A stretch of DNA of 64,000 nucleotides. Source: Corynebacterium accolens. Its GTDB lineage: Bacteria > Actinomycetota > Actinomycetes > Mycobacteriales > Mycobacteriaceae. Below the pieces are notes generated by a model, which worked only from the letters and a program-made list of their open reading frames with translations, did not search any database and was not told the DNA's origin. Location of the stretch: contig NZ_CP046605.1 of NCBI RefSeq assembly GCF_023520795.1, positions 744,001 to 808,000 of the forward strand. The letters are read 5' to 3'. Shown here one piece after another: positions 1 to 64,000 of this stretch. Position 1 is the first letter of the stretch, and each line of letters begins with the position of its first letter. A program made the translations under genes and the position numbers.

Positions 1-374
1 TGGTGCTCAATGCGCGTAAGCTCAATGTGATTTCCTTAGGCGCTGACGTCAGCACCAACCTGGGCGTGAACCATAAAGTGCATGCGATCTACACGCTGAT
101 TTTGGTCTCGTTGTTGATGGCGACGACGACCGCGCTGGTAGGTCCTATGACCTTCCTGGGCTTTTTGGTAGCGACGCTGGCCTATCAATTCGCCGATACC
201 TACGATCACCGCTATATCTTTCCGATGGCGGTGGGGCTAGCATTCTTCGTGCTCATTGCGGCGTACTTCCTCATGCAACACGTATTTTCCGCCCAAGGCG
301 TGGTGTCCATCATCATTGAGCTAGTAGGTGGCTCCGTGTTCCTGTTTGTCATTATGCGAAAGGGCCGACTGTGA
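1..374 (+). CDS. Ferric-siderophore ABC transporter permease (FecCD family), C-terminal part
   Basis: The reading frame is open at the left edge, so only about the last 124 residues are present. They form the end of a FecCD-type inner-membrane permease, which moves ferric-siderophore complexes into the cytoplasm. Family signs are the segment LGADVSTNLGV, the hydrophobic stretch around GPMTFLGFLV, the following DHRYIFP loop and two more membrane helices. The stop codon overlaps the GTG start of the ATPase gene by four bases, so the two are translationally coupled. The upstream gene or genes, probably another permease and a binding protein, lie outside the window. Substrate specificity cannot be read from this fragment. 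Confidence 0.85.
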   Translation, partial: VLNARKLNVISLGADVSTNLGVNHKVHAIYTLILVSLLMATTTALVGPMTFLGFLVATLAYQFADTYDHRYIFPMAVGLAFFVLIAAYFLMQHVFSAQGVVSIIIELVGGSVFLFVIMRKGRL

Positions 375-1126
375 TCGAATTAAAAAACGTTTCTAAAACC
401 TATTCCGCCGAAACTGCTATTGGTCCGCTCAACCTGACCATCCCGCAGGGAGGCATTACCGCGTTGGTGGGGCCGAATGGTGCGGGCAAGTCCACGATGC
501 TCACCATGGTTGGGCGGCTGCTCGACATGGATGAAGGCAGCATCGAAATCGCCGGCTATGACATCCAATCCAGCAAGTCCGCTGACTTAGCGAAGATCGT
601 GTCCATCCTGCGGCAAGAAAATCACTTCGTCACGAAACTTACCGTGCGCCAGCTCGTGGGCTTTGGCCGCTTCCCGTACACCAAGGGGAGGCTCAACCAA
701 CACGATGAAGAGGTTATTTCTAAATACATCCACTTCCTGCACTTGGAAGAATTGCAGCACCGTTACCTTGACCAGCTTTCCGGTGGTCAGCGCCAGCGCG
801 CCTACGTAGCTATGGTGCTGTGCCAAGAAACCGATTACGTCTTATTGGATGAGCCGCTAAATAACCTGGACATTTCGCACTCGGTGGACATGATGCGCCA
901 CCTGCGCGAAGCCGCCCAGGAGCTGGGCCGCACAGTCATCGTGGTCTTGCATGACATCAACTTTGCTGCGCGCTACGCGGACTATATCTGCGCCTGCAAA
1001 AACGGCCAGATTGTCGAATTCGGCCCAGCCGAGGACATTATGCGGGACGATATCTTGACCCCCATCTTTAATACTCCGGTCCGCGTAATCGATGGGCCCG
1101 ATGGAAAGATCGCCTGTTATCACTAA
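371..1126 (+). CDS. Ferric-siderophore ABC transporter ATP-binding protein (FecE/FepC type)
   Basis: A 251-residue cytoplasmic ATPase that powers the permease encoded just upstream. Walker A is GPNGAGKST at residues 34-42, the signature LSGGQRQR starts at 136, and Walker B VLLDE is at 157-161 followed by the D-loop NNLD. A switch histidine follows in VVLHD. The length is normal for FepC/FecE-like proteins. The start is GTG at 371, overlapping the upstream stop in a GTGA arrangement. The N-terminal half (GRFPYTKGR after the Q-loop) is typical of iron-chelate importers. No iron box can be seen because the operon promoter lies outside the window. Confidence 0.88.
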   Translation: MIELKNVSKTYSAETAIGPLNLTIPQGGITALVGPNGAGKSTMLTMVGRLLDMDEGSIEIAGYDIQSSKSADLAKIVSILRQENHFVTKLTVRQLVGFGRFPYTKGRLNQHDEEVISKYIHFLHLEELQHRYLDQLSGGQRQRAYVAMVLCQETDYVLLDEPLNNLDISHSVDMMRHLREAAQELGRTVIVVLHDINFAARYADYICACKNGQIVEFGPAEDIMRDDILTPIFNTPVRVIDGPDGKIACYH

Positions 1127-1715
1127 AAACAGGCGCTGTGCTGGGGGTTTGCGTTGTGTTGTGGGGTGGTATAAATTTTAGCGAGTCGCCGAGAGGTAGC
1201 CGGTTGGTTACTTTTGAGTGACTTTTTGTACTGACTTGGCTCGAGGATTTGACTTGGTTCAGGTTGTTGGGTAGGTTGGTACGAGCCGCCGCTGAGAGGT
1301 TAACGTTTGGTTAATTTTCTTGTGGTGTGTGGATGTTGTTTGAGAACTCAATAGTGTGCCAATGTACTTATTTTTTATTTTTGTGTGCATGGTTGTGTGT
1401 TGATTGGTCTGTTGGCCGGCAAGCCTAGATTTGGTTTGTTGGTTGGTGTGTGCCGGTAAGGTGTTGGAATACGCATCTTTTTGAATACTGTTTAGTGTTT
1501 CGGCTGCATTGATGGATTGGTTGGCATGTGATTGTGTTCAACTTTTTTGTCTCCCTTTTTTGTGCCCCGTCGGGTTGGGGAGGCAGTGATTTTTTCTTTG
1601 TAGTAATTTTTGGACGCCAGCATGGGCCTGCTTTTGTGGGTTTGTGGTGGTTTGTTCTTTTGGTTAGGTTTGGGCTTTTCACGGCCTTTTCAGGATTTTG
1701 TTGTTCTGAAATTCT
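1127..1715 (+). promoter_or_regulatory. rRNA operon promoter and leader region
   Basis: This 590-base gap has no credible gene. It is unusually rich in G and T on the + strand, as in corynebacterial rRNA leaders. One plausible promoter is TTGACT at 1249-1254 with TAGGTT at 1272-1277 (17-base spacer). A second possible -10 is TATAAA at 1170-1175. Near 1339 the sequence TTTGAGAACTCAATAGTGTG resembles the antitermination (boxA-containing) leader known from mycobacterial rRNA operons. A related sequence recurs in the 16S-23S spacer near 3572. Promoter assignments are by eye only. Confidence 0.5.
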
Positions 1716-3236
<1,521 letters not shown>

Positions 3237-3744
3237 AAGGAGCTTTTATTTTGGCTGCAGTTGCAGCCATGACCCACAGTTGTGGGTTGTCCACTGTTGT
3301 TTGATGGTGGGTTGGTGGTTGAGTAGGCGAGTGTTCTGCTGCCACCGAATTTGGAAATTCCGGGTAGGACATACACCTTAATCAGCAGGGTCTAAGTGTT
3401 GAGACAGTGCTTTGTGACATGCGTAAAAGTGTCCATGCAGGCAAAAATGAGTGTTGATTGTACGTTGGTGCATTGTTGGGTGTCTGGGGCATTATCCCCT
3501 TTTGTGTGTGCCTGACTGGTTGATGGATGCCATTCATTGTGGTGGTGTTTGTTGCTGGTTTGGGGTGTTGTGTGAGAACTGTATAGTGGACGCGAGCATC
3601 TCACATGATGCCGCCTGCTTTTGTGGGTGGTGTCTTGTGTGTGTGATGTGATTTTTCTTTTTGTTTATTTTGTCAAGTTCACTTGTTGCCACTGCATACG
3701 GATTGTGTGACCTTTGTGTTGTGTGGTTTGTGTGTGGTGGTTGG
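3237..3744 (+). other. 16S-23S internal transcribed spacer without tRNA
   Basis: A spacer of about 510 nt. I find no tRNA cloverleaf in it, which is the usual corynebacterial state. Near 3568 the segment TGTGAGAACTGTATAGTGGA is the counterpart of the leader element near 1339 and is probably the boxA antitermination signal for the 23S part. The last bases before 23S (TTGGTGTGTT, 3741-3750) are complementary to AACACACCA just after 23S (about 6818-6826) and would form the RNase III processing stem. Confidence 0.75.
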
Positions 3745-6825
<3,081 letters not shown>

Positions 6826-6978
6826 CACAACAACCCAAACACCATGTGGTTTAAGGGAAGTTGAAGAGTGTTCTTGTTTAGCGAGTAAACAAACAAAAAT
6901 ACACATTATCGTGTGTGTCGCGTCCACTATGCAGTATCTGACACAACACCACACACAGTGGGTAGTGTTCTGATAGGT

Positions 6979-7098
6979 TTGTCGGTGGTTCATAGCTGCA
7001 GGGAAACGCCCGGTCCCATTCCGAACCCGGAAGCTAAGCCTGTACGCGCTGATGGTACTGCAACCGGGAGGTTGTGGGAGAGTAAGTCACCGCCGACA
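6979..7098 (+). rRNA. rrf: 5S ribosomal RNA
   Basis: About 120 nt. The ends GTCGGTGGT and ACCGCCGAC pair to form helix I. The loop segments CGGTCCCATTCCGAACCCGG and GAAGCTAAGCC are standard 5S landmarks. It closes the rrs-rrl-rrf operon after a 150-nt spacer. Confidence 0.95.
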
Positions 7099-7130
7099 CC
7101 AAACAACAAAACAACAAAATAAAGTTCGTA

Positions 7131-7180
7131 CCGAGAGGGGCAAGGGCACCGATTTCTACGGAGTCTTTGCCCCTCTTTTT
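7131..7180 (+). terminator. Intrinsic terminator of the rRNA operon
   Basis: GAGAGGGGCAA pairs with TTGCCCCTCTTTTT across a loop of about 25 bases. The descending arm ends in a five-T run. It lies 33 bases beyond 5S and just before the promoter of the next gene. Confidence 0.85.
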
Positions 7181-7198
7181 CGTGATCCCATAATTTTC

Positions 7199-7204
7199 TA
7201 TAAT
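7199..7204 (+). promoter_or_regulatory. -10 hexamer TATAAT, leaderless promoter
   Basis: A perfect TATAAT ends eight bases before an ATG at 7212. Transcription would therefore begin at or next to that ATG. The nearer upstream ATG at 7203 lies inside this hexamer and is unlikely to be the start. No convincing -35 element is visible. Confidence 0.6.
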
Positions 7205-7211
7205 GAAGCCT

Positions 7212-8393
7212 ATGAGGACTCTTGCACAGGCGGTAACCGCTCTCGTTCGGACCAATGACCCAGACCTGTACAAGGGTTCCCGCGCCGTTTATTACAGCGA
7301 CCGAATATATGAAGCCGCTGAGCTATTAGAACAGGCAGTGGAGGATCCTGCGCAACTTCTCGGCATTATGCCGCCGAGTCCATCCGACATTGTGCTTGTT
7401 TCCCTAGACGCAGTAGAAGAGGTCCTCAAGACTATTCCGAGGGTGAATGACTATGCCCATGCCGTAAGGGATGCCGGCGAAGTCTTGGCGCGGGTAGTTC
7501 CTTTCGCGGCGCAGCAAGCTAGTTACTCCGGTAGCGCTTTGGCTGATTGGTTTATACGAATGAATGAGATTCTTCCGGCCGAAGAAATAGACCTCGACCC
7601 AGTCTTTTTGGCACCTGCTCTCGGGGAAGAGGGCGTGGCCTGCATCCGCTCGTGGTATGCTTCACAACAGGTCGGTGGCTACGTGGGGCGTCGGCTAGCG
7701 GTGCTTGAAGGCAGTGCTGAAGCCGTTCTTCGGACCCATGGTCTCAAGGGAAGTGCGGCGTTGCGATATGAGGAGATCATTGGCGGCCTTTGTGACATCG
7801 GCCGCTATGGTCTTGCCTTCGATTGGTCCGAGAAGGCGGTTAACGAGTGCGCCGTGGAGGAAACCCGAAATATAGCCTCGGGTTGGGCTGTTCTTGCCAG
7901 GGAGCATTTTCCCGAACATTCGGAACGCGTCGCCCGAAAAGTATTCGATACGTACCCGGAACTACCGTCCGCTCAGGAACTCTATGCAGTCGCCCCCGAC
8001 AAGGCGGAATCGGCGGCGCATATACAACACACGTTGGAGGATAAGCCATGGGATTTGGTGATGTTTCAGCACTTGTGCCTTGAAGACCCTGGACTTGCCT
8101 GGAGCACCGTCGTTAAGGCGGGAATGGAACGGCCAATGGCGCAACGGTTCCTCGATGACCTCCCGGCGCAGGTCCTTCCTTTCGTTCGCGACAATGTCAC
8201 AACTTACCTAGATTCGACGAAGGTCGGTCGTGACATGGGCATCGAGCTGCTGCAGACCATGAGAGAAAAGTCGTCGGAGCTGGGAGCGCCCTGGGATGCG
8301 GATTTCAACACGCTCTTGACAGATCTACGGTGCCGCTATGCAGAGCGGTATGTCGTCTTAAGGAGACTGGACGAGGTTTCCTTTATCACTTGA
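7212..8393 (+). CDS. Uncharacterised alpha-helical protein
   Basis: A 393-residue cytoplasmic protein with no signal peptide or membrane segment. I do not recognise its function. It reads as an all-helical repeat protein, with recurring A/L-rich helices such as LLEQAVEDPAQLLG, LCDIGRYGLAFDWSEKAV and AHIQHTLEDKPWDLVMF. This loosely resembles the C-terminal helical region of SWIM zinc-finger proteins and DUF6880-type proteins, but the CxCxnCxH zinc motif is absent. It could be a stand-alone relative or the remnant of a longer protein. It sits directly behind the rRNA operon and before a toxin-antitoxin pair. ATG 7212 was chosen because of the -10 at 7199-7204; no ribosome binding site is visible. 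Confidence 0.6.
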   Translation: MRTLAQAVTALVRTNDPDLYKGSRAVYYSDRIYEAAELLEQAVEDPAQLLGIMPPSPSDIVLVSLDAVEEVLKTIPRVNDYAHAVRDAGEVLARVVPFAAQQASYSGSALADWFIRMNEILPAEEIDLDPVFLAPALGEEGVACIRSWYASQQVGGYVGRRLAVLEGSAEAVLRTHGLKGSAALRYEEIIGGLCDIGRYGLAFDWSEKAVNECAVEETRNIASGWAVLAREHFPEHSERVARKVFDTYPELPSAQELYAVAPDKAESAAHIQHTLEDKPWDLVMFQHLCLEDPGLAWSTVVKAGMERPMAQRFLDDLPAQVLPFVRDNVTTYLDSTKVGRDMGIELLQTMREKSSELGAPWDADFNTLLTDLRCRYAERYVVLRRLDEVSFIT

Positions 8394-8505
8394 TTCGGCT
8401 ACCGAGAAAACGCTCAATTTGTGCCTATGGGTGAGAAGGGAGTCAGCAGTACGACGTGACCACAGCAAAGCGCCGGCAATGCTCACAGGGTGGTGTACAA
8501 ATCGC

Positions 8506-8530
8506 TTTACTTGTTGTAAACATGTTTACA
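8506..8530 (+). promoter_or_regulatory. Palindromic operator of the toxin-antitoxin pair
   Basis: TGTAAACATGTTTACA at 8515-8530 is a perfect 16-base palindrome whose last A is the first base of the antitoxin ATG. A further half-site TTTAC at 8506-8510 gives three alternating TTTAC/GTAAA/TTTAC boxes at a period of about 10 bases, one face of the helix. The antitoxin has a ribbon-helix-helix-like N-terminus, so this is most likely its autoregulatory operator. The gene appears leaderless, because no ribosome binding site fits between the palindrome and ATG. Confidence 0.7.
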
Positions 8531-8766
8531 TGAGCGAGTCAGTAATTAGTTTGCGCGTTAACGCGAAGCAGAAAGAGCGCCTAGATGCGCTTGCTTCGCG
8601 GACTGGGCGGACTGGGGCCTTCTATCTTCGCAAGGCCCTAGATTCCTACCTAGATGAACTTGAGTATGTGTATGCGCTTGAAGCCGAAGCCGAAGCAGCA
8701 CGACGCGGAGAATTGGACACAATCTCCCTGCAGGACTTAGAGGACGAGTGTGGCTTGGTCGATTGA
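8530..8766 (+). CDS. Ribbon-helix-helix antitoxin (RelB/DUF6290-like)
   Basis: A 78-residue antitoxin. The N-terminus SVISLRVNAKQKERLDALA is the beta strand plus helix of a ribbon-helix-helix DNA-binding domain, followed by helix 2 around GAFYLRKALDSYLDEL. The acidic C-terminal tail (residues 45-78) would bind and neutralise the toxin. ATG 8530 is preferred over upstream in-frame starts because the conserved domain begins there and the operator palindrome ends there. The 3' end overlaps the toxin gene by 17 bases. Known for the family: the antitoxin, alone and with toxin, represses its own promoter. Confidence 0.85.
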   Translation: MSESVISLRVNAKQKERLDALASRTGRTGAFYLRKALDSYLDELEYVYALEAEAEAARRGELDTISLQDLEDECGLVD

Positions 8767-9013
8767 GTTCACCCCGCGTGCGGCAAAGTCGTTTCGGAAG
8801 CTTGACAAACCCGTGCAGAAACAAATCAGTAAGTTTCTTCGCGAGGTAGCAGAGTTAGACGATCCCCGTGTGCGCGGTAAAGGACTCGTTGCGGACAAGT
8901 CTGGATTGTGGCGATGGAGAGTAGGGGATTATCGGGTGATTGTTTCTATCCTCGATGAAGCTGTGGTCGTCAACGTCATCGATGTAGGACACCGACGCAA
9001 TATTTACCTTTAG
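8750..9013 (+). CDS. RelE/ParE-superfamily toxin
   Basis: An 87-residue protein of the RelE fold. Start is GTG 8750, inside the end of the antitoxin gene. The sequence begins WSIEFTPRAAKSFRKLDKPV, a typical RelE N-terminus. The central WRWRVGDYRVI and the C-terminal VINV-IDVGHRRNIY match the core strands and final helix of RelE toxins, where basic and aromatic residues (Arg in RVGDYRV, the terminal HRR) contact mRNA. RelE proteins cut mRNA in the ribosomal A site; ParE proteins poison gyrase. The VGDYRVI and GHR pattern favours RelE. Role here: stress response or plasmid/island maintenance; not testable from sequence. Confidence 0.87.
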   Translation: MAWSIEFTPRAAKSFRKLDKPVQKQISKFLREVAELDDPRVRGKGLVADKSGLWRWRVGDYRVIVSILDEAVVVNVIDVGHRRNIYL

Positions 9014-9030
9014 CCATTTGACATAGGTAA

Positions 9031-9061
9031 AAGAAAAAGCACCAGAAACAATCTGGTGCTT
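9031..9061 (-). terminator. Intrinsic terminator of the DUF3239-XPB operon
   Basis: A 10-base-pair stem, AAGCACCAGA (9037-9046) with TCTGGTGCTT (9052-9061), and a five-base loop. On the minus strand it is followed by TTTTCTTTT, so it serves the leftward operon. The + strand lacks a T run but the toxin gene also ends here. Confidence 0.82.
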
Positions 9062-9072
9062 GAGAGTCCTAG

Positions 9073-9705
9073 CTAGAGGACGAGTAGGTCATAGCGGGTT
9101 GCTTTGACATCGGAAAGCCGCTTGCGGGCGCGCTCTAGGCGCTGCCATTGTTCCTGGGGGATGGATTTGCGGGCGATGGTGACGGTTTCAGCATCGGGGG
9201 TTCCCCAAGCAATGGGCATGGGGGAGATTTGCTGCCAATGCTCTTTATCGGAGGTGGAACGCTGGCCGGATACGGCGGCGACCGGAACCTTGGTGCCAAC
9301 GGTGCGTTGGACGCCGGGGATGGAAGACACCGTGCGCAGGCACGCGCCCCAGCGTGGGGGAAGGGACGGATCCACATTAGTATTTACCAAGGCAAGAAGG
9401 ATCATATCTCGTTCGTTGACCTGTGCGATGACGGCGGGAGCGAGCGGATAAGAATCATAGAGGGATTGGGCCGTTCCTACCTTGCTTGCGGCGGCGACGC
9501 CGACGATGGCAACGACGATGCCAAAGAGGATGAGCCCTAAGCCCAAGGTGATTCCCCAGGAAAAGCTCCACCAAACAGCGGCACCGGCGATGATCAGGAT
9601 GAGGCCGAAGATAAGCCCGGACACGCGAAGCCGGTTGGAATCACGCAATAACTCGTTATTGGCCTTGGCAAAGGACTCGTCAACGTCGAACTTAAAGATC
9701 TTCAT
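9073..9705 (-). CDS. DUF3239-like membrane protein
   Basis: A 210-residue protein with two adjacent hydrophobic helices (residues about 29-75, LIFGLILIIAGAAVWW and ITLGLGLILFGIVVAIVG). The soluble C-terminal domain contains the conserved-looking segments LALVNTNVD, WGACLRTV and a basic end. The layout fits the corynebacterial DUF3239 family, whose function is unknown to me. Its ATG overlaps the XPB helicase stop by four bases, making it the last gene of a three-gene operon. A -10-like TAGACT (9713-9718) eight bases upstream might give it an internal leaderless promoter. Confidence 0.6.
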   Translation of the reverse strand: MKIFKFDVDESFAKANNELLRDSNRLRVSGLIFGLILIIAGAAVWWSFSWGITLGLGLILFGIVVAIVGVAAASKVGTAQSLYDSYPLAPAVIAQVNERDMILLALVNTNVDPSLPPRWGACLRTVSSIPGVQRTVGTKVPVAAVSGQRSTSDKEHWQQISPMPIAWGTPDAETVTIARKSIPQEQWQRLERARKRLSDVKATRYDLLVL

Positions 9706-11327
9706 TGGCCTAAGTCTACTGCGTCCATGAGCCGGTAGGCATATCCTTGCTCGGCGAGGAAGCGTTGGCGGTGCATGGCGTAGTCCGCATCTAGGCTGTC
9801 GCGGGTGACCAGGGTATAAAAGAGCGCCTCGGTTTCCTTCGGGCGCAGCAGGCGGCCGAGGCGTTGGGCCTCTTCTTGGCGGGAGCCAAAGGTGCCGGAG
9901 ACCTGGATGGCTAGTGCAGCTTCGGGCAGGTCAATGGAGAAGTTGGCCACCTTGGAAACGACGAGGATGGCCAGCTCGCCCTCGCGGAATTGCTGGAAAA
10001 GTTTTTCGCGCTTGGCGGTAGAGGTGGTGCCATCAATGACGGGGGCATCGAGGTGTTCACCTAATTCGCGCAGTTGGTCCACGTATCCGCCGATGATGAG
10101 CGCTTGCTGGTCGTGGGAAGCAAGGATCTTATCGACGGCGCGGAGCTTGGCCGAGGCCTGTGCAGCGATGCGGTAGCGATCGCGCGGCTGCGCGGTGGCA
10201 TAGAGCATGCGTTCTTCCGGATCCATATCCACGCGGACTTCGATGCACTCCGCGGTGGCGATATAGCCGGCCATTTCCAGCTCTTTCCACGGCGCGTCGT
10301 AACGCTTCGGGCCGATGAGGGAGAACACATCGCCTTCACGGCCATCCTCGCGCACGAGGGTGGCGGTAAGCCCTAGCCGGCGCCGCGATTGCAAGTCTGA
10401 GGTCATGCGGAATACGGGTGCGGGAAGCAGGTGGACCTCGTCGTAGATGATAAGGCCCCAGTCGCGGGAATCGAAGAGCTCGAGGGCGCGGTATTCACCG
10501 TTTGTTTTCCGCGTGACCACTTGATAGGTGGCGATGGTAATCGGCTTGATTTCTTTCTTTTCACCGGAGTACTCGCCGATGTCGTTGGCGGAAAGCGTCG
10601 TGCGGCGCAGGAGCTCGTCGCGCCACTGGCGGCCAGCAACGGTATTGGTGACCAAGATGAGGGTGGTAGATTGCGCCTTTGCCATGGCGGCGGCTCCCAC
10701 GATGGTTTTGCCGGCACCGCAGGGCAGCACGACGACGCCGGAGCCGCCGGACCAGAAGGCATCGGTGGCGTATTCCTGGTAATCGCGCAGGTGCCAGCCG
10801 TCCTCGTTGAGTGAGATGGGGTGGGATTCGCCGTCGATATAGCCGGCGAGGTCTTCGGCGGGCCAGCCGGCCTTGAGGAGTTCCTGCTTGAGGCGGCCGC
10901 GCTCGGAGGGCGCGACGGCGATGGTGTTGTCATCGATGCGCGCACCAAGCAGTTTTCCTACTTTGCCCCGGGAGAGCTCGGTAAGGATGGCGGGCTCTTC
11001 CGACTCGAGGATGAGCCCGTGGGCGGGGTGGGCGTGGAGGCGGACGCGGCCGTAGCGCGACATGGTTTCGGCGACATCGACAAGCAGCGATTGCGGGACC
11101 GGGAACCGGGAGTAGGTTTCGAGGACATCGACGACCTGCTCGGCGTCGTGTCCGGCGGCGCGGGCATTCCATAGCGCCAGGGAAGTAATGCGGTAGGTAT
11201 GTACGTGTTCGGGGGCGCGTTCCAGCTCCGCGAACGGTGCGAGGGCGGTGCGCGCAGCGGCGGAATCTGGATGATCGACTTCCAGCAAGACGGTCTTGTC
11301 TGACTGCACAATCAGTGGTCCGTTCAT
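9702..11327 (-). CDS. XPB/ERCC3-type DNA repair helicase
   Basis: A 541-residue superfamily 2 helicase with 3'-5' polarity in characterised actinobacterial relatives. The N-terminal 180 residues form the XPB damage-recognition-like domain. Walker A PCGAGKT is at 202-208, DEVH at 296-299, and the XPB-specific RED motif (VREDGREGD) at 326-328. Motif VI is in EEAQRLGRLLRPK near 487-499. The gene sits between the helicase-associated protein and DUF3239 with four-base overlaps on both sides. The same helicase and partner are adjacent in Mycobacterium tuberculosis (ercc3, Rv0861c, and Rv0862c). Likely role: DNA repair or unwinding. Confidence 0.92.
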   Translation of the reverse strand: MNGPLIVQSDKTVLLEVDHPDSAAARTALAPFAELERAPEHVHTYRITSLALWNARAAGHDAEQVVDVLETYSRFPVPQSLLVDVAETMSRYGRVRLHAHPAHGLILESEEPAILTELSRGKVGKLLGARIDDNTIAVAPSERGRLKQELLKAGWPAEDLAGYIDGESHPISLNEDGWHLRDYQEYATDAFWSGGSGVVVLPCGAGKTIVGAAAMAKAQSTTLILVTNTVAGRQWRDELLRRTTLSANDIGEYSGEKKEIKPITIATYQVVTRKTNGEYRALELFDSRDWGLIIYDEVHLLPAPVFRMTSDLQSRRRLGLTATLVREDGREGDVFSLIGPKRYDAPWKELEMAGYIATAECIEVRVDMDPEERMLYATAQPRDRYRIAAQASAKLRAVDKILASHDQQALIIGGYVDQLRELGEHLDAPVIDGTTSTAKREKLFQQFREGELAILVVSKVANFSIDLPEAALAIQVSGTFGSRQEEAQRLGRLLRPKETEALFYTLVTRDSLDADYAMHRQRFLAEQGYAYRLMDAVDLGQ

Positions 11328-13351
11328 GCGTCTAGGGTAACGGAGGTGATGCGGTGCAAGGGAAACCGGATGGTGGAGCCATCGGCGGCGCGGGCATCGA
11401 TTTGGCCGCCGGCGACGGTAAGCGGGGTAACGGTGCGGGTCTTGGTATTGCCATTTTTATCGGCATAGCCAATGGTGATGGGGCGTGCGGTACGTGCGGC
11501 GGCGTGGACCAGATCCAGGTTGGGCAGGCTTGGAGCCTCCCCAGTGGTGAGATTGCGCAGCGCACGCGTGATATCGGGCGGTGCGGCTTGGCCGCGTGGG
11601 CTGGGCGTTGGCAGCGTTGCGGGCTCGGGCGCGATGGACAGGCTGGCGCCATTTTCGTCCTCGGCGGCGGGGGAGAGTCCGTACTCGCGCAGGCGCTCCA
11701 ACAGGTCGCTGACGCGCAGCTGGGAAATCGCGACCGTGGGGGCGAGCAGGCGCAGCGGGGCGGCCTTCATTGCGATGTGTAAGAGGGCTGGGTCCTCGCT
11801 GCGCAGGTAGGATAGGGCCGGTCCGGAGCGCAGGGTGCCGTGGCGCCCGGCGATGTCCTCGATGTGGAACTCCAGCGTATGCGGGACATCGCCATGCGAG
11901 GCGAAGAAGTCGCGGATCTCTGTGCCCGTCATCCCGCGGTCGAGGCCGCGGCGGAGTGAGGCATCGCTGATGCGGTAGACGCTGGCTAAACCGGGCGATT
12001 CTAGGTCCGCGAGGGACTCCAGGGTGTGATGGGCGGCAGGCTCGAGGGGCCCTGGCACGAGCACGGTCATATCCGCTTGAATCAGGAAATAATCGATGGT
12101 GTCTGGGGTTAAGGCATCGGCCGCAGCGAAGCCATCGATGAGCACGCTGGTAGCTCGCCCGAGCGCGATGGCACCTATCCATTCCGCCTCGTGGTGCAGC
12201 TCATCGATGGTCTCTGGGGAGGTATGCGTGGCAAAAAGCGGAAAGGAAAAATGCAGGTCCGCTTGAAATTCAGCTGCGGAAAGCGGCTCTGCGGAGTGGA
12301 GGTAAACATCGAGGATACGCCGGCGGAACTTGGGCAGGCGGTCGGTGCTGGCGGCGAGTACCCGGCCAGATTCCCACGGGGTCCAGGGGGAGTGTTCCCA
12401 GGCCACGAGAAGCACGCGCCACTGCGCGGCTAATCCTGCATCGAGCCACTCTTGGGCGGAATCGGTCGGCGCGAGGAAGTTTCCCTCGTACCCGGATGGT
12501 TCGCCGCGGTTGATAAGCCGCGCAGATAGACCAAGCGTAATCAGGCGGCGCAGTTCTAGTTCCGCGATGTCCAGCTGCTTGCTGAGCTGGGCAAGGGGGC
12601 GCACGCCGACGGTCTTATCCTTGAGCAGCTCGATCGGCCGGGCACCCAGGGCAGAAATGAGCTGTTGCATGCCGCGCACCACGGACAGGCCCGCGGCGGT
12701 GCCGGCGTCATCGGCCTTGCGGTCAGCGGTGGGCTCGCCGCGCCGCGCGGAGGGCTCGGTGGGAATGTGCGGGACGGTGTGCCCCTTCATCGCGCGGTGC
12801 ACCTCGCGCGGCAGGCGAACGGTCTGGGAATCCACGCGCTGCAAGAGCTGCTTGGCAATCAAGCGCGGCACCGGGTGGGACGGATTGGTCTCGCGGGTGC
12901 TACCGATGCCATTGGAGCGCGCCAGGGTGGCAAGGACGTGGCGTTCGTCTTCAGCAAGGGCATCGATTGTCGCGGGCGATACCTCGAGCTGATTAAGCAG
13001 CGACCAGCCGGTGGGCAGCGCGGGCATGACCTCCGGCGGAATCTGCACCGCGCCGAAGGCGAGGCCGCGGTCCTTGAGTTCGCGGGTTATGGCGGGATTG
13101 TGGTCTTCTACCTCTGCAAGCTCGCCGCCGCGCTTGGCGATGTCCTCCAGCTCCGCCAACTGCTGCGCGTTACACTCCGCTAGCGCTTGGGCGATGGAGG
13201 TGCGCAAGAGGAGCCGCGTGGCCAGTGCCGCGATGGAGGGCGGCAGCGGGGTTAAAACGTCGGGGCGGTGGCGAAGGATGGTGGCCAGTTCCTCTTCTGA
13301 AAGGGAATTAAGCCAGGTGCGAAAATGCGGGAGGTGGGAGGACTGAGTCAT
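11324..13351 (-). CDS. Helicase-associated protein (XPB partner, Rv0862c-like)
   Basis: A 675-residue cytoplasmic protein related to the helicase-associated family that accompanies XPB in Actinobacteria. The central region (about 300-560) contains the XPB/Ssl2 N-terminal-like fold, with LIQADMTVLVPGPL and a later TLEFHIEDIAGRHG. The C-terminal 60 residues (RPITIGYADKNGN to the end) look WYL-like, a possible ligand or nucleic-acid sensing fold. An internal low-complexity linker rich in P, A and E near 575-600 separates the two. The stop codon overlaps the XPB ATG by four bases. Inference: loads or regulates the helicase. ATG 13351 has no obvious ribosome binding site. Confidence 0.8.
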   Translation of the reverse strand: MTQSSHLPHFRTWLNSLSEEELATILRHRPDVLTPLPPSIAALATRLLLRTSIAQALAECNAQQLAELEDIAKRGGELAEVEDHNPAITRELKDRGLAFGAVQIPPEVMPALPTGWSLLNQLEVSPATIDALAEDERHVLATLARSNGIGSTRETNPSHPVPRLIAKQLLQRVDSQTVRLPREVHRAMKGHTVPHIPTEPSARRGEPTADRKADDAGTAAGLSVVRGMQQLISALGARPIELLKDKTVGVRPLAQLSKQLDIAELELRRLITLGLSARLINRGEPSGYEGNFLAPTDSAQEWLDAGLAAQWRVLLVAWEHSPWTPWESGRVLAASTDRLPKFRRRILDVYLHSAEPLSAAEFQADLHFSFPLFATHTSPETIDELHHEAEWIGAIALGRATSVLIDGFAAADALTPDTIDYFLIQADMTVLVPGPLEPAAHHTLESLADLESPGLASVYRISDASLRRGLDRGMTGTEIRDFFASHGDVPHTLEFHIEDIAGRHGTLRSGPALSYLRSEDPALLHIAMKAAPLRLLAPTVAISQLRVSDLLERLREYGLSPAAEDENGASLSIAPEPATLPTPSPRGQAAPPDITRALRNLTTGEAPSLPNLDLVHAAARTARPITIGYADKNGNTKTRTVTPLTVAGGQIDARAADGSTIRFPLHRITSVTLDA

Positions 13352-13404
13352 GATAAATCACAATTTTAGCGCCCGATTGAGTTACGTTTTTGCCCGAGGT
13401 TTGA

Positions 13405-13410
13405 AATAAT
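13405..13410 (+). promoter_or_regulatory. -10 hexamer AATAAT, leaderless promoter
   Basis: AATAAT ends seven bases before ATG 13417, placing the transcription start on that ATG. The opposite gene (helicase-associated protein) starts 65 bases away, so this short gap carries divergent promoters. Confidence 0.5.
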
Positions 13411-13416
13411 AAAGCT

Positions 13417-13602
13417 ATGTCGAATGAAAAGAATGGCTTTGTTTCCCCGGCGTGGCCGGACAATGAACACCGCGAGCATGCAATTACGGAAATTTCTGCG
13501 CCTTTTGCTGGTGCTTCCAGCCCCTACGGCGATGACTTGGTGCTGCCGATGCCGGCAGAGAAGTTGAACTACGTTCACCCTTATACCCGCATCAACCGCT
13601 AA
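13417..13602 (+). CDS. Small conserved actinobacterial protein
   Basis: A 61-residue acidic-to-neutral protein, no membrane segment. Composition is rich in P and polar residues, with ending LNYVHPYTRINR. Its position, divergent from the XPB partner and convergent with rpf, matches a small conserved gene in the same place in mycobacteria (Rv0863 region), so I treat it as real. The leaderless promoter directly upstream and the shared terminator directly downstream support this. Function unknown. Confidence 0.65.
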   Translation: MSNEKNGFVSPAWPDNEHREHAITEISAPFAGASSPYGDDLVLPMPAEKLNYVHPYTRINR

Positions 13603-13640
13603 AAAATTCCCCTTGCCGTGAAAGGCAAGGGGAATTTTTA
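13603..13640. terminator. Bidirectional intrinsic terminator
   Basis: AAAATTCCCCTTGCC and GGCAAGGGGAATTTTT form a 14-15 bp stem with a six-base loop (GTGAAA). A-run on the left and T-run on the right make it work for the small gene on + and for rpf on -. Confidence 0.92.
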
Positions 13641-13648
13641 TGCGCTTG

Positions 13649-14317
<669 letters not shown>

Positions 14318-14473
14318 CTAGAAGAAAGGATGGGCGGGGAAACCTTCTTTGCGGCGACACTGGGGGCCAGCGTAGCGGTTTATAACGAAATAGTCACGTT
14401 CTGGGCACTAAATGGGAAAGAATTGAGACTATTGTGGTTCTGTCCGCAAAGTTTCCGCAGGTAGGCGCGGCGG

Positions 14474-14489
14474 TGTGAACTGTATCACA
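14474..14489. promoter_or_regulatory. GlxR (CRP-type) binding site
   Basis: TGTGAACTGTATCACA fits the corynebacterial GlxR consensus TGTGANNTANNTCACA except for one central base. Its centre lies about 43 bases upstream of the expected start of the csp transcript (-10 TATAAC at 14513-14518), the usual spacing for activation by a CRP-type protein. It also lies 205 bases upstream of rpf on the other strand, so both genes may respond to cAMP-GlxR. Confidence 0.75.
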
Positions 14490-14512
14490 TTACATGTGGA
14501 ACTTCTGTTCTG

Positions 14513-14518
14513 TATAAC
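14513..14518 (+). promoter_or_regulatory. -10 hexamer TATAAC of csp gene
   Basis: TATAAC lies 47 bases before ATG 14565. The resulting 5' leader of about 40 bases includes the ribosome binding site GAAGAGGTGG. Confidence 0.55.
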
Positions 14519-14564
14519 TTCCAGCTAAACTTAAGAATTTACCCAAGAGAAGAGGTGGATACCT

Positions 14565-14945
14565 ATGCCCATTGGCAAAGTGAAGTGGTATGACGCCGAG
14601 AAAGGTTTCGGTTTCGTTAGCAACCCGGGCGATGAAGACGTCTACGTTGGCCGGAATGTCCTGCCCAAGGGAGTAGAAGAAATCTTTCCGGGCCAGCGCA
14701 TCGAATTCGATTTTGCGGCGGGGCGCCGCGGGCCGCAGGCGCTGCGGGTGCGCGTGCTGGATAAGCCACGCCGCCGCACGCCGTCGCGCAAGCCGGAAGA
14801 GCTCGGCAGCATGGTCTCTGATGTCATGACCCTGCTGGAATCCCAGGTGCAGCCGGTGCTGAACTCGGGGCGCTACCCCGAGCGCAAGACCGGGCGCCAA
14901 GTAGCAGAAATCCTCCGCGCGATTGCGAAGGATTTAGATAGTTAA
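14565..14945 (+). CDS. Cold-shock domain protein, long CspB type
   Basis: A 126-residue protein. Residues 1-66 are a cold-shock domain: GKVKWYDAEKGFGFV with RNP1 KGFGFV at 13-18. The RNP2 strand reads VYVGRNVL, departing from the classical VFVHxSAI, as in long actinobacterial CspB proteins. Residues 67-126 are a basic linker (RRRTPSRK) and a helical tail ending in a RAIAKDL segment, absent from short Csp proteins. It binds single-stranded RNA/DNA and probably acts as an RNA chaperone. A clear ribosome binding site precedes ATG. The stop overlaps the 3' end of the convergent DUF2771 gene by four bases. Confidence 0.88.
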   Translation: MPIGKVKWYDAEKGFGFVSNPGDEDVYVGRNVLPKGVEEIFPGQRIEFDFAAGRRGPQALRVRVLDKPRRRTPSRKPEELGSMVSDVMTLLESQVQPVLNSGRYPERKTGRQVAEILRAIAKDLDS

Positions 14946-15475
14946 TTATCCATGGTGGATAGGGACCACACGGTGGCGAGGGGGGTTTCTTCGCCATCGT
15001 CGTCGGTGCCAATCATGAGGGAGGAGACCTCCACCACCATGAGCCGGGGGCGCTCGCCAGTCGATGCCTCGATGGGATCTACCGAACCGGGGATATCTAC
15101 CTCGGTCGTTTCATTCGCACCGTGAGAGGTCTCATCATTGGCGGCGGGGTCATCATAAATGGACAGCACCTTCCATTCGTGATTAGAAATCTCCTCGGGG
15201 ATTTCAAGATGCAAGGTGTCATCCTCGCCCACGGTTAGCTGGGGGACATCGCCTTCAGGGCAATCGGTTCCCGGCTCGCATACGAGGTAGGGCGTGACCT
15301 CCTTGGTGTTATCCCCCACGGAGGCGGTAATCGCAATCTCGCTCGGCTCAGGGCCTGGCCGCGAATTGCGCCAGCTCTGGAAGATCACCGCGGAGGCGAC
15401 GATGACCGCCACGACCACGATGAGCGCGAGGATTTGTAGCAGCGACTTTTTCCTTGCTTCCTTACGGGTTGCCAT
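14942..15475 (-). CDS. DUF2771-like membrane-anchored protein
   Basis: A 177-residue protein with a basic N-terminus (RKEARKKS), one membrane helix (residues about 14-35) and an acidic extracytoplasmic domain. The domain contains two cysteines in LVCEPGTDCPEGD, likely a disulphide, and EISNHEWKVLSIYDD. This matches the corynebacterial/mycobacterial DUF2771 family of unknown function. It starts six bases after the glutaminyl-cyclase lipoprotein gene ends and is probably co-transcribed with it. Confidence 0.75.
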   Translation of the reverse strand: MATRKEARKKSLLQILALIVVVAVIVASAVIFQSWRNSRPGPEPSEIAITASVGDNTKEVTPYLVCEPGTDCPEGDVPQLTVGEDDTLHLEIPEEISNHEWKVLSIYDDPAANDETSHGANETTEVDIPGSVDPIEASTGERPRLMVVEVSSLMIGTDDDGEETPLATVWSLSTMDN

Positions 15476-15481
15476 GGCCCA

Positions 15482-16255
15482 TTACTTTACTCGAACGCGG
15501 TAGAGCTCATCCCACCGCTTGCCGGTAAGCCAGAATTCATCGGTGCCCTCGATATGCGCGATGCCGTTTAAGACATCATCGGGATCGGTGTATTTCGATT
15601 TATCGATGGCATCGGTAGAAATCACCGCGGTGACCTCCCCAGAGGAGGGATCGATGCGGTAGATATCGTTGGTCTGCCACACGTTGGCATAGACATCACC
15701 GTCCACGCATTCCAGCTCGTTGAGATCCTCTACGGGCGAGCCCTCGAGGGTGACCTCGGTGGTGGAGCGCTCCGCAAAGGTTTCCGGATCCATGTGCCGC
15801 AGGGTAGAGGTGCCATCGGACATGATGAGCTCGTCCTGGTTGGCACAAAGCCCCCAGCCTTCGCCGGTATAGGTGGCGGTCCCAGTGCGCTGGAAGTCGC
15901 CGTCATAGCGCAGGGCCTGCCCGCGCTTCCAGGTCAATTGCCAGATGGAATCGCCGTATTGGGTAATGCCTTCCCCAAAAAGCGAGTCATCCAGGGCATG
16001 GTCTTGGAGGACCTCGCCGGTTTCAGGGGAGAAGCGGATGAGCTTGGATTCGCCCCATTGCCCGGTGCCGAGCAGGAGGTTGCCCTCTCCGTCTTCTTCT
16101 AGGCCTTGCGTAAAGGAGTTCTCTGGCAGCGGCGCGATATCGAGGACTTCCACTGATAGGTGCTCGGGGGAGGAAGATTCAGAAGCATCAGAAGAGCAGG
16201 CTGTTAAGGCGCAGCAGGGCACGGCAATGAGCGCGGCGCGGCGGAGAAACGACAT
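15482..16255 (-). CDS. Glutaminyl-peptide cyclotransferase, lipoprotein
   Basis: A 257-residue beta-propeller glutaminyl cyclase of the plant/bacterial type, which forms pyroglutamate at peptide N-termini. The precursor starts MSFLRRAALIAVP and has the lipobox LTAC with lipidated Cys near residue 20. The mature domain shows the family features FTQGLEEDGEGNLLLGTG, GEGITQYGDSIWQLTW, DDVLNGIAH and the ending FWLTGKRWDELYRV. ATG 16255 is chosen because the signal sequence begins there; the frame stays open further upstream into the divergent gene. It is followed after six bases by the DUF2771 gene. Confidence 0.87.
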   Translation of the reverse strand: MSFLRRAALIAVPCCALTACSSDASESSSPEHLSVEVLDIAPLPENSFTQGLEEDGEGNLLLGTGQWGESKLIRFSPETGEVLQDHALDDSLFGEGITQYGDSIWQLTWKRGQALRYDGDFQRTGTATYTGEGWGLCANQDELIMSDGTSTLRHMDPETFAERSTTEVTLEGSPVEDLNELECVDGDVYANVWQTNDIYRIDPSSGEVTAVISTDAIDKSKYTDPDDVLNGIAHIEGTDEFWLTGKRWDELYRVRVK

Positions 16256-16289
16256 GCACCATATGTACCACTGTTGGCGGGCCATCATG

Positions 16290-16295
16290 AATAAT
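16290..16295 (+). promoter_or_regulatory. -10 hexamer AATAAT, leaderless promoter
   Basis: AATAAT ends eight bases before GTG 16303. The alternative ATG at 16294 lies inside the hexamer, so GTG 16303 is the better start. Confidence 0.5.
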
Positions 16296-16302
16296 GAGGG
16301 GC

Positions 16303-16962
16303 GTGAGTAAGCGAAAAGCAAATCCGTTGATCGATTCCCGCGCCGTACGCATTGCGCGTGAGGCATTGGAAGAGGTGGGGGAAGGGGGCATCGGCAAGCA
16401 TAGGGGCGTCGCCGGAATGGGCCGCAACGTTGTCACCCATCGCTTTGCGGCGGATATGCCGGGCTACCCAGGATGGGAATGGCAGGCCGTGCTCGCGTGC
16501 GCGGATGGCTCGCGCCACGTCACCGTCAACGAGGTGGCGCTGGTGCCGGGCGGGGAGGCGCTGCAGGCCCCGGAGTGGGTGCCGTATGAGGATCGCGTGC
16601 TGCCGGGGGATTTGGGCCCGGGAGACCTCATGCCGCCGGCCATCGATGATGAGCGCCTGAATGGAGATGAGCTTTCCGCCAAGGGGCTGGCGGATGCCAA
16701 GCATCGCTGGCAAGAAGAATATGGCCCAACCTCGGAGATGGCGGCCAAGGCGCACCTGCAGTGCCGCACGTGCGCTTTTTATATGCAATTCATGGATAAC
16801 TTTGGGGTATGCGCCAACGAGTATTCCGCCGATGGTCGCGTTGTACATGCGCGCTACGGTTGCGGTGCGCATTCGCAGACGCGGGTGAGCGAGGAGAAGG
16901 CGCCGGCCGCGGCCTTCGATGATGAAAAGCCCATTTACCAAGATTTTGATTTTGAGGATTAA
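16303..16962 (+). CDS. DUF3027 protein
   Basis: A 219-residue cytoplasmic protein of the DUF3027 family, found throughout Actinobacteria. The diagnostic part is residues about 145-190: CRTCAFYMQFMDNFG, GVCANEYSADGRVV and YGCGAHS. The four cysteines there (two CxxC/CxC-like pairs) suggest a metal or zinc site, which is inference. The first 60 residues contain the helix RAVRIAREALEEVGEGG and the VTHRFAADMPGYPGW strand. It is divergent from the glutaminyl cyclase gene. Function is not known to me. Confidence 0.85.
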   Translation: MSKRKANPLIDSRAVRIAREALEEVGEGGIGKHRGVAGMGRNVVTHRFAADMPGYPGWEWQAVLACADGSRHVTVNEVALVPGGEALQAPEWVPYEDRVLPGDLGPGDLMPPAIDDERLNGDELSAKGLADAKHRWQEEYGPTSEMAAKAHLQCRTCAFYMQFMDNFGVCANEYSADGRVVHARYGCGAHSQTRVSEEKAPAAAFDDEKPIYQDFDFED

Positions 16963-17012
16963 GGCAGCACACTTAGGGCGTAAAAATACCGCTCTACGTG
17001 AAAGGGCACGGC

Positions 17013-18416
17013 GTGAAAGCCACTCTCGATCGCTATTTCCACATTTCTGAACGCGGTTCCACCATCGGAACCGAGCTACGCGCGGGAACGGTCTCGTTCT
17101 TCGCCATGGCATACATTATTTTGCTCAACCCGCTGATCCTGGGCACGAGCCCGGACGCGGAGGGCTATACCTTAGGCGTGCCGCAGGTTGCGGCCGCCAC
17201 GGCGCTGGTCGCCGGCGTGATGTCCATTGCCTTCGGTGCGATTGCGAAGTACCCCTTCGCCATGGCCGCGGGCCTGGGCATGAATACCTTCGTTGCCGTC
17301 AGCATGGTCGCCACCAGCGGGCTGACCTGGCAAGAAGCAATGGGCCTCGTGGTAATCGAGGGCCTTATCATCGTCCTGCTCGCCGTGTCCGGATTCCGCA
17401 CCGCGGTATTTGACGCCATCCCGCAGCCGATGAAGGCCGCGATGGGCGTGGGCATTGGCATGTTCATCGCCATGATCGGTTTCGTGGATGGCGGGTTCGT
17501 CACCCGCGTGCCCGATGCCGCACAGACCACCGTGCCGGTGGGGCTGGGCATTAATGGCTCGATTGCCACCTGGCCGGCGGTGGTCTTTGTCATTGGTCTT
17601 ATTATTTGTGCCTTCATGGTCATCCGCAATGTGCCGGGCGGGCTTTTTATTGCCATCATCCTTAACACCGTGATTGCTTTTATTGTTCAGGCGCTCACGG
17701 ACTCCGAGGACTGGGGCATGGCCGCCCCGGAGAGCCCGGAGGCGCTGGGAGGCCTGCCGGATCTTTCCATCGTGGGCGATGTGAACCTGGTGGGCGCCTT
17801 TGCCAATATTGGCGTGATTTCCACGGTCCTGCTTATCTTCACCCTGCTGCTGACCAACTTCTTTGATGCCATGGGCACCATGACCGGTCTGGGCAAGCAG
17901 GCCAAGCTCGTGGATGACAACGGCAATCTGCCGGGCATGAAGAAGGCGCTGGTCGTGGAAGGCGCCGGCGCGGTGGCCGGTGGTCTGGGCTCGGCATCCT
18001 CGAATACCGTCTTTGCGGATTCCTCTGCCGGCATTGCCGATGGCGCCCGCACCGGCCTGGCCAATATCATGACCGGCCTGCTGTTTATCGCCGCCATGTT
18101 TTTCACCCCGCTCTATGAAATCGTGCCCATCGAGGCCGCTGCGCCGGTGCTGGTCATCGTCGGCGTGATGATGGCCGCGCAGCTCACGGATATCCCGTGG
18201 ACTCGCATGGAAGTGGCCATCCCGGCGTTTTTAACCATCGTGGTCATGCCGTTTACCTATTCGATTGCCAACGGCATCGGCGTGGGCTTTATTACCTTCG
18301 CGCTCATGTCCACCTTTGCTGGTAAGGCCAAGCAGGTGCACTGGATCATGTGGCTACTGGCGGGCTTGTTCGTCATTTACTTTGGCATCGATCCGATTTC
18401 GGAGGCCATCGGCTAG
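17013..18416 (+). CDS. NCS2-family purine permease (AzgA/PbuG type)
   Basis: A 467-residue inner-membrane transporter for purine bases (hypoxanthine, guanine or adenine; which cannot be told). Starting at GTG 17013 gives the usual N-terminus VKATLDRYFHISERGSTIGT. Landmarks are FFAMAYIILLNPLIL, the MAAGLGMNTFVAV motif, and TNFFDAMGTMTGLGKQA with the SSASSNTVFADSSAGIADGARTG region. About 12-14 membrane segments are visible. An in-frame GTG at 16998 would add only VKGHG. It stands alone between DUF3027 and an RNA methyltransferase, whose ATG follows 10 bases after the stop. Confidence 0.9.
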   Translation: MKATLDRYFHISERGSTIGTELRAGTVSFFAMAYIILLNPLILGTSPDAEGYTLGVPQVAAATALVAGVMSIAFGAIAKYPFAMAAGLGMNTFVAVSMVATSGLTWQEAMGLVVIEGLIIVLLAVSGFRTAVFDAIPQPMKAAMGVGIGMFIAMIGFVDGGFVTRVPDAAQTTVPVGLGINGSIATWPAVVFVIGLIICAFMVIRNVPGGLFIAIILNTVIAFIVQALTDSEDWGMAAPESPEALGGLPDLSIVGDVNLVGAFANIGVISTVLLIFTLLLTNFFDAMGTMTGLGKQAKLVDDNGNLPGMKKALVVEGAGAVAGGLGSASSNTVFADSSAGIADGARTGLANIMTGLLFIAAMFFTPLYEIVPIEAAAPVLVIVGVMMAAQLTDIPWTRMEVAIPAFLTIVVMPFTYSIANGIGVGFITFALMSTFAGKAKQVHWIMWLLAGLFVIYFGIDPISEAIG

Positions 18417-18426
18417 CCTGGAAGGC

Positions 18427-19233
18427 ATGCATATTTCTGATCCCCGTGACCCTCGCCTGGACGATATTCGGAACCTCAATAAATCCGATAAATCTGGCGA
18501 GGGTTTGGTCATTGCAGAAGGCCCCTTGGTGGCCGCCCGCCTTATGGAATCGCGGTTCCCCATGCGCTGCCTCGTGGGCTTTCCCCAGAAGCTGGAGGCC
18601 TTCTTTGCCGAGTATGGCGAGCCCGAGTGCCCCGTCTACGAGGTCTCGCGCGAGACCCTTGCAGAGGTCGCGGGCTTCGATATGCACCGCGGTTTGGTTG
18701 CCGCAGCGGACCGCGCCCCAGAGCCGGAGGTGGGCGAGATCCTGGAGCAGGCCCGCACCATCGCCGTGCTGGAGGGCGTGGGGGATCATGAAAATATCGG
18801 CGCCATCTTCCGCCACGCGGCCGGCATGAACGTGGATGCTGTCTTGCTCGGCTCGGGTGCTGCGGATCCGCTCTATCGCCGCTCGGTGCGCGTATCCATG
18901 GGCCACGTGCTGCGCGTGCCGTTTGCGCATTTAGAGGGCGGTTTCACCACCTGGCAGCGCTCGCTGCAGGCGCTTGCCGATGCCTCCTTTACCCTCATTT
19001 CCTTAACCCCCAACCCCCAGGCGGTGCACCTGGCAGAGGCCATGCACGGGCAGGACAAAGTGGCCATGCTGGTAGGCGCGGAGGGCCCCGGGCTTACCGA
19101 GCACGCAATGAAGGCCACCGATATCCGCGCGCGGATACCGATGGCCCCAGGTACCGATTCTCTAAATGTTGCGACCGCGGCCGCCATTTCCTTTTATGAG
19201 CGCCAGCGTTCCTTGAGCGACCTGAACGTCTGA
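18427..19233 (+). CDS. SPOUT (TrmH/SpoU) family RNA 2'-O-methyltransferase
   Basis: A 268-residue enzyme that transfers methyl from S-adenosylmethionine to a ribose in rRNA or tRNA. The N-terminal 100 residues are a substrate-binding L30e-like domain. The knot motifs follow: EGVGDHENIGAIFRHA (motif 1, with catalytic Asn/Arg), MLVGAEGPGL (motif 2) and IPMAPGTDSLNVATAAA (motif 3). ATG 18427 is the natural start; TAGCCT seven bases upstream may serve as -10 for a leaderless message. Its last 40 bases overlap the end of the convergent gene at 19194. The target nucleotide is unknown. Confidence 0.88.
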   Translation: MHISDPRDPRLDDIRNLNKSDKSGEGLVIAEGPLVAARLMESRFPMRCLVGFPQKLEAFFAEYGEPECPVYEVSRETLAEVAGFDMHRGLVAAADRAPEPEVGEILEQARTIAVLEGVGDHENIGAIFRHAAGMNVDAVLLGSGAADPLYRRSVRVSMGHVLRVPFAHLEGGFTTWQRSLQALADASFTLISLTPNPQAVHLAEAMHGQDKVAMLVGAEGPGLTEHAMKATDIRARIPMAPGTDSLNVATAAAISFYERQRSLSDLNV

Positions 19234-20024
19234 CGCAGCCAATTGCCAATCAACGAGCCGAGGTGCTTGGCGGTAGAAAGGATCTCATCGCCGGTGGAAT
19301 CCGGCTCGGCATCGTGGTCCTCGTAGTCGTCATAATCGTTCAGGCCCAGCCTATTCGCTGATTGGGCGGCGAACTCGCTGACCGGTTGCTTTGGCTTCGG
19401 CGGATCGATCTTGGGTTCTGGGCGCCCGTCCACGGCATAACCCACGACATCCAGGTCTGGGCCTTCCTGTCCCACGGTGATGCCCAACCAGTGTTCTTGG
19501 GCGGCCTCCATGATGCTGTGGGGCCGAAACGGCAGGGAAATACCGCCGAGGGATTCGTCCTTTTCGCCGGCCCAAAACGGTGCCTCGAAGGGCTCGGGCA
19601 GGCCGGTGTCCTCGTAGAGACGGTCGCGGGAGGCACACAAGCTGCGCTTGAGCTCACCGCTTTCCCACAGCGCGAAACCCGCATAGTCCTCGTTCGCGTT
19701 GCTGACTAGGGCAATAACCCGCTGGGCAGGGATTGCACTTAAGAGGTCATTCGGCAGTTGGGATAATAGGACGGAATCGCCCTCGCAGACCGTTTGCACC
19801 ACGGCAATCCCTGGGTAGCCGCCGATGTAGTACTCATTCGGATCCGTCTGCGCGGAGCGGTTCAGGGGGAATTGCCCAATCGGGGTGACCGGGAACTTGG
19901 GGTTGAGCTGGGCTAGGAACTTGCGGCCGAAACCGCGGTCCGCCTTGGGTTCGGTCTTGAGAACTTCTTCGGCGCCGGGCTTGGAGATGTACCACAGCGT
20001 GAGGACGGCATGAGAGATGTCCAC
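19194..20024 (-). CDS. Corynebacterial protein, DUF6928-like
   Basis: A 276-residue soluble protein. It starts at GTG 20024 (VDISHAVLTLWYIS) three bases after the sepH stop, so it is in the sepH operon. Features are NPKFPVTPIGQFPLN, YYIGGYPGIAVVQT, a GFALWESGELKRSL segment and IMEAAQEHWLG. The last 70 residues are an acidic, proline-rich linker and an amphipathic tail ending LKERWRS. The pattern resembles the DUF6928 family of Actinobacteria, which I cannot assign a function. The 3' end overlaps the convergent methyltransferase gene by 40 bases. Confidence 0.6.
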   Translation of the reverse strand: MDISHAVLTLWYISKPGAEEVLKTEPKADRGFGRKFLAQLNPKFPVTPIGQFPLNRSAQTDPNEYYIGGYPGIAVVQTVCEGDSVLLSQLPNDLLSAIPAQRVIALVSNANEDYAGFALWESGELKRSLCASRDRLYEDTGLPEPFEAPFWAGEKDESLGGISLPFRPHSIMEAAQEHWLGITVGQEGPDLDVVGYAVDGRPEPKIDPPKPKQPVSEFAAQSANRLGLNDYDDYEDHDAEPDSTGDEILSTAKHLGSLIGNWLRQTFRSLKERWRS

Positions 20025-20027
20025 TGT

Positions 20028-20876
20028 TTAGTCCCTCGGGCGCTTGGTATTGGAGCGAACGCCCAAGAGCACGTCCTCCCAGTGTGGGGTGACGGCCTTG
20101 CGGCGGCGCTTCGAGGGCTTGGGCTCGGAGGACGGATTCTGCAGGAATTCGTCTTCTTCCGTCTCTTCGCTGGAACCGGAAATATCGGTGACATTGGCGG
20201 GCTGATCGCCGTCAATGGCTTCGTCGTAGCGGCCGCTGCCCAAGGAAGTCAGCGATCGCACCGGCTGCACGAAGTCCGGGTCCGTAAGATCTGCCGCGAC
20301 CGAGTTGCGGGCCTCGACCGTAGCGGGGGAGGACATGGACTGCTTGAAGGTCCATTCCGCCTCGTTTTCAGAAAGGCCAGCCTTCCAGGTCACGCGCACT
20401 ACCCACGGCTCGCCCTGGTGGCGGTAGGCATCCCACGTGGACTCCGAGAGGGAGTGGCCGCGGGCGGCAAAGGAGCTCGCCAGTACTTCCCACAGGGTGA
20501 GCTTGGCCGGGCCGTCTTCGCGCACCGGGTGGGCCTGCTTGGCCACCTCAGAAATGCGGTTGCGCTCCAGCATGACCGGGTAGGCGAAGGGCTCGATGCG
20601 CGATTCATCGACATGCATCTCTTCCGCGAGCTCCGCGGTGGAGGCACCGGCACGGATGCGGTTTTGGATCTCTGCCGGCCGGATCTGCTTTTCTTCCTCT
20701 TCGTGGGAGGGCTTCGGCATCGGCGCTAGCTTCGGCGGCTCCGGCTTGCTAGCGGCGGGCGTGAGGGCGGAACGCAGCTCATCGGTGATGGGAAGGGAAA
20801 ACTCTTCGCCTTCTTCGGTGCGTAGCACCAATGAGTCTTCGCTCGATTCGCTGTCAACGAGAAACAGCTCGCGCAT
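20028..20876 (-). CDS. sepH: Septation protein SepH
   Basis: A 282-residue protein matching SepH (DUF3071), a cell-division factor that binds FtsZ and stimulates its assembly in actinomycetes. The N-terminal domain begins MRELFLVDSESSEDSLVL and holds the helix-turn-helix IRPAEIQNRIRAGASTAELAEE near 65-90. The WDAYRHQGEPWVVRVTWKAG segment follows, then an acidic disordered tail ending in a basic cluster (KPSKRRRKAVTPHWEDVLLG). AAGGAG lies 12 bases before ATG 20876. It is transcribed with the DUF6928-like gene. Confidence 0.88.
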   Translation of the reverse strand: MRELFLVDSESSEDSLVLRTEEGEEFSLPITDELRSALTPAASKPEPPKLAPMPKPSHEEEEKQIRPAEIQNRIRAGASTAELAEEMHVDESRIEPFAYPVMLERNRISEVAKQAHPVREDGPAKLTLWEVLASSFAARGHSLSESTWDAYRHQGEPWVVRVTWKAGLSENEAEWTFKQSMSSPATVEARNSVAADLTDPDFVQPVRSLTSLGSGRYDEAIDGDQPANVTDISGSSEETEEDEFLQNPSSEPKPSKRRRKAVTPHWEDVLLGVRSNTKRPRD

Positions 20877-20938
20877 AGTGTGGCGCTCCTTTGCCTATCG
20901 ACGGAAGGACGGATCTGTGATGCAGTCAACTATAACGC

Positions 20939-20971
20939 GAAAAGGCCCCGCGCCATGCGAGGCGGCGGGGC
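20939..20971 (-). terminator. Intrinsic terminator of serC
   Basis: GCCCCGC (20945-20951) pairs with GCGGGGC (20965-20971). On the minus strand the hairpin is followed by CTTTTCG, 12 bases after the serC stop. Confidence 0.75.
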
Positions 20972-20982
20972 ATGTTGATGAC

Positions 20983-22212
<1,230 letters not shown>

Positions 22213-22258
22213 CTAAGTTAGTGCCTTAAAGAACTCTTTAACAGGGAAAGGAAATTCC

Positions 22259-23551
22259 GTGTCTACTGAAGAAAACAAGGTAGTACTCAAGCACGCTGGC
22301 AACGAGTACGAGATGGATATCAAGCAGTCCACTGAGGGCGATTCCGGCTTCGATATCTCCAAGCTCCGCAAGGAAACCGGGCTTGTTACCTTCGACCCCG
22401 GCTACACCTCCACCGGCTCCACCGAGTCCAAGATTACCTTTATTAACGGTGAGGAGGGCATCCTTCGCTACCGTGGCTACGATATTGCTGAATTGGCAAA
22501 TAACGCCACCTTCAATGAGGTTTCCTACCTGCTGATTAAGGGCCACCTGCCGGATGAGCAGGAACTGTCGCAGTTCAATAGCGCCATCCGCCACCACACC
22601 CTCTTGGACGAGGACTTTAAGGCGCAGTTCAACATCTTCCCGCGCGATGCCCACCCGATGGCCGTGCTTGCTTCCTCCGTGAACATTCTCTCCAGCTACT
22701 ACCAAGACCAGCTGGACCCACTGGATGAGGAGCAGCTGGACAAGGCCACCGTTCGCCTGCTGGCTAAGGTGCCGATGCTGGCCGCTTACGCTTACCGCGC
22801 ATCCCAGGGCAAGCCATATATGTACCCGGATAACAACCTGAACGCGCGCGAGAACTTCCTGCGCATGATGTTCGGTTACCCCACCGAGGAGTACGAGGTT
22901 GACCCGGTTGTCTCCAAGGCGCTGGACAAGCTGCTCATCCTGCACGCTGACCACGAGCAGAACTGCTCCACCTCCACCGTCCGCATGATTGGTTCCGCAC
23001 AGGCCAACATGTTCGTCTCCATCGCCGGCGGCATCAACGCCCTGTCCGGCCCGCTGCACGGTGGTGCTAACCAGGCCGTGCTGGAGATGCTCGAGGACAT
23101 CGAGAAGAACAACGGCGGCGACGCTACCGACTTCATGAACCGCGTGAAGAACAAGGAAAAGGGCGTTCGCCTGATGGGCTTCGGCCACCGCGTGTACAAG
23201 AACTACGACCCACGCGCGGCCATCGTCAAGGAAACCGCACACGAGATCATCGATCACCTGGGCGGCGACCCAATGCTGGACCTGGCCATGAAGCTGGAAG
23301 AGATCGCGTTGAATGACGATTACTTCGTCTCCCGCAAGCTCTACCCGAACGTGGACTTCTACACCGGCCTCATTTACCGCGCCATGGGCTTCCCGACGGA
23401 CTTCTTCACTGTCCTCTTCGCCATCGGCCGCCTGCCGGGCTGGATCGCTCAGTACCGCGAGCAGCTGGAGATGAACACCAAGATCAACCGTCCTCGCCAG
23501 ATTTACACCGGTGAAACCCTGCGCAAGGTTACCCCTCGCAGTGAGCGCTAA
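22259..23551 (+). CDS. gltA: Citrate synthase
   Basis: A 430-residue type II (hexamer-type length) citrate synthase, which joins acetyl-CoA and oxaloacetate at the entry to the TCA cycle. The catalytic triad is visible: His267 in GPLHGGANQ, His310 in GFGHRVYKNYDPRA and Asp366 in NVDFYTG. HADHEQN at 229-235 contributes to oxaloacetate binding. GTG 22259 follows a strong ribosome binding site. Codon use is strongly biased, as expected for high expression. Monocistronic; the FKBP gene follows after 121 bases. Confidence 0.97.
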   Translation: MSTEENKVVLKHAGNEYEMDIKQSTEGDSGFDISKLRKETGLVTFDPGYTSTGSTESKITFINGEEGILRYRGYDIAELANNATFNEVSYLLIKGHLPDEQELSQFNSAIRHHTLLDEDFKAQFNIFPRDAHPMAVLASSVNILSSYYQDQLDPLDEEQLDKATVRLLAKVPMLAAYAYRASQGKPYMYPDNNLNARENFLRMMFGYPTEEYEVDPVVSKALDKLLILHADHEQNCSTSTVRMIGSAQANMFVSIAGGINALSGPLHGGANQAVLEMLEDIEKNNGGDATDFMNRVKNKEKGVRLMGFGHRVYKNYDPRAAIVKETAHEIIDHLGGDPMLDLAMKLEEIALNDDYFVSRKLYPNVDFYTGLIYRAMGFPTDFFTVLFAIGRLPGWIAQYREQLEMNTKINRPRQIYTGETLRKVTPRSER

Positions 23552-23672
23552 ATAGCGCTTTTGGTCGCCCCAATTCAGCCGAATCGGGCTTGAGCACTAT
23601 AATTGGTGCAGCTCGGTTCGGTTTTATTGCGACCGCACGAACAAACTAGATTTCCCAAGGAGAATAATCCCC

Positions 23673-24032
23673 ATGGATAAACCTGTTATTGAAGCCCAGT
23701 CTGGCCCGGCGCCGACCGACCTCGTCATCGAGGACATCGTCGTAGGCGATGGCGCTGAAGCCCAGCCTGGTGGCGTAGTGGAGGTCCACTACGTTGGTGC
23801 CGAATATGAGACCAACCAAGAATTCGATTCCTCGTGGGACCGTGGCCAGTCCATCGAGTTCCCTCTGACCGGTCTCATTGCCGGCTGGCAAGAGGGCATC
23901 CCGGGAATGAAGGTGGGCGGTCGCCGTCAACTCATCATCCCGCCGGAAAAGGCCTACGGCCCCGCCGGCGGTGCGCACCCGCTGTCCGGCCGCACCCTGG
24001 TCTTTATCATTGACCTGATCCGCGCCGACTAA
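23673..24032 (+). CDS. FKBP-type peptidyl-prolyl cis-trans isomerase
   Basis: A 119-residue single-domain FKBP, no signal peptide, so cytoplasmic. The domain has GVVEVHYVGAEYE, the active-site FDSSWDRGQSIEFPL, GLIAGWQEGIPGMKVGGRR and the end ending LVFIIDLI. These are the residues that line the proline pocket (Tyr in HYVG, Phe/Asp in FDSS, Trp in AGWQ). AAGGAG precedes ATG. It accelerates folding at proline bonds. Follows gltA and ends in its own terminator. Small FKBPs are often found next to gltA in corynebacteria. Confidence 0.93.
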   Translation: MDKPVIEAQSGPAPTDLVIEDIVVGDGAEAQPGGVVEVHYVGAEYETNQEFDSSWDRGQSIEFPLTGLIAGWQEGIPGMKVGGRRQLIIPPEKAYGPAGGAHPLSGRTLVFIIDLIRAD

Positions 24033-24049
24033 ACTGCGCTAAAAACGTT

Positions 24050-24084
24050 GAACCGGCTCCCGAAAAAGGGGAGCCGGTTTTTCG
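24050..24084 (+). terminator. Intrinsic terminator after FKBP gene
   Basis: AACCGGCTCCC and GGGAGCCGGTT pair across a loop of about seven bases (CGAAAAAG region) and are followed by TTTTCG. Confidence 0.9.
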
Positions 24085-24150
24085 TTGTACTGGGGCCTTA
24101 GTTCTTTCAAGTGCCCGCATAAGACGGGAAACTGGGGCACAATGGGAACT

Positions 24151-25005
24151 ATGACTGTGCCAACTATTTCTTTCAATGATGACCGCGAGATGCCCCAGCT
24201 CGGTCTGGGCACCTACAAGCTCAATGATGATGAATGCATTCGCGTAGTCCGCGAAGCCATTGACCTGGGCTACCGCCACTTTGATACGGCGACGCTGTAC
24301 AAGAACGAAGAGGCCTTGGGTACTGCGCTCCACCAGGCCATTGACGCGGGCGATGTCAGCCGCGAGGACCTGTTTATCACCTCCAAGGTCTGGCACTCCC
24401 ACTACGGCGCGCAGAAGGCGGAACAAGCCTTCCAGGAATCCATGGAGAAGCTGAAGCTGGATTACTTGGACCTGTACCTCATCCACTGGCCGTGGCCACA
24501 GGGCGGGCTGTACGTGGAGACCTTTGAATCCATTGCCCGCCTGCAGGGGATGGGCCAGATCGCTTCCATTGGTGTTGCTAACTTCTACGAGGAGGTCCTC
24601 GAGGATCTCATTGACAAGACCGGTATTACCCCGGTGCTCAACCAAGTGGAGCTGCACCCTGGGTTCACCCAGCCGGAGCTGCGCGAATTCCACCACAAGC
24701 ACGGCATCGTGACCGAGGCGTGGTCGCCGCTGGCGCGCGGCGTGGTGCTCAATAACCCGGAGATTGAAAAGATTGCCGCCGCGCACGAGGCTACCGAGGG
24801 CCAGGTGGTGCTGGCGTACCTGATGGCCAAGGGCATTTCCGTTATTCCGAAGTCTGCCCGCAGCGAGCGGCTCAAGGAGAACCTGGCCGCCGCGGAGCTG
24901 GAGCTGGGCAAGGATGAAATCGCAGCGATTGACTCCTTGGAAGGTCAAGAAGGCTTTGGCCGCATGTTTAATGACCCCCGCGAATTCCCGGGCGCGGAGG
25001 GCTAA
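24151..25005 (+). CDS. Aldo/keto reductase
   Basis: A 284-residue NADPH-dependent reductase of the AKR5-like 2,5-diketo-gluconate reductase group. The catalytic tetrad is Asp45 and Tyr50 in FDTATLYKNE, Lys79 in ITSKVW and His112 in LIHWPWP. The cofactor-binding end reads VIPKSARSERLKENL. The physiological aldehyde or ketone is unknown. ATG 24151 is preferred because CACAAT (24138-24143) ends eight bases before it, a likely -10 for a leaderless message; the ATG at 24142 overlaps that hexamer. Ends in its own terminator. Confidence 0.9.
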   Translation: MTVPTISFNDDREMPQLGLGTYKLNDDECIRVVREAIDLGYRHFDTATLYKNEEALGTALHQAIDAGDVSREDLFITSKVWHSHYGAQKAEQAFQESMEKLKLDYLDLYLIHWPWPQGGLYVETFESIARLQGMGQIASIGVANFYEEVLEDLIDKTGITPVLNQVELHPGFTQPELREFHHKHGIVTEAWSPLARGVVLNNPEIEKIAAAHEATEGQVVLAYLMAKGISVIPKSARSERLKENLAAAELELGKDEIAAIDSLEGQEGFGRMFNDPREFPGAEG

Positions 25006-25025
25006 GAACACACCTCGGGTTAAGG

Positions 25026-25057
25026 GGCCACCGGCGACGGCGTCGTCGGTGGCTTTT
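25026..25057 (+). terminator. Intrinsic terminator after aldo/keto reductase gene
   Basis: GCCACCGGCGACG (25027-25039) and CGTCGTCGGTGGC (25041-25053) form a long stem with one mismatch region, followed by TTTTG. Confidence 0.82.
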
Positions 25058-25205
25058 GCTGTGCAGGATGGCTGAGTGGGAAGTACGTGCTGGTTAAGGC
25101 ACTCACCTCGCTGATAGGTGGTTCCTTTCGCGCCGCCTTTACTCATTAGTTAATGTCTGGTTAACAAAATTTGCGAACACGTTAACTCTGGGGTGGAGGG
25201 GGTGA

Positions 25206-25301
25206 TTTGCAAAGAATATTAGCCCAGTTCACCGGAACCTATCGGGCTAAAAGGGGGGAGTTTTTGTGAGGCATATTGGCAATATTTACTGCTTTGCAAA
25301 G
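25206..25301 (+). promoter_or_regulatory. mctC operon control region with two RamB-like sites
   Basis: TTTGCAAAG occurs twice, at 25206-25214 and 25293-25301, matching the RamB operator core. G-runs such as TGGGGT near 25190 and AGGGGGG near 25252 resemble RamA half-sites. In C. glutamicum the acetate/pyruvate carrier operon is controlled by both RamA and RamB, so the same control is likely. The whole gap 25058-25398 has no other gene. Confidence 0.6.
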
Positions 25302-25398
25302 ATTGTTCTGTATCTTACATAGCAACGCGGGTAGTGATGGACAACACATTGCGCCTCGTTTGTACAGAACCTCTCTCACCCAAGGAGACAACCCTTCT

Positions 25399-25746
25399 AT
25401 GAGTGATACAACTGCTCCAGTCGAGCGCCGTGAGCTTACGGCAGCCGACTACATAGAAATGCGCGATAGCGAAGAGTTTGGCGAGCTGCGCAGCGCTTAT
25501 CGTAGTTTCACCTTTCCCATGACCGTCGCGTTTTTCGTGTGGTACATCGTCTACGTGCTCACCGCCGTGTTTGCGCCTGATTTTATGGCCATTGAGCTTG
25601 GCGATGGCGGCTGGAACGTCGGCCTCGTCTTCGGCCTGGCCCAGTTCCTGACCACGTTCATCATTACCTGGATTTACGTGAAATACGCCAATAAGAATAT
25701 TCAGCCTAAATCGGTTGCTATTCGCGAGAAGTTGGAGGCCAAGTAA
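25399..25746 (+). CDS. DUF485 membrane protein, partner of MctC
   Basis: A 115-residue protein with two membrane helices (about 44-65 and 78-102, TVAFFVWYIVYVLTAV and GLVFGLAQFLTTFIITWIYV). The conserved DUF485 pattern RSFTFPMTVAFFVWY and the final YVKYANKNIQP are visible. DUF485 proteins sit beside ActP/MctC-type solute symporters and are thought to assist them. Start ATG 25399 is supported by AAGGAG 11 bases upstream. The mctC ATG follows the stop directly without a gap. Confidence 0.88.
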   Translation: MSDTTAPVERRELTAADYIEMRDSEEFGELRSAYRSFTFPMTVAFFVWYIVYVLTAVFAPDFMAIELGDGGWNVGLVFGLAQFLTTFIITWIYVKYANKNIQPKSVAIREKLEAK

Positions 25747-27390
25747 ATGACTACCACTTACCTTGCACAAGAAACTTCTGCCGGTAACCCGATTCTGAAT
25801 ATCCCCATCTTCGGCATCTTCCTCGTGGTTACCATGGCCGTCGTGTTGCGCGCCGGCAAGACTACGAAGAAGGCGTCTGACTTCTATACCGGCGGTGGCT
25901 CGTTCTCCGGCCGCCAGAATGGCTTGGCCATTTCCGGTGACTACCTTTCTGCGGCATCCTTCCTCGGCATCGTTGGTGCGGTGGCGCTTAACGGCTACGA
26001 CGGATTCTTGTACTCCGTCGGCTTCTTCGTCGCTTGGCTCGTAGCCCTGATGCTCGTGGCTGAGCCGATGCGTAACGTGGGCCGCTTTACCATGGCGGAC
26101 GTTTTGTCCTTCCGCCTGAAGCAAAAGCCGGTGCGCGTGGCCGCGTCCATCGCCACACTCTTCGTGACGCTGTTCTACCTCATTGCCCAGATGGCCGGCG
26201 CCGGTTCGCTGGTGGCCGTGCTGCTGAACATCCATGACTTCAAGTGGCAGGCAGTTGTCGTCGGTATCGTCGGCGTGCTGATGATCCTCTACGTCTTGGT
26301 CGGCGGCATGAAGGGCACCACCTACGTGCAGATGATTAAGGCCGTCCTGTTGGTGACCGGTGTGGTCGTCATGTGCATCATGGTGTTTGTCTCCCTGCGC
26401 GGTGGCTTCAGCAACATGTTCAGCACCGCGATTGATATGCACGCATCGTCCGATTACCTCCATGAAAAGGGCTATGAGGCCAAGGAAATCATGGAGCCGG
26501 GCCTGAAGTACGGTGGCTCTACCGCCGCTAAGCTGGACTTCATCTCCTTGGGTATGTCCCTCGTGTTGGGTGTGGGCGGCTTGCCACACGTTCTGATGCG
26601 CTTCTACACCGTGCCGACCGCCGTTGAGGCGCGCCGCTCCGTGACCTGGGCCATCGTTATCATCGGTGCCTTCTACCTGATGACCCTGATCCTGGGCTAC
26701 GGTGCAGCCGCACTGGTTGGCCCGGACCGCATCCTGAACGCACCGGGTGGCGCGAACGCCGCAGCACCGCTGCTGGCACTGGAAATCGGTGGCTCCATCT
26801 TCATGGCCATTATTTCCGCCGTGGCCTTTGCTACCGTGCTCGCCGTGGTGGCGGGCCTGGCGATTACCGCCTCCGCCTCCATCGCGCACGATATCTACCA
26901 CGCGGTTATCCGCAACGGTGAATCCACCGAGGCGGAGCAGGTGCGCGTCTCGCAGGCCACCGTGGTGGTCCTGGGTATCGTCTCCATTATCTTGGGTATC
27001 TTGGCGATGACCCAGAACGTGGCCTTCCTGGTCTCCCTGGCCTTCGCTGTGGCGGCATCGGCTAACCTGCCGACCATCCTGTACTCGCTGTACTGGCGCC
27101 GCTTCAACACCGCGGGTGCCGTGGCCTCCATGTACACCGGTGTTGTCTCCTGCTTGGTCCTCATCTTCTTCTCCCCGGCGGTATCCGGTAACGAAAGCGC
27201 CATGTTCCCGAACGCGGACTGGGCTATCTTCCCGCTGACCTCGCCGGGTCTGGTCAGCATCCCGCTGTCCTTCTTCGTCGGTTGGTTTGTCTCCATCGTG
27301 ACCAAGCCGGACAACTTGGACGAACTGGCGGCAGAGATGGAAGTTCGTTCCCTGACCGGTGTGGGAGTCGAGGCCCCAGTCCAGCACTAA
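25747..27390 (+). CDS. mctC: Monocarboxylate (acetate/pyruvate/propionate) sodium-solute symporter
   Basis: A 547-residue sodium:solute symporter with about 13 membrane helices. Family markers are ASDFYTGGGSFSGRQNGLAISGDYLSAASFLG near 43-74, YGAAALVGP and the GLAITASASIAHDIYHAV segment near 365-385, typical of ActP/MctC. The DUF485 partner upstream and RamB-like sites match the C. glutamicum mctC operon, whose product carries acetate, pyruvate and propionate. It starts ATG immediately after the partner stop. A large open frame on the other strand is a codon-bias shadow. Confidence 0.92.
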   Translation: MTTTYLAQETSAGNPILNIPIFGIFLVVTMAVVLRAGKTTKKASDFYTGGGSFSGRQNGLAISGDYLSAASFLGIVGAVALNGYDGFLYSVGFFVAWLVALMLVAEPMRNVGRFTMADVLSFRLKQKPVRVAASIATLFVTLFYLIAQMAGAGSLVAVLLNIHDFKWQAVVVGIVGVLMILYVLVGGMKGTTYVQMIKAVLLVTGVVVMCIMVFVSLRGGFSNMFSTAIDMHASSDYLHEKGYEAKEIMEPGLKYGGSTAAKLDFISLGMSLVLGVGGLPHVLMRFYTVPTAVEARRSVTWAIVIIGAFYLMTLILGYGAAALVGPDRILNAPGGANAAAPLLALEIGGSIFMAIISAVAFATVLAVVAGLAITASASIAHDIYHAVIRNGESTEAEQVRVSQATVVVLGIVSIILGILAMTQNVAFLVSLAFAVAASANLPTILYSLYWRRFNTAGAVASMYTGVVSCLVLIFFSPAVSGNESAMFPNADWAIFPLTSPGLVSIPLSFFVGWFVSIVTKPDNLDELAAEMEVRSLTGVGVEAPVQH

Positions 27391-27429
27391 TTGCCCGAAA
27401 AGGAGCAATTACCGGTAATATGGTTCGAC

Positions 27430-28359
27430 GTGTTTAATCCGTCCTCTCTCAACGCGGCGGCATCAGTAAAGGCTGGTGCCGCCCTTGCCGTGTGCATGCT
27501 AGCCTGCTCTACGGTTGCTGGGTGCAGCAATAGTGAGCGAGATAGCACCGCCAAAGCCGAAGACACCACGATCACCGCGCATAGGGTGGCAACCGTGCCC
27601 CAGCGGATCAATGAGTTCCTCAAGGGGGATGAGGGCCATTCCATTAGCTATATTCGCCTGCACGATGGCATGTATATGGGTTCTGCGGCCGAACACGATC
27701 CCCGCCCGGCGCTCAGCCTCATCAAGCTCTATATCGCCACCTACGTCATTGAGCAGGGCGAGTACGAGGATAAATACGAAGCGCTCGGCATGATCGCCAG
27801 CTCTTCTGATAAGAGCGCCGAGGAGCTGTTTAAAAAGTATCCGGATTCCATCGATAAGATTGCCAAGGAATACGATCTGGAATCCACCAAGGCGGGCGAG
27901 ACTTGGGGCTATTCGGAAACCTCCACCTATGACGTGGCCAGCTTCATCTCGCAGCTCATCAAGCGCGATGAAACCCATCCCGTGCTGGTGGCGATGTCGC
28001 ACGCGGATCCAGTCTCAGAAGATGGTTATGACCAGGATTATGGCACCGCGAAGCTCTCTAATGTCGTGGGCAGCAAGTGGGGCTGGTCCAACGATAAGTC
28101 CATCAATTCTTCGGTGTCCTTTGGCAAGAACTTCGTCGCCGCGGCCTCCATTAATGGTTCTGCCAATGACCTCACGGACTACGTGAAGAGCGAGATCAAC
28201 GGCGAGAACCTGGGCAAGGCCACCGAGCGGTTCTTGAAGTACAAGGATGGCGAGGACGTGCCACCCATCGAGACGACCTCAGAGAAGCCGACCTCGAGCG
28301 AGAAGAAGGACGAGGACAAGAAGGACGAAAAGAAGTCCTCCGAGCCCAAAGGGAAATAG
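27430..28359 (+). CDS. Serine hydrolase-like (beta-lactamase fold) lipoprotein
   Basis: A 309-residue exported protein. The signal ends in the lipobox VAGC, with lipid Cys32. The mature domain holds SLIK (Ser96-Lys99) in RPALSLIKLYIATYV, matching the SxxK nucleophile motif of penicillin-binding protein/beta-lactamase folds, and later SKWGWSND in the place of the K-T/S-G strand. The last 40 residues are a Lys/Glu/Ser-rich tail. The function could be cell-wall peptidase or a degenerate enzyme; it is not a clear resistance beta-lactamase. GTG 27430 is chosen because TAATAT (27416-27421) lies nine bases upstream; a TTG at 27391 would also be in frame. Confidence 0.65.
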   Translation: MFNPSSLNAAASVKAGAALAVCMLACSTVAGCSNSERDSTAKAEDTTITAHRVATVPQRINEFLKGDEGHSISYIRLHDGMYMGSAAEHDPRPALSLIKLYIATYVIEQGEYEDKYEALGMIASSSDKSAEELFKKYPDSIDKIAKEYDLESTKAGETWGYSETSTYDVASFISQLIKRDETHPVLVAMSHADPVSEDGYDQDYGTAKLSNVVGSKWGWSNDKSINSSVSFGKNFVAAASINGSANDLTDYVKSEINGENLGKATERFLKYKDGEDVPPIETTSEKPTSSEKKDEDKKDEKKSSEPKGK

Positions 28360-28361
28360 AC

Positions 28362-29267
28362 CTACTTAATGGCCTTGGCGATGTCCTGGGCGGCATCCGC
28401 AAGCCCGCGAATTTGCTCGTTGCTTAGCGATGACCCCTTAAAGCTCACCCCATCCGCGTTGAGCTGCGGCAGCTCCGGCATATTTGGGATGGCCTTGTCC
28501 AGGGTGGAGCTGAGATCCTGGATGCCAGGCTGCTTGGAACCGGGCGTCCATTGGCCCCAGTCGCTGGCGTAGACCTCGTTGACATCGACGATGACGTTCT
28601 CGATGGTCTGCTGGCGCGACTGCGGCAGCTGGTGAATGGTGGTCTTGGGATGAATTTTCCCGTTGGAACCCCAATCGTGCATCCAGTAGAACGTACCAAT
28701 CCCATCGCGGCTGGCCCACTCGATGGTGTTGTAGTTGCCGTAGACGCCGGTCTGGTAGCCGGCCACGGACAGGGCCTTGGAAAAAGCTTGCAGGTATGGC
28801 CGGATGAACTGGGTGTAGTGCTCGCGGGTGGGGTTATCGTCGATGGCGATGTAAATGGGGCGGTGCGTGGGTCCACCGGCGGCCTTGTGCAGCGAAATGG
28901 CCTGCGGGGCGTGGATGGCGGCGCCCGCCGCGCCCTGCTTCCAATCGGCGGTTTCGGCGCGGCCGAATTGATAGACCGAGGCCGTGGGCAGGCCGGCGGC
29001 GGCATTGGCCGCGGCCTCTTGCAGCGTGACCGGCTTGCCGGTCATCCAAGCCGCGCCGGGGCGCTTATTTGAGACATAGCGAATGGCACCGATGTGTCCC
29101 GCGCGCTTGATGGCCGCGGGGGAGGGGATGCCGGAGGAAAAATCGATAATGGTGCCGCGCACCGGGCCGAGGGCGGCGGCAGAGGGTGCGGCCGTACCAA
29201 TGGCACCGGCGGTTATGGCAAGGGCGCTTGCCTTCAAGAGGCCGCGACGAGACAGAGACGGTGACAT
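28362..29267 (-). CDS. Tat-exported DUF1906 (Rv2525c-like) glycoside-hydrolase-like protein
   Basis: A 301-residue exported protein. The N-terminus LSRRGLLKA is a twin-arginine signal, with the hydrophobic core ending AAPSAAALG near 34. The mature part is a DUF1906 domain: GTIIDFSSGIPSPAAIKRAG, GAIRYVSNK, PIYIAIDDNPTREHY and GVYGNYNTIEWASR, a TIM-barrel related to GH25 lysozymes. The last 50 residues form a helical tail. Such proteins in Actinobacteria affect the cell wall; catalytic activity is not shown. It ends two bases from the convergent lipoprotein gene. Confidence 0.85.
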   Translation of the reverse strand: MSPSLSRRGLLKASALAITAGAIGTAAPSAAALGPVRGTIIDFSSGIPSPAAIKRAGHIGAIRYVSNKRPGAAWMTGKPVTLQEAAANAAAGLPTASVYQFGRAETADWKQGAAGAAIHAPQAISLHKAAGGPTHRPIYIAIDDNPTREHYTQFIRPYLQAFSKALSVAGYQTGVYGNYNTIEWASRDGIGTFYWMHDWGSNGKIHPKTTIHQLPQSRQQTIENVIVDVNEVYASDWGQWTPGSKQPGIQDLSSTLDKAIPNMPELPQLNADGVSFKGSSLSNEQIRGLADAAQDIAKAIK

Positions 29268-29345
29268 GAAAAGCTCCTGCAGTGATCACATTAGTCACAA
29301 TAGTTAACAAATGCACCATAGCAGGAGATAGTGGGGGAATCGTGT

Positions 29346-29774
29346 TTATTTTGACTCGTTGCTAAATTCCACGTTCGTGGCGTGTTCCACGGTGCGCGAT
29401 ACCGTGCAATCCTTCTCGTGGGAGATGCGGATGAGGTTATCCACGAGCGCGCGGGCCTTAGCGCCCTCCGGGGTGGAGGGGAAGGCGAGGTCGAAGGAGA
29501 CGCGGACATCGGAAAGCCGCGAAGCGCCATCCTCATCCACGCGGTCGCCCTCTGCGCGCACCTGGAAAGACTCCGGCTCGGTGCGCCGGGAAGTCACGAC
29601 ATCCACATCCACCGCGGTGCACCCAGCGACGGCGGCCAGCAGGAGCTCTACCGGCGATAACAGGCCCTCCCCGCGGCCGAACTCGATGCTGGCGCCATCC
29701 GCATTGGTGGCGCGGTACACCGAATTTTCTACGCGGTTAAGGTCAACGCAATACTGCTTGGTGATTTCACTCAT
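29346..29774 (-). CDS. OsmC/Ohr-family protein
   Basis: A 142-residue protein of the OsmC fold. It shows GLLSPVELLLAAVAGCTAVDV with the first redox Cys in AGCTAVD and the second Cys in HEKDCTVSRTV. Spacing and the conserved Glu in SPVELLL match OsmC-like thiol peroxidases, which reduce organic hydroperoxides. The upstream strand NADGASIEFGRGEG is typical of the OsmC rather than Ohr branch. It starts 11 bases after the membrane hydrolase gene ends and is probably in the same transcription unit. Confidence 0.88.
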   Translation of the reverse strand: MSEITKQYCVDLNRVENSVYRATNADGASIEFGRGEGLLSPVELLLAAVAGCTAVDVDVVTSRRTEPESFQVRAEGDRVDEDGASRLSDVRVSFDLAFPSTPEGAKARALVDNLIRISHEKDCTVSRTVEHATNVEFSNESK

Positions 29775-29784
29775 GGCTTAGAGC

Positions 29785-31785
29785 TTAAGCCAGGCTCGGG
29801 ATATAGGCCACGCTGCCGCCCAAGGACATGGTGATAAAGATGGGCGCGATAACCAGGGGGCCGAGCCATACGCGGCCGGTATTGGCATAAAACATCTTGT
29901 TCAAGATGGGCAGCAGGATCATCATGGGCAAGATGGACTGCAGCATATTCACATACAGCCAGTCATCGGTCCAGTGCACCGTGCCGGTGGCGGCGAAGAC
30001 GGAATATTGGATAACGAAGATCATCGCCAAGCCGACGGAGTTCGCCAGCGCCGCGATGAGGTAGGTCTGCCACTTGGGCGTATCGCTATAGCGTGTGCCC
30101 ACGCCGGCGCGGATGGAGTTGGCCAGGTAGAAGATGAACATCGCCGGTACGTACATCAGCGCCACCAAGAACCAGCGCAGCGTCAGCGGGCGCGATGCCA
30201 CGACCAGGAAGCGGTAATCGCTGTGGAAGGCGAGGTAGACGATGGATAGCACGGAGAAGTACACGAAGAGCAGGATGAAGGCGAGCAGTATCGTGCGCCA
30301 AAAGGTGCGCCAGCTCATCGTGATGCCCCACGCGCGGGCGCGCTCGCCGCGGGCATAGGTGGACTTATCCCGGGTGATATAGAACAAGATAAGCCCGACG
30401 ATGCCGTTGACGATGGCCCACAAGACCACCGAGTTGACCATGCGCGCCGGGAAGAACCAGGTGCTGACCTTATTCGCGGCATCGTAGAAGACGTCCTGCG
30501 AAAGGTTCGCCAGCGGCATGAACGTGAAGAATGCGATGGCCGCCGAAAGCACGAAGAATGCCCAGAACTTCGCGGCCTCTTTGCCCCGCGGACGCTTCGG
30601 TACCGTCGGGAGAGCCTGTGCCACCGGGGCGAAGTAGCGGGTGCGCAAGAGCATGCGGGTCAGCGGGAAGAGCATGGCAATGCCGCCGATGAGGGACAGG
30701 AGGTTAAAGACCTCCTTGAGCCACCACGTCTGATTGCCGGAATCCATCTTCACTGGCGCATCCAGGGTGTCATCGAAGAACTCGAGGATACTGCCGATGG
30801 CACTGGGTGTAAGCGGCTGCAGCGGGTGCAGCGTTTCATCGTTATAGGCAACGCGGTACGTGCCCTCGTCGATGTCCCCGTAGCCCCGGCCGATCTCAAT
30901 GCGGTCCACCTGGTCTTGTTTCTTGAGCCCAGAGTTGACCATGGACAGGGCCTCTGGGGCATCGCGCAGATCGCCATCGCCGTTGATATTGCGGTAGCCG
31001 CCCTCATCGTAGCGGGCATACCCCAGCGCCATATTGGAGTGCACGTGCGCGAACTTCTTATCGTTTAAGTTCTTGAGCCAGCCGGAGATAAAGACCGCGG
31101 AGATCTTATCCAGGTCCTCAGCGCGCTTGCGCTCGCCATCTGTGATGGTGGTGCCGCCTTCGCTATCTGGATCCTTGGCGGCTTCGAGCGCATCATCGAC
31201 CTTCTTGCCGTACTTATTGGCCGCGGTGCGCACCGCGGTACCACCGGCGGAGTGGCCGGTAATGCCGATGCGATCCTCGTCGACGTAATTAAACGTATCC
31301 AAGTGGTCAGTGACGTAATCAATGGCAGTTACGACGGCGGTATCGCCATCGTCCGGGTGCTGCGAGCTCGATTCGCCCTGGTTATATGGGTCAACTACCA
31401 GGGTGACAAAGCCGCGCCGGGCCAATTCCAGCGAGTTGGAGACCTGAGTTTCCTTGGTGCGCTGGAAACCGGGCGAGACGATGACCATCGGCGCTTTATT
31501 CTCCGGCGTCGCGTCCTTCGGCCGGAAGAGATCGGCGGTGACGGTAGCGCCGTGCTTGCCGGCGATTTTGAGGTCAGTGACTTGAACATTGCCGCCATCG
31601 GTTTGCACCAGGGACGAGCCCAGGGCGCCGACGAGCACGATGACGATGCACACGAGGAGCTTCCAGCCATCGCTAAAGCGGCGCTTCTTCGATACTTCAG
31701 CGGGCAACTGCTGTGCCTGCTGCTCTAGAGAAAGGGACGACCGCTCTTCCATGGGAGCGGAGGAGAGGGATGTGGAGTCGGACAT
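29785..31785 (-). CDS. Alpha/beta hydrolase fused to a multi-pass membrane domain
   Basis: A 666-residue fusion. Residues 1-40 are polar, then one membrane helix (about 42-60, LLVCIVIVLVGALGSSLV). Residues 65-340 are an alpha/beta hydrolase with nucleophile Ser in GHSAGGTAVR and oxyanion-region SPGFQRTKE; the domain faces outward if the N-terminus is inside. From about 365 on, seven or eight helices follow (LSLIGGIAMLFPLTRML, FFVLSAAIAFFTFMPL and others). I do not know the substrate. Start ATG 31785 is preferred to an upstream ATG at 31815. The downstream OsmC gene is 10 bases away. Confidence 0.75.
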   Translation of the reverse strand: MSDSTSLSSAPMEERSSLSLEQQAQQLPAEVSKKRRFSDGWKLLVCIVIVLVGALGSSLVQTDGGNVQVTDLKIAGKHGATVTADLFRPKDATPENKAPMVIVSPGFQRTKETQVSNSLELARRGFVTLVVDPYNQGESSSQHPDDGDTAVVTAIDYVTDHLDTFNYVDEDRIGITGHSAGGTAVRTAANKYGKKVDDALEAAKDPDSEGGTTITDGERKRAEDLDKISAVFISGWLKNLNDKKFAHVHSNMALGYARYDEGGYRNINGDGDLRDAPEALSMVNSGLKKQDQVDRIEIGRGYGDIDEGTYRVAYNDETLHPLQPLTPSAIGSILEFFDDTLDAPVKMDSGNQTWWLKEVFNLLSLIGGIAMLFPLTRMLLRTRYFAPVAQALPTVPKRPRGKEAAKFWAFFVLSAAIAFFTFMPLANLSQDVFYDAANKVSTWFFPARMVNSVVLWAIVNGIVGLILFYITRDKSTYARGERARAWGITMSWRTFWRTILLAFILLFVYFSVLSIVYLAFHSDYRFLVVASRPLTLRWFLVALMYVPAMFIFYLANSIRAGVGTRYSDTPKWQTYLIAALANSVGLAMIFVIQYSVFAATGTVHWTDDWLYVNMLQSILPMMILLPILNKMFYANTGRVWLGPLVIAPIFITMSLGGSVAYIPSLA

Positions 31786-32017
31786 ATACGCGTTCCTTGT
31801 GGGGTGGTACTTCATTGAAACGAGTGGGCTGAAAGTCCGATAGTGGAAAACTTAAAGTCCAGCGTGGAAGCACATTAGGTCCGCCCGAAAGCCGGTGCAA
31901 ACGGTGCACTTTCCAGGAGTGCTGTACGGACGCTGAGCTGCTTAAATTCCGCCCGGCGCAGTGAATTAATTACGCGAGGAGGGTAAGGGGTGCGGCAACC
32001 CCACATTGGGGGATTAA

Positions 32018-32035
32018 CCTATAGCCCAATAGATA
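32018..32035. promoter_or_regulatory. AmtR operator
   Basis: CCTATAGCCCAATAGATA carries CTATAG, a short spacer and ATAGAT, as in the corynebacterial AmtR box (ATCTATAGN(1-4)ATAG). AmtR is the TetR-type repressor of nitrogen-limitation genes, released by modified GlnK in C. glutamicum. The box lies about 60 bases before the amtB ATG. The gap 31786-32096 carries nothing else I can identify. Confidence 0.75.
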
Positions 32036-32096
32036 TTTGTATACCTGTAGTACTACCGTTATGAAAAGCAATGAAGGAACCCTACAAGGAGAAACA

Positions 32097-33419
32097 ATGG
32101 ATTCGGTGATCGCAGGCAATGCGAGCTGGATGCTCATGAGCGCGGCTCTCGTGCTGCTCATGACCCCAGCCCTGGCACTTTTTTACGGAGGCATGACAGA
32201 GCGCCGCGGTGTGCTCAACATGATGCTGATGTCCTTCGGCTCACTAGCGGTAGTCAGCATCATTTACATCCTCTGGGGCTGGTCAATGAGCTACGGCACG
32301 GAGTCTTGGGGCGGCATCGTTGCCAACCCCTTCGAGTTCTTCGGGCTCAAGGATTCCATCTTTGATGCCAACGGTGAGTACCTCGAAGGTGCGGAAGGCT
32401 ACGCCAATATCATCGATATCGGCTTCCAGCTCACCTTCGCCGTTATTTCCACCGCGATTATCTCCGGTGCACTCGCGGGCCGTGTGAAGTTCGGTACCTG
32501 GATGATTTTCAGTGGCCTGTGGGCAACCTTTGTCTACTTCCCGCTGGCTCACATGGTCTGGGGCGGTGGCATCCTGGGTGAGGGTGAAAGCAGCGTCACC
32601 AGCTGGATCTTTGGCAGCGAAGGTGGGGAAGCGCTTGTGGCACCGATTGACTTTGCCGGTGGTACCGTCGTCCACATTTCCGCCGGTACGGCCGCACTGG
32701 TCTTAGCGATTGTCGTGGGCAAGCGCCAAGGCTTCCCGAAGAGCGTTCAGCGTCCCCACAACCTGCCCATGGTCATGCTCGGTGCCGGCCTGCTGTGGTT
32801 CGGTTGGTTCGGCTTCAATGGCGGTTCCGCCTTCGCAGCCGATGGCCTCGCCGGCCTGGCCTGGGTCAACACCACCGCCGCAACGGCTGCCGCAATCCTA
32901 GGTTGGTTGCTCGTGGAAAAGCTCCGCGATAACTACTGCACTTCCTTAGGTGCAGCCTCCGGCGTGGTTGCCGGCCTAGTCACCATTACCCCGGCCGCCG
33001 GCGACCTGAACCCGGTCACCTCCCTCATCATGGGTGCCCTCGGCGGCATGCTGGGCTGCCTGGGCGTGGGCCTGAAGTTCCGCTTCGGCTTCGATGATTC
33101 CCTCGACGTCGTGGGCGTCCACCTGGTCGCTGGCTTGTGGGGCACCGTGGCGGTTGCGTTCTTTGCCAATGATCGCGGCATCTTTACCGGCGGCGGCGCC
33201 GAAGGCTGGAAGCTGCTCATCGTACAGATCCTCATCGCCGCAATCGCCATGGTCTTCGCCGCAGTCATTACCGCCATCATTGCGGTGATTTTGAAGGCGA
33301 CCATTGGCTGGCGCGTGACCGACCAGATTGAAACCGACGGCATTGACTTTGGTGGTCACCGTGAGACCGGCTATGACATTGGCGGCCGTGCCATGCGCGG
33401 TACCACCAGCCGCAACTAA
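32097..33419 (+). CDS. amtB: Ammonium transporter AmtB
   Basis: A 440-residue channel with 11 membrane helices. The twin-histidine pair of the conduction pore is His193 (TVVHISAGTA) and His342 (VVGVHLVAGLWG). The segments FYGGM at 29-33 and FGWFGFNGGSA near 235-245 are signature motifs. The C-terminal tail after 395 is where GlnK docks. Start ATG 32097 follows AAGGAG; the frame upstream is not coding. It is followed by glnK after 27 bases and preceded by an AmtR box, the standard nitrogen-response arrangement. Confidence 0.96.
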   Translation: MDSVIAGNASWMLMSAALVLLMTPALALFYGGMTERRGVLNMMLMSFGSLAVVSIIYILWGWSMSYGTESWGGIVANPFEFFGLKDSIFDANGEYLEGAEGYANIIDIGFQLTFAVISTAIISGALAGRVKFGTWMIFSGLWATFVYFPLAHMVWGGGILGEGESSVTSWIFGSEGGEALVAPIDFAGGTVVHISAGTAALVLAIVVGKRQGFPKSVQRPHNLPMVMLGAGLLWFGWFGFNGGSAFAADGLAGLAWVNTTAATAAAILGWLLVEKLRDNYCTSLGAASGVVAGLVTITPAAGDLNPVTSLIMGALGGMLGCLGVGLKFRFGFDDSLDVVGVHLVAGLWGTVAVAFFANDRGIFTGGGAEGWKLLIVQILIAAIAMVFAAVITAIIAVILKATIGWRVTDQIETDGIDFGGHRETGYDIGGRAMRGTTSRN

Positions 33420-33446
33420 AACGCCCAGCGATACCTAGGAGCAACA

Positions 33447-33785
33447 ATGAAACTCGTAACAGCCGTGGTCAAGCCCTTTACTCTTGATGATATCCAGCAA
33501 GCCCTACAAAAGCTCGGCTCGCCCGGCATGACGGTGACCGAAATCGAAGGCTTTGGCCAGCAACGCGGCAACAAGGAAATCTACCGCGGCGCCCAATTCG
33601 CCACCTCCTTTGTGCCTAAGGCCAAAATCGAGCTCATCGTGGCAGACGATGACGCCGAAGCAATTGTCGATGCCATCGTCGACGCCGCCTGCACCGGCGA
33701 AATCGGCGACGGCAAGATATGGATAGCCCCCGTCGAAGACGTCATCCGCGTCCGCACCGACGAGCGTGGGGAGAAGGCTATTTAA
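33447..33785 (+). CDS. glnK: PII signal protein GlnK with Phe at position 51
   Basis: A 112-residue PII protein, full length. Core signs are MKLVTAVVKPF, MTVTEIEGFG (28-37), the T-loop QQRGNKEIYRGAQFATSFVPKAKIE and the GDGKIWIAPVED signature near 88-99. In canonical PII proteins the T-loop reads YRGAEY with Tyr51 as modification site (uridylylated in enterics, adenylylated by GlnD in C. glutamicum). Here the codon at position 51 is TTC, giving Phe (GAQF). Tyr46 is kept. In C. glutamicum glnD follows glnK; here an accessory island does. Modification control of AmtB and AmtR may therefore be lost or different. Otherwise ATP/2-oxoglutarate sensing residues look normal. Confidence 0.94.
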   Translation: MKLVTAVVKPFTLDDIQQALQKLGSPGMTVTEIEGFGQQRGNKEIYRGAQFATSFVPKAKIELIVADDDAEAIVDAIVDAACTGEIGDGKIWIAPVEDVIRVRTDERGEKAI

Positions 33786-34469
33786 GCCTCCAAGACACCG
33801 GCGCCCCAGGCCTCCTCAGAAGAGTGGAGGGCTGGGGCTCTAAGCTGTCGTTAAATCTTATGGTGAAGAAACAATGGGACCATCGAACCGGTTTGTGCCG
33901 AATCGGAACTATCGGCCTTAAAACGATGAGAGGGTGTGTGCTCTCCTTTGACGGCTACTCACTGGCTAAAGATCATTCCTCAGGCATCGGGCGGTGCCTA
34001 ACCGAAGCTAGCGACAAGTTCTACTGCTCATCAAAAGAAAAGTAATAGAAACGCAGACGAACATAACCTGCCCTTGTCCAGGGGTAAAGTTAGGAATTTT
34101 GGGTACCTTTAAGCGGAACTGCTGACAACGCAATGGATGCCGAAATGGAACCCTTGCGTTAATCCTGGATTATCTTGTTTATGTTGCTGTTACCGAACGC
34201 TGTGGCAGCAGGACCGCGGCCACGGAAATAGGCATTGCCCTTTGTTCGGCAGTTGGGATAATTCCACCTGCATCGTTAGTACATGTCAGGAGGTCAGTAG
34301 CAGCCATTATCGGCCCTTTATAAGAGCAAGCCTTGACGTGAATTCCGACAAGCCAAGGGCGTGACCGTGTAGGGCGCTTACGCATGTGTTCTCAAGGACC
34401 CCTTTGAACTGGACACTGGCCCTGATGGAAATATTTAGCTTCCTGCTTTACACATGAGAAGCTTGAAGA
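33786..34469. other. Gene-free AT-rich left part of accessory island
   Basis: About 680 bases without a supportable gene. Directly after glnK, GCCCCAGGCCTCC and GGAGGGCTGGGGC (33803-33838) form a hairpin with one mismatch but no clear T run; it may terminate amtB-glnK. The rest shows no promoter, tRNA or recognisable IS end, and several short open frames are unlike any protein I know. The usual glnD is not here. Confidence 0.5.
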
Positions 34470-35297
34470 ATGAGTCAATCCTCTTCTTCTTTTCCTCACC
34501 GTTCGACGATCCGCAATATTGCAAACGTCCTGGCCAGCCCTGAACCACCGTGCCTGACTGGAAGTCAGATTGACCAGCTTCTGCAAGATATAGACGCGCC
34601 ACCACGTGGAACCGGAAATAAACGAGAGGGACTGTTTGGCGCGCTTACTAACACGTCCAATTCGGAGTCAGCCGCTCAACGTACGCGTGACTTCATAGCG
34701 GCGGCAATGAGTCCGGCACGACACACTAACAACCGCCAGTTCTGGGAGGATTTGCGTCGCCAGCTCAACCGGGTACTGATCACTGAGGGGTGGCACATCG
34801 ACGAAGATTGCCGGTTGATCGAATTCGGCGAAGTAGCAAATAAATTTGACGATATTGACCGTCTCACAAACTCTCTCATGGAGGAGCTACATCGGCGAGG
34901 TACTCACGAGCATCTGCTGGAATATTGCAGTCAAGAACTGATCTCCCAGTCACTGTTCCATGCGATATCCGAGGCCGCCAAGTCGATTCCTGATCGCATC
35001 CGTAACCTTACAGGCCTGACGGATGATGGCCAGGACTTGTTCGACACCGCTTTGGGAACAAAGAATTCTGCTCCTAGGCTTTTAATTAATGGACTTTCCA
35101 CACAGTCGGAGGAATCAGAACAAAAAGGGTTTAGGAACCTTCTGGTAGGTATCTATGGGCACTACCGGAATCCTCGCGCACATCAAACCCGGCGGGGAAG
35201 TGAGGAAGACCAACATGACTTTCTCGATGCTTTTAGCTTATTTTCTTATGTTCACCGTCGCCTCGATTCAGCCCAGCTTGATCAGTCCTTCAGATAG
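34470..35297 (+). CDS. TIGR02391-like protein with HEPN RN-x3-H motif
   Basis: A 275-residue cytoplasmic protein. The C-terminal 120 residues match the TIGR02391 (Ymh) type: IPDRIRNLTGLTDDGQDLFDTAL near 173-195, then LLINGLS, EQKGFRNLLVGIYGHYRNPRAH (about 217-238) and a helix with FSLFSYVHRRLD. RNPRAH at 233-238 has the R-N-x3-H arrangement of HEPN ribonucleases, with the helix after it. The N-terminal half is variable. Genes of this group recur in defence islands and near restriction systems; RNA cleavage is inference. Start ATG 34470 is chosen as the first Met; no clear ribosome binding site. Confidence 0.7.
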   Translation: MSQSSSSFPHRSTIRNIANVLASPEPPCLTGSQIDQLLQDIDAPPRGTGNKREGLFGALTNTSNSESAAQRTRDFIAAAMSPARHTNNRQFWEDLRRQLNRVLITEGWHIDEDCRLIEFGEVANKFDDIDRLTNSLMEELHRRGTHEHLLEYCSQELISQSLFHAISEAAKSIPDRIRNLTGLTDDGQDLFDTALGTKNSAPRLLINGLSTQSEESEQKGFRNLLVGIYGHYRNPRAHQTRRGSEEDQHDFLDAFSLFSYVHRRLDSAQLDQSFR

Positions 35298-35471
35298 AAG
35301 TCGCACCCGAACCTATCTTCCGAAAGTGGCACCCATCAATTCGCTCGATTCTAGTAACCATAGAACTTAAGCGTCCCAGGTTTGTTCTGTTTGAGTAGAT
35401 GGAAAACCTGGAACTTGCCAAGAAGGACCCAGCCTCCGGCGTGTCCACTTTCCGGGGGTCAGGCCCCAGCA

Positions 35472-35918
35472 GCGTTGAAGAAGGTGTATACAGCTACTGA
35501 TGAATCCACGGCAGAAGCGGCGTTGAAGGAATTCTCCAAGTCTGAACTGGGTGTGAAGTACCCTCAGTCGGTCAAGGTCTAGGAGGATGCGTGGGATAGA
35601 TTCGTGCCATTTTTGCAGTTTCCTCCAGCGGCCAGGAAGGTTATCTATACGACGAATTCGATTGAATCGTTTAACAACCAGCTGCGTAAAGCCACGCGCA
35701 ACCGGGTCCAATTTACTAATGATGATTCCGCGTTAAAGACGCTGTGGTTGATGATCTGCAATATTGAAGACAAACGAGCTATCAAGCGGGCGAAACAAGG
35801 CAAACGGGCCTCGGCTACAACCAGCAGGCTCGTGGAAGGAGCACGAGTATCCGGCTGGAAACAAGCCATCAACCAAATGGCCGTGGCCTTTCCTGACCGC
35901 TTCGACAAATACCTATAA
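35472..35918 (+). pseudogene. IS256-family (Mutator) transposase, C-terminal fragment with nonsense codon
   Basis: About 149 codons from the C-terminal third of a Mutator-type transposase. Visible motifs are LKKVYTATDESTAEAALKEF, ARKVIYTTNSIESFNNQLRK, the region holding the third catalytic acid, and GWKQAINQMAVAFPDRFDKYL. A TAG at 35580-35582 stands where family members have Trp (KV-stop-EDAW). Upstream, the frame has no similarity to the catalytic N-terminal part, so the gene is 5' truncated and dead. The IS right end follows at 35937-35953. Confidence 0.85.
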
Positions 35919-35936
35919 ACCTAACCCCACACACAA

Positions 35937-35953
35937 ACAACTTGACACGCTCG
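35937..35953 (+). mobile_element. IS256-type right end of fragment 1
   Basis: ACAACTTGACACGCTCG directly after the transposase stop is probably the right terminal repeat. An inverted copy, ACAACTTAACAGGCTCG on the minus strand (38304-38320), matches 14 of 17 bases, and the two ends face each other across the HEPN-DUF262 pair. Confidence 0.65.
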
Positions 35954-36094
35954 GCGCAGGGAGCGGAAATAGCTACCTAGCAACTAGCTAACAATGCTAT
36001 GTTTTCACGACCTGCGGGAAACGCAGAATTTAAAATCCTATTTTACTAACATCAAACCAGGATATTGAAACTTGATTATCAGGCCGTCACTCTA

Positions 36095-36874
36095 CTAAGC
36101 CAACCGCTTTTCGACAGTAAAGGAAGAATCTGCTTTCTCTATTAAAATTTTTTGCAATTCAGAAAACGACTCCTCTACAAAATCAATAGTTTTGGGTAAG
36201 CCGTCCTGTACTTCCTCTGGAAAACTATCACTTCTATATGTGGGATCACCGTGCGCAATGCCGTTGCGTATTTCGACCATTTTATCAATAGTTTCGCCAT
36301 TTCTGTGGAAAAATTCAGGGATGCGTATGTCCAAATCGCGTAACAATTTTTTTAAAACTTTGATTCTGAGATTTGAGGAAGTATTAGAAAATATTTTTAT
36401 TTCTTGTTCCTGAAGCTCCAATCGATCATCATCGAGCTGTTCAATGAAACGCGCCCGTAGTTTTTGAAGTTCTTCAGGAGAAAGATCCGAGTTCTCCATG
36501 GCTTTTTTGTGCTCTTCCAGTCTCGTCCTCAGGATACGTCGAACTGCCCTTGGGTGTGATTGGGCTTCCCGAAAAGATACGTAACCTAATGATTTCAAGT
36601 AAATTTGAATAGCTTGCTTTACGTATCCTTCCCAATGGGAATAGGTAAGTATATACATCGCACGCTTGTCTAAAGCCGATAACGGAACTACTCGTCCACT
36701 GCTGTCATCTTCAATATATTGATAGCGAACGATAGTTTTTTCGGGGTTGTTGGGATCTTTTTGAGTTGTCTTTCGATACTGGAAGTTGAACTTGCTCACC
36801 AGTTTGTTTAGCTCTTTTTTCCTCCACGCGCTGGCCTCGGTTAATGCACCAAATAATTCATCGATGTCACGCAT
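36095..36874 (-). CDS. MAE_28990/MAE_18760-like HEPN nuclease, partner of DUF262 protein
   Basis: A 259-residue protein (from ATG 36874). Near residue 79, SHWEGYVKQAIQIYLKSL is the characteristic N-terminal helix of the MAE_28990/MAE_18760 HEPN families. RNGIAH at 203-208 is the R-N-x3-H catalytic motif of HEPN ribonucleases, followed by GDPTYR. The middle (about 115-165) is a charged coiled helix (EEHKKAMEN...). HEPN proteins of this kind are RNase toxins in anti-phage or toxin-antitoxin modules. A TTG at 36883 in the same frame is an alternative start. The gene follows the DUF262 stop by 12 bases or fewer and belongs to the same transcript. Base composition is AT-rich compared with neighbours. 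Confidence 0.8.
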   Translation of the reverse strand: MRDIDELFGALTEASAWRKKELNKLVSKFNFQYRKTTQKDPNNPEKTIVRYQYIEDDSSGRVVPLSALDKRAMYILTYSHWEGYVKQAIQIYLKSLGYVSFREAQSHPRAVRRILRTRLEEHKKAMENSDLSPEELQKLRARFIEQLDDDRLELQEQEIKIFSNTSSNLRIKVLKKLLRDLDIRIPEFFHRNGETIDKMVEIRNGIAHGDPTYRSDSFPEEVQDGLPKTIDFVEESFSELQKILIEKADSSFTVEKRLA

Positions 36875-36886
36875 TTGTTTCAATTT

Positions 36887-38065
36887 CTAACGCCTTTTAA
36901 AGTATTGACGTCCGAAGTTAATCATTTTTGGAAAACGATCGCGGGCATTTACTCCAGATCCTACGTGTTCGCGGAATTCATCAGAAGTCCAAAAATCGGA
37001 CAGTAATCCTTGGAGGGTTTCAGGTGTACTCTCCCAGAAGTCTATTTCATTTGATACGCCGGACATTACAAATTCAAAGGCAGCATTTGATGCTGGACCG
37101 CGACGGGATTTCCCATCTTCAGAGAGTCGACGGAGCGCATCACTGCCTCCTGCAGACAGAACCAAGGAAACAGTCCTATTAAACAAATCCGTATCGGGAG
37201 TATAACTGGACTCTTCCCGTAAAGCAGCACCTTTCGCCCACGCCGTCAGGTATTCTCCGAAGTCTTCTCGAAGTGACGAGGTGTCTCCGGAAAATTCGCT
37301 CTGCATGAAAAATCGTAAAACAAGCTCATCGCTGAAAGCTTGTTTCGACTTTCTATCTGAGAGTTGAACAAGTTTAAGGAAGTCCTCGTTCTGTGCACAT
37401 GACTTAATGGTTTTAAAGAAACTCGGGTTAACCATCAGTAACAGGCAGTTTCGGAGTTCTTGCTGAGTAAGGCTAGCTCCAGAATTCAAGCGCAAGAATA
37501 AATTGTACTTAGCTTCTGCAGAAGAAGTACTCTCCAGCATCGTGACATCGATACGCGTAGTTTCTAGTTTTCTTTTAAGCGCTCTCGGTAGGTCGATCCA
37601 ACTAAGATCTTCTGCCTCGACTAGGTGTTCCAATCTAGACAGAGCAAATGGCTCAAGAGAAAATTCCGAGTCCCTACCCGAATCGGTTAATGCTTCTTCA
37701 TCGGCACCGTCCATGCTATTGTCGCCCGACTCAAGGTTATTGTCCGAATCCGGAAAGGTCATCCCCATAAAACTGAAAATGGTGGAGAGTCTCTGTACAC
37801 CATCAACCACATCCCAATCACCATCAAAATCTTCGGAAACAAAGACTGAGGGTAGTGGAATGGACAACAACATGGATTCAATCAGAGAAGATTTCTGTTC
37901 TTTGGTCCACCGGAACGTTCTCTGAAACTCTGGGCGGATATTTATCTGCCCTTCCTCAAACATGCTCCTTAACTCCCTCACCGAGTACGAGGTTGTTGCT
38001 GCCCGGACTTCTTGAGACCTAGCTTTAACAGCGTTGACAAGCTCTTCTTCACTAATGGCTGACAT
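36887..38065 (-). CDS. DUF262 (GmrS/SspE-like N-domain) protein
   Basis: A 392-residue cytoplasmic protein. Residues about 25-110 form a DUF262 domain with a ParB/Srx-like fold: PEFQRTFRWTKEQK near 45-58, SIPLPSVFVSE near 68-78, and DGVQRLSTIFSF with the DGxQR nucleotide-binding motif at 88-92. NLFLRLNSGASLTQQELRN near 190 is also family-typical. No C-terminal DUF1524 HNH nuclease is present, unlike GmrSD or SspE proteins; instead a HEPN gene follows. Start ATG 38065 has AAAGGAC six bases upstream, and TATAAT lies at 38115-38110 on the minus strand. Inference: an NTP-dependent sensor or regulator of the HEPN RNase. Confidence 0.85.
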   Translation of the reverse strand: MSAISEEELVNAVKARSQEVRAATTSYSVRELRSMFEEGQINIRPEFQRTFRWTKEQKSSLIESMLLSIPLPSVFVSEDFDGDWDVVDGVQRLSTIFSFMGMTFPDSDNNLESGDNSMDGADEEALTDSGRDSEFSLEPFALSRLEHLVEAEDLSWIDLPRALKRKLETTRIDVTMLESTSSAEAKYNLFLRLNSGASLTQQELRNCLLLMVNPSFFKTIKSCAQNEDFLKLVQLSDRKSKQAFSDELVLRFFMQSEFSGDTSSLREDFGEYLTAWAKGAALREESSYTPDTDLFNRTVSLVLSAGGSDALRRLSEDGKSRRGPASNAAFEFVMSGVSNEIDFWESTPETLQGLLSDFWTSDEFREHVGSGVNARDRFPKMINFGRQYFKRR

Positions 38066-38109
38066 AAATCGTCCTTTCAATTCGTATAGAACTACAAAAT
38101 CCACTCGCA

Positions 38110-38115
38110 ATTATA
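38110..38115 (-). promoter_or_regulatory. -10 hexamer TATAAT for the DUF262-HEPN pair
   Basis: TATAAT reads on the minus strand, giving a leader of about 38 bases with ribosome binding site AAAGGAC before ATG 38065. The -35 region is weak. Confidence 0.5.
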
Positions 38116-38303
38116 TCGTGAAAACTAAATGCGTGGGTCCTTTTTTGAGCGCCCGTTAAGTCCTCTGGGGTTCCCGCAAATCGTGGACACGCAGTGAAGC
38201 TACCTTGAGGTTAGACAACCATCTATTTTGTCGGCAGTAAATCCGATGTGGTTTTCGAAGACGACTGGGCTGACCATCCTGTTTGCTCCAGGGTCAGCTT
38301 CAT

Positions 38304-38378
38304 CGAGCCTGTTAAGTTGTTCATGCGTGGGGTCTGGATTATAGGCTTTATCGAAGCAGTCGGGGACGGCCATTGAGG
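38304..38378 (-). mobile_element. Decayed IS256-type right end, fragment 2 (inverted)
   Basis: On the minus strand, ATGGCCGTCC...GACTGCTTCGATAA...CTATAA...CCCCACG...AACAACTTAACA follows base by base the last coding bases and the right end of the fragment at 35880-35953, with substitutions and short indels. The encoded peptide AVPDCFDKAYNPDPTHEQLN echoes AVAFPDRFDKYL. Orientation is opposite to fragment 1. Confidence 0.7.
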
Positions 38379-38496
38379 GGATCCGATGGTTGGTGTGTAG
38401 GTTCCCAACCTGCATAAGGAGATAACCCAGAATGCGTAATATGGCACGCCGAGAGCCGTCCGATAATGCGACCATAAGGAAGTTTTTCGCTACCCC

Positions 38497-38742
38497 GTGC
38501 ACGCGGAAATTATTGATGAATTAGCCATATCCACCACGGATGCCAATTCCCTAGTTTGGGCTTTACTGCAAGACTCAATTACCCGCGAGCTGAATGCGGA
38601 AATGGATGCCGAGGCTAGGCAGCAGTCAGGTAATGCTGTAGTTCCATTGCTTTCAGCGGGCCTCGGGACCGTGCTGGTGATCCTCGCGCTGGCCCGTTCC
38701 GGTCCTGTATTTGAAAAGAAAAATATAAAAGCCGAGCGCTAG
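38497..38742 (+). pseudogene. Probable N-terminal fragment of IS256-type transposase with unrelated tail
   Basis: An 81-codon open frame. Its first 45 residues (EIIDELAISTTDANSLVWALLQDSITRELNAEMDAE in shorter view: WALLQDSITRELNAEMDA) look like the start of a Mutator transposase, where a leader is followed by a phosphate-rich helix and the conserved ELxAEMxxHL motif. After residue 47 the sequence changes to a hydrophobic stretch (LLSAGLGTVLVILALA) with no relation to transposases, so the fragment was joined to other DNA. A hairpin AGCGCT-AGA-AGCGCT followed by AGTTTT lies at 38733-38750. Not a functional gene. Confidence 0.5.
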
Positions 38743-38941
38743 AAGCGCTAGTTTTGGGGCTGCACTCCTTGCGGGAATGCAGAGGACACGACGTTAAGCA
38801 CCTCCAATCAACCTACTGGTGGATTCAATGTTCAACCGCCTCTGCGATTCAAAGCCGAGCAAGTCGGGGCAAGATATGTATTTAGAGAAATTGATCCCCT
38901 CGGCTATCCAGTCACGGCGGTGGCTGGGAAGGAGTAATGAC

Positions 38942-39388
38942 ATGAAGGCTTTGTACAGGGCAGCGATTTTCTACCTCGTCTTGGGCTTGGTCGCTGGTTT
39001 GTTTTATCGGGAGTTTACGAAGCTACAGGATTTTCCCGAAGGCGAATATACGCAGCTAGGCGTGGCCCACACCCACTTGCTAGCGCTGGGCTTCATGCTG
39101 TTCCTCATTTTCTTGGCGCTGGAAAAGGTCTTCGCACTGTCGCGGTACTGCCAGCTATTCAACTCATTCTTCTGGCTGTACAACGTGGGCGTGGTGCTTA
39201 CCGTTGGCATGCAAATTTCACACGGCATATTGACGGTGCTGGGCAAGGAGTCCAATGAGATGATTTCTGGCATCGCAGGTTTGGGACACATCTTCATCAC
39301 GGTGGGGCTGACAGTTTTCCTCGTGAATTTGGGCCGGGCCATCAAGGAGCCAGATGACGGCAACGCCAAAGCTTCGGTGAACGCCTAA
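38942..39388 (+). CDS. DUF2871 membrane protein
   Basis: A 148-residue integral membrane protein with four helices (about 7-24, 43-62, 76-98 and 113-134). The pattern YTQLGVAHTHLLALGFMLFLIFLALEK, with a histidine pair in VAHTH, and QISHGILTVLG is typical of the DUF2871 family. Histidines within the membrane could hold haem or metal, which is inference. Start ATG 38942 follows AAGGAG; the longer frame upstream belongs to remnant DNA. The broken MFS gene follows two bases after the stop. Function unknown. Confidence 0.82.
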   Translation: MKALYRAAIFYLVLGLVAGLFYREFTKLQDFPEGEYTQLGVAHTHLLALGFMLFLIFLALEKVFALSRYCQLFNSFFWLYNVGVVLTVGMQISHGILTVLGKESNEMISGIAGLGHIFITVGLTVFLVNLGRAIKEPDDGNAKASVNA

Positions 39389-39390
39389 CA

Positions 39391-40427
39391 ATGAGCGAGC
39401 ACAGCGCACAAGAAAACGTCACGGTGCCTACTCGCCGCGATTGGATAAGCTTGGCGGTTCTTTCCGTCGGACTGGGCGTCATCGTTCTTGATGGCATGAT
39501 CGTCGGCGTGGCATTGCCGTCGATTATCACTGACTTGCAGCTCAACCTGACGCAGGCGCAGTGGGGCAACAGCCTCTATGCGGTTTTGCTGGCGGCGCTG
39601 CTGCTGTCGACGGGCAAGAATGCGGATACCTGAGGACGCAAGCGCGCGTTCCTCACCGGCCTGACAATATTCGTGGCAGGCAGCGTATTGGCGGGATTTT
39701 CTACCTCCGCCGCCACGTGGATCTCCGTGCGCGCAGTACAGGCAATCGGTCCTGCGTTCATCATGCCTTCCACGCTTTCCACGGTTAATACCGTAGTCCG
39801 CGGCAAATACCGCGCAGCAGCCTTTGGTGTGTGGGGCGCGGTGATTTCCGGCGCGGCAGCGGTCGGACCGCCTGCCGGTGGTGCACTGACGGAATGGGTG
39901 TCCTGGTATTCGCGATTATCGAGGGCCCCGACCTAGGCTGGTGGGAGCCCCAATCCTCATTCAGCATCTTTGGCTGGACCTGGTCCGAAAACGCGGCTAT
40001 TTCACCGGTTCCGCTAGCGTCCGCGATTTCGGCCGTGGGCTTCGTGCTGTTTATCAGGTGGGAAAAGCACCGCGAGCGGAGGCACCGCTCGGCGCTGTTG
40101 GATCTTGAATTGTTTTCTTATTCCACGTTCTCGTGGGGCAATATCACCGCTGGTGCGGTAGCAATCGGCGAGTTTGCCATCATCTTCGTGCTGCCGCTGT
40201 ACCTGATTAATGCGCTAGACCTCAGCACGATGTTGGCTGGCCTGGTGCTGGCAGCCATGGCAATTGGTGCATTCTTCTCCGGTGCAGCCGCCCGCCGCGT
40301 CGCGGCACGGTACGGGGCGCCTGGGGCAGTGGTGCAGGCCTTAAGCGAAGACATGGCCAACGCCGCGCAGTGGTCGCTCGTAGCCGCTACCGCATTCTTC
40401 GTTCTGAGCTTTTGTCGGTGCACTTAG
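39391..40427 (+). pseudogene. Broken DHA2/EmrB-QacA-type MFS exporter
   Basis: The remains of a drug exporter in the 14-helix MFS group. The N-terminus (DGMIVGVALPSIITDLQ, helix 1-2) is intact to a TGA at 39631-39633, replacing a coding residue before GRKRAFLTG (the conserved loop 2-3 basic motif). The frame then runs on to about 39935 (STLSTVNTVVRGKYRAAAFG), where GALTEWVSW jumps frame to FAIIEGPDLGWW, so helices 5-7 are missing. A second jump occurs near GAPGAVVQ to ALSEDMANAAQWSL, losing several more helices. At least one nonsense codon, one frame change and two deletions make it nonfunctional. Confidence 0.88.
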
Positions 40428-40489
40428 GGTGCGCCGTGCTGCGGGGGAGAAGGGTGCCCCCGCAAACAACGCCGATCTCGGTGCCCGCG

Positions 40490-42262
40490 TTAATCGCGTC
40501 CCGAACTGATTTTCCACCCGCGTGCTGCTTTGCGTTGCTGCCAGAAGTGGCGGTAGATTCCGAGGACATCGGAAAGCTCAGAATGCGTGCCCAGCTGGCT
40601 GACGTGCCCGTGTTCATCCAAGACTACGATTTGATCAGCAGATTTAATTGTATCCAGCTTATGGGCGATGACGATAAAAGTAGACTTCTCCCGTAGCTCG
40701 TCCATTGCGGCAAGGATATTTGCCTCATTTTCTGCATCGAGCGCGGAGGTAGCCTCATCAAAGAGGACAATCGGCGCTTGTTTGAGCAGCGCGCGAGCAA
40801 CAGATACGCGCTGGCGCTCGCCGCCGGACAGAAGCCGCCCGCCTTCACCAACAGGAGTGTGCCACCCTAGGCGGTTGGCAATAGCAGTCACGCCTGAAAG
40901 ATCAGCTGCGCGGAAGATTTCCTCATCGGAGGCGTCGGGACGACCAACGCGGATATTAGCAATCAGCGAATCATCGAAGAGGTAGACGTCCTGAAAGACC
41001 ATGGATAGTTTGGACATTAGCTGTTCGGTTCCAAGCTCGCGGATATCTACGCCGTCAACCATCACCGCCCCGGAATCTACATCCCAGAATCGTGAAATAA
41101 GGCGCGCAATTGTGGTCTTTCCGGAGCCAGAAGGACCGACAATGGCGGTAACGGTGCCCGGTTGGGCGTGGAAGGCGACATCGACCAATACCGGCTTATC
41201 TCCGTACCCAAACGTGACATCGCGCAGCTCAACACTGCCCGAACCGTCTCCTGTGCGCGGAGTAGTGGGTTCTGGCAGGGAAGGGGCATCGGTGATGAGC
41301 TCGGTTTCTGCGAGCGCGATACGGCCTGCGTCTAAACCGACGAAACAAGAGCCCAGCTGCTCAAGCGTGCGGGTAAACCTCAAGCTGATTCCGATGATCG
41401 CAATTGTTTCTAGTGGCGATAGGGTGCCTTCAACGGCAAGATCCGCGGAGACCATAATGAGAGCCACGATGAAGATCTGCACTACTATGCCGTTGAGTAG
41501 CAAAGCTAATGTGGATACCCATAGCTCGCGTATCCGTGCTCTATGATCGATTTCTAGTGCTTGCTCAAGTGGCGCAAACCCTTGTGATTTTCCCGCCGCG
41601 CGCAAGGCCGGCTGGCGGTTAGCAAATTCTACGATGCGCTGGGAGAGCTCTTTACTCGGCCCGAGTGCGCGGTTCGATGCTTTTTCACGAATCCACGCAG
41701 CCAACTGCATCACCACGAGTGCCACTGGTGCGATGATTAGAAAGACCAATCCCAACCGTGGATTCCAGAAACACGCTCCAACCAACAGGGTCATAAGTGC
41801 TGCACTATCGCGGTACACCATACCTTGAGTATGTGCAAGAGTCTCGGCCGCCACCATAAAACGATCTGAGACGAGACGAGATAGCCCGCCGGTATTAGCC
41901 GGTATGAACCAGCCGAGCGGTAGCGTTGCCAATTTATCGCCCACAGTCGTGTGCGCGGTTCGGATGAAATCCAAGGCCGTGTGGTAAGAGGCCATGGTTG
42001 CGAAAAATCGTAGCGCAAAAGCTACGAGCGCAATTGCCAAAAGCGTCCACATCCATGGTGCGATCGTCGTATCCCCATCGAGTGCCTTTGTAAGTGGCAC
42101 GAGCGTGAGAACGGCGAGGCCGTCAAGCACGCCAACGATAAGCGATAGACAAGCATGCCTTTTATTGAGCTTATGACCTACAGGACTTTGCAGCTTTTTG
42201 ACACTGCGAGTAAGTAACGGATCACGAAGCCGCGAACTAGCAGGCGTGGTGGCATTAGACAT
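40490..42262 (-). CDS. ABC transporter half-subunit, YbtQ/IrtB-like
   Basis: A 590-residue membrane-ATPase half-transporter. Six helices occupy residues 30-310. The ATPase domain has GPSGSGKTT near 370, LSGGERQRVSVARAL and the Walker B VLFDEATSALD, with H-loop IVIAHKLDTI. It resembles siderophore importers of the exporter fold (Yersinia YbtQ, mycobacterial IrtB). It lacks an extra siderophore-interacting domain. The N-terminal eight bases overlap the preceding gene. As the last gene of the iron-box operon it probably forms a heterodimer with the YbtP-like subunit. The iron chelate it carries is unknown. Confidence 0.8.
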   Translation of the reverse strand: MSNATTPASSRLRDPLLTRSVKKLQSPVGHKLNKRHACLSLIVGVLDGLAVLTLVPLTKALDGDTTIAPWMWTLLAIALVAFALRFFATMASYHTALDFIRTAHTTVGDKLATLPLGWFIPANTGGLSRLVSDRFMVAAETLAHTQGMVYRDSAALMTLLVGACFWNPRLGLVFLIIAPVALVVMQLAAWIREKASNRALGPSKELSQRIVEFANRQPALRAAGKSQGFAPLEQALEIDHRARIRELWVSTLALLLNGIVVQIFIVALIMVSADLAVEGTLSPLETIAIIGISLRFTRTLEQLGSCFVGLDAGRIALAETELITDAPSLPEPTTPRTGDGSGSVELRDVTFGYGDKPVLVDVAFHAQPGTVTAIVGPSGSGKTTIARLISRFWDVDSGAVMVDGVDIRELGTEQLMSKLSMVFQDVYLFDDSLIANIRVGRPDASDEEIFRAADLSGVTAIANRLGWHTPVGEGGRLLSGGERQRVSVARALLKQAPIVLFDEATSALDAENEANILAAMDELREKSTFIVIAHKLDTIKSADQIVVLDEHGHVSQLGTHSELSDVLGIYRHFWQQRKAARGWKISSGRD

Positions 42263-44003
42263 GAGAATTATCCTTCACAGGCTTGAGGCGGATTATTTGG
42301 TCTGCGCCTTGGATGGACTCTGGCTTGTGGGCGATGACTAAGACGGTCTTGTCTCTGACGAGTGTGGCTAGAGCTGCTTGAATTTCTGCTTCGCAGTCAG
42401 GATCAGTTGCCGCAGTAGCTTCATCCAGGATCAAGATTGGGGCATTGGTAATAATTGCCCGGGCAATAGAAATGCGTTGCTGTTGTCCACCGGATAAAGA
42501 GATGTCCTCACTAACAACGGTGTCGAGCCCAGCCGGTAAAGCGCGAATATCAGCAGCTATGTGCGCGGCCTCTGCTGCTTGCCAGATCTCTTCATCACGA
42601 GCTTCTGGGCGTGCAAGGCGAATGTTTTCCCGAATACTCATTCGCAGTAAGTGAGGATCTTGTAAGACGAAAGCCACAGTGCGGTACAAACTGTCGAAAG
42701 TGAGATCACGGATATCCACGTTGTTGATAGTGATTGTGCCCGAATCTGGATCCTGGAAACGCGCCAGCATCGTTGCTGCTGTGGATTTGCCAGACCCGGA
42801 GGGGCCAATCAATGCCGTGACAGTGCCTGCGTTTAATTGCGCAGAAAAGTCTTGGAGGACTGGTGTGTCTGGGGCGTAGCTAAAGCTGACCTTATGGAAC
42901 TCCACCTCCATGTCTTGACTACTGGCATCGAGGCTCTTTTGGCCTTCTTTCACGTGGGAAATTGTCATGACTTCATCAAGGCGCAACGCCGCATTGCCAG
43001 CGAGCTGGTAAGACCACATCATGCGGCCGACGGTTTGAATCGTGCCTGGGATCACCAGTGCAATCAATGTTGTGGCGATGACTTCAGCAACCGTGACATA
43101 GTCCCCGGCTATTAGCAGGGAACCGACTCCTACATTGATAAGGATGAGGACAGGAACCGCCACCACGGATTCTGAAATTGCGCTAACACGCAGAAGCGGA
43201 CGTACCCACTCGTAATAGAAGATAGCGAATTGTTTAGCAGCTTCGCGGTACCGAGCGTGGGCTTTGCCAACGGTGCCGAAAGCCTTGACGACGGAAATAC
43301 CTTCGGAGAACTCCACTGCAGTGGCAGAAACCTCTCCAAGATAATCGTCCATTTCCGCAGTTTTTGTGCCCATATCTTTCATTGAATACGCCTGGATTGC
43401 TAGGAAAATGGGCACAGTGGCAATAGAAAGTAGGCCAAGGCGCCAATCCAAAATAAAGGCATAAACCAGAAGCGCAAGAGGCGTGAAGATTGCGGCAACT
43501 TGCTCTACAGGAGCATGGGCTGTCAGGGTGTGCAGAGTTAGCGTATCGTCCTCGACAGCTTTGCGGACTTTGCCGGAATTAGTCTGGCTAAACCACGAGA
43601 GTGGTGCTTTCGCAATAGCGGTAATAATTCGGTGCCGGTTAATCCCCACCAGCTTTGCATCAGCGAAGTGGGTGATCGTAAGGGCAAGGAAATAGAAGAA
43701 TAGCTGGCCCAAAAATGCAGCAAGTAGCCATTTCACAATGGACGCGACGTCATCAGTATTGCCGTCGATTAGAGCATTTCCCAATGCCACCAACGCGACG
43801 TAGGGTGCTACGGCGAGTACCGAGGATATAAGCGCGAGAAACTGTGCGAAGTAGATGGTTATTTGTACTGGGGCCAGTAGCTTTTTTAGAGCGGCCTGGC
43901 CGGCTTTTTGTTTTGCGCGAGCCTCTTCTTCCGGTGACGCACCGTGTGATTCTGGTGCGTGGGTTCCGTTTGATTCTGTGGAACTTTGTTTTACCTCAGA
44001 CAT
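42255..44003 (-). CDS. ABC transporter half-subunit, YbtP/IrtA-like
   Basis: A 582-residue half-transporter with a 30-residue polar start, six helices (about 45-315) and an ATPase domain. Walker A is GPSGSGKST near 382, the signature is LSGGQQQRISIARAI and Walker B reads LILDEATAATD, then H-loop AHKPESI. The Cα-proximal coupling and exporter fold match YbtP/IrtA members, though the FAD-binding siderophore-interacting domain of IrtA is absent. It begins seven bases after the ECF ATPase gene and overlaps its partner by eight bases. Confidence 0.8.
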   Translation of the reverse strand: MSEVKQSSTESNGTHAPESHGASPEEEARAKQKAGQAALKKLLAPVQITIYFAQFLALISSVLAVAPYVALVALGNALIDGNTDDVASIVKWLLAAFLGQLFFYFLALTITHFADAKLVGINRHRIITAIAKAPLSWFSQTNSGKVRKAVEDDTLTLHTLTAHAPVEQVAAIFTPLALLVYAFILDWRLGLLSIATVPIFLAIQAYSMKDMGTKTAEMDDYLGEVSATAVEFSEGISVVKAFGTVGKAHARYREAAKQFAIFYYEWVRPLLRVSAISESVVAVPVLILINVGVGSLLIAGDYVTVAEVIATTLIALVIPGTIQTVGRMMWSYQLAGNAALRLDEVMTISHVKEGQKSLDASSQDMEVEFHKVSFSYAPDTPVLQDFSAQLNAGTVTALIGPSGSGKSTAATMLARFQDPDSGTITINNVDIRDLTFDSLYRTVAFVLQDPHLLRMSIRENIRLARPEARDEEIWQAAEAAHIAADIRALPAGLDTVVSEDISLSGGQQQRISIARAIITNAPILILDEATAATDPDCEAEIQAALATLVRDKTVLVIAHKPESIQGADQIIRLKPVKDNSHV

Positions 44004-44010
44004 TTCTTTC

Positions 44011-45480
44011 TCAATTCTTGTTGATGTCAGTCATATCGATGATTCTGGTGACTGATTCTTGGATGAATTCGTGGTCATGGGTGATAACGATGACCACTGC
44101 GCCGCTTGCTGTAAGAGAGCGAAGCAGCGCAGAGATGGATTGCAGTTGGCGCCAGCCCACTCCAGAGGTAGGTTCATCGAAGATGTAGACCTCTGCTTGC
44201 TCGGCTTGGGCTGAAGCTATGGCTAAGCGTTGCCGTTGCCCACCGGACAGAGACTGCGGATGCCGTTGGGCCATCTCTTCCAGATCGAGGCGATGGAGAA
44301 TCTCGTTGACATCGATGTGGTCCCGCTTCTTCTTTGCCAGTCCGAGCGTGACCTCTTCTTCGGTGGTGGCAGCGAATAGCTGGCGGCCAACATCCTGCAT
44401 TACCATGTACGCGCTGCGCCTCCGAGCTGCTGCTCCTACTCGTTTGCTGTTCAAACGGAGACTACCGCCGCGTTTGGGAGAAGCAAGACCACAAATGATC
44501 CTGGCGAGGGTGGTTTTTCCAGCGCCGTTGGGCCCGATTAAGGCGGTGACTTCGCCGCTGGGGAAAAATGCGTGGTCAATGTTGAGCACCTCATGCGTGC
44601 CATAAGAAAAACGGATATCGCTTAACTCGAGTCCGCTCCGCTGGGGATCGGCGTTTTCGGGCGTGGGTGGTTCGGGCACGCTCGCGGGGAGTGGAACGTG
44701 GTGTAAGCTGCGTAGCCCCAATTGTTTGCGTTCGGGTTCGTCTAAGGCATAAAACTCTTGGGCGTGGAAACTGCGCGCTATTTTTCCCTGAGTCAAGTAA
44801 ATAACTTGGTCAGCGATATCTTTTAAGAAAAAGAGGCGGTGATCAGCGATAATGATCGTTGTGCCTAATTCCTTCAAGCGGTGTAGTACGCGTGCAAGAA
44901 TATCGATGCTTTCCATGGAGAGATTGGACGTGGGTTCATCGAGAAGCACGAGACTGCCCGGGGACACAAGCGCGCATGCGCATGCCACGGTTTGTAACTG
45001 TCCACCGGATAATTCTTTGAATCGCCGGCCCCGAAGATCGTTAATGCCTAGCAACTCGACCGCTGATTGAATCCTAGATTCAATTTCTGTGGGATCCACA
45101 CCCAGGTTTTCTAGCCCGAAGGCTAATTCTGCATTGACGCTTTCAGTGAAAAACTGCGTCCGTGGATTCTGGAATACTGAGGCGCTGAACTCGATGGCGC
45201 GGGACAGCGGTTCCTGCGCAGGGTTAAAGTCCTGGCCATCCTTTGTAATAGTGATGGTACCTAGTAGCTCTCCTGGATTGAAATGGGGGATGAGTCCGTT
45301 GATCAACTTGAGTACCGTGGACTTTCCCGATCCGGAATCACCGGTAATCAGTAGGCACTGTCCTGGAGAGACAGAAAAAGACACATCAGATACACCTTGA
45401 ATGCCTGGCCGAGCGCCCAATGGATATGTAAAAGAAACGTTATGGGCGTTTACACTGGTTGCGACACTGCGTTCGTTCAT
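44011..45480 (-). CDS. ECF transporter ATPase, fused EcfA-EcfA'
   Basis: A 489-residue protein with two ABC ATPase domains in tandem. Domain 1 has GDSGSGKST at 47-55, LSGGQLQTVACACAL and VLLDEPTSNL. Domain 2 has GPNGAGKTT near 320, LSGGQRQRLAIASA and IFDEPTSGVG. The fused layout is common in actinobacterial ECF modules and powers uptake through the T and S membrane subunits encoded just upstream. The signature of domain 1 deviates slightly from the consensus (LSGGQLQT). It overlaps the T-component gene by four bases. Confidence 0.88.
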   Translation of the reverse strand: MNERSVATSVNAHNVSFTYPLGARPGIQGVSDVSFSVSPGQCLLITGDSGSGKSTVLKLINGLIPHFNPGELLGTITITKDGQDFNPAQEPLSRAIEFSASVFQNPRTQFFTESVNAELAFGLENLGVDPTEIESRIQSAVELLGINDLRGRRFKELSGGQLQTVACACALVSPGSLVLLDEPTSNLSMESIDILARVLHRLKELGTTIIIADHRLFFLKDIADQVIYLTQGKIARSFHAQEFYALDEPERKQLGLRSLHHVPLPASVPEPPTPENADPQRSGLELSDIRFSYGTHEVLNIDHAFFPSGEVTALIGPNGAGKTTLARIICGLASPKRGGSLRLNSKRVGAAARRRSAYMVMQDVGRQLFAATTEEEVTLGLAKKKRDHIDVNEILHRLDLEEMAQRHPQSLSGGQRQRLAIASAQAEQAEVYIFDEPTSGVGWRQLQSISALLRSLTASGAVVIVITHDHEFIQESVTRIIDMTDINKN

Positions 45481-46202
45481 AAGTGGACCTCCGTGGGAAG
45501 CCAGACAGAGGCAACAACGAGGCCCAACCCAGCTATTGCAGTTGCATCGACAAGCTTGAAGGAAAGATCAGCGGTGGTGGTTGGGCGTGTGGGTCCTCCC
45601 AATCCGCGGACAAGAGCAGAGGCAGCGAGCTCATCACCAGCGCGGACGACGGCGCCTAACAAGGGGATGATCAGCATCGCGGACGATTGTGTGGGCTGTG
45701 TGAACCAGCTTTTCGCTCCAGGCTGGAGACCCCGAAGGACCATGGCATCGCGGATGGCTTTGGCTTCTGCCACGATGATCGGCAAAACACGCAGGAATAC
45801 CGCCGGTGGAATGGTGGCCCAGCCTGGTAAACGCAGGTCCCGCAGTGCTGAGGTCAACGTGGATGGTGTGAGAGTGAGCAAGCCGAATGCGCCGATGGAC
45901 ATGCTGATGACGAAACGGCTTAGCCACGAAAAAACTGCCGCCGAAAAAGCGAAAAATGTGGAGCCAGGAAGCTGTAAAAGGCCCCAATACCCTAGATAGG
46001 ATAATGCAAAAGCGCACAGGCAAATAAGACCATAGTGTGGCTTTACTGTAGCTAGTGCGATGGAGCTGAAGGCGATAGAAATCAGCAGTGTCGGTAGGTG
46101 GCCGTGGCTGAGAGCTACCGCATTGATTACTAGAACAGAAAGCAGCACGGTCCGTGGATCGATTGAAGATCGACGAAGCACGCCCTGTTTGTCCAAGCTC
46201 AC
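45477..46202 (-). CDS. ECF transporter transmembrane component (EcfT)
   Basis: A 241-residue membrane protein of the EcfT/CbiQ family. Four to five helices lie between 18 and 120. The coupling region has the Ala-Arg-Gly-type motifs in slightly altered form: AIRDAMVLRGLQPG and ASALVRGLGGPTRPT, which contact the ATPases. It overlaps the S-component gene by four bases and the ATPase gene by four bases, consistent with a single transcript. Role: transmits ATPase motion to the S component. Confidence 0.85.
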   Translation of the reverse strand: MSLDKQGVLRRSSIDPRTVLLSVLVINAVALSHGHLPTLLISIAFSSIALATVKPHYGLICLCAFALSYLGYWGLLQLPGSTFFAFSAAVFSWLSRFVISMSIGAFGLLTLTPSTLTSALRDLRLPGWATIPPAVFLRVLPIIVAEAKAIRDAMVLRGLQPGAKSWFTQPTQSSAMLIIPLLGAVVRAGDELAASALVRGLGGPTRPTTTADLSFKLVDATAIAGLGLVVASVWLPTEVHL

Positions 46203-46834
46203 AGGAGACCAGCGCTTTCAAAGTGTTTGCGACTGACGCGAACTCCGACCTTTCCTCCGATAAAGCCGACGATGAGCGCACAAATGGCCAGTACTCCAAT
46301 GGTCCATGGCTGGAAGATATCCGACATAGCATCGGCGTATTCTTGGCCCATTTGGTCTGCGATATCGACGTAGTATGAGTCCGTATCCATAATTAGCGGG
46401 ATAAAAGGCAAAGAAACCCAGGCACAGAAGACGCCATAGGCAATAGGGAAGGACTTGGCAATCCCGAGGTGGCTTTTTGTGATAATCAAATCCGCGATAA
46501 ACCCAAGAATTATGCTTCCCAGCAAGGTCCAGAAGTAGTGCCCGGTGAGCATGAATGCTAATCCGTTAATACCGCCGACAAGGGTGAAAGCGCCCATTTT
46601 GGGCGTGCGGGCAGCATAAAGCGCTAGCACGATTCCATTTGCGATTGCCGCGATGAACCAGCCAATGAACATGAATTGGGGTCCTGCGAATCCAACCATC
46701 CCGGTTACAAAAGTGATTACAAAGTAAAGTGCGGAAAAGATGCCAGCGTTGATGAGATCTCTGGTGTTTAAACGTGCCGTCGACCCACTGGATGAGCTTG
46801 TATTCCGTGCAGGCGTAGAGGACTGTTGGGTCAT
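46199..46834 (-). CDS. ECF transporter substrate-binding S component (MptD/Trep_Strep type)
   Basis: A 211-residue membrane protein: a polar 25-residue start (SSTPARNTSSSSGSTARL), then six helices. NTRDLINAGIFSALYFVITFVTG is the typical first helix of the Trep_Strep/MptD family, and GGINGLAFMLTGHYFWTLLGS follows in mid-protein. The loop FIPLIMDTDSYYVDIADQMGQE could line the substrate pocket. First gene of the five-gene operon, 28 bases behind an iron box. The substrate is unknown; iron control and YbtPQ-like partners favour an iron chelate or haem. Confidence 0.8.
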   Translation of the reverse strand: MTQQSSTPARNTSSSSGSTARLNTRDLINAGIFSALYFVITFVTGMVGFAGPQFMFIGWFIAAIANGIVLALYAARTPKMGAFTLVGGINGLAFMLTGHYFWTLLGSIILGFIADLIITKSHLGIAKSFPIAYGVFCAWVSLPFIPLIMDTDSYYVDIADQMGQEYADAMSDIFQPWTIGVLAICALIVGFIGGKVGVRVSRKHFESAGLL

Positions 46835-46861
46835 GGTAAACCTCGATTCATAAACAGTAGG

Positions 46862-46880
46862 GAAAGTAAGGCTTACCTAA
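46862..46880 (-). promoter_or_regulatory. DtxR-type iron box over the transcription start of the ECF/ABC operon
   Basis: TTAGGTAAGCCTTACTTTC on the minus strand fits the DtxR consensus TTAGGTTAGCCTAACCTAA in the left half and centre. TATTAT (46891-46886 on the minus strand) gives a start point near 46879, inside the box. Bound iron-DtxR would thus block transcription when iron is plentiful. Confidence 0.8.
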
Positions 46881-47039
46881 AACATATAATACTGTTTATA
46901 AGCTATTTCTAGCCGGATCTGAAGATTTACCCTTAATGGGGGCGAATGCAGATAAGCGGTTTTAGGGATCATAAAATAACTATTTATTGATATGAGGGAA
47001 CTAAGGTGTACCGCCTCTGCATGCTTGGACCGAATGAAA

Positions 47040-47642
47040 TCAGACAGCAAACGGATCGTTATCGGGATTGCTGTTGACGATGAGCTCAATATGATTGGTG
47101 ACAGAGGATGCTGTTTCTTCACCGAAGAAGTGAGTAATGAAAGCCACCGCCATATCAATTCCTGCCGCCACACCGGATGATGTCCAGAGGTTGCCGTCGT
47201 GGACCCATCGAGCTTGCTTTTTCCATTCAATTTTCTGGCCGTGCGTTCTAACCCAGTCGAACGCGTTCTTATTTGTGGTAGCGGTGTTGTTTTCTAAAAG
47301 GCCCGCGGCGGCGAGTAGCGCTGACCCAGTACAAACTGAGGTGATGATGTCCGCCGAGCTTGCAAGGGCGGTTAGCTGGCGGAGGAATTCTGGATCTTGA
47401 ACAAGTGAGCGTGTACCGCGTCCTCCTGGCACAAGCAGAGTATCTCCAGAGAAAGATTCAAAACGCATTGTCGGAACTATGCGTACCCCTTGAGCGCTGC
47501 TTACCGGACTGTCATGTTTTGACAGATAGTTGACTTCAAGGCCTGGTGTATTTGCGAGTACTTCTGCGGGGCCAAAAACATCGAGTAACTCGAACCCATC
47601 AAAAAGTACGATGCCAATGTTGTGCGGACGCGTCTGGCTCAT
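47040..47642 (-). CDS. DJ-1/PfpI-family protein (isonitrile hydratase-like)
   Basis: A 200-residue cytoplasmic protein of the DJ-1/PfpI fold. The nucleophile is Cys104 in TSVCTGSALLAAAGLL, and the partner acid is Glu18 or Asp21 in FELLDVFGPAEVL. GTRSLVQDPEFLRQL and DWVRTHGQKIEW with the conserved GVAAGIDMAVAFI are typical of isonitrile hydratase and of GATase1-type regulators. No AraC DNA-binding domain follows. The small molecule acted on is unknown. Upstream is a gap of about 110 bases to the tRNA terminator; its downstream neighbour is the ECF promoter. Confidence 0.85.
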   Translation of the reverse strand: MSQTRPHNIGIVLFDGFELLDVFGPAEVLANTPGLEVNYLSKHDSPVSSAQGVRIVPTMRFESFSGDTLLVPGGRGTRSLVQDPEFLRQLTALASSADIITSVCTGSALLAAAGLLENNTATTNKNAFDWVRTHGQKIEWKKQARWVHDGNLWTSSGVAAGIDMAVAFITHFFGEETASSVTNHIELIVNSNPDNDPFAV

Positions 47643-47713
47643 GACTAAACCGTATCAAAACCGATTTTGACGACCTTAGTGTTTTGGTACGCGGGGTCAA
47701 TAAGCAGAAGCGT

Positions 47714-47751
47714 GGAAAAATCTACCCCTCTGATGCAGGTCAGAGGGGTAC
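47714..47751 (-). terminator. Terminator of tRNA-Arg
   Basis: TACCCCTCTGA and TCAGAGGGGTA pair with a six-base loop, followed on the minus strand by GATTTTTCC. Confidence 0.85.
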
Positions 47752-47755
47752 AAAT

Positions 47756-47831
47756 TGGTGCCCCAGAGAAGATTCGAACTTCCGACACCGGCTTTAGGAG
47801 AGCCGTGCTCTATCCCCTGAGCTACTGGGGC
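47756..47831 (-). tRNA. tRNA-Arg (CCT)
   Basis: Seventy-six bases on the minus strand including an encoded CCA. The acceptor GCCCCAG pairs with CTGGGGC, the anticodon loop is CTCCTAA in stem GGCT-CTCCTAA-AGCC, and the T-loop GTTCGAATC is present. The anticodon CCT reads AGG codons. Confidence 0.95.
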
Positions 47832-47945
47832 GGGGATGTTGCTCATGCAACTCGGATCATCATAGCAGTGCGGCGCGAGTGCGCCCCAAAAGGCTGCGTG
47901 CGCGGCCGTTTGTATAGGTCGGGCAAGCAGCCTTAGCTATGGGGT

Positions 47946-48226
47946 TTAGGCGCCTGCCAGCTCTTCCTGCTTGTTGCGCACGGAGGATGCAGGCGGGTTG
48001 GTCTCGTGGGTGCCGTCGGAGTACAAGACGGTGGGGATGATGCGGTTGCCGTCGTTGACGGACTTGATCCACTCGTTGATGTCGTCGGCGTTATCGCCTT
48101 CTACGTCCACGAGCTCGTAGGGGGTTTCGGTGCGATCCAAGTTCTTGATGAGCTTGGCGCAAAATGGGCACCAGTCGGCGTAGAAGATGGTGACATCGGC
48201 GTTGGTTTCGGGTGCTTGTACAGTCA

Positions 48227-48227
<1 letters not shown>
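47946..48227 (-). CDS. Glutaredoxin-like mycoredoxin
   Basis: A 93-residue thiol-transferase. The active site is CPFC (Cys20-Cys23) in FYADWCPFCAKLI; further motifs are IPTVLY (cis-proline) and DGTHETNPPASS. Mycoredoxins reduce mycothiol-mixed disulphides in actinobacteria, which use mycothiol in place of glutathione. It begins at the stop of dfrA, sharing one base, so the three genes thyA-dfrA-mycoredoxin form one transcription unit. Confidence 0.85.
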
Positions 48228-49584
<1,357 letters not shown>

Positions 49585-49632
49585 GGTGCCCCAGTGTAGA
49601 ACGTTAGAAAGCCATGGGGATAGTTGGAGTTT

Positions 49633-50526
49633 TTATTTCCTGTCGGCGCTGGTAGTGGGACTGCTTGCGCGAAGTGTTTCTCGCAGTGCCTGCTCGATCG
49701 GGGTGGCTTCCCACTGGGCGGTGGCACCGCTCAAAATGGAGGGGTGTTCCCACAGGTAGCTCATCTCCAACAGCCCATTAAGATCGGAGTTAAAGAGCCC
49801 GCCAAGCTTGAGCATCCACGGACGCAGCGTTATGGGCGAGTGCCGGCAGCCTGCGAGATGTGCGAACTCCGCTTGGGTAATTGCAGGGGCGCAGGGTACG
49901 GAAATGATAGGTGGGCTGGTGGGGTCAAGGAGGGCATCGGCAAGCGCGCGGCCAAAGTCCGGAAGGTAGGTAACCGAATGCTTGGTATGCGCATTGAAGA
50001 GCGCGAGGGGAATGCGCTTGCCGATGATCAGTTGGTGATACACGCACCCCGGGCCAGAATCCGGGCCAAATAGATCTGCGGCCACCACCGATACGGTGCG
50101 GGCAGGTGAAGCGAGGCGAGTATTGATGAGCGCAGCGCGCACACCGGGTTTTCCTTGTCTGGATGTGGTTAAAGGGGTACCGGGTGAAAACGATTTGTAG
50201 CTCGGATCGAATCCGTAGATGGATTCTGGAAAGACGATAGGGATGGCGCGTTCGGCGGCGATGTGGAGGGCTGTGTCCTCAGCGGGGATGAGGAGCGTAC
50301 GCCATGCCTCGACGTTATAAGCTGCGTGGATGCAGTGGACAATGCCGTCGACGTCTGCGGGATAGGACTCTTTTTGGGTGGCATCGCCGGTGATGTGCTG
50401 TACGTGTGGGCCTAGGTCGAGTGTGGAACCGTGGCGACTCATGATGATGCATTCATGGCCTCGGGCGGTGAGTTCGCGGGCAACCGCACGGCCAACGGGT
50501 CCAGCGCCAGTGATAAGGTATTTCAT
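49633..50526 (-). CDS. NAD(P)-binding epimerase/reductase (extended SDR, NmrA-like)
   Basis: A 297-residue Rossmann protein. The N-terminus KYLITGAGPVGRAVARELT has the glycine-rich cofactor motif GxGPxGR and a typical dinucleotide-binding strand; DATQKESYPADVDGIVHCIHAA follows. A full Tyr-x3-Lys triad is not evident (YGFDPSYKSF is nearest), so it may be an atypical SDR. The divergent gene is a TetR repressor. Inference: the repressor senses the substrate of this enzyme. Start ATG 50526. Confidence 0.75.
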   Translation of the reverse strand: MKYLITGAGPVGRAVARELTARGHECIIMSRHGSTLDLGPHVQHITGDATQKESYPADVDGIVHCIHAAYNVEAWRTLLIPAEDTALHIAAERAIPIVFPESIYGFDPSYKSFSPGTPLTTSRQGKPGVRAALINTRLASPARTVSVVAADLFGPDSGPGCVYHQLIIGKRIPLALFNAHTKHSVTYLPDFGRALADALLDPTSPPIISVPCAPAITQAEFAHLAGCRHSPITLRPWMLKLGGLFNSDLNGLLEMSYLWEHPSILSGATAQWEATPIEQALRETLRASSPTTSADRK

Positions 50527-50551
50527 TATCCGGAGTCCTATTCATATTAGT

Positions 50552-50609
50552 GACTGGTGCTCTCTAAAAGTATAGGGCGGGGCCACTGAAAGCAAGAGCA
50601 GTGCTCTCT
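50552..50609. promoter_or_regulatory. Shared operator region between SDR and TetR genes
   Basis: AGAGCA-G-TGCTCT (50595-50607) is a perfect 13-base inverted repeat. A half-site TGCTCT recurs at 50558-50563. The gap is about 107 bases between the two genes, and a TATAGT -10 lies at 50622-50627, seven bases before ATG 50634. Most likely the binding sites of the TetR protein encoded here. Confidence 0.6.
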
Positions 50610-50633
50610 TTTGTGAGTTGCTATAGTTTTCCC

Positions 50634-51302
50634 ATGGCACAAACCCCACGCGAGCGCGCCCGAGAGCAGACGATGACCCGCATCATCGAGCTGGGACGGC
50701 AGCAACTAGCTAGTGGTGGTGTAGAGGCGCTGAACCTACGGGCCATAGCCCGTGAGCTAGGAATCGTCCCTTCTGGTATTTACCGCTACGTACCGGATAG
50801 GGCGAGCCTTATTACTCTCCTCATTGTTGATGCTTTTGACTCCCTTGATGGGGCAGTGGTGCGGCGCGATGATCCGAGTGCGCAACCGCGTGAGCGATTC
50901 ATTGGCCTCGTAGGTGCGATGAGGCAGTGGGCCCTTGAATTTCCGCAACGGTGGGGGCTGATTTACGGCACCCCGATTGTGGGCTATCAAGCGCCAGCTG
51001 CCGAGACGATAGCAGCGGGTACCAAAGTTAGCCGCCGCCTCGCCGCCTTGCTAGAACAGTCTACGGTCGCGTCGTTGGGGCAGCGATCGCGCCAACTGGA
51101 TGCAGATATGGAGGCAGCCGCGAAAGATATGGGCTCCGAGCTCAGCGCGGACGCCATGGAAATGGCGTTGGAGGCTTGGGTGAGGATCATCGGGCTGATC
51201 AACGCCGAGGTTTTCGGCTACCTAGGGCGCGATACGCTGAGCGAGTTCGCTGAGTTCCATACCCGCGCTGTGTCGCGGCTCGCCGATGAGTTAGGGCTCT
51301 AA
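50634..51302 (+). CDS. TetR-family transcriptional regulator
   Basis: A 222-residue repressor. Residues 1-60 form the TetR helix-turn-helix: RERAREQTMTRIIELGRQQL, LNLRAIARELGIVPSGIYRYVPDRASLI. The C-terminal part is the ligand-binding helical domain (IGLVGAMRQWALEFPQRWGLIYG, and DTLSEFAEFHTRAVSRLADEL). Leaderless start at ATG 50634 judged from TATAGT seven bases upstream; the in-frame ATG at 50601 lies within the operator. Likely controls the adjacent SDR gene and itself. Confidence 0.88.
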   Translation: MAQTPRERAREQTMTRIIELGRQQLASGGVEALNLRAIARELGIVPSGIYRYVPDRASLITLLIVDAFDSLDGAVVRRDDPSAQPRERFIGLVGAMRQWALEFPQRWGLIYGTPIVGYQAPAAETIAAGTKVSRRLAALLEQSTVASLGQRSRQLDADMEAAAKDMGSELSADAMEMALEAWVRIIGLINAEVFGYLGRDTLSEFAEFHTRAVSRLADELGL

Positions 51303-52057
51303 AATCCGCCATTGTCTGCAGCAAAGGCCGCGGCGTGCTCTAGAATCTCGTCTTTGAGCTCGGGGCGGCAGATGAGCAGATCGGGGATGAAGGTGTCCTC
51401 GTTATTGAAGGTGATGGGGCTGCCGTCGAGGCGAGAGCAGTGCAGGCCCGCTGCCATGGCAACGCCTACCGGGGCGGCCTGGTCCCATTCGTATTGGCCG
51501 CCGGCGTGAATATAACCGTCATAATCGCCCAGCAGAACGTGCATGGCCTTGGCCCCGGCGGAGCCGACGCCCTCGGTTTCATAGCCCATTTTTTCTGCGA
51601 TGTAGCCGGCCACCTTGGGCGGGCGGTTGCGGGAGATGACGAATTTCTTGGATAGCGGGCCGGCGACGGCGCGCACATCGGAGGACTTGAAGGTCACGCC
51701 GTAATCCGGCAGGCCCACCGCGGCGTGGGCTGGGGTGCCGTCCTCAACGAGGGCGATGTGGACCGCCCAGTCCTGGCGGCCGGTGGCAAATTCCTTGGTG
51801 CCGTCTAGCGGGTCCACGATCCAGACGCGCTTCTTTTTTAGCCGGGCAAGGTCATCGGAGGCTTCCTCAGAGAGCACGCCATCGTCGGGCCGGTGCTGTT
51901 CTAATACGCGGGCGATCCATTCTTGGGCGGCGTCATCGCCGGCATCGCCAAGCGAAAGGCCCCGCAGCAGGCCACCATTGCGCACACCTTTTAAAATCTC
52001 GCCGCAGCCTTGGGCGAGCGAATTGGTCAGGCGGGAATCAGAAATCTCGACGGTCAT
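51299..52057 (-). CDS. cysQ: 3'(2'),5'-bisphosphate nucleotidase / inositol monophosphatase family, CysQ
   Basis: A 252-residue phosphatase of the inositol monophosphatase fold. The metal-binding motif is WIVDPLDGTKEFATGR near 80-95, with the second acid motif YEWDQAAPVGVAMAAG near 200 and SEEASDD at 60-66. CysQ removes phosphoadenosine phosphate made by sulphate assimilation. ATG 52057 is preferred to GTG 52066 because ACATTA reading TAATGT (52065-52070) is the -10, ending eight bases before ATG and overlapping the GTG. Its 3' end shares four bases with the convergent TetR gene. Confidence 0.85.
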   Translation of the reverse strand: MTVEISDSRLTNSLAQGCGEILKGVRNGGLLRGLSLGDAGDDAAQEWIARVLEQHRPDDGVLSEEASDDLARLKKKRVWIVDPLDGTKEFATGRQDWAVHIALVEDGTPAHAAVGLPDYGVTFKSSDVRAVAGPLSKKFVISRNRPPKVAGYIAEKMGYETEGVGSAGAKAMHVLLGDYDGYIHAGGQYEWDQAAPVGVAMAAGLHCSRLDGSPITFNNEDTFIPDLLICRPELKDEILEHAAAFAADNGGF

Positions 52058-52080
52058 GGTGCCCACATTACAACGGGGAC

Positions 52081-52086
52081 TAGAGT
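52081..52086 (+). promoter_or_regulatory. -10 hexamer TAGAGT of lhr, leaderless
   Basis: TAGAGT ends seven bases before ATG 52093, which places transcription and translation start together. GTG 52087 directly follows the hexamer and is a less likely start. Confidence 0.5.
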
Positions 52087-52092
52087 GTGGTC

Positions 52093-55000
52093 ATGCCAGA
52101 AAACATCCTCGAGCGCTTTCGCCCCCAAGTGGCGCGGTGGTTCCAGGACGTTTTTGCCGCTCCCACCGCAGTACAAGCCCAGGCCTGGGACAAGATTTCC
52201 CGCGGGGATCACGCCCTGATGGTTGCCCCCACCGGTTCTGGTAAGACGCTCGCGGCGTTTTTATGGGCGCTAAATAACCTGGTAGAACGCGAAGGACAAC
52301 TGGCCCTGCCAGTAGGCAATGCTGCTGGCTCCGCAACGGGCGTGCGGGTGTTGTATATATCGCCGCTCAAGGCGCTGGGCGTGGACGTGGAAAATAACCT
52401 GCGGGCCCCGCTGACCGGCATTGCGCGCACCGCGGAAAAGTTGGGGCTGGAGACGCCGAATATTTCCGTGGGCGTGCGCTCGGGCGATACACCCTCAGCA
52501 GAGCGCTCCCGACAGGTGCGCAAGCCACCGGATATCCTCATTACCACCCCGGAATCGGCGTATTTGATGCTGACCTCAAAGGCGGCGGGGATTTTGAAAA
52601 CCGTCGATACCGTCATCATCGATGAAATCCACGCGCTGGCCGGCACCAAGCGCGGCGCCCACCTCGCCCTGACGCTGGAGCGCCTGCAAGAAATTGCCGG
52701 TGACTTTCAACGCATTGGGTTATCAGCCACGGTGCGCCCGCTTTCGGCCGTCTCGGATTTCTTAGGCGGCAACCGCCCGGTGGAAATCGTGGCGCCGGAA
52801 GCGCACAAGAAGTGGGACCTGGATGTGCGCGTGCCGGTAGAGGATATGTCGGATCTCCCCACGCCGGAGGCGGGCTCGACCATCGGGGAGCTTACCGTTG
52901 ATGATGCCATTGGCATTACCGGCGGGCCGGAAGGCAGCGGCGACGGCGGGGAAGAATTCGACGGGGAGGACTTCGGTGGGGAAGAATTCGACGGGGAGGA
53001 CTTCGGTGGGGAAGAAGACACCGCGCTGCCCACCGCGAACTCCATCTGGCCGTTTATTACCCAGGACCTCTACGCGGACATCATGGCGCATCGCTCCACG
53101 CTGGTCTTTGTAAATTCGCGGCGCAGCGCCGAGCGCCTGACCAGCCGGCTTAACGAGCTTTACGCGCAGGAATATGACCCGGATTCGCTCTCGCCGGAAA
53201 CCCGGCGCGATCCCGCCCAGTTGATGGCGCACTCGCACGTTGCGGGCAAGGCGCCGGCGGTCATCGCCCGGGCGCATCATGGTTCGGTGTCCAAGGACGA
53301 GCGCGCCATGACGGAAACGATGCTAAAGGAAGGCACGCTGAAGGCCGTGGTGGCCACGAGCTCGCTGGAGCTGGGCATTGACATGGGCGCGGTGGATTTG
53401 GTGGTGCAGGTAGAATCGCCGCCCTCGGTGGCCTCGGGCCTGCAGCGTGTGGGCCGCGCCGGGCACCATGTGGGCGCGGTATCGCACGGCGCGTTTTATC
53501 CCAAGCACCGCGCGGACCTGGTGCAATCCACGCTAACGGTTGCGCGCATGCGCGGCGGGATGATCGAGAAGATGCATACCCCGCGCAACCCGCTGGACGT
53601 GCTCGCGCAGCAGACCGTGGCGGCGGTCGCTGCAGCGGGCGAGGAAGGCTTAAGCGCGGATGATTGGTATGACACCGTCAAGCGCAGCCATCCCTACCGC
53701 GAGCTGGCCCGCGAGGTTTATGACTCCGTCATCGATCTGGTCAGCGGCGTCTACCCGTCCACGGATTTCGCGGAGCTAAAACCCCGCGTGGTCTATGACC
53801 GCGTCTCTGGTGTGATGACCCCGCGGCCGGGCGCGCAGCGGGTCGCGGTGACCAGCGGCGGCACCATCCCGGATAGGGGAATGTTCGGCGTCTTCCTCTA
53901 TAGCGGTGGCGAATCCGGCAAGGCCCCGCGCCGGGTGGGCGAGCTCGATGAAGAAATGGTCTATGAATCCCGCGTGGGCGATGTCTTTACCCTCGGCGCG
54001 ACCAGCTGGCGCATCGAGGAGATCACTCGCGATCAAGTTTTGGTCACGCCCGCGCCGGGGCATACGGGCAGGCTGCCGTTTTGGAATGGCGATGGCGCCG
54101 GGCGCCCCTATGAGCTGGGCCAGGCTTTGGGCGAGTACCGCCGCGAGGTAAATACGGACCCGGGCATTATCGCGGATGCTGATGACAATGCCCGCAGCAA
54201 TATCTTGTCCTACCTGCGCGAACAGCAGGAGGCCACCGGGATTATTCCAGATGAAAAGACGCTCGTGCTCGAGCGCTTCAAGGATGAGCTGGGGGACTGG
54301 CGCGTGGTGCTGCACACGCCCTTTGGCCGGCCGGTCAACTCCGCCTGGGCCTTGGCGGTAGGTGCGCGGGTGGGGGAGCGCACCGGCATGGACCCGCAGG
54401 CGGTGGCCGGCGATGATGGCATCGTGCTGCGCCTGCCCGAGGGCGAGGCCGATCCCGATGGCACGATTTTTGCCTTCGACGCCGACGATATTGCCGATAT
54501 CGTGGCCGAGCAGGTGGGCAATTCCGCCCTCTTTGCCTCCCGCTTCCGCGAATGCGCGGCCCGCGCGCTGCTTTTGCCCCGCCGCAATCCCGGCAAGCGC
54601 GCCCCGCTGTGGCAGCAGCGCCAGCGCGCCGAGCAGCTTTTGGATGTTGCCCGTAAGTACCCATCCTTTCCCATCATCTTGGAAACGGTGCGCGAGTGCG
54701 TGCAGGACGTCTATGATGTGCCGGCGCTGCAGGAGGTCATGCGCGATCTGGGGCACCGCCGCGTGCGCATCGCGGAGGTCACCACGGAGCAGCCTTCGCC
54801 CTTTGCCTCCTCGCTGCTATTTAATTACACCGGCGCCTTCATGTACGAGGGCGATTCCCCGCTGGCGGAAAAGCGAGCGGCGGCGCTCGCCCTTGATCCG
54901 GCGCTTCTGGCCAAGCTGCTCGGCACGGTGGAGCTGCGCGAGCTCTTGGATCCCGCGATCATCGATGAGATCCATACCCAGCTGCAGCGCACCGCACCCT

Positions 55001-57051
55001 CGCGCCGGGCGCGCACCACCGAGGAAGTCGCGGATCTCCTGCGCGTGCTGGGCCCCATCCCGGTCGAAGAGCTGGGCGAGCATACGGATGTTCCCCTGGC
55101 CGCCCTGGATAACCTGGGCTCGCGGATTATGCGGGTGCGCATCGGCGGGCGCGAGCACCTTGCCCAGTCCCAGGACGCGGCGCTGCTTCGCGATGCCCTC
55201 GGTGTCCCCATTCCTCCCGGCATCCCCGCCCAGGTCGCCACGCTTGCCGATGCCCTCCCACAGCTCATCAGCCGCTGGGCGCGCACCCGCGGCCCGTTCG
55301 TGCTCGCGGACTTAACCGCCGCCTTCGGCATTTCCGTTTCCGCAGCACACACCACCCTGGCTGGCCTGGACTCGATCGTGGAGGGCCACTACCGGCAGGG
55401 CATAGAGGAGCAGGAGTACTGCGCCGCCGAGGTACTAAAGACCATTCGCTCGCGCTCGCTTGCGGCTGCGCGTGCGGATACCGAGCCGGTCTCCGGTGCC
55501 ACCTTCGCCCGCTTCCTCCCGGAATGGCACGGCATCGCGCCCGCAGGGAAGCGGCCCGCGCTGCGCGGTGCCGATGGAGTATTTTCTGCTATCGAGCAGC
55601 TCGCCGGGGTGCGCCTGCCGGCCTCTGCCTGGGAATCCATCATTTTGCCCGCCCGCGTGGGGGATTATTCGCCCCGCATGCTAGATGAGCTAACCGCCAA
55701 TGGTGAGGTGATGATCGTCGGCGCCGGAAAGGCCGGAGCTGCCGATCCGTGGGTGATGCTGCTGCCTACCGATTACGCCGCCCAGCTGGCCCCCGAAACC
55801 GATCCGGAGGGCGTAAGCATGCTGCAGCGCGCCATTTTAGGCGTGCTCGAGCGCGGCGGCGGCTTCCTCTTTTCCGATATCGCCGCCGAGGTCCCCGGTA
55901 CCGCCGAGGAAACCCGCGAGGCCCTCTGGGGGCTGGTGGAAATGGGCCTGGCCAGCCCAGATTCCTTCGCGCCCATCCGCACGCGCTTATCGTCAGGCGG
56001 GCGCGGTGCCTCCCGCGCGGGCCGCGGTTCTACCGCCCACCGCTCCAAGCGGCGCCCCACGCGCTCGCGGCTGCGCATGGGACGCACCTCGTTCGCCCAG
56101 ACCCAAAACGCCAGCGGAAGCGCTGGCCAGACCCCACCCGATATGCTCGGCCGCTGGTCGCTGGCGGTGCCCGCAGCCCAAGATGCCACCTCGCGGTCCG
56201 TGGCGCACGGCGAGGCCTGGCTGGATCGCTACGGCGTGGTCACCCGCGGCTCCGTGGTGGCCGAGGACGTCCTCGGCGGCTTCGCGCTGGCCTATAAGGT
56301 CCTGTCCGGCTTTGAGGAATCCGGCAAGGCCATGCGCGGCTATGTCATCGAAGATCTCGGTGCCGCGCAATTTTCCACCCCGGCCATTATCGATCGCCTC
56401 CGTGGCCTAGCGGATTCCCCCGATGTCACCGGCTGGCCGTCCGGCACCACTGATCCAGAAACCTTCGTACTCGCCGCCGTGGATCCCGCCAACCCCTACG
56501 GCGCGGCGCTGCCGTGGCCGCAGCGCGATGATGCGGGTGGCAAAGCCACCGGCGGGCCGGCCCGCTCTGCCGGGGCACTGGTCGTGTTGTGCGATGGCCT
56601 CCCCATTGCCCACCTCACCCGCGGCGGAAAGACCTTGACCACGTTCATCGACGCCCTTCCCGACGGGATAGAGACCACCGACGTCTACGCCCGCCTCCTA
56701 TCCGCGCTCACAGAACTCATCGCCGCCGGGCACATGTCGCCGCTGGTGATTGAAAAGTGCAATGGCAACCCCATCCACCACACCTCAGCGGCTAATATCC
56801 TGCGATCGCTCGGGGCCGGCATTACCCCAAAGGGCATACGCATTGCCGGGCAGGCTGCGCCGCCCCGCGTCCCGCGCCACGGGGCGAAGGACGGCTCGCC
56901 GGAGGATTTTCGCGGTGATTCGCGTGGCGGCCTGCGCGGCGGCAGGCGTGCCTCCGAGGCCATCGAGGAGCTCAGCTTCGACGATCCGCCGCCGCCTCCG
57001 CCACCCCGCAATTCTGGTGGCTTCCGCCCGCGCGGCGGATACCGCCGCTAG
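52093..57051 (+). CDS. lhr: Lhr-type ATP-dependent helicase
   Basis: A 1652-residue superfamily 2 helicase, longer than the roughly 1510-residue mycobacterial Lhr. Walker A is APTGSGKT at 45-52, DEIH near 178, and motif VI in RVGRAGHHVGAVSHG. Residues about 280-310 are a Gly/Asp/Glu-rich insert formed partly by a perfect 30-base tandem repeat. A WH and beta-barrel core follow (SGVMTPRPGAQRVAVTSGG). The C-terminal half carries the Lhr-specific domain. The final 60 residues are Arg/Gly/Pro-rich (EELSFDDPPPPPPPRNSGGF). It unwinds DNA and RNA-DNA hybrids in 3'-5' direction in characterised relatives. The nei2 gene lies directly behind, as in mycobacteria. Confidence 0.94.
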   Translation: MPENILERFRPQVARWFQDVFAAPTAVQAQAWDKISRGDHALMVAPTGSGKTLAAFLWALNNLVEREGQLALPVGNAAGSATGVRVLYISPLKALGVDVENNLRAPLTGIARTAEKLGLETPNISVGVRSGDTPSAERSRQVRKPPDILITTPESAYLMLTSKAAGILKTVDTVIIDEIHALAGTKRGAHLALTLERLQEIAGDFQRIGLSATVRPLSAVSDFLGGNRPVEIVAPEAHKKWDLDVRVPVEDMSDLPTPEAGSTIGELTVDDAIGITGGPEGSGDGGEEFDGEDFGGEEFDGEDFGGEEDTALPTANSIWPFITQDLYADIMAHRSTLVFVNSRRSAERLTSRLNELYAQEYDPDSLSPETRRDPAQLMAHSHVAGKAPAVIARAHHGSVSKDERAMTETMLKEGTLKAVVATSSLELGIDMGAVDLVVQVESPPSVASGLQRVGRAGHHVGAVSHGAFYPKHRADLVQSTLTVARMRGGMIEKMHTPRNPLDVLAQQTVAAVAAAGEEGLSADDWYDTVKRSHPYRELAREVYDSVIDLVSGVYPSTDFAELKPRVVYDRVSGVMTPRPGAQRVAVTSGGTIPDRGMFGVFLYSGGESGKAPRRVGELDEEMVYESRVGDVFTLGATSWRIEEITRDQVLVTPAPGHTGRLPFWNGDGAGRPYELGQALGEYRREVNTDPGIIADADDNARSNILSYLREQQEATGIIPDEKTLVLERFKDELGDWRVVLHTPFGRPVNSAWALAVGARVGERTGMDPQAVAGDDGIVLRLPEGEADPDGTIFAFDADDIADIVAEQVGNSALFASRFRECAARALLLPRRNPGKRAPLWQQRQRAEQLLDVARKYPSFPIILETVRECVQDVYDVPALQEVMRDLGHRRVRIAEVTTEQPSPFASSLLFNYTGAFMYEGDSPLAEKRAAALALDPALLAKLLGTVELRELLDPAIIDEIHTQLQRTAPSRRARTTEEVADLLRVLGPIPVEELGEHTDVPLAALDNLGSRIMRVRIGGREHLAQSQDAALLRDALGVPIPPGIPAQVATLADALPQLISRWARTRGPFVLADLTAAFGISVSAAHTTLAGLDSIVEGHYRQGIEEQEYCAAEVLKTIRSRSLAAARADTEPVSGATFARFLPEWHGIAPAGKRPALRGADGVFSAIEQLAGVRLPASAWESIILPARVGDYSPRMLDELTANGEVMIVGAGKAGAADPWVMLLPTDYAAQLAPETDPEGVSMLQRAILGVLERGGGFLFSDIAAEVPGTAEETREALWGLVEMGLASPDSFAPIRTRLSSGGRGASRAGRGSTAHRSKRRPTRSRLRMGRTSFAQTQNASGSAGQTPPDMLGRWSLAVPAAQDATSRSVAHGEAWLDRYGVVTRGSVVAEDVLGGFALAYKVLSGFEESGKAMRGYVIEDLGAAQFSTPAIIDRLRGLADSPDVTGWPSGTTDPETFVLAAVDPANPYGAALPWPQRDDAGGKATGGPARSAGALVVLCDGLPIAHLTRGGKTLTTFIDALPDGIETTDVYARLLSALTELIAAGHMSPLVIEKCNGNPIHHTSAANILRSLGAGITPKGIRIAGQAAPPRVPRHGAKDGSPEDFRGDSRGGLRGGRRASEAIEELSFDDPPPPPPPRNSGGFRPRGGYRR
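52951..53010 (+). repeat. Perfect 30-base tandem duplication inside lhr
   Basis: The 30 bases of 52951-52980 are repeated without change at 52981-53010. In frame the copies encode a repeated ten-residue unit with EEFDGEDFGG. A third, partial repeat (GEED) follows. The unit keeps the reading frame, so copy number can vary without disrupting the protein. Confidence 0.95.
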
Positions 57052-57121
57052 CGCTACCCGCCCGCAGGTGTATTTTGGTGGGGCCACAGTGTGCGAGACC
57101 CGTGGAAGGAGGCCAGCCCCC

Positions 57122-57928
57122 ATGCCCGAAGGCGATTCCGTCCTACAACTTTCGCGCCGCCTGCAGTTTATGACTGGGCGCGAGGTCACCGGCTGTTCCG
57201 TGCGCGTGCCGCAGCACGCCACCGTTGACCTCACCGGCACCATCTGCGAGCGCGTGTGGCCCTATGGCAAGCACCTCTTTATGCAATTCGACCAGACCAT
57301 CGTGCACACCCACCTAAAAATGGAGGGTACCTGGGCCATCCACTACGCCGGCGACCGCTGGCGCAAGCCCGGCCATAGCGCGCGCATCGTGCTGCAACTG
57401 GCCCATTCACCGCGCGATATTGAACTCGTAGGCCACTGGTTGGGCTTTGTCGATATCTTCGACGCGGATCAGTACTTTAGCCGCATCGCGCACCTTGGCC
57501 CGGATATCTTGGACCCAGACTGGGACCGTGAGGAAGCGGTGCGCCGCTTGCGCGCGCGACCCGAGCGCAGCATCGGCACGGCGCTTTTGGACCAGAAGGT
57601 CGTGGCGGGCATTGGCAATGAATACCGCGCCGAAATCTGCTTCCTCGCCGGCGTTCACCCGGCCACCCCGGTGGCAGAGGTGGATGTGGAACAGGTAGTG
57701 GACATCGGCAAGCGCATCATGTGGGCCAACCGGAACTCGCCCATCCGCGTGACCACCGGCGTGCGCCGGGCCGGGGAGACTACCTATGTCTTTGGGCGCA
57801 ACCGCAAGCGCTGCCGGCGCTGCGGCACCATCATCCAGAAGGATTCCCTGGGCGGCGTTGACCGCGGTGGGGACGAGGGTGAATTAGAGCGCATCATCTG
57901 GTTCTGCCCGCACTGCCAGCCGCTCTAA
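57122..57928 (+). CDS. nei: Endonuclease VIII-type DNA glycosylase (Nei2)
   Basis: A 268-residue Fpg/Nei enzyme that removes oxidised bases. Pro2-Glu3 are the catalytic N-terminal residues (PEGDSV). The H2TH region has GTALLDQKVVAGIGNEYRAE, the beta-F finger-like end GVRRAGETTYVFGRNRKRC, and the zinc finger uses CRRC and CPHC with a spacer of about 26. The gene follows lhr by 70 bases, the arrangement also seen in Mycobacterium tuberculosis (Rv3296-Rv3297). ATG 57122 lies after a ribosome binding site (GGAAGGAGG). Confidence 0.9.
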   Translation: MPEGDSVLQLSRRLQFMTGREVTGCSVRVPQHATVDLTGTICERVWPYGKHLFMQFDQTIVHTHLKMEGTWAIHYAGDRWRKPGHSARIVLQLAHSPRDIELVGHWLGFVDIFDADQYFSRIAHLGPDILDPDWDREEAVRRLRARPERSIGTALLDQKVVAGIGNEYRAEICFLAGVHPATPVAEVDVEQVVDIGKRIMWANRNSPIRVTTGVRRAGETTYVFGRNRKRCRRCGTIIQKDSLGGVDRGGDEGELERIIWFCPHCQPL

Positions 57929-57963
57929 GGTTCCTTTACGCTTTTCGCGCTAAGCTGGCGTGC

Positions 57964-58389
57964 ATGCGATCACTCCTAAATCTTGTATTTAATATCATCT
58001 GGTTACTCTCCGGCGGCATCGTTCTTGCGCTGGGCTATTTCCTCTTCGGCATCATCGCCTGCATCTTCATCGTGACGATTCCGGCGGGTGTGGCCTCGTT
58101 CCGCATGGGCCAGTTCGCGCTGTGGCCGTTCGGCCGCTCCGTGGTGGAGCCCCGCAAGGGCACCGGCGGGATGTCTGGCATCTCCAATGTCATTTGGTTC
58201 GTCATCGCTGGTCTGTGGCTATCCATCGGCCACGTCGTTACCGCCGTCATCCAGGCGATTACCATCATCGGGATCCCCGTTGCCTGGGCCAACCTCAAGA
58301 TGATTCCAGTGACCTGCTTCCCCTTCGGCCGCAAGGTTGTTAGCTCGAAGAATATCCCGTCCGGCTGGCAGCCCATGGTGAAGCTGTAA
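57964..58389 (+). CDS. yccF: YccF family membrane protein
   Basis: A 141-residue inner-membrane protein with two pairs of helices, duplicated YccF domains: SLLNLVFNIIWLLSGGIVLALGYFL with ACIFIVTIPAGVASFRMGQFALWPFGR near 27-58, and then SNVIWFVIAGLWLSIGHVVTAV with IGIPVAWANLKMIPVTCFPFGRKV. The repeat of FALWPFGR/TCFPFGR in both halves shows the internal duplication. Function unknown. TAAGCT (57951-57956) lies eight bases before ATG, so leaderless expression is likely. Confidence 0.9.
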   Translation: MRSLLNLVFNIIWLLSGGIVLALGYFLFGIIACIFIVTIPAGVASFRMGQFALWPFGRSVVEPRKGTGGMSGISNVIWFVIAGLWLSIGHVVTAVIQAITIIGIPVAWANLKMIPVTCFPFGRKVVSSKNIPSGWQPMVKL

Positions 58390-58406
58390 TTTTACTTAGC
58401 CTGAGA

Positions 58407-58450
58407 GCGCCTAGCCCGAAGCGACATGTTGCTTCGCGGCTGGGCGCTTT
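58407..58450 (+). terminator. Terminator after yccF
   Basis: GCGCC, AGCC and GAAGC on the left arm pair with GCTTC, GGCT and GGCGC on the right across a seven-base loop (GACATGTT region), then CTTTAG. Confidence 0.7.
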
Positions 58451-58478
58451 AGCGATCTGTGGTGCTTAGGCACGAAAG

Positions 58479-58545
58479 TGTCCAAAACAACCGCGTTTGT
58501 CTGAATTTGAGGGCAGATTTTTTAAGAACGCGGTTGTTTTGGACA
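58479..58545. repeat. Perfect 19-base inverted repeat hairpin element
   Basis: TGTCCAAAACAACCGCGTT at 58479-58497 is exactly mirrored at 58527-58545 on the other strand, with a 29-base spacer. Outward, GGCACG (58469-58474) and CGTGCC (58552-58557) also pair, with a few mismatched bases between, so the whole element is an imperfect 89-base palindrome. It has no coding content. It lies between yccF and pgi and could end transcription, or be a mobile repeat copy. Confidence 0.85.
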
Positions 58546-58552
58546 ATTTTAC

Positions 58553-58579
58553 GTGCCCGGGGAACCTGGACCCGGGCAC
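58553..58579 (-). terminator. Probable transcription stop after pgi
   Basis: GTGCCCGGG and CCCGGGCAC form a nine-base-pair stem with a nine-base loop, 12 bases past the pgi stop. The minus strand lacks a T run (GTAAAATTG follows), so termination may need the next hairpin too. Confidence 0.5.
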
Positions 58580-58590
58580 GGGAGTCGGAA

Positions 58591-60228
58591 CTAACGGTTG
58601 GCGCGGTACCAGCCGATGAGCTTATCGGTGGACTGGTCGCCGGAATCTACCTCTTGGCTGCCGGAGACGGCAGGGGCCAGGTCATTGGCCTGCTGCTTGC
58701 CCAGCTCCACGCCCCATTGGTCGAAGGAATTGATATCCCAGATGATGCCCTGGGTAAAGACGATGTGCTCGTAGAGCGCGATGAGCGCGCCCAGGGTGGA
58801 GGGGGTAAGCTCCTCGGCCATAATCGTGGTGGTAGGGCGGTTGCCCGGCATGACCTTGTGCGGCACGAGGTCTTCCTCAACGCCTTCGGTAGCGATTTCT
58901 TCTGCCGTCTTGCCAAAGGCCAACACCTTGGTTTGGGCGAAGAAATTGCCCATGAGCAGGTCATGCATCGAGCCGGTGCCGTCCGCGGTGGGGAAGTCCT
59001 CCTTGGGGCGGGCAAAGCCGATGAAGTCCGCTGGGATGAGGCGGGTGCCCTGGTGCATGAGTTGGTAAAAGGCGTGCTGGCCGTTGGTGCCCGGCTCGCC
59101 CCAGTAGATTTCGCCGGTCTGCCCAGTGGTCACTGCGGTGCCATCGCGGCGCACGGACTTGCCGTTGGATTCCATGGTCAGCTGCTGCAGGTAGGCCGGG
59201 AAGCGGCCGAGGTCCTGCGAGTAGGGCAGAACGGCGTGGGTTTGGGCGCCGAAGAAATTGGTGTACCAGATGCCCAGCAAGCCCATGAGTACGGGCACAT
59301 TGCGCTCTAGCGGGGTGGTGCGGAAGTGCTCATCCATGGCGTGGAAGCCTTCCAAAAAGCGCATGAAGTCCATCGGGCCAATGGTGCACATCAAGGACAG
59401 GCCAATGGCGGAATCGAGGGAGTAGCGCCCGCCCACCCAATTCCAGAACGGGAACATATTATCCGTATCGATGCCGAATTTCTCCACCTGCTCCGCATTG
59501 GTGGATACGGCCACGAAGTGCTTGGCTACGGCGGATTCATCGCCATCGAATTGTTCGATGAGCCAGCGGCGGGCCGCGTGCGCATTGGTCAGGGTTTCCT
59601 GGGTGGTAAAGGTCTTGGAGGAGACGATAAAGAGGGTGGAGCCGGCATCGAGCCCGTCCAAGGTGGCGGCCATATCGGCGGGATCCACGTTGGAGACGAA
59701 CTCCGCGGAAATGCCTGCCACCTCATAAGAGCGCAGGGCCTGTGCGGCCATGGCCGGGCCGAGGTCGGAACCGCCGATGCCGATATTGACCACCTTTTTG
59801 ATGGTGTGGCCGGTATGCCCCAACCAGGAACCGGAGCGCAGGGCGGTGGCGAAATCGCGCATGCGGCCCAAAACCTCGTGGACATCGGCGGCGACATCCT
59901 GGTCATCGACGTGCAAGTCATCTTCTACCGGCAGGCGCAGCGCGGTGTGCAGCACGGCGCGATCCTCGGTGTTGTTGAGGTGCTCGCCTGCAAACATGGC
60001 ATCGCGCCGGCCTTCCACGTCGGCGGCGCGGGCTACCTCGACCAGGTGCTGGAGGACGTCTTCATCGATGAGGTTTTTGGATAAATCCACGTGCAGGCCG
60101 GCGGCGTCGAAGGTGTAGTTCTCGGCGCGGTTTGCGTCTGCGGCGAAGAGTTCGCGCAGGCGCATGTCCTGCTTTTCTTCATAAACCTTGACCAGGTCTT
60201 TCCACTGGGACGATGCGGTGATATCCAT
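58591..60228 (-). CDS. pgi: Glucose-6-phosphate isomerase
   Basis: A 545-residue glycolytic enzyme interconverting glucose 6-phosphate and fructose 6-phosphate. Visible are [26 protein letters not shown] (sugar-phosphate loop), the signature [17 protein letters not shown] and [21 protein letters not shown], with catalytic Glu and His in these last segments. ATG 60228 (MDITASSQW) is the better start, with AGAAAGGCC before it; an in-frame upstream ATG at 60264 would add 12 residues. The downstream antiporter gene ends 98 bases away. Confidence 0.97.
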
Positions 60229-60325
60229 GGCAATTGGCCTTTCTGGCGACGAGCGCATTGGCAATGTGTACCCCTCCCACCGTAGTCGAGAATGAGTGCC
60301 AACGGCACCGTGAGAAGTGTGGCAT

Positions 60326-61672
60326 TTAGAGCATGAGCGCGCCCGCCCAGCCGGCGATTAGAAGTGGGATATTGAAGTGAATAAAGGTAGGGATGACGGA
60401 GTCACGGATGTGATCGTGTTGGCCATCGGCGCCGAGGCCGGCGGTGGGGCCGAGGGTGGAATCGGAGGCGGGGGAGCCGGCATCGCCAAGCGCGCCTGCC
60501 GTGCCAATGAGCGCCACCGTGGCCGCGGGGCTAAAGCCGAGCGAGGCGCACAGGGGAACGTAGATAACGGAGATAATCGGCAGGGTGGAAAAGGATGAGC
60601 CGATGCCCATGGTGACCACTAGGCCGACCAAGAGCATGGCGCCTGCGGAGAGGAACTTATTGGTGCCAAAGAGGTTGGCGGTGGCATCGACAAGCGGGCC
60701 GACTTCCTCCGTCGCCGTCATGACTGAGGCAAAGCCCTGCGCGGTGATCATTATAAAGCCGATAAGGGCCATCATTTTCATGCCGTTGGTAAATACGTCA
60801 TCGGCGTGCTTCCAATCCACCGCGCCGGAGATGAGCAAGATGCCCAGGCCGGTCAGGGCGCCGACGAGCAGGCCATCAGATTCGAAATCGAGCGCCTGCA
60901 TGATGATTTGGACGGCAAAGGTGGCGATAATCGCCAGGATGGAAACCCAGATTTTATACCGCGAGGGCGTTTCCTGGTGCTCTTCGGCGGCAATGGGCCG
61001 GTCCTCGTACTCGCGTGGGGCGCGGTAGCTGAAAAAGATGGCGATGAGCAGGCCGGCGAGCATGCCCAGGGCCGGGATGGCCATGACCTGCATAATATTG
61101 ATAGTGGAGGTATCCAGACCCGCCTCTTCAATATTGAAGAGCAAAATATCGTTCAAATAGATGGACCCGAAGCCCACCGGAATGAACATGTAGGTGGTGA
61201 TAAGGCCGAAGGTCAGGCACGTGGTGATAAGGCGGCGATCCAGCTTGAGCTTATTCATCACCGCCAATAGCGGCGGGACAAGCAGCGGGATGAAGGCAAT
61301 GTGGACGGGGATGAGGTTCTGGCTCATCACGGCCATGGCAATAAGGCCAAGAACGAGCATCCACTTGGTGGTGGCCGCGGCCTTGGGATCTAATTCGCCG
61401 GTGCCGCCGAGCTTGGCGATGAGAAAGTTGGCCGAGATCTGCGGCAGCCCGGCGGAGGCAACACCCATCGCGAAGGCGCCCAAGAGGGCATAACTTAAGG
61501 CAATCTTGGCGCCGCCGCCGAGCCCGTCCTGGAAGGCAACCATGGTGGCATCGAGGCCCATGCCGGATAGGAGGCCGCCGACGATTGCACCGATGAAAAG
61601 CGCCACCACCACGTGCACGCGCAGGAGGGCAAGCGCGAGCATGACGATGACGGCGATGAGTACTGCGTTCAT
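60326..61672 (-). CDS. Na+/H+ antiporter-family membrane protein (NhaC-like)
   Basis: A 448-residue transporter with about 12 helices. It begins [18 protein letters not shown], the small antiporter N-terminal domain, and contains [38 protein letters not shown], and [46 protein letters not shown] at the end is typical of the Na_H_antiporter family. Whether the ion is Na+ or a substrate amino acid cannot be told. Standing between pgi and the chorismate mutase gene; no operon partner is obvious. Confidence 0.83.
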
Positions 61673-61737
61673 GCCCCGAAAGCGTACTGCATAGTATGGG
61701 TGAGCTCGTAATTAATCCGAGGGGTTGAGTGGTGGCT

Positions 61738-62061
61738 TTAGCCCAGGCGGCCGCGCCCCATGCGCAGCAGGGCAGAGGCGATGGTGGGGCCTTCCTCGCC
61801 AAGCTCCGCGCGGAACTCATTGAGGATGGCGATCTCGCGGGTGTGCACCAAGCGCGTGCCGCCGGAGCTCATGCGGGTGCGACCCACCGCGCGGGAGACC
61901 TCGGTGCGGCGCTTGACGGCATCCAAGATGATTTGGTCAAGGCGGTTGATTTCCTCGCGATACTGCTGGATTTCCGCATCAGATAGGGGATCATCCGTGC
62001 CGGTGGGCGTGCGGATATCCAAGCCATTGTCAACGATGGATTCATTATCTTCAGCGGTCAT
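61738..62061 (-). CDS. Chorismate mutase (AroQ class)
   Basis: A 107-residue protein. The core helix LSDAEIQQYREEINRLDQIILDAVKRRTEVSRAVGRTRMSSGG has the family pattern (Arg in EIN-RLD and Lys/Arg in VKRR). The catalytic C-terminal residues are in TREIAILNEFRAELGEEG. It converts chorismate to prephenate, first step to phenylalanine and tyrosine. As in other corynebacteria the enzyme is short and probably works in complex with DAHP synthase. Divergent from the helicase gene. CACAAT nine bases upstream of ATG may serve as a -10. Confidence 0.88.
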   Translation of the reverse strand: MTAEDNESIVDNGLDIRTPTGTDDPLSDAEIQQYREEINRLDQIILDAVKRRTEVSRAVGRTRMSSGGTRLVHTREIAILNEFRAELGEEGPTIASALLRMGRGRLG

Positions 62062-62158
62062 GGTCCCTTATTGTGCCACTTGGTCGGGTATTTAGAAAGC
62101 GCAGGGTATGCCGCAAATACGGGCCATGTCCGGTGGGGCTAGTAGGTTGGTAGGCATT

Positions 62159-64000
62159 ATGACGAATAACTCTCCATTTAGCCCAACTTCTACCCCGCGC
62201 GAACCCGTATCCGGTGCTGCTTCCCGCGGCGGCTTCGCCCCTAGCCAGCCCGAGCCGCAGAACCCCTTTGGCAGCACGCCAAGGCCCGCGGAATCCGATC
62301 CTTTAACCCAAGGTTTGAATCCACAGCAATTAGAGGCGGTCACCCATACCGGCAGGCCCCTGCTGATTGTCGCCGGCGCGGGTTCTGGCAAGACCGCGGT
62401 ACTTACCCGCCGCATCGCGTACCTCATGCGCCACCGCGGGGTAAACCCGTGGGAAAGCCTCGCCATTACCTTTACCAATAAGGCCGCCGCAGAGATGAAG
62501 GAGCGCGTGGGTTCCCTGGTCGGTCCGGTGGCCGAGCGCATGTGGGTATCCACCTTCCACTCCATCTGCGTGCGCATCCTGCGCCAGAACGCCCAGCTCG
62601 TGCCGGGGCTTAATACCAACTTCACCATTTATGATGGCGACGATGCCCGCAGGCTTCTATCCATGATTGCCAAGGACATGCAGCTGGATCTGAAGAAATA
62701 CACCCCGCGCGTGCTGGCCAACCAGATCTCCAACCACAAAAACGAGCTCGTGGGCCCGGCCGAGGCAGCCGACAAGGCGCAGCAGACCAAGAACCCCTTT
62801 GAGACCACCGTGGCGGATGTCTACGCCGAGTACCAGCGCCGCCTGCGCGCGGCCAATGCGGTGGACTTTGATGACCTCATCGGGGAAGTAGTGCGCATTT
62901 TCACCGAGCACAAGCAGGTAGTGGAGTTTTATCGCCGGCGGTTTAAGCACGTGCTCATTGATGAGTACCAGGACACCAACCACGCCCAGTACGCGCTGGT
63001 AGCAGCGCTCGTGGGCAAGGGCGAGCTGGGTCCTGATGCCCCAGAGTTGTGCGTGGTGGGTGATTCCGATCAGTCCATTTATGCCTTCCGCGGCGCCACC
63101 ATCCGCAATATCGAGGAATTCGAGCGCGACTACCCGCAGGCGCACACCATCTTATTGGAGCAGAACTATCGCTCCACGCAGACCATCTTGAACGCGGCTA
63201 ATGCCGTGATTGCGAAAAACGAGAACCGCCGGGAGAAAAACCTGTGGACCGCGCACGGCGATGGCGAATCCATCGTGGGGTATGTGGCGGATAACGAACA
63301 CGATGAAGCCCGTTTTATCGCCGCAGAGATCGACGCGCTGGCGGATAAGGGCCACAGCTATTCCGATATCGCCGTGATGTACCGGACCAATAATTCCTCC
63401 CGCGCGCTGGAGGATATCTTCATTCGCTCCGGCATTCCCTATAAGGTCGTGGGCGGGACGCGCTTTTACGAACGCCGCGAAATCCGCGATATGGTGGCCT
63501 ACCTGCGCATTATGGATAACCCCGACGATACGGTGAGCCTGCGCCGCATCATCAATGTTCCCAAGCGCGCCATCGGCGATAAGGCCCAGGGCCAGATTGC
63601 CCTGCACGCGGAAAACCAGGGGATAAGCTTTGGCAAGGCGCTTGCCGATGTCCCCCGGGGCGACGTCCCCGGCCTTGGCACCCGCGCCGTCAATGCCGTT
63701 ACCAAGTTCAACGACATGATGGAGGGCATCCGCGCACAAATCCCCGGCATGCGCGATGAGGTGACCGGCCAGCCCGATCTGGGCGAACTGCTCACCGCCA
63801 TCCTGGATGCCACCGGATATAAGGCGGAGCTAGAAAAATCCAACGACCCGCAGGATGGCGCGCGCCTCGATAACCTCAATGAGCTGGTATCCGTGGCCCG
63901 CGAATTTACCTCGGAGGCCGCCAACCAGCTGGCCGCCGCCGGGGCGGATGCGGTCGATCCCAATGAGCTATTAGAAGAAGGCGAAGCCGCGCCGGGCTCG
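62159..64000 (+). CDS. pcrA: UvrD/PcrA-type DNA helicase, N-terminal part (runs off window)
   Basis: 614 codons are seen, and the frame is still open at the right edge. The first 50 residues are disordered (Ser/Pro/Gly rich). Superfamily 1 motifs follow: Walker A AGAGSGKT at 72-79, ITFTNKAAAEMKER, DEYQDTN (motif II), VVGDSDQSIYAFRGA, LEQNYRSTQ and VMYRTNNSSR. This is the helicase that removes DNA and protein roadblocks and assists repair. The C-terminal third with the UvrD-type 2B end is missing. GGTTGGTAGGCATT precedes ATG 62159, and no strong ribosome binding site is visible. Confidence 0.93.
   Translation, partial: MTNNSPFSPTSTPREPVSGAASRGGFAPSQPEPQNPFGSTPRPAESDPLTQGLNPQQLEAVTHTGRPLLIVAGAGSGKTAVLTRRIAYLMRHRGVNPWESLAITFTNKAAAEMKERVGSLVGPVAERMWVSTFHSICVRILRQNAQLVPGLNTNFTIYDGDDARRLLSMIAKDMQLDLKKYTPRVLANQISNHKNELVGPAEAADKAQQTKNPFETTVADVYAEYQRRLRAANAVDFDDLIGEVVRIFTEHKQVVEFYRRRFKHVLIDEYQDTNHAQYALVAALVGKGELGPDAPELCVVGDSDQSIYAFRGATIRNIEEFERDYPQAHTILLEQNYRSTQTILNAANAVIAKNENRREKNLWTAHGDGESIVGYVADNEHDEARFIAAEIDALADKGHSYSDIAVMYRTNNSSRALEDIFIRSGIPYKVVGGTRFYERREIRDMVAYLRIMDNPDDTVSLRRIINVPKRAIGDKAQGQIALHAENQGISFGKALADVPRGDVPGLGTRAVNAVTKFNDMMEGIRAQIPGMRDEVTGQPDLGELLTAILDATGYKAELEKSNDPQDGARLDNLNELVSVAREFTSEAANQLAAAGADAVDPNELLEEGEAAPGS

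Follow-up and report, generated by a model that had tools for sequence, protein, structure and literature searches.

A DUF262 gene and a neighbouring HEPN gene in Corynebacterium accolens make up a two-gene unit that recurs in many bacteria and phages and probably has a role in phage defence. Among the relatives nearest to the copy studied here, in a 64-kb stretch of DNA analysed as a whole (the window), the two genes have been shown to be a conserved, co-diverging unit that keeps the DGxQR motif of DUF262 and the R-x4-H motif of HEPN. The pair belongs to an already described kind and the concept of DUF262–HEPN pairing is not new; added to a 2013 survey of HEPN proteins are counts, co-divergence and the exchange of HEPN for an FRG protein. 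The results indicate that DUF262 proteins of this sort, which have no nuclease domain, are partners in a pair that is conserved and co-diverges, rather than degenerate GmrSD enzymes. Further, the large set of natural pairs with swapped partners (HEPN, FRG, ATPase) offers a resource on DUF262 sensing and partner switching.

The two genes and their recurrence

Both genes are intact and lie on the minus strand with 12 nt between them, which agrees with their assignment to one operon in an earlier note on this DNA. That note had also described the pair as AT-rich; indeed, its G+C content is 43.6% versus 57.7% across the window, and a value as low was reached by three of 621 windows of the same length, each overlapping the pair. 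A scan for promoters and terminators returned nothing above chance.

The DUF262 gene (36887..38065, minus strand) encodes 392 amino acids from an ATG at 38065 that is preceded by AAAGGA; the first-listed reading frame has an alternative outer start, a TTG at 38110. GmrSD_N (E=4.4e-25) is the sole Pfam family that the protein matches at E<=0.1, and DGVQR occupies residues 88–92 of the 392-residue form. DGxQR is retained in the DUF262 protein of all 140 pairs compared, and E46, E78 and D103 are invariant in an alignment of 78 sequences. No histidine is found among the invariant or near-invariant columns of these 78 sequences, so DUF262 has no HNH-type site; moreover, neither protein of the pair matches a DUF1524/HNH domain in Pfam. 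The earlier reading of the gene as a DUF262 gene with DGVQR and without HNH was therefore correct. Searched against PDB sequences, the DUF262 profile gave weak matches to the DUF262 entries 9jfl_B and 20yv_A (E about 0.002).

The HEPN gene (36095..36874, minus strand) encodes 259 amino acids from an ATG at 36874 and is the predicted RNase effector. Its product matches PF18735 (RiboL-PSP-HEPN; E=3.6e-21, with a score of 76.4 bits where the cut-off is 28.4) and PF18737 (MAE_28990; E=3.6e-18), as do all 78 sequences of the HEPN set. The latter match upholds the previous call of a MAE_28990-type HEPN protein with RNGIAH, and the R203/H208 numbering is right from this ATG. The motif R203-N-G-I-A-H208-G has the R-x4-6-H form typical of the family, with the arginine kept in 140 of 140 pairs and the histidine in 139. 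Profile and fold both identify a HEPN domain: the closest structures to the fold model are HEPN toxins (HEPN-MNT) and Csm6. The HEPN profile found a single unconvincing match among PDB sequences (E=0.048). Weak PADLOC matches of some HEPN proteins to the Cas13a, Csm6, CARF-HEPN and RTasHEPN models were ascribed to the common HEPN motif rather than to close kinship.

Co-occurrence of the two families, the lack of which would have refuted the earlier reading, was counted in 160 loci, taken as the best 80 from a set of 572 and the best 80 from one of 117; this choice biases the sample to near kin. A HEPN reading frame lies directly downstream of DUF262 in 152 of these nearest loci, with DUF262 first every time. 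In 149 of the 152, HEPN either overlaps the end of DUF262 or starts at most 30 nt from its stop codon, overlaps being overcounted because the outermost start codon was used. Five of the eight misses (L136, L172, L206, L207 and L227) stop at a contig edge at most 144 nt away. As for the others, no HEPN was found near DUF262 in L127, an FRG gene lies upstream of DUF262 in L138, and in L226 a HEPN-like start is interrupted by what its translation suggests to be a transposase-like reading frame. Two of the 152 HEPNs are fragments, of 65 residues at a contig end (L191) and of 86 residues in a split gene (L236). The HEPN profile behind the adjacency count was iterated on matches within the same loci; two of its 154 matches were not adjacent to DUF262. 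The two proteins diverge together, with a mirror-tree correlation of 0.88 over 140 pairs, uncorrected for host phylogeny, against 0.20 for the best of 2000 permutations.

The pair is present in 75 of the 80 viral loci bearing DUF262 and thus travels on phages or prophages. Plasmids and phages carried copies too among the ten regions inspected of 23 plasmid and phage matches. Related pairs include those of plasmid pCC2 of Corynebacterium callunae (L029) and of Psychrobacter cryohalolentis (L027). In the closest relative, from Corynebacterium aurimucosum, the pair adjoins genes for a TOTE-type primase-helicase and for an AAA_21 ATPase.

Relation to described systems

The 2013 survey (Anantharaman et al.; PMC3710099) places HEPN 'in operon with a ParB nuclease' and lists a DNA methylase as well. 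The MAE_28990 and RiboL-PSP families described there are those found here, with the same 'ParB' operon partner, and there is no difference in kind.

Among the nearest systems is the phage-tested PD-T4-2, for which Vassallo et al. (2022) report protection from T4 in the native strain and in K-12 (PMC9519451) and whose components are given in another source as DUF262 and a HEPN protein of PF18735 (PMC10952713). The window pair resembles it in having two genes, DUF262 with a PF18735 HEPN next door, and no DUF1524. Its DUF262 protein matches the PADLOC profile PD-T4-2_A (3.6e-36, 123 bits, residues 41–404 on profile positions 37–361 of 363), and the same profile is matched at 1e-3 by all 78 sequences of the DUF262 set. 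The window HEPN gave nothing against PD-T4-2_B at E<=0.1, nor did the HEPNs of its relatives match (0 of 78 at 1e-3, 0 of 63 at 0.01, and 0 of six more divergent viral ones); a HEPN from an E. coli plasmid does match it, at 4.4e-4. Compared through these profiles, PD-T4-2_A scores the window protein at 123 bits versus 169–190 for three other loci (L237, L248, L250) and 170–175 for two viral ones (L213, L230). On the tree, which does not include PD-T4-2 itself, the two viral proteins fall in the window's group (22 rows, SH-aLRT 98) and the other three form another (SH-aLRT 99).

The window DUF262 also matches PADLOC NsnA, at 206 bits. It is, however, not a true NsnA, as three ATPase-adjacent DUF262 proteins reach 403–450 bits and the window protein has a HEPN neighbour rather than the NsnB ATPase; the one ATPase-like neighbour of those three that was tested matches NsnB at 336 bits. 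We take PADLOC NsnA/NsnB to be Menshen, and a literature search on NsnA/NsnB gave nothing relevant among the matches listed. For annotation, searches demanding PD-T4-2_B or NsnB would overlook pairs of the present sort.

GmrSD, BrxU and SspE share the DUF262 domain with DGxQR. These usually come with a DUF1524/HNH nuclease; the window pair lacks that domain, and a second protein, HEPN, is presumed to act as the effector. Dazbog has a DUF262 component as well (PMC10952713); its DzbB is weakly matched by two of 63 HEPNs (best 2.3e-4), and DzbA is absent among the window's PADLOC matches at E<=0.1.

Proposed mechanism and alternatives

We consider it likely that the pair is a two-gene anti-phage module in which a DUF262 sensor and switch controls a HEPN RNase. 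On the model of GmrS, the DUF262 protein would adopt a ParB/Srx-like fold in which DGxQR marks a nucleotide pocket, and may bind an NTP together with an infection cue, be it foreign DNA (modified DNA included) or a nucleotide change. It would govern the HEPN protein, which on infection might be released or activated and would then cleave RNA through its R-x4-H dyad, an abortive infection that keeps both cell and phage from growing. The whole would resemble PD-T4-2, while the sensor half would be like that of GmrSD, BrxU and SspE, with the HNH domain swapped for an RNase from a second gene.

An alternative, unlikely yet worth keeping in view, is modification-dependent restriction, in which DUF262 reads DNA methylation, a cognate methyltransferase marks self in some lineages and wrongly marked DNA triggers the HEPN RNase. 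Of the 160 loci, 15 (14 of them viral) have a DNA methyltransferase no more than 1 kb away, and annotated phage loci of Paraburkholderia, Roseomonas and Terrisporobacter carry one with the pair. Loci with a methyltransferase group together on the tree (13 of 140 rows, five changes versus a shuffled mean of 12.6), and the DUF262 domains of GmrSD, BrxU and SspE are associated with reading DNA modification (PMC10952713). However, a search with five query proteins only found no methyltransferase at 145 of the 160 loci, and the same five queries found none in the window between 30000 and 45000.

The earlier note had proposed that HEPN replaces the HNH half. The absence of HNH from DUF262 and the conserved HEPN partner favour this, but replacement by HEPN describes the wider group in part only: when more loci are sampled without selection, DUF262 often stands with another partner (an ATPase of the OLD/AAA-like type, or else an FRG protein) or with none. 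Among the papers searched, none mentions DUF262 together with an FRG domain. It is an evenly balanced proposition that a broad DUF262–HEPN group, spread over many phyla and phages and with HEPNs for which PADLOC 2.0.0 has no matching partner model, combines one DUF262 sensor with exchangeable killers: usually HEPN, FRG in one nested branch, and, mainly on phages, a self-marking form with an added methyltransferase.

The sensor-controlled RNase module must also be weighed against a plain toxin–antitoxin or addiction unit, in which HEPN would be the toxin and DUF262 its neutraliser, kept mainly to stabilise plasmids and prophages, with defence secondary or absent. Two short, adjacent, co-diverging genes that occur on plasmids and viral contigs, with a HEPN fold nearest HEPN-MNT toxins, would suit such a unit. 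Antitoxins are usually small and variable, however, whereas DUF262 is larger and better conserved than HEPN (mean column identity 36% versus 31%) and has an invariant nucleotide-pocket motif; further, PD-T4-2, of similar architecture, guards against T4. We regard this explanation as rather doubtful. More improbable is that DUF262 itself is a ParB-like DNA nuclease with HEPN as an accessory RNase. The 2013 survey names the partner a 'ParB nuclease' (PMC3710099), and the invariant acidic E46, E78 and D103 leave room for a metal-dependent nuclease of another kind, but the lack of a conserved histidine speaks against an HNH-type site and GmrSD modelling attributes the nuclease to the GmrD half (PMC10952713, PMC4619093).

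IS256-type relics and acquisition

Three IS256-type relics flank the pair, much as the earlier note had reported. Compared with an intact copy from the same genome (447-residue reading frame, 958–2383 in L075), the dead tail on the plus strand (35467..35954), a 3' tail with right end whose start corresponds to position 1896 in that element, is 89.3% identical. A second, more diverged right end on the minus strand (38304..38372; 78.6%) faces it and keeps 70 bp of the element's right end; aligned with the window's own plus-strand tail, it is identical in 55 of 70 columns (score 63, whereas none of 500 shuffles exceeded 31). The N-terminal-like transposase fragment noted beyond it proved to be an element's left end with N-terminal part, on the plus strand (38386..38620), 71% identical to the intact copy; of the copies compared, L057 comes closest to it, at 75.6%. 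Two right ends facing each other around the pair had suggested carriage as a passenger of a composite transposon, a vehicle that is very improbable and was rejected, as the pieces are truncated and both lack outer ends, their divergence from the same intact copy is unequal (10.7% versus 21–29%), and the left end beside the right-hand piece does not have the orientation of a composite arm.

Acquisition of the pair as such is supported by the variability of the stretch that holds it and by its AT-richness. The accessory stretch that holds it (29775..38807) lies between an OsmC gene and a DUF2871 gene and spans 9 kb here versus 0.86 kb in another genome of the genus (G254). Both glnK and the DUF2871 gene occur in ten of 60 other genomes sampled from the genus; no clean empty site was found among them, because the two genes lie on separate contigs in five and at least 0.8 Mb apart in the other five. 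Within the same stretch, outside the pair, a plus-strand gene at 34470..35297 encodes a defence-type Hypoth_Ymh/TIGR02391 protein (PF09509, 1e-36; PADLOC PD-Lambda-3_B, 7.3e-47; TIGR02391, 6.5e-28).

A conserved DUF262–HEPN unit

The two genes form one unit, whose motifs are kept and which is present on phages and plasmids. As the earlier note had described, the DUF262 (GmrSD_N) gene (36887-38065, minus strand) and the HEPN gene (36095-36874, minus strand) lie together. They are 12 nt apart with HEPN downstream, and both frames are intact; translation probably starts at ATG 38065 and ATG 36874 rather than at the TTG codons that the ORF list gives. Its claim of AT-richness also held, the pair having a G+C content of 43.6% against 57.7% for the window, with equally low values in 3/621 same-length windows, those overlapping the pair.

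Adjacency across genomes, which the earlier note had proposed examining, was found in 152 of 160 DUF262 loci (77/80 for GTDB, where the best 80 of 572 loci were taken, and 75/80 for IMG/VR, with the best 80 of 117), the HEPN ORF being directly downstream on the same strand and a fragment in 2 of the 152. Among the eight misses, the contig end was reached in five; a transposase-like ORF interrupts a HEPN-like start in one, by reading of the translation; an FRG-domain gene lies upstream of DUF262 in another (PF08867, 7e-22); and no HEPN was found at the last locus. The GTDB loci span actinobacteria, cyanobacteria, spirochaetes, Bacteroidota, Planctomycetota, Chloroflexi, alpha-, beta- and gammaproteobacteria, and others. 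Ten of 23 plasmid or phage matches were examined and a HEPN-type gene adjoined DUF262 in all ten (by annotation or Pfam in nine, by alignment motif alone in a Terrisporobacter phage); the DUF262 gene of Leptospira noguchii is split. Across 140 non-redundant pairs, the DUF262 and HEPN distance matrices correlated with r=0.88 (best of 2000 permutations, 0.20), and DGxQR and HEPN R203 were conserved in 140/140 and H208 in 139/140. PF18735 and PF18737 were both matched by 78/78 HEPNs of alignment A3.

By analogy with PD-T4-2, GmrSD/BrxU/SspE and other HEPN enzymes, we infer sensing, switching and RNA cleavage by the pair: DUF262 would bind a nucleotide at DGxQR, bind an infection cue and control the HEPN RNase, whose activation would stop both cell and phage. 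A subset of pairs may also mark self DNA, as five query proteins taken from annotated neighbours detected a methyltransferase no more than 1 kb away from the pair in 15/160 loci (14 viral), and this label, on 13 rows of the 140-row tree, changes 5 times against a shuffled mean of 12.6. On viral contigs, a DNA methyltransferase lies within about 100 nt upstream (L196, L198, L201, L222, L224, L225, L232, L233 and L235) or downstream (L212 and L228) of the pair; the same five queries found none in window 30000-45000.

Relation to PD-T4-2 and NsnAB

The pairing is of a kind already known, since PD-T4-2 and ParB operons have been described. Entries in PMC10952713 list DUF262 without DUF1524 in PD-T4-2, Menshen and Dazbog, and HEPN PF18735 in PD-T4-2, the same combination as in the window; a passage of PMC9519451 reports that T4 plaquing rose once PD-T4-2 was deleted from its native strain. 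Table entries in PMC3710099 give RiboL-PSP-HEPN as 'operon with ParB' and MAE_28990 as 'In operon with a ParB nuclease and DNA methylase genes'. The PADLOC model PD-T4-2_B was unmatched by HEPNs of the window's relatives (0/78 and 0/63); it matched the E. coli plasmid HEPN L237 (4.4e-4). PD-T4-2_A scored 123 bits for the window DUF262, 169-190 bits for L237, L248 and L250, which form their own group in the tree, and 170-175 bits for viral L213 and L230, which join the window's group. NsnAB is ruled out, because the window DUF262 scores 206 bits with NsnA against 403-450 bits for three DUF262 proteins adjoining an ATPase-like gene, the sole such neighbour tested being NsnB (336 bits), whereas the window DUF262 has a HEPN instead.

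Reach of the partnership

Among 396 evenly sampled Actinomycetota genomes, the window's genome was the sole match to the HEPN profile (E<=1e-6), and the DUF262 profile (E<=1e-30) matched 7 further genomes, with a short HEPN-like ORF beside DUF262 in 2, an ATPase-like ORF in 3 (read from translation, one of them tested) and neither in 2. Single-sequence searches of 301 genomes of the family matched DUF262 in 19 (E<=1e-10) and HEPN in 3 (E<=1e-3); when 11 more loci from the family were inspected, the profile detected a HEPN-like neighbour at three (L010, L015, L017). Within any single group the module is therefore rare, and only around the clade of the window is DUF262 closely tied to HEPN.

A 63-row tree, its root and long branches unsure, places the window in a 49-row group (SH-aLRT 96), in which 46 rows are paired with HEPN, two with FRG, and one is unpaired. 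Both FRG-paired rows are nested inside this mostly HEPN-paired group, a case of partner exchange. At these loci, L138 (Williamsia sp. 1135, 4179-6125) and L074 (genome G131, same genus code, 5740-7657), an FRG-domain gene (PADLOC PDC-S15) precedes a DUF262 of the window's group and no HEPN was found beside it; the two FRG genes are 60% identical.

The closest relative, in Corynebacterium aurimucosum (L071 1497-8132), has as neighbours the genes of a TOTE-type primase-helicase and of an AAA_21 ATPase; the latter gene, with a small one adjoining it, looks PARIS-like. The window's genome encodes a second DUF262 protein (G000:C1:1119316; L002 1384-3156; open frame 635 aa; GmrSD_N 1e-24), with no DUF1524 match in 591 aa of the frame.

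Insertion-sequence relics and the accessory stretch

The OsmC and DUF2871 genes lie 9 kb apart in the window against 0.86 kb in genome G254, so the stretch between them is accessory. The area around the pair is a patchwork, given the further repeated segments at 35360-35466, 38165-38279 and 34001-34136. Compared with an intact IS256-type copy (L075 958-2383, 447 aa ORF; further copies are present in the genome), the relics comprise a 3' tail at 35467-35954 (plus strand, 89.3%), a right end at 38304-38372 (minus strand, 78.6%) and a left end at 38386-38620 (plus strand, 71%). The right ends that the earlier note saw around the pair are thus real, and its N-terminal-like transposase fragment is the left end; its passenger module is not supported, an IS256 composite transposon being unlikely as outer ends and like copies are both missing. 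The 38165-38279 repeat recurs wholly or partly at five further genome places, and in L076 it is collinear with an IS256 right end, as in the window.

A second defence-type gene, unrelated to the pair, encodes a Ymh/TIGR02391 protein (34470-35297; PADLOC PD-Lambda-3_B, 7.3e-47); inspection of the ORF list alone gave no obvious partner just upstream. An apparent broken MFS transporter gene occupies several frames at 39391-40427 (MFS_1 3.6e-10, one piece). The accessory stretch also holds an amtB-glnK pair (32037-33785); a further glnK lies elsewhere in the genome (G000:C1:1601129).
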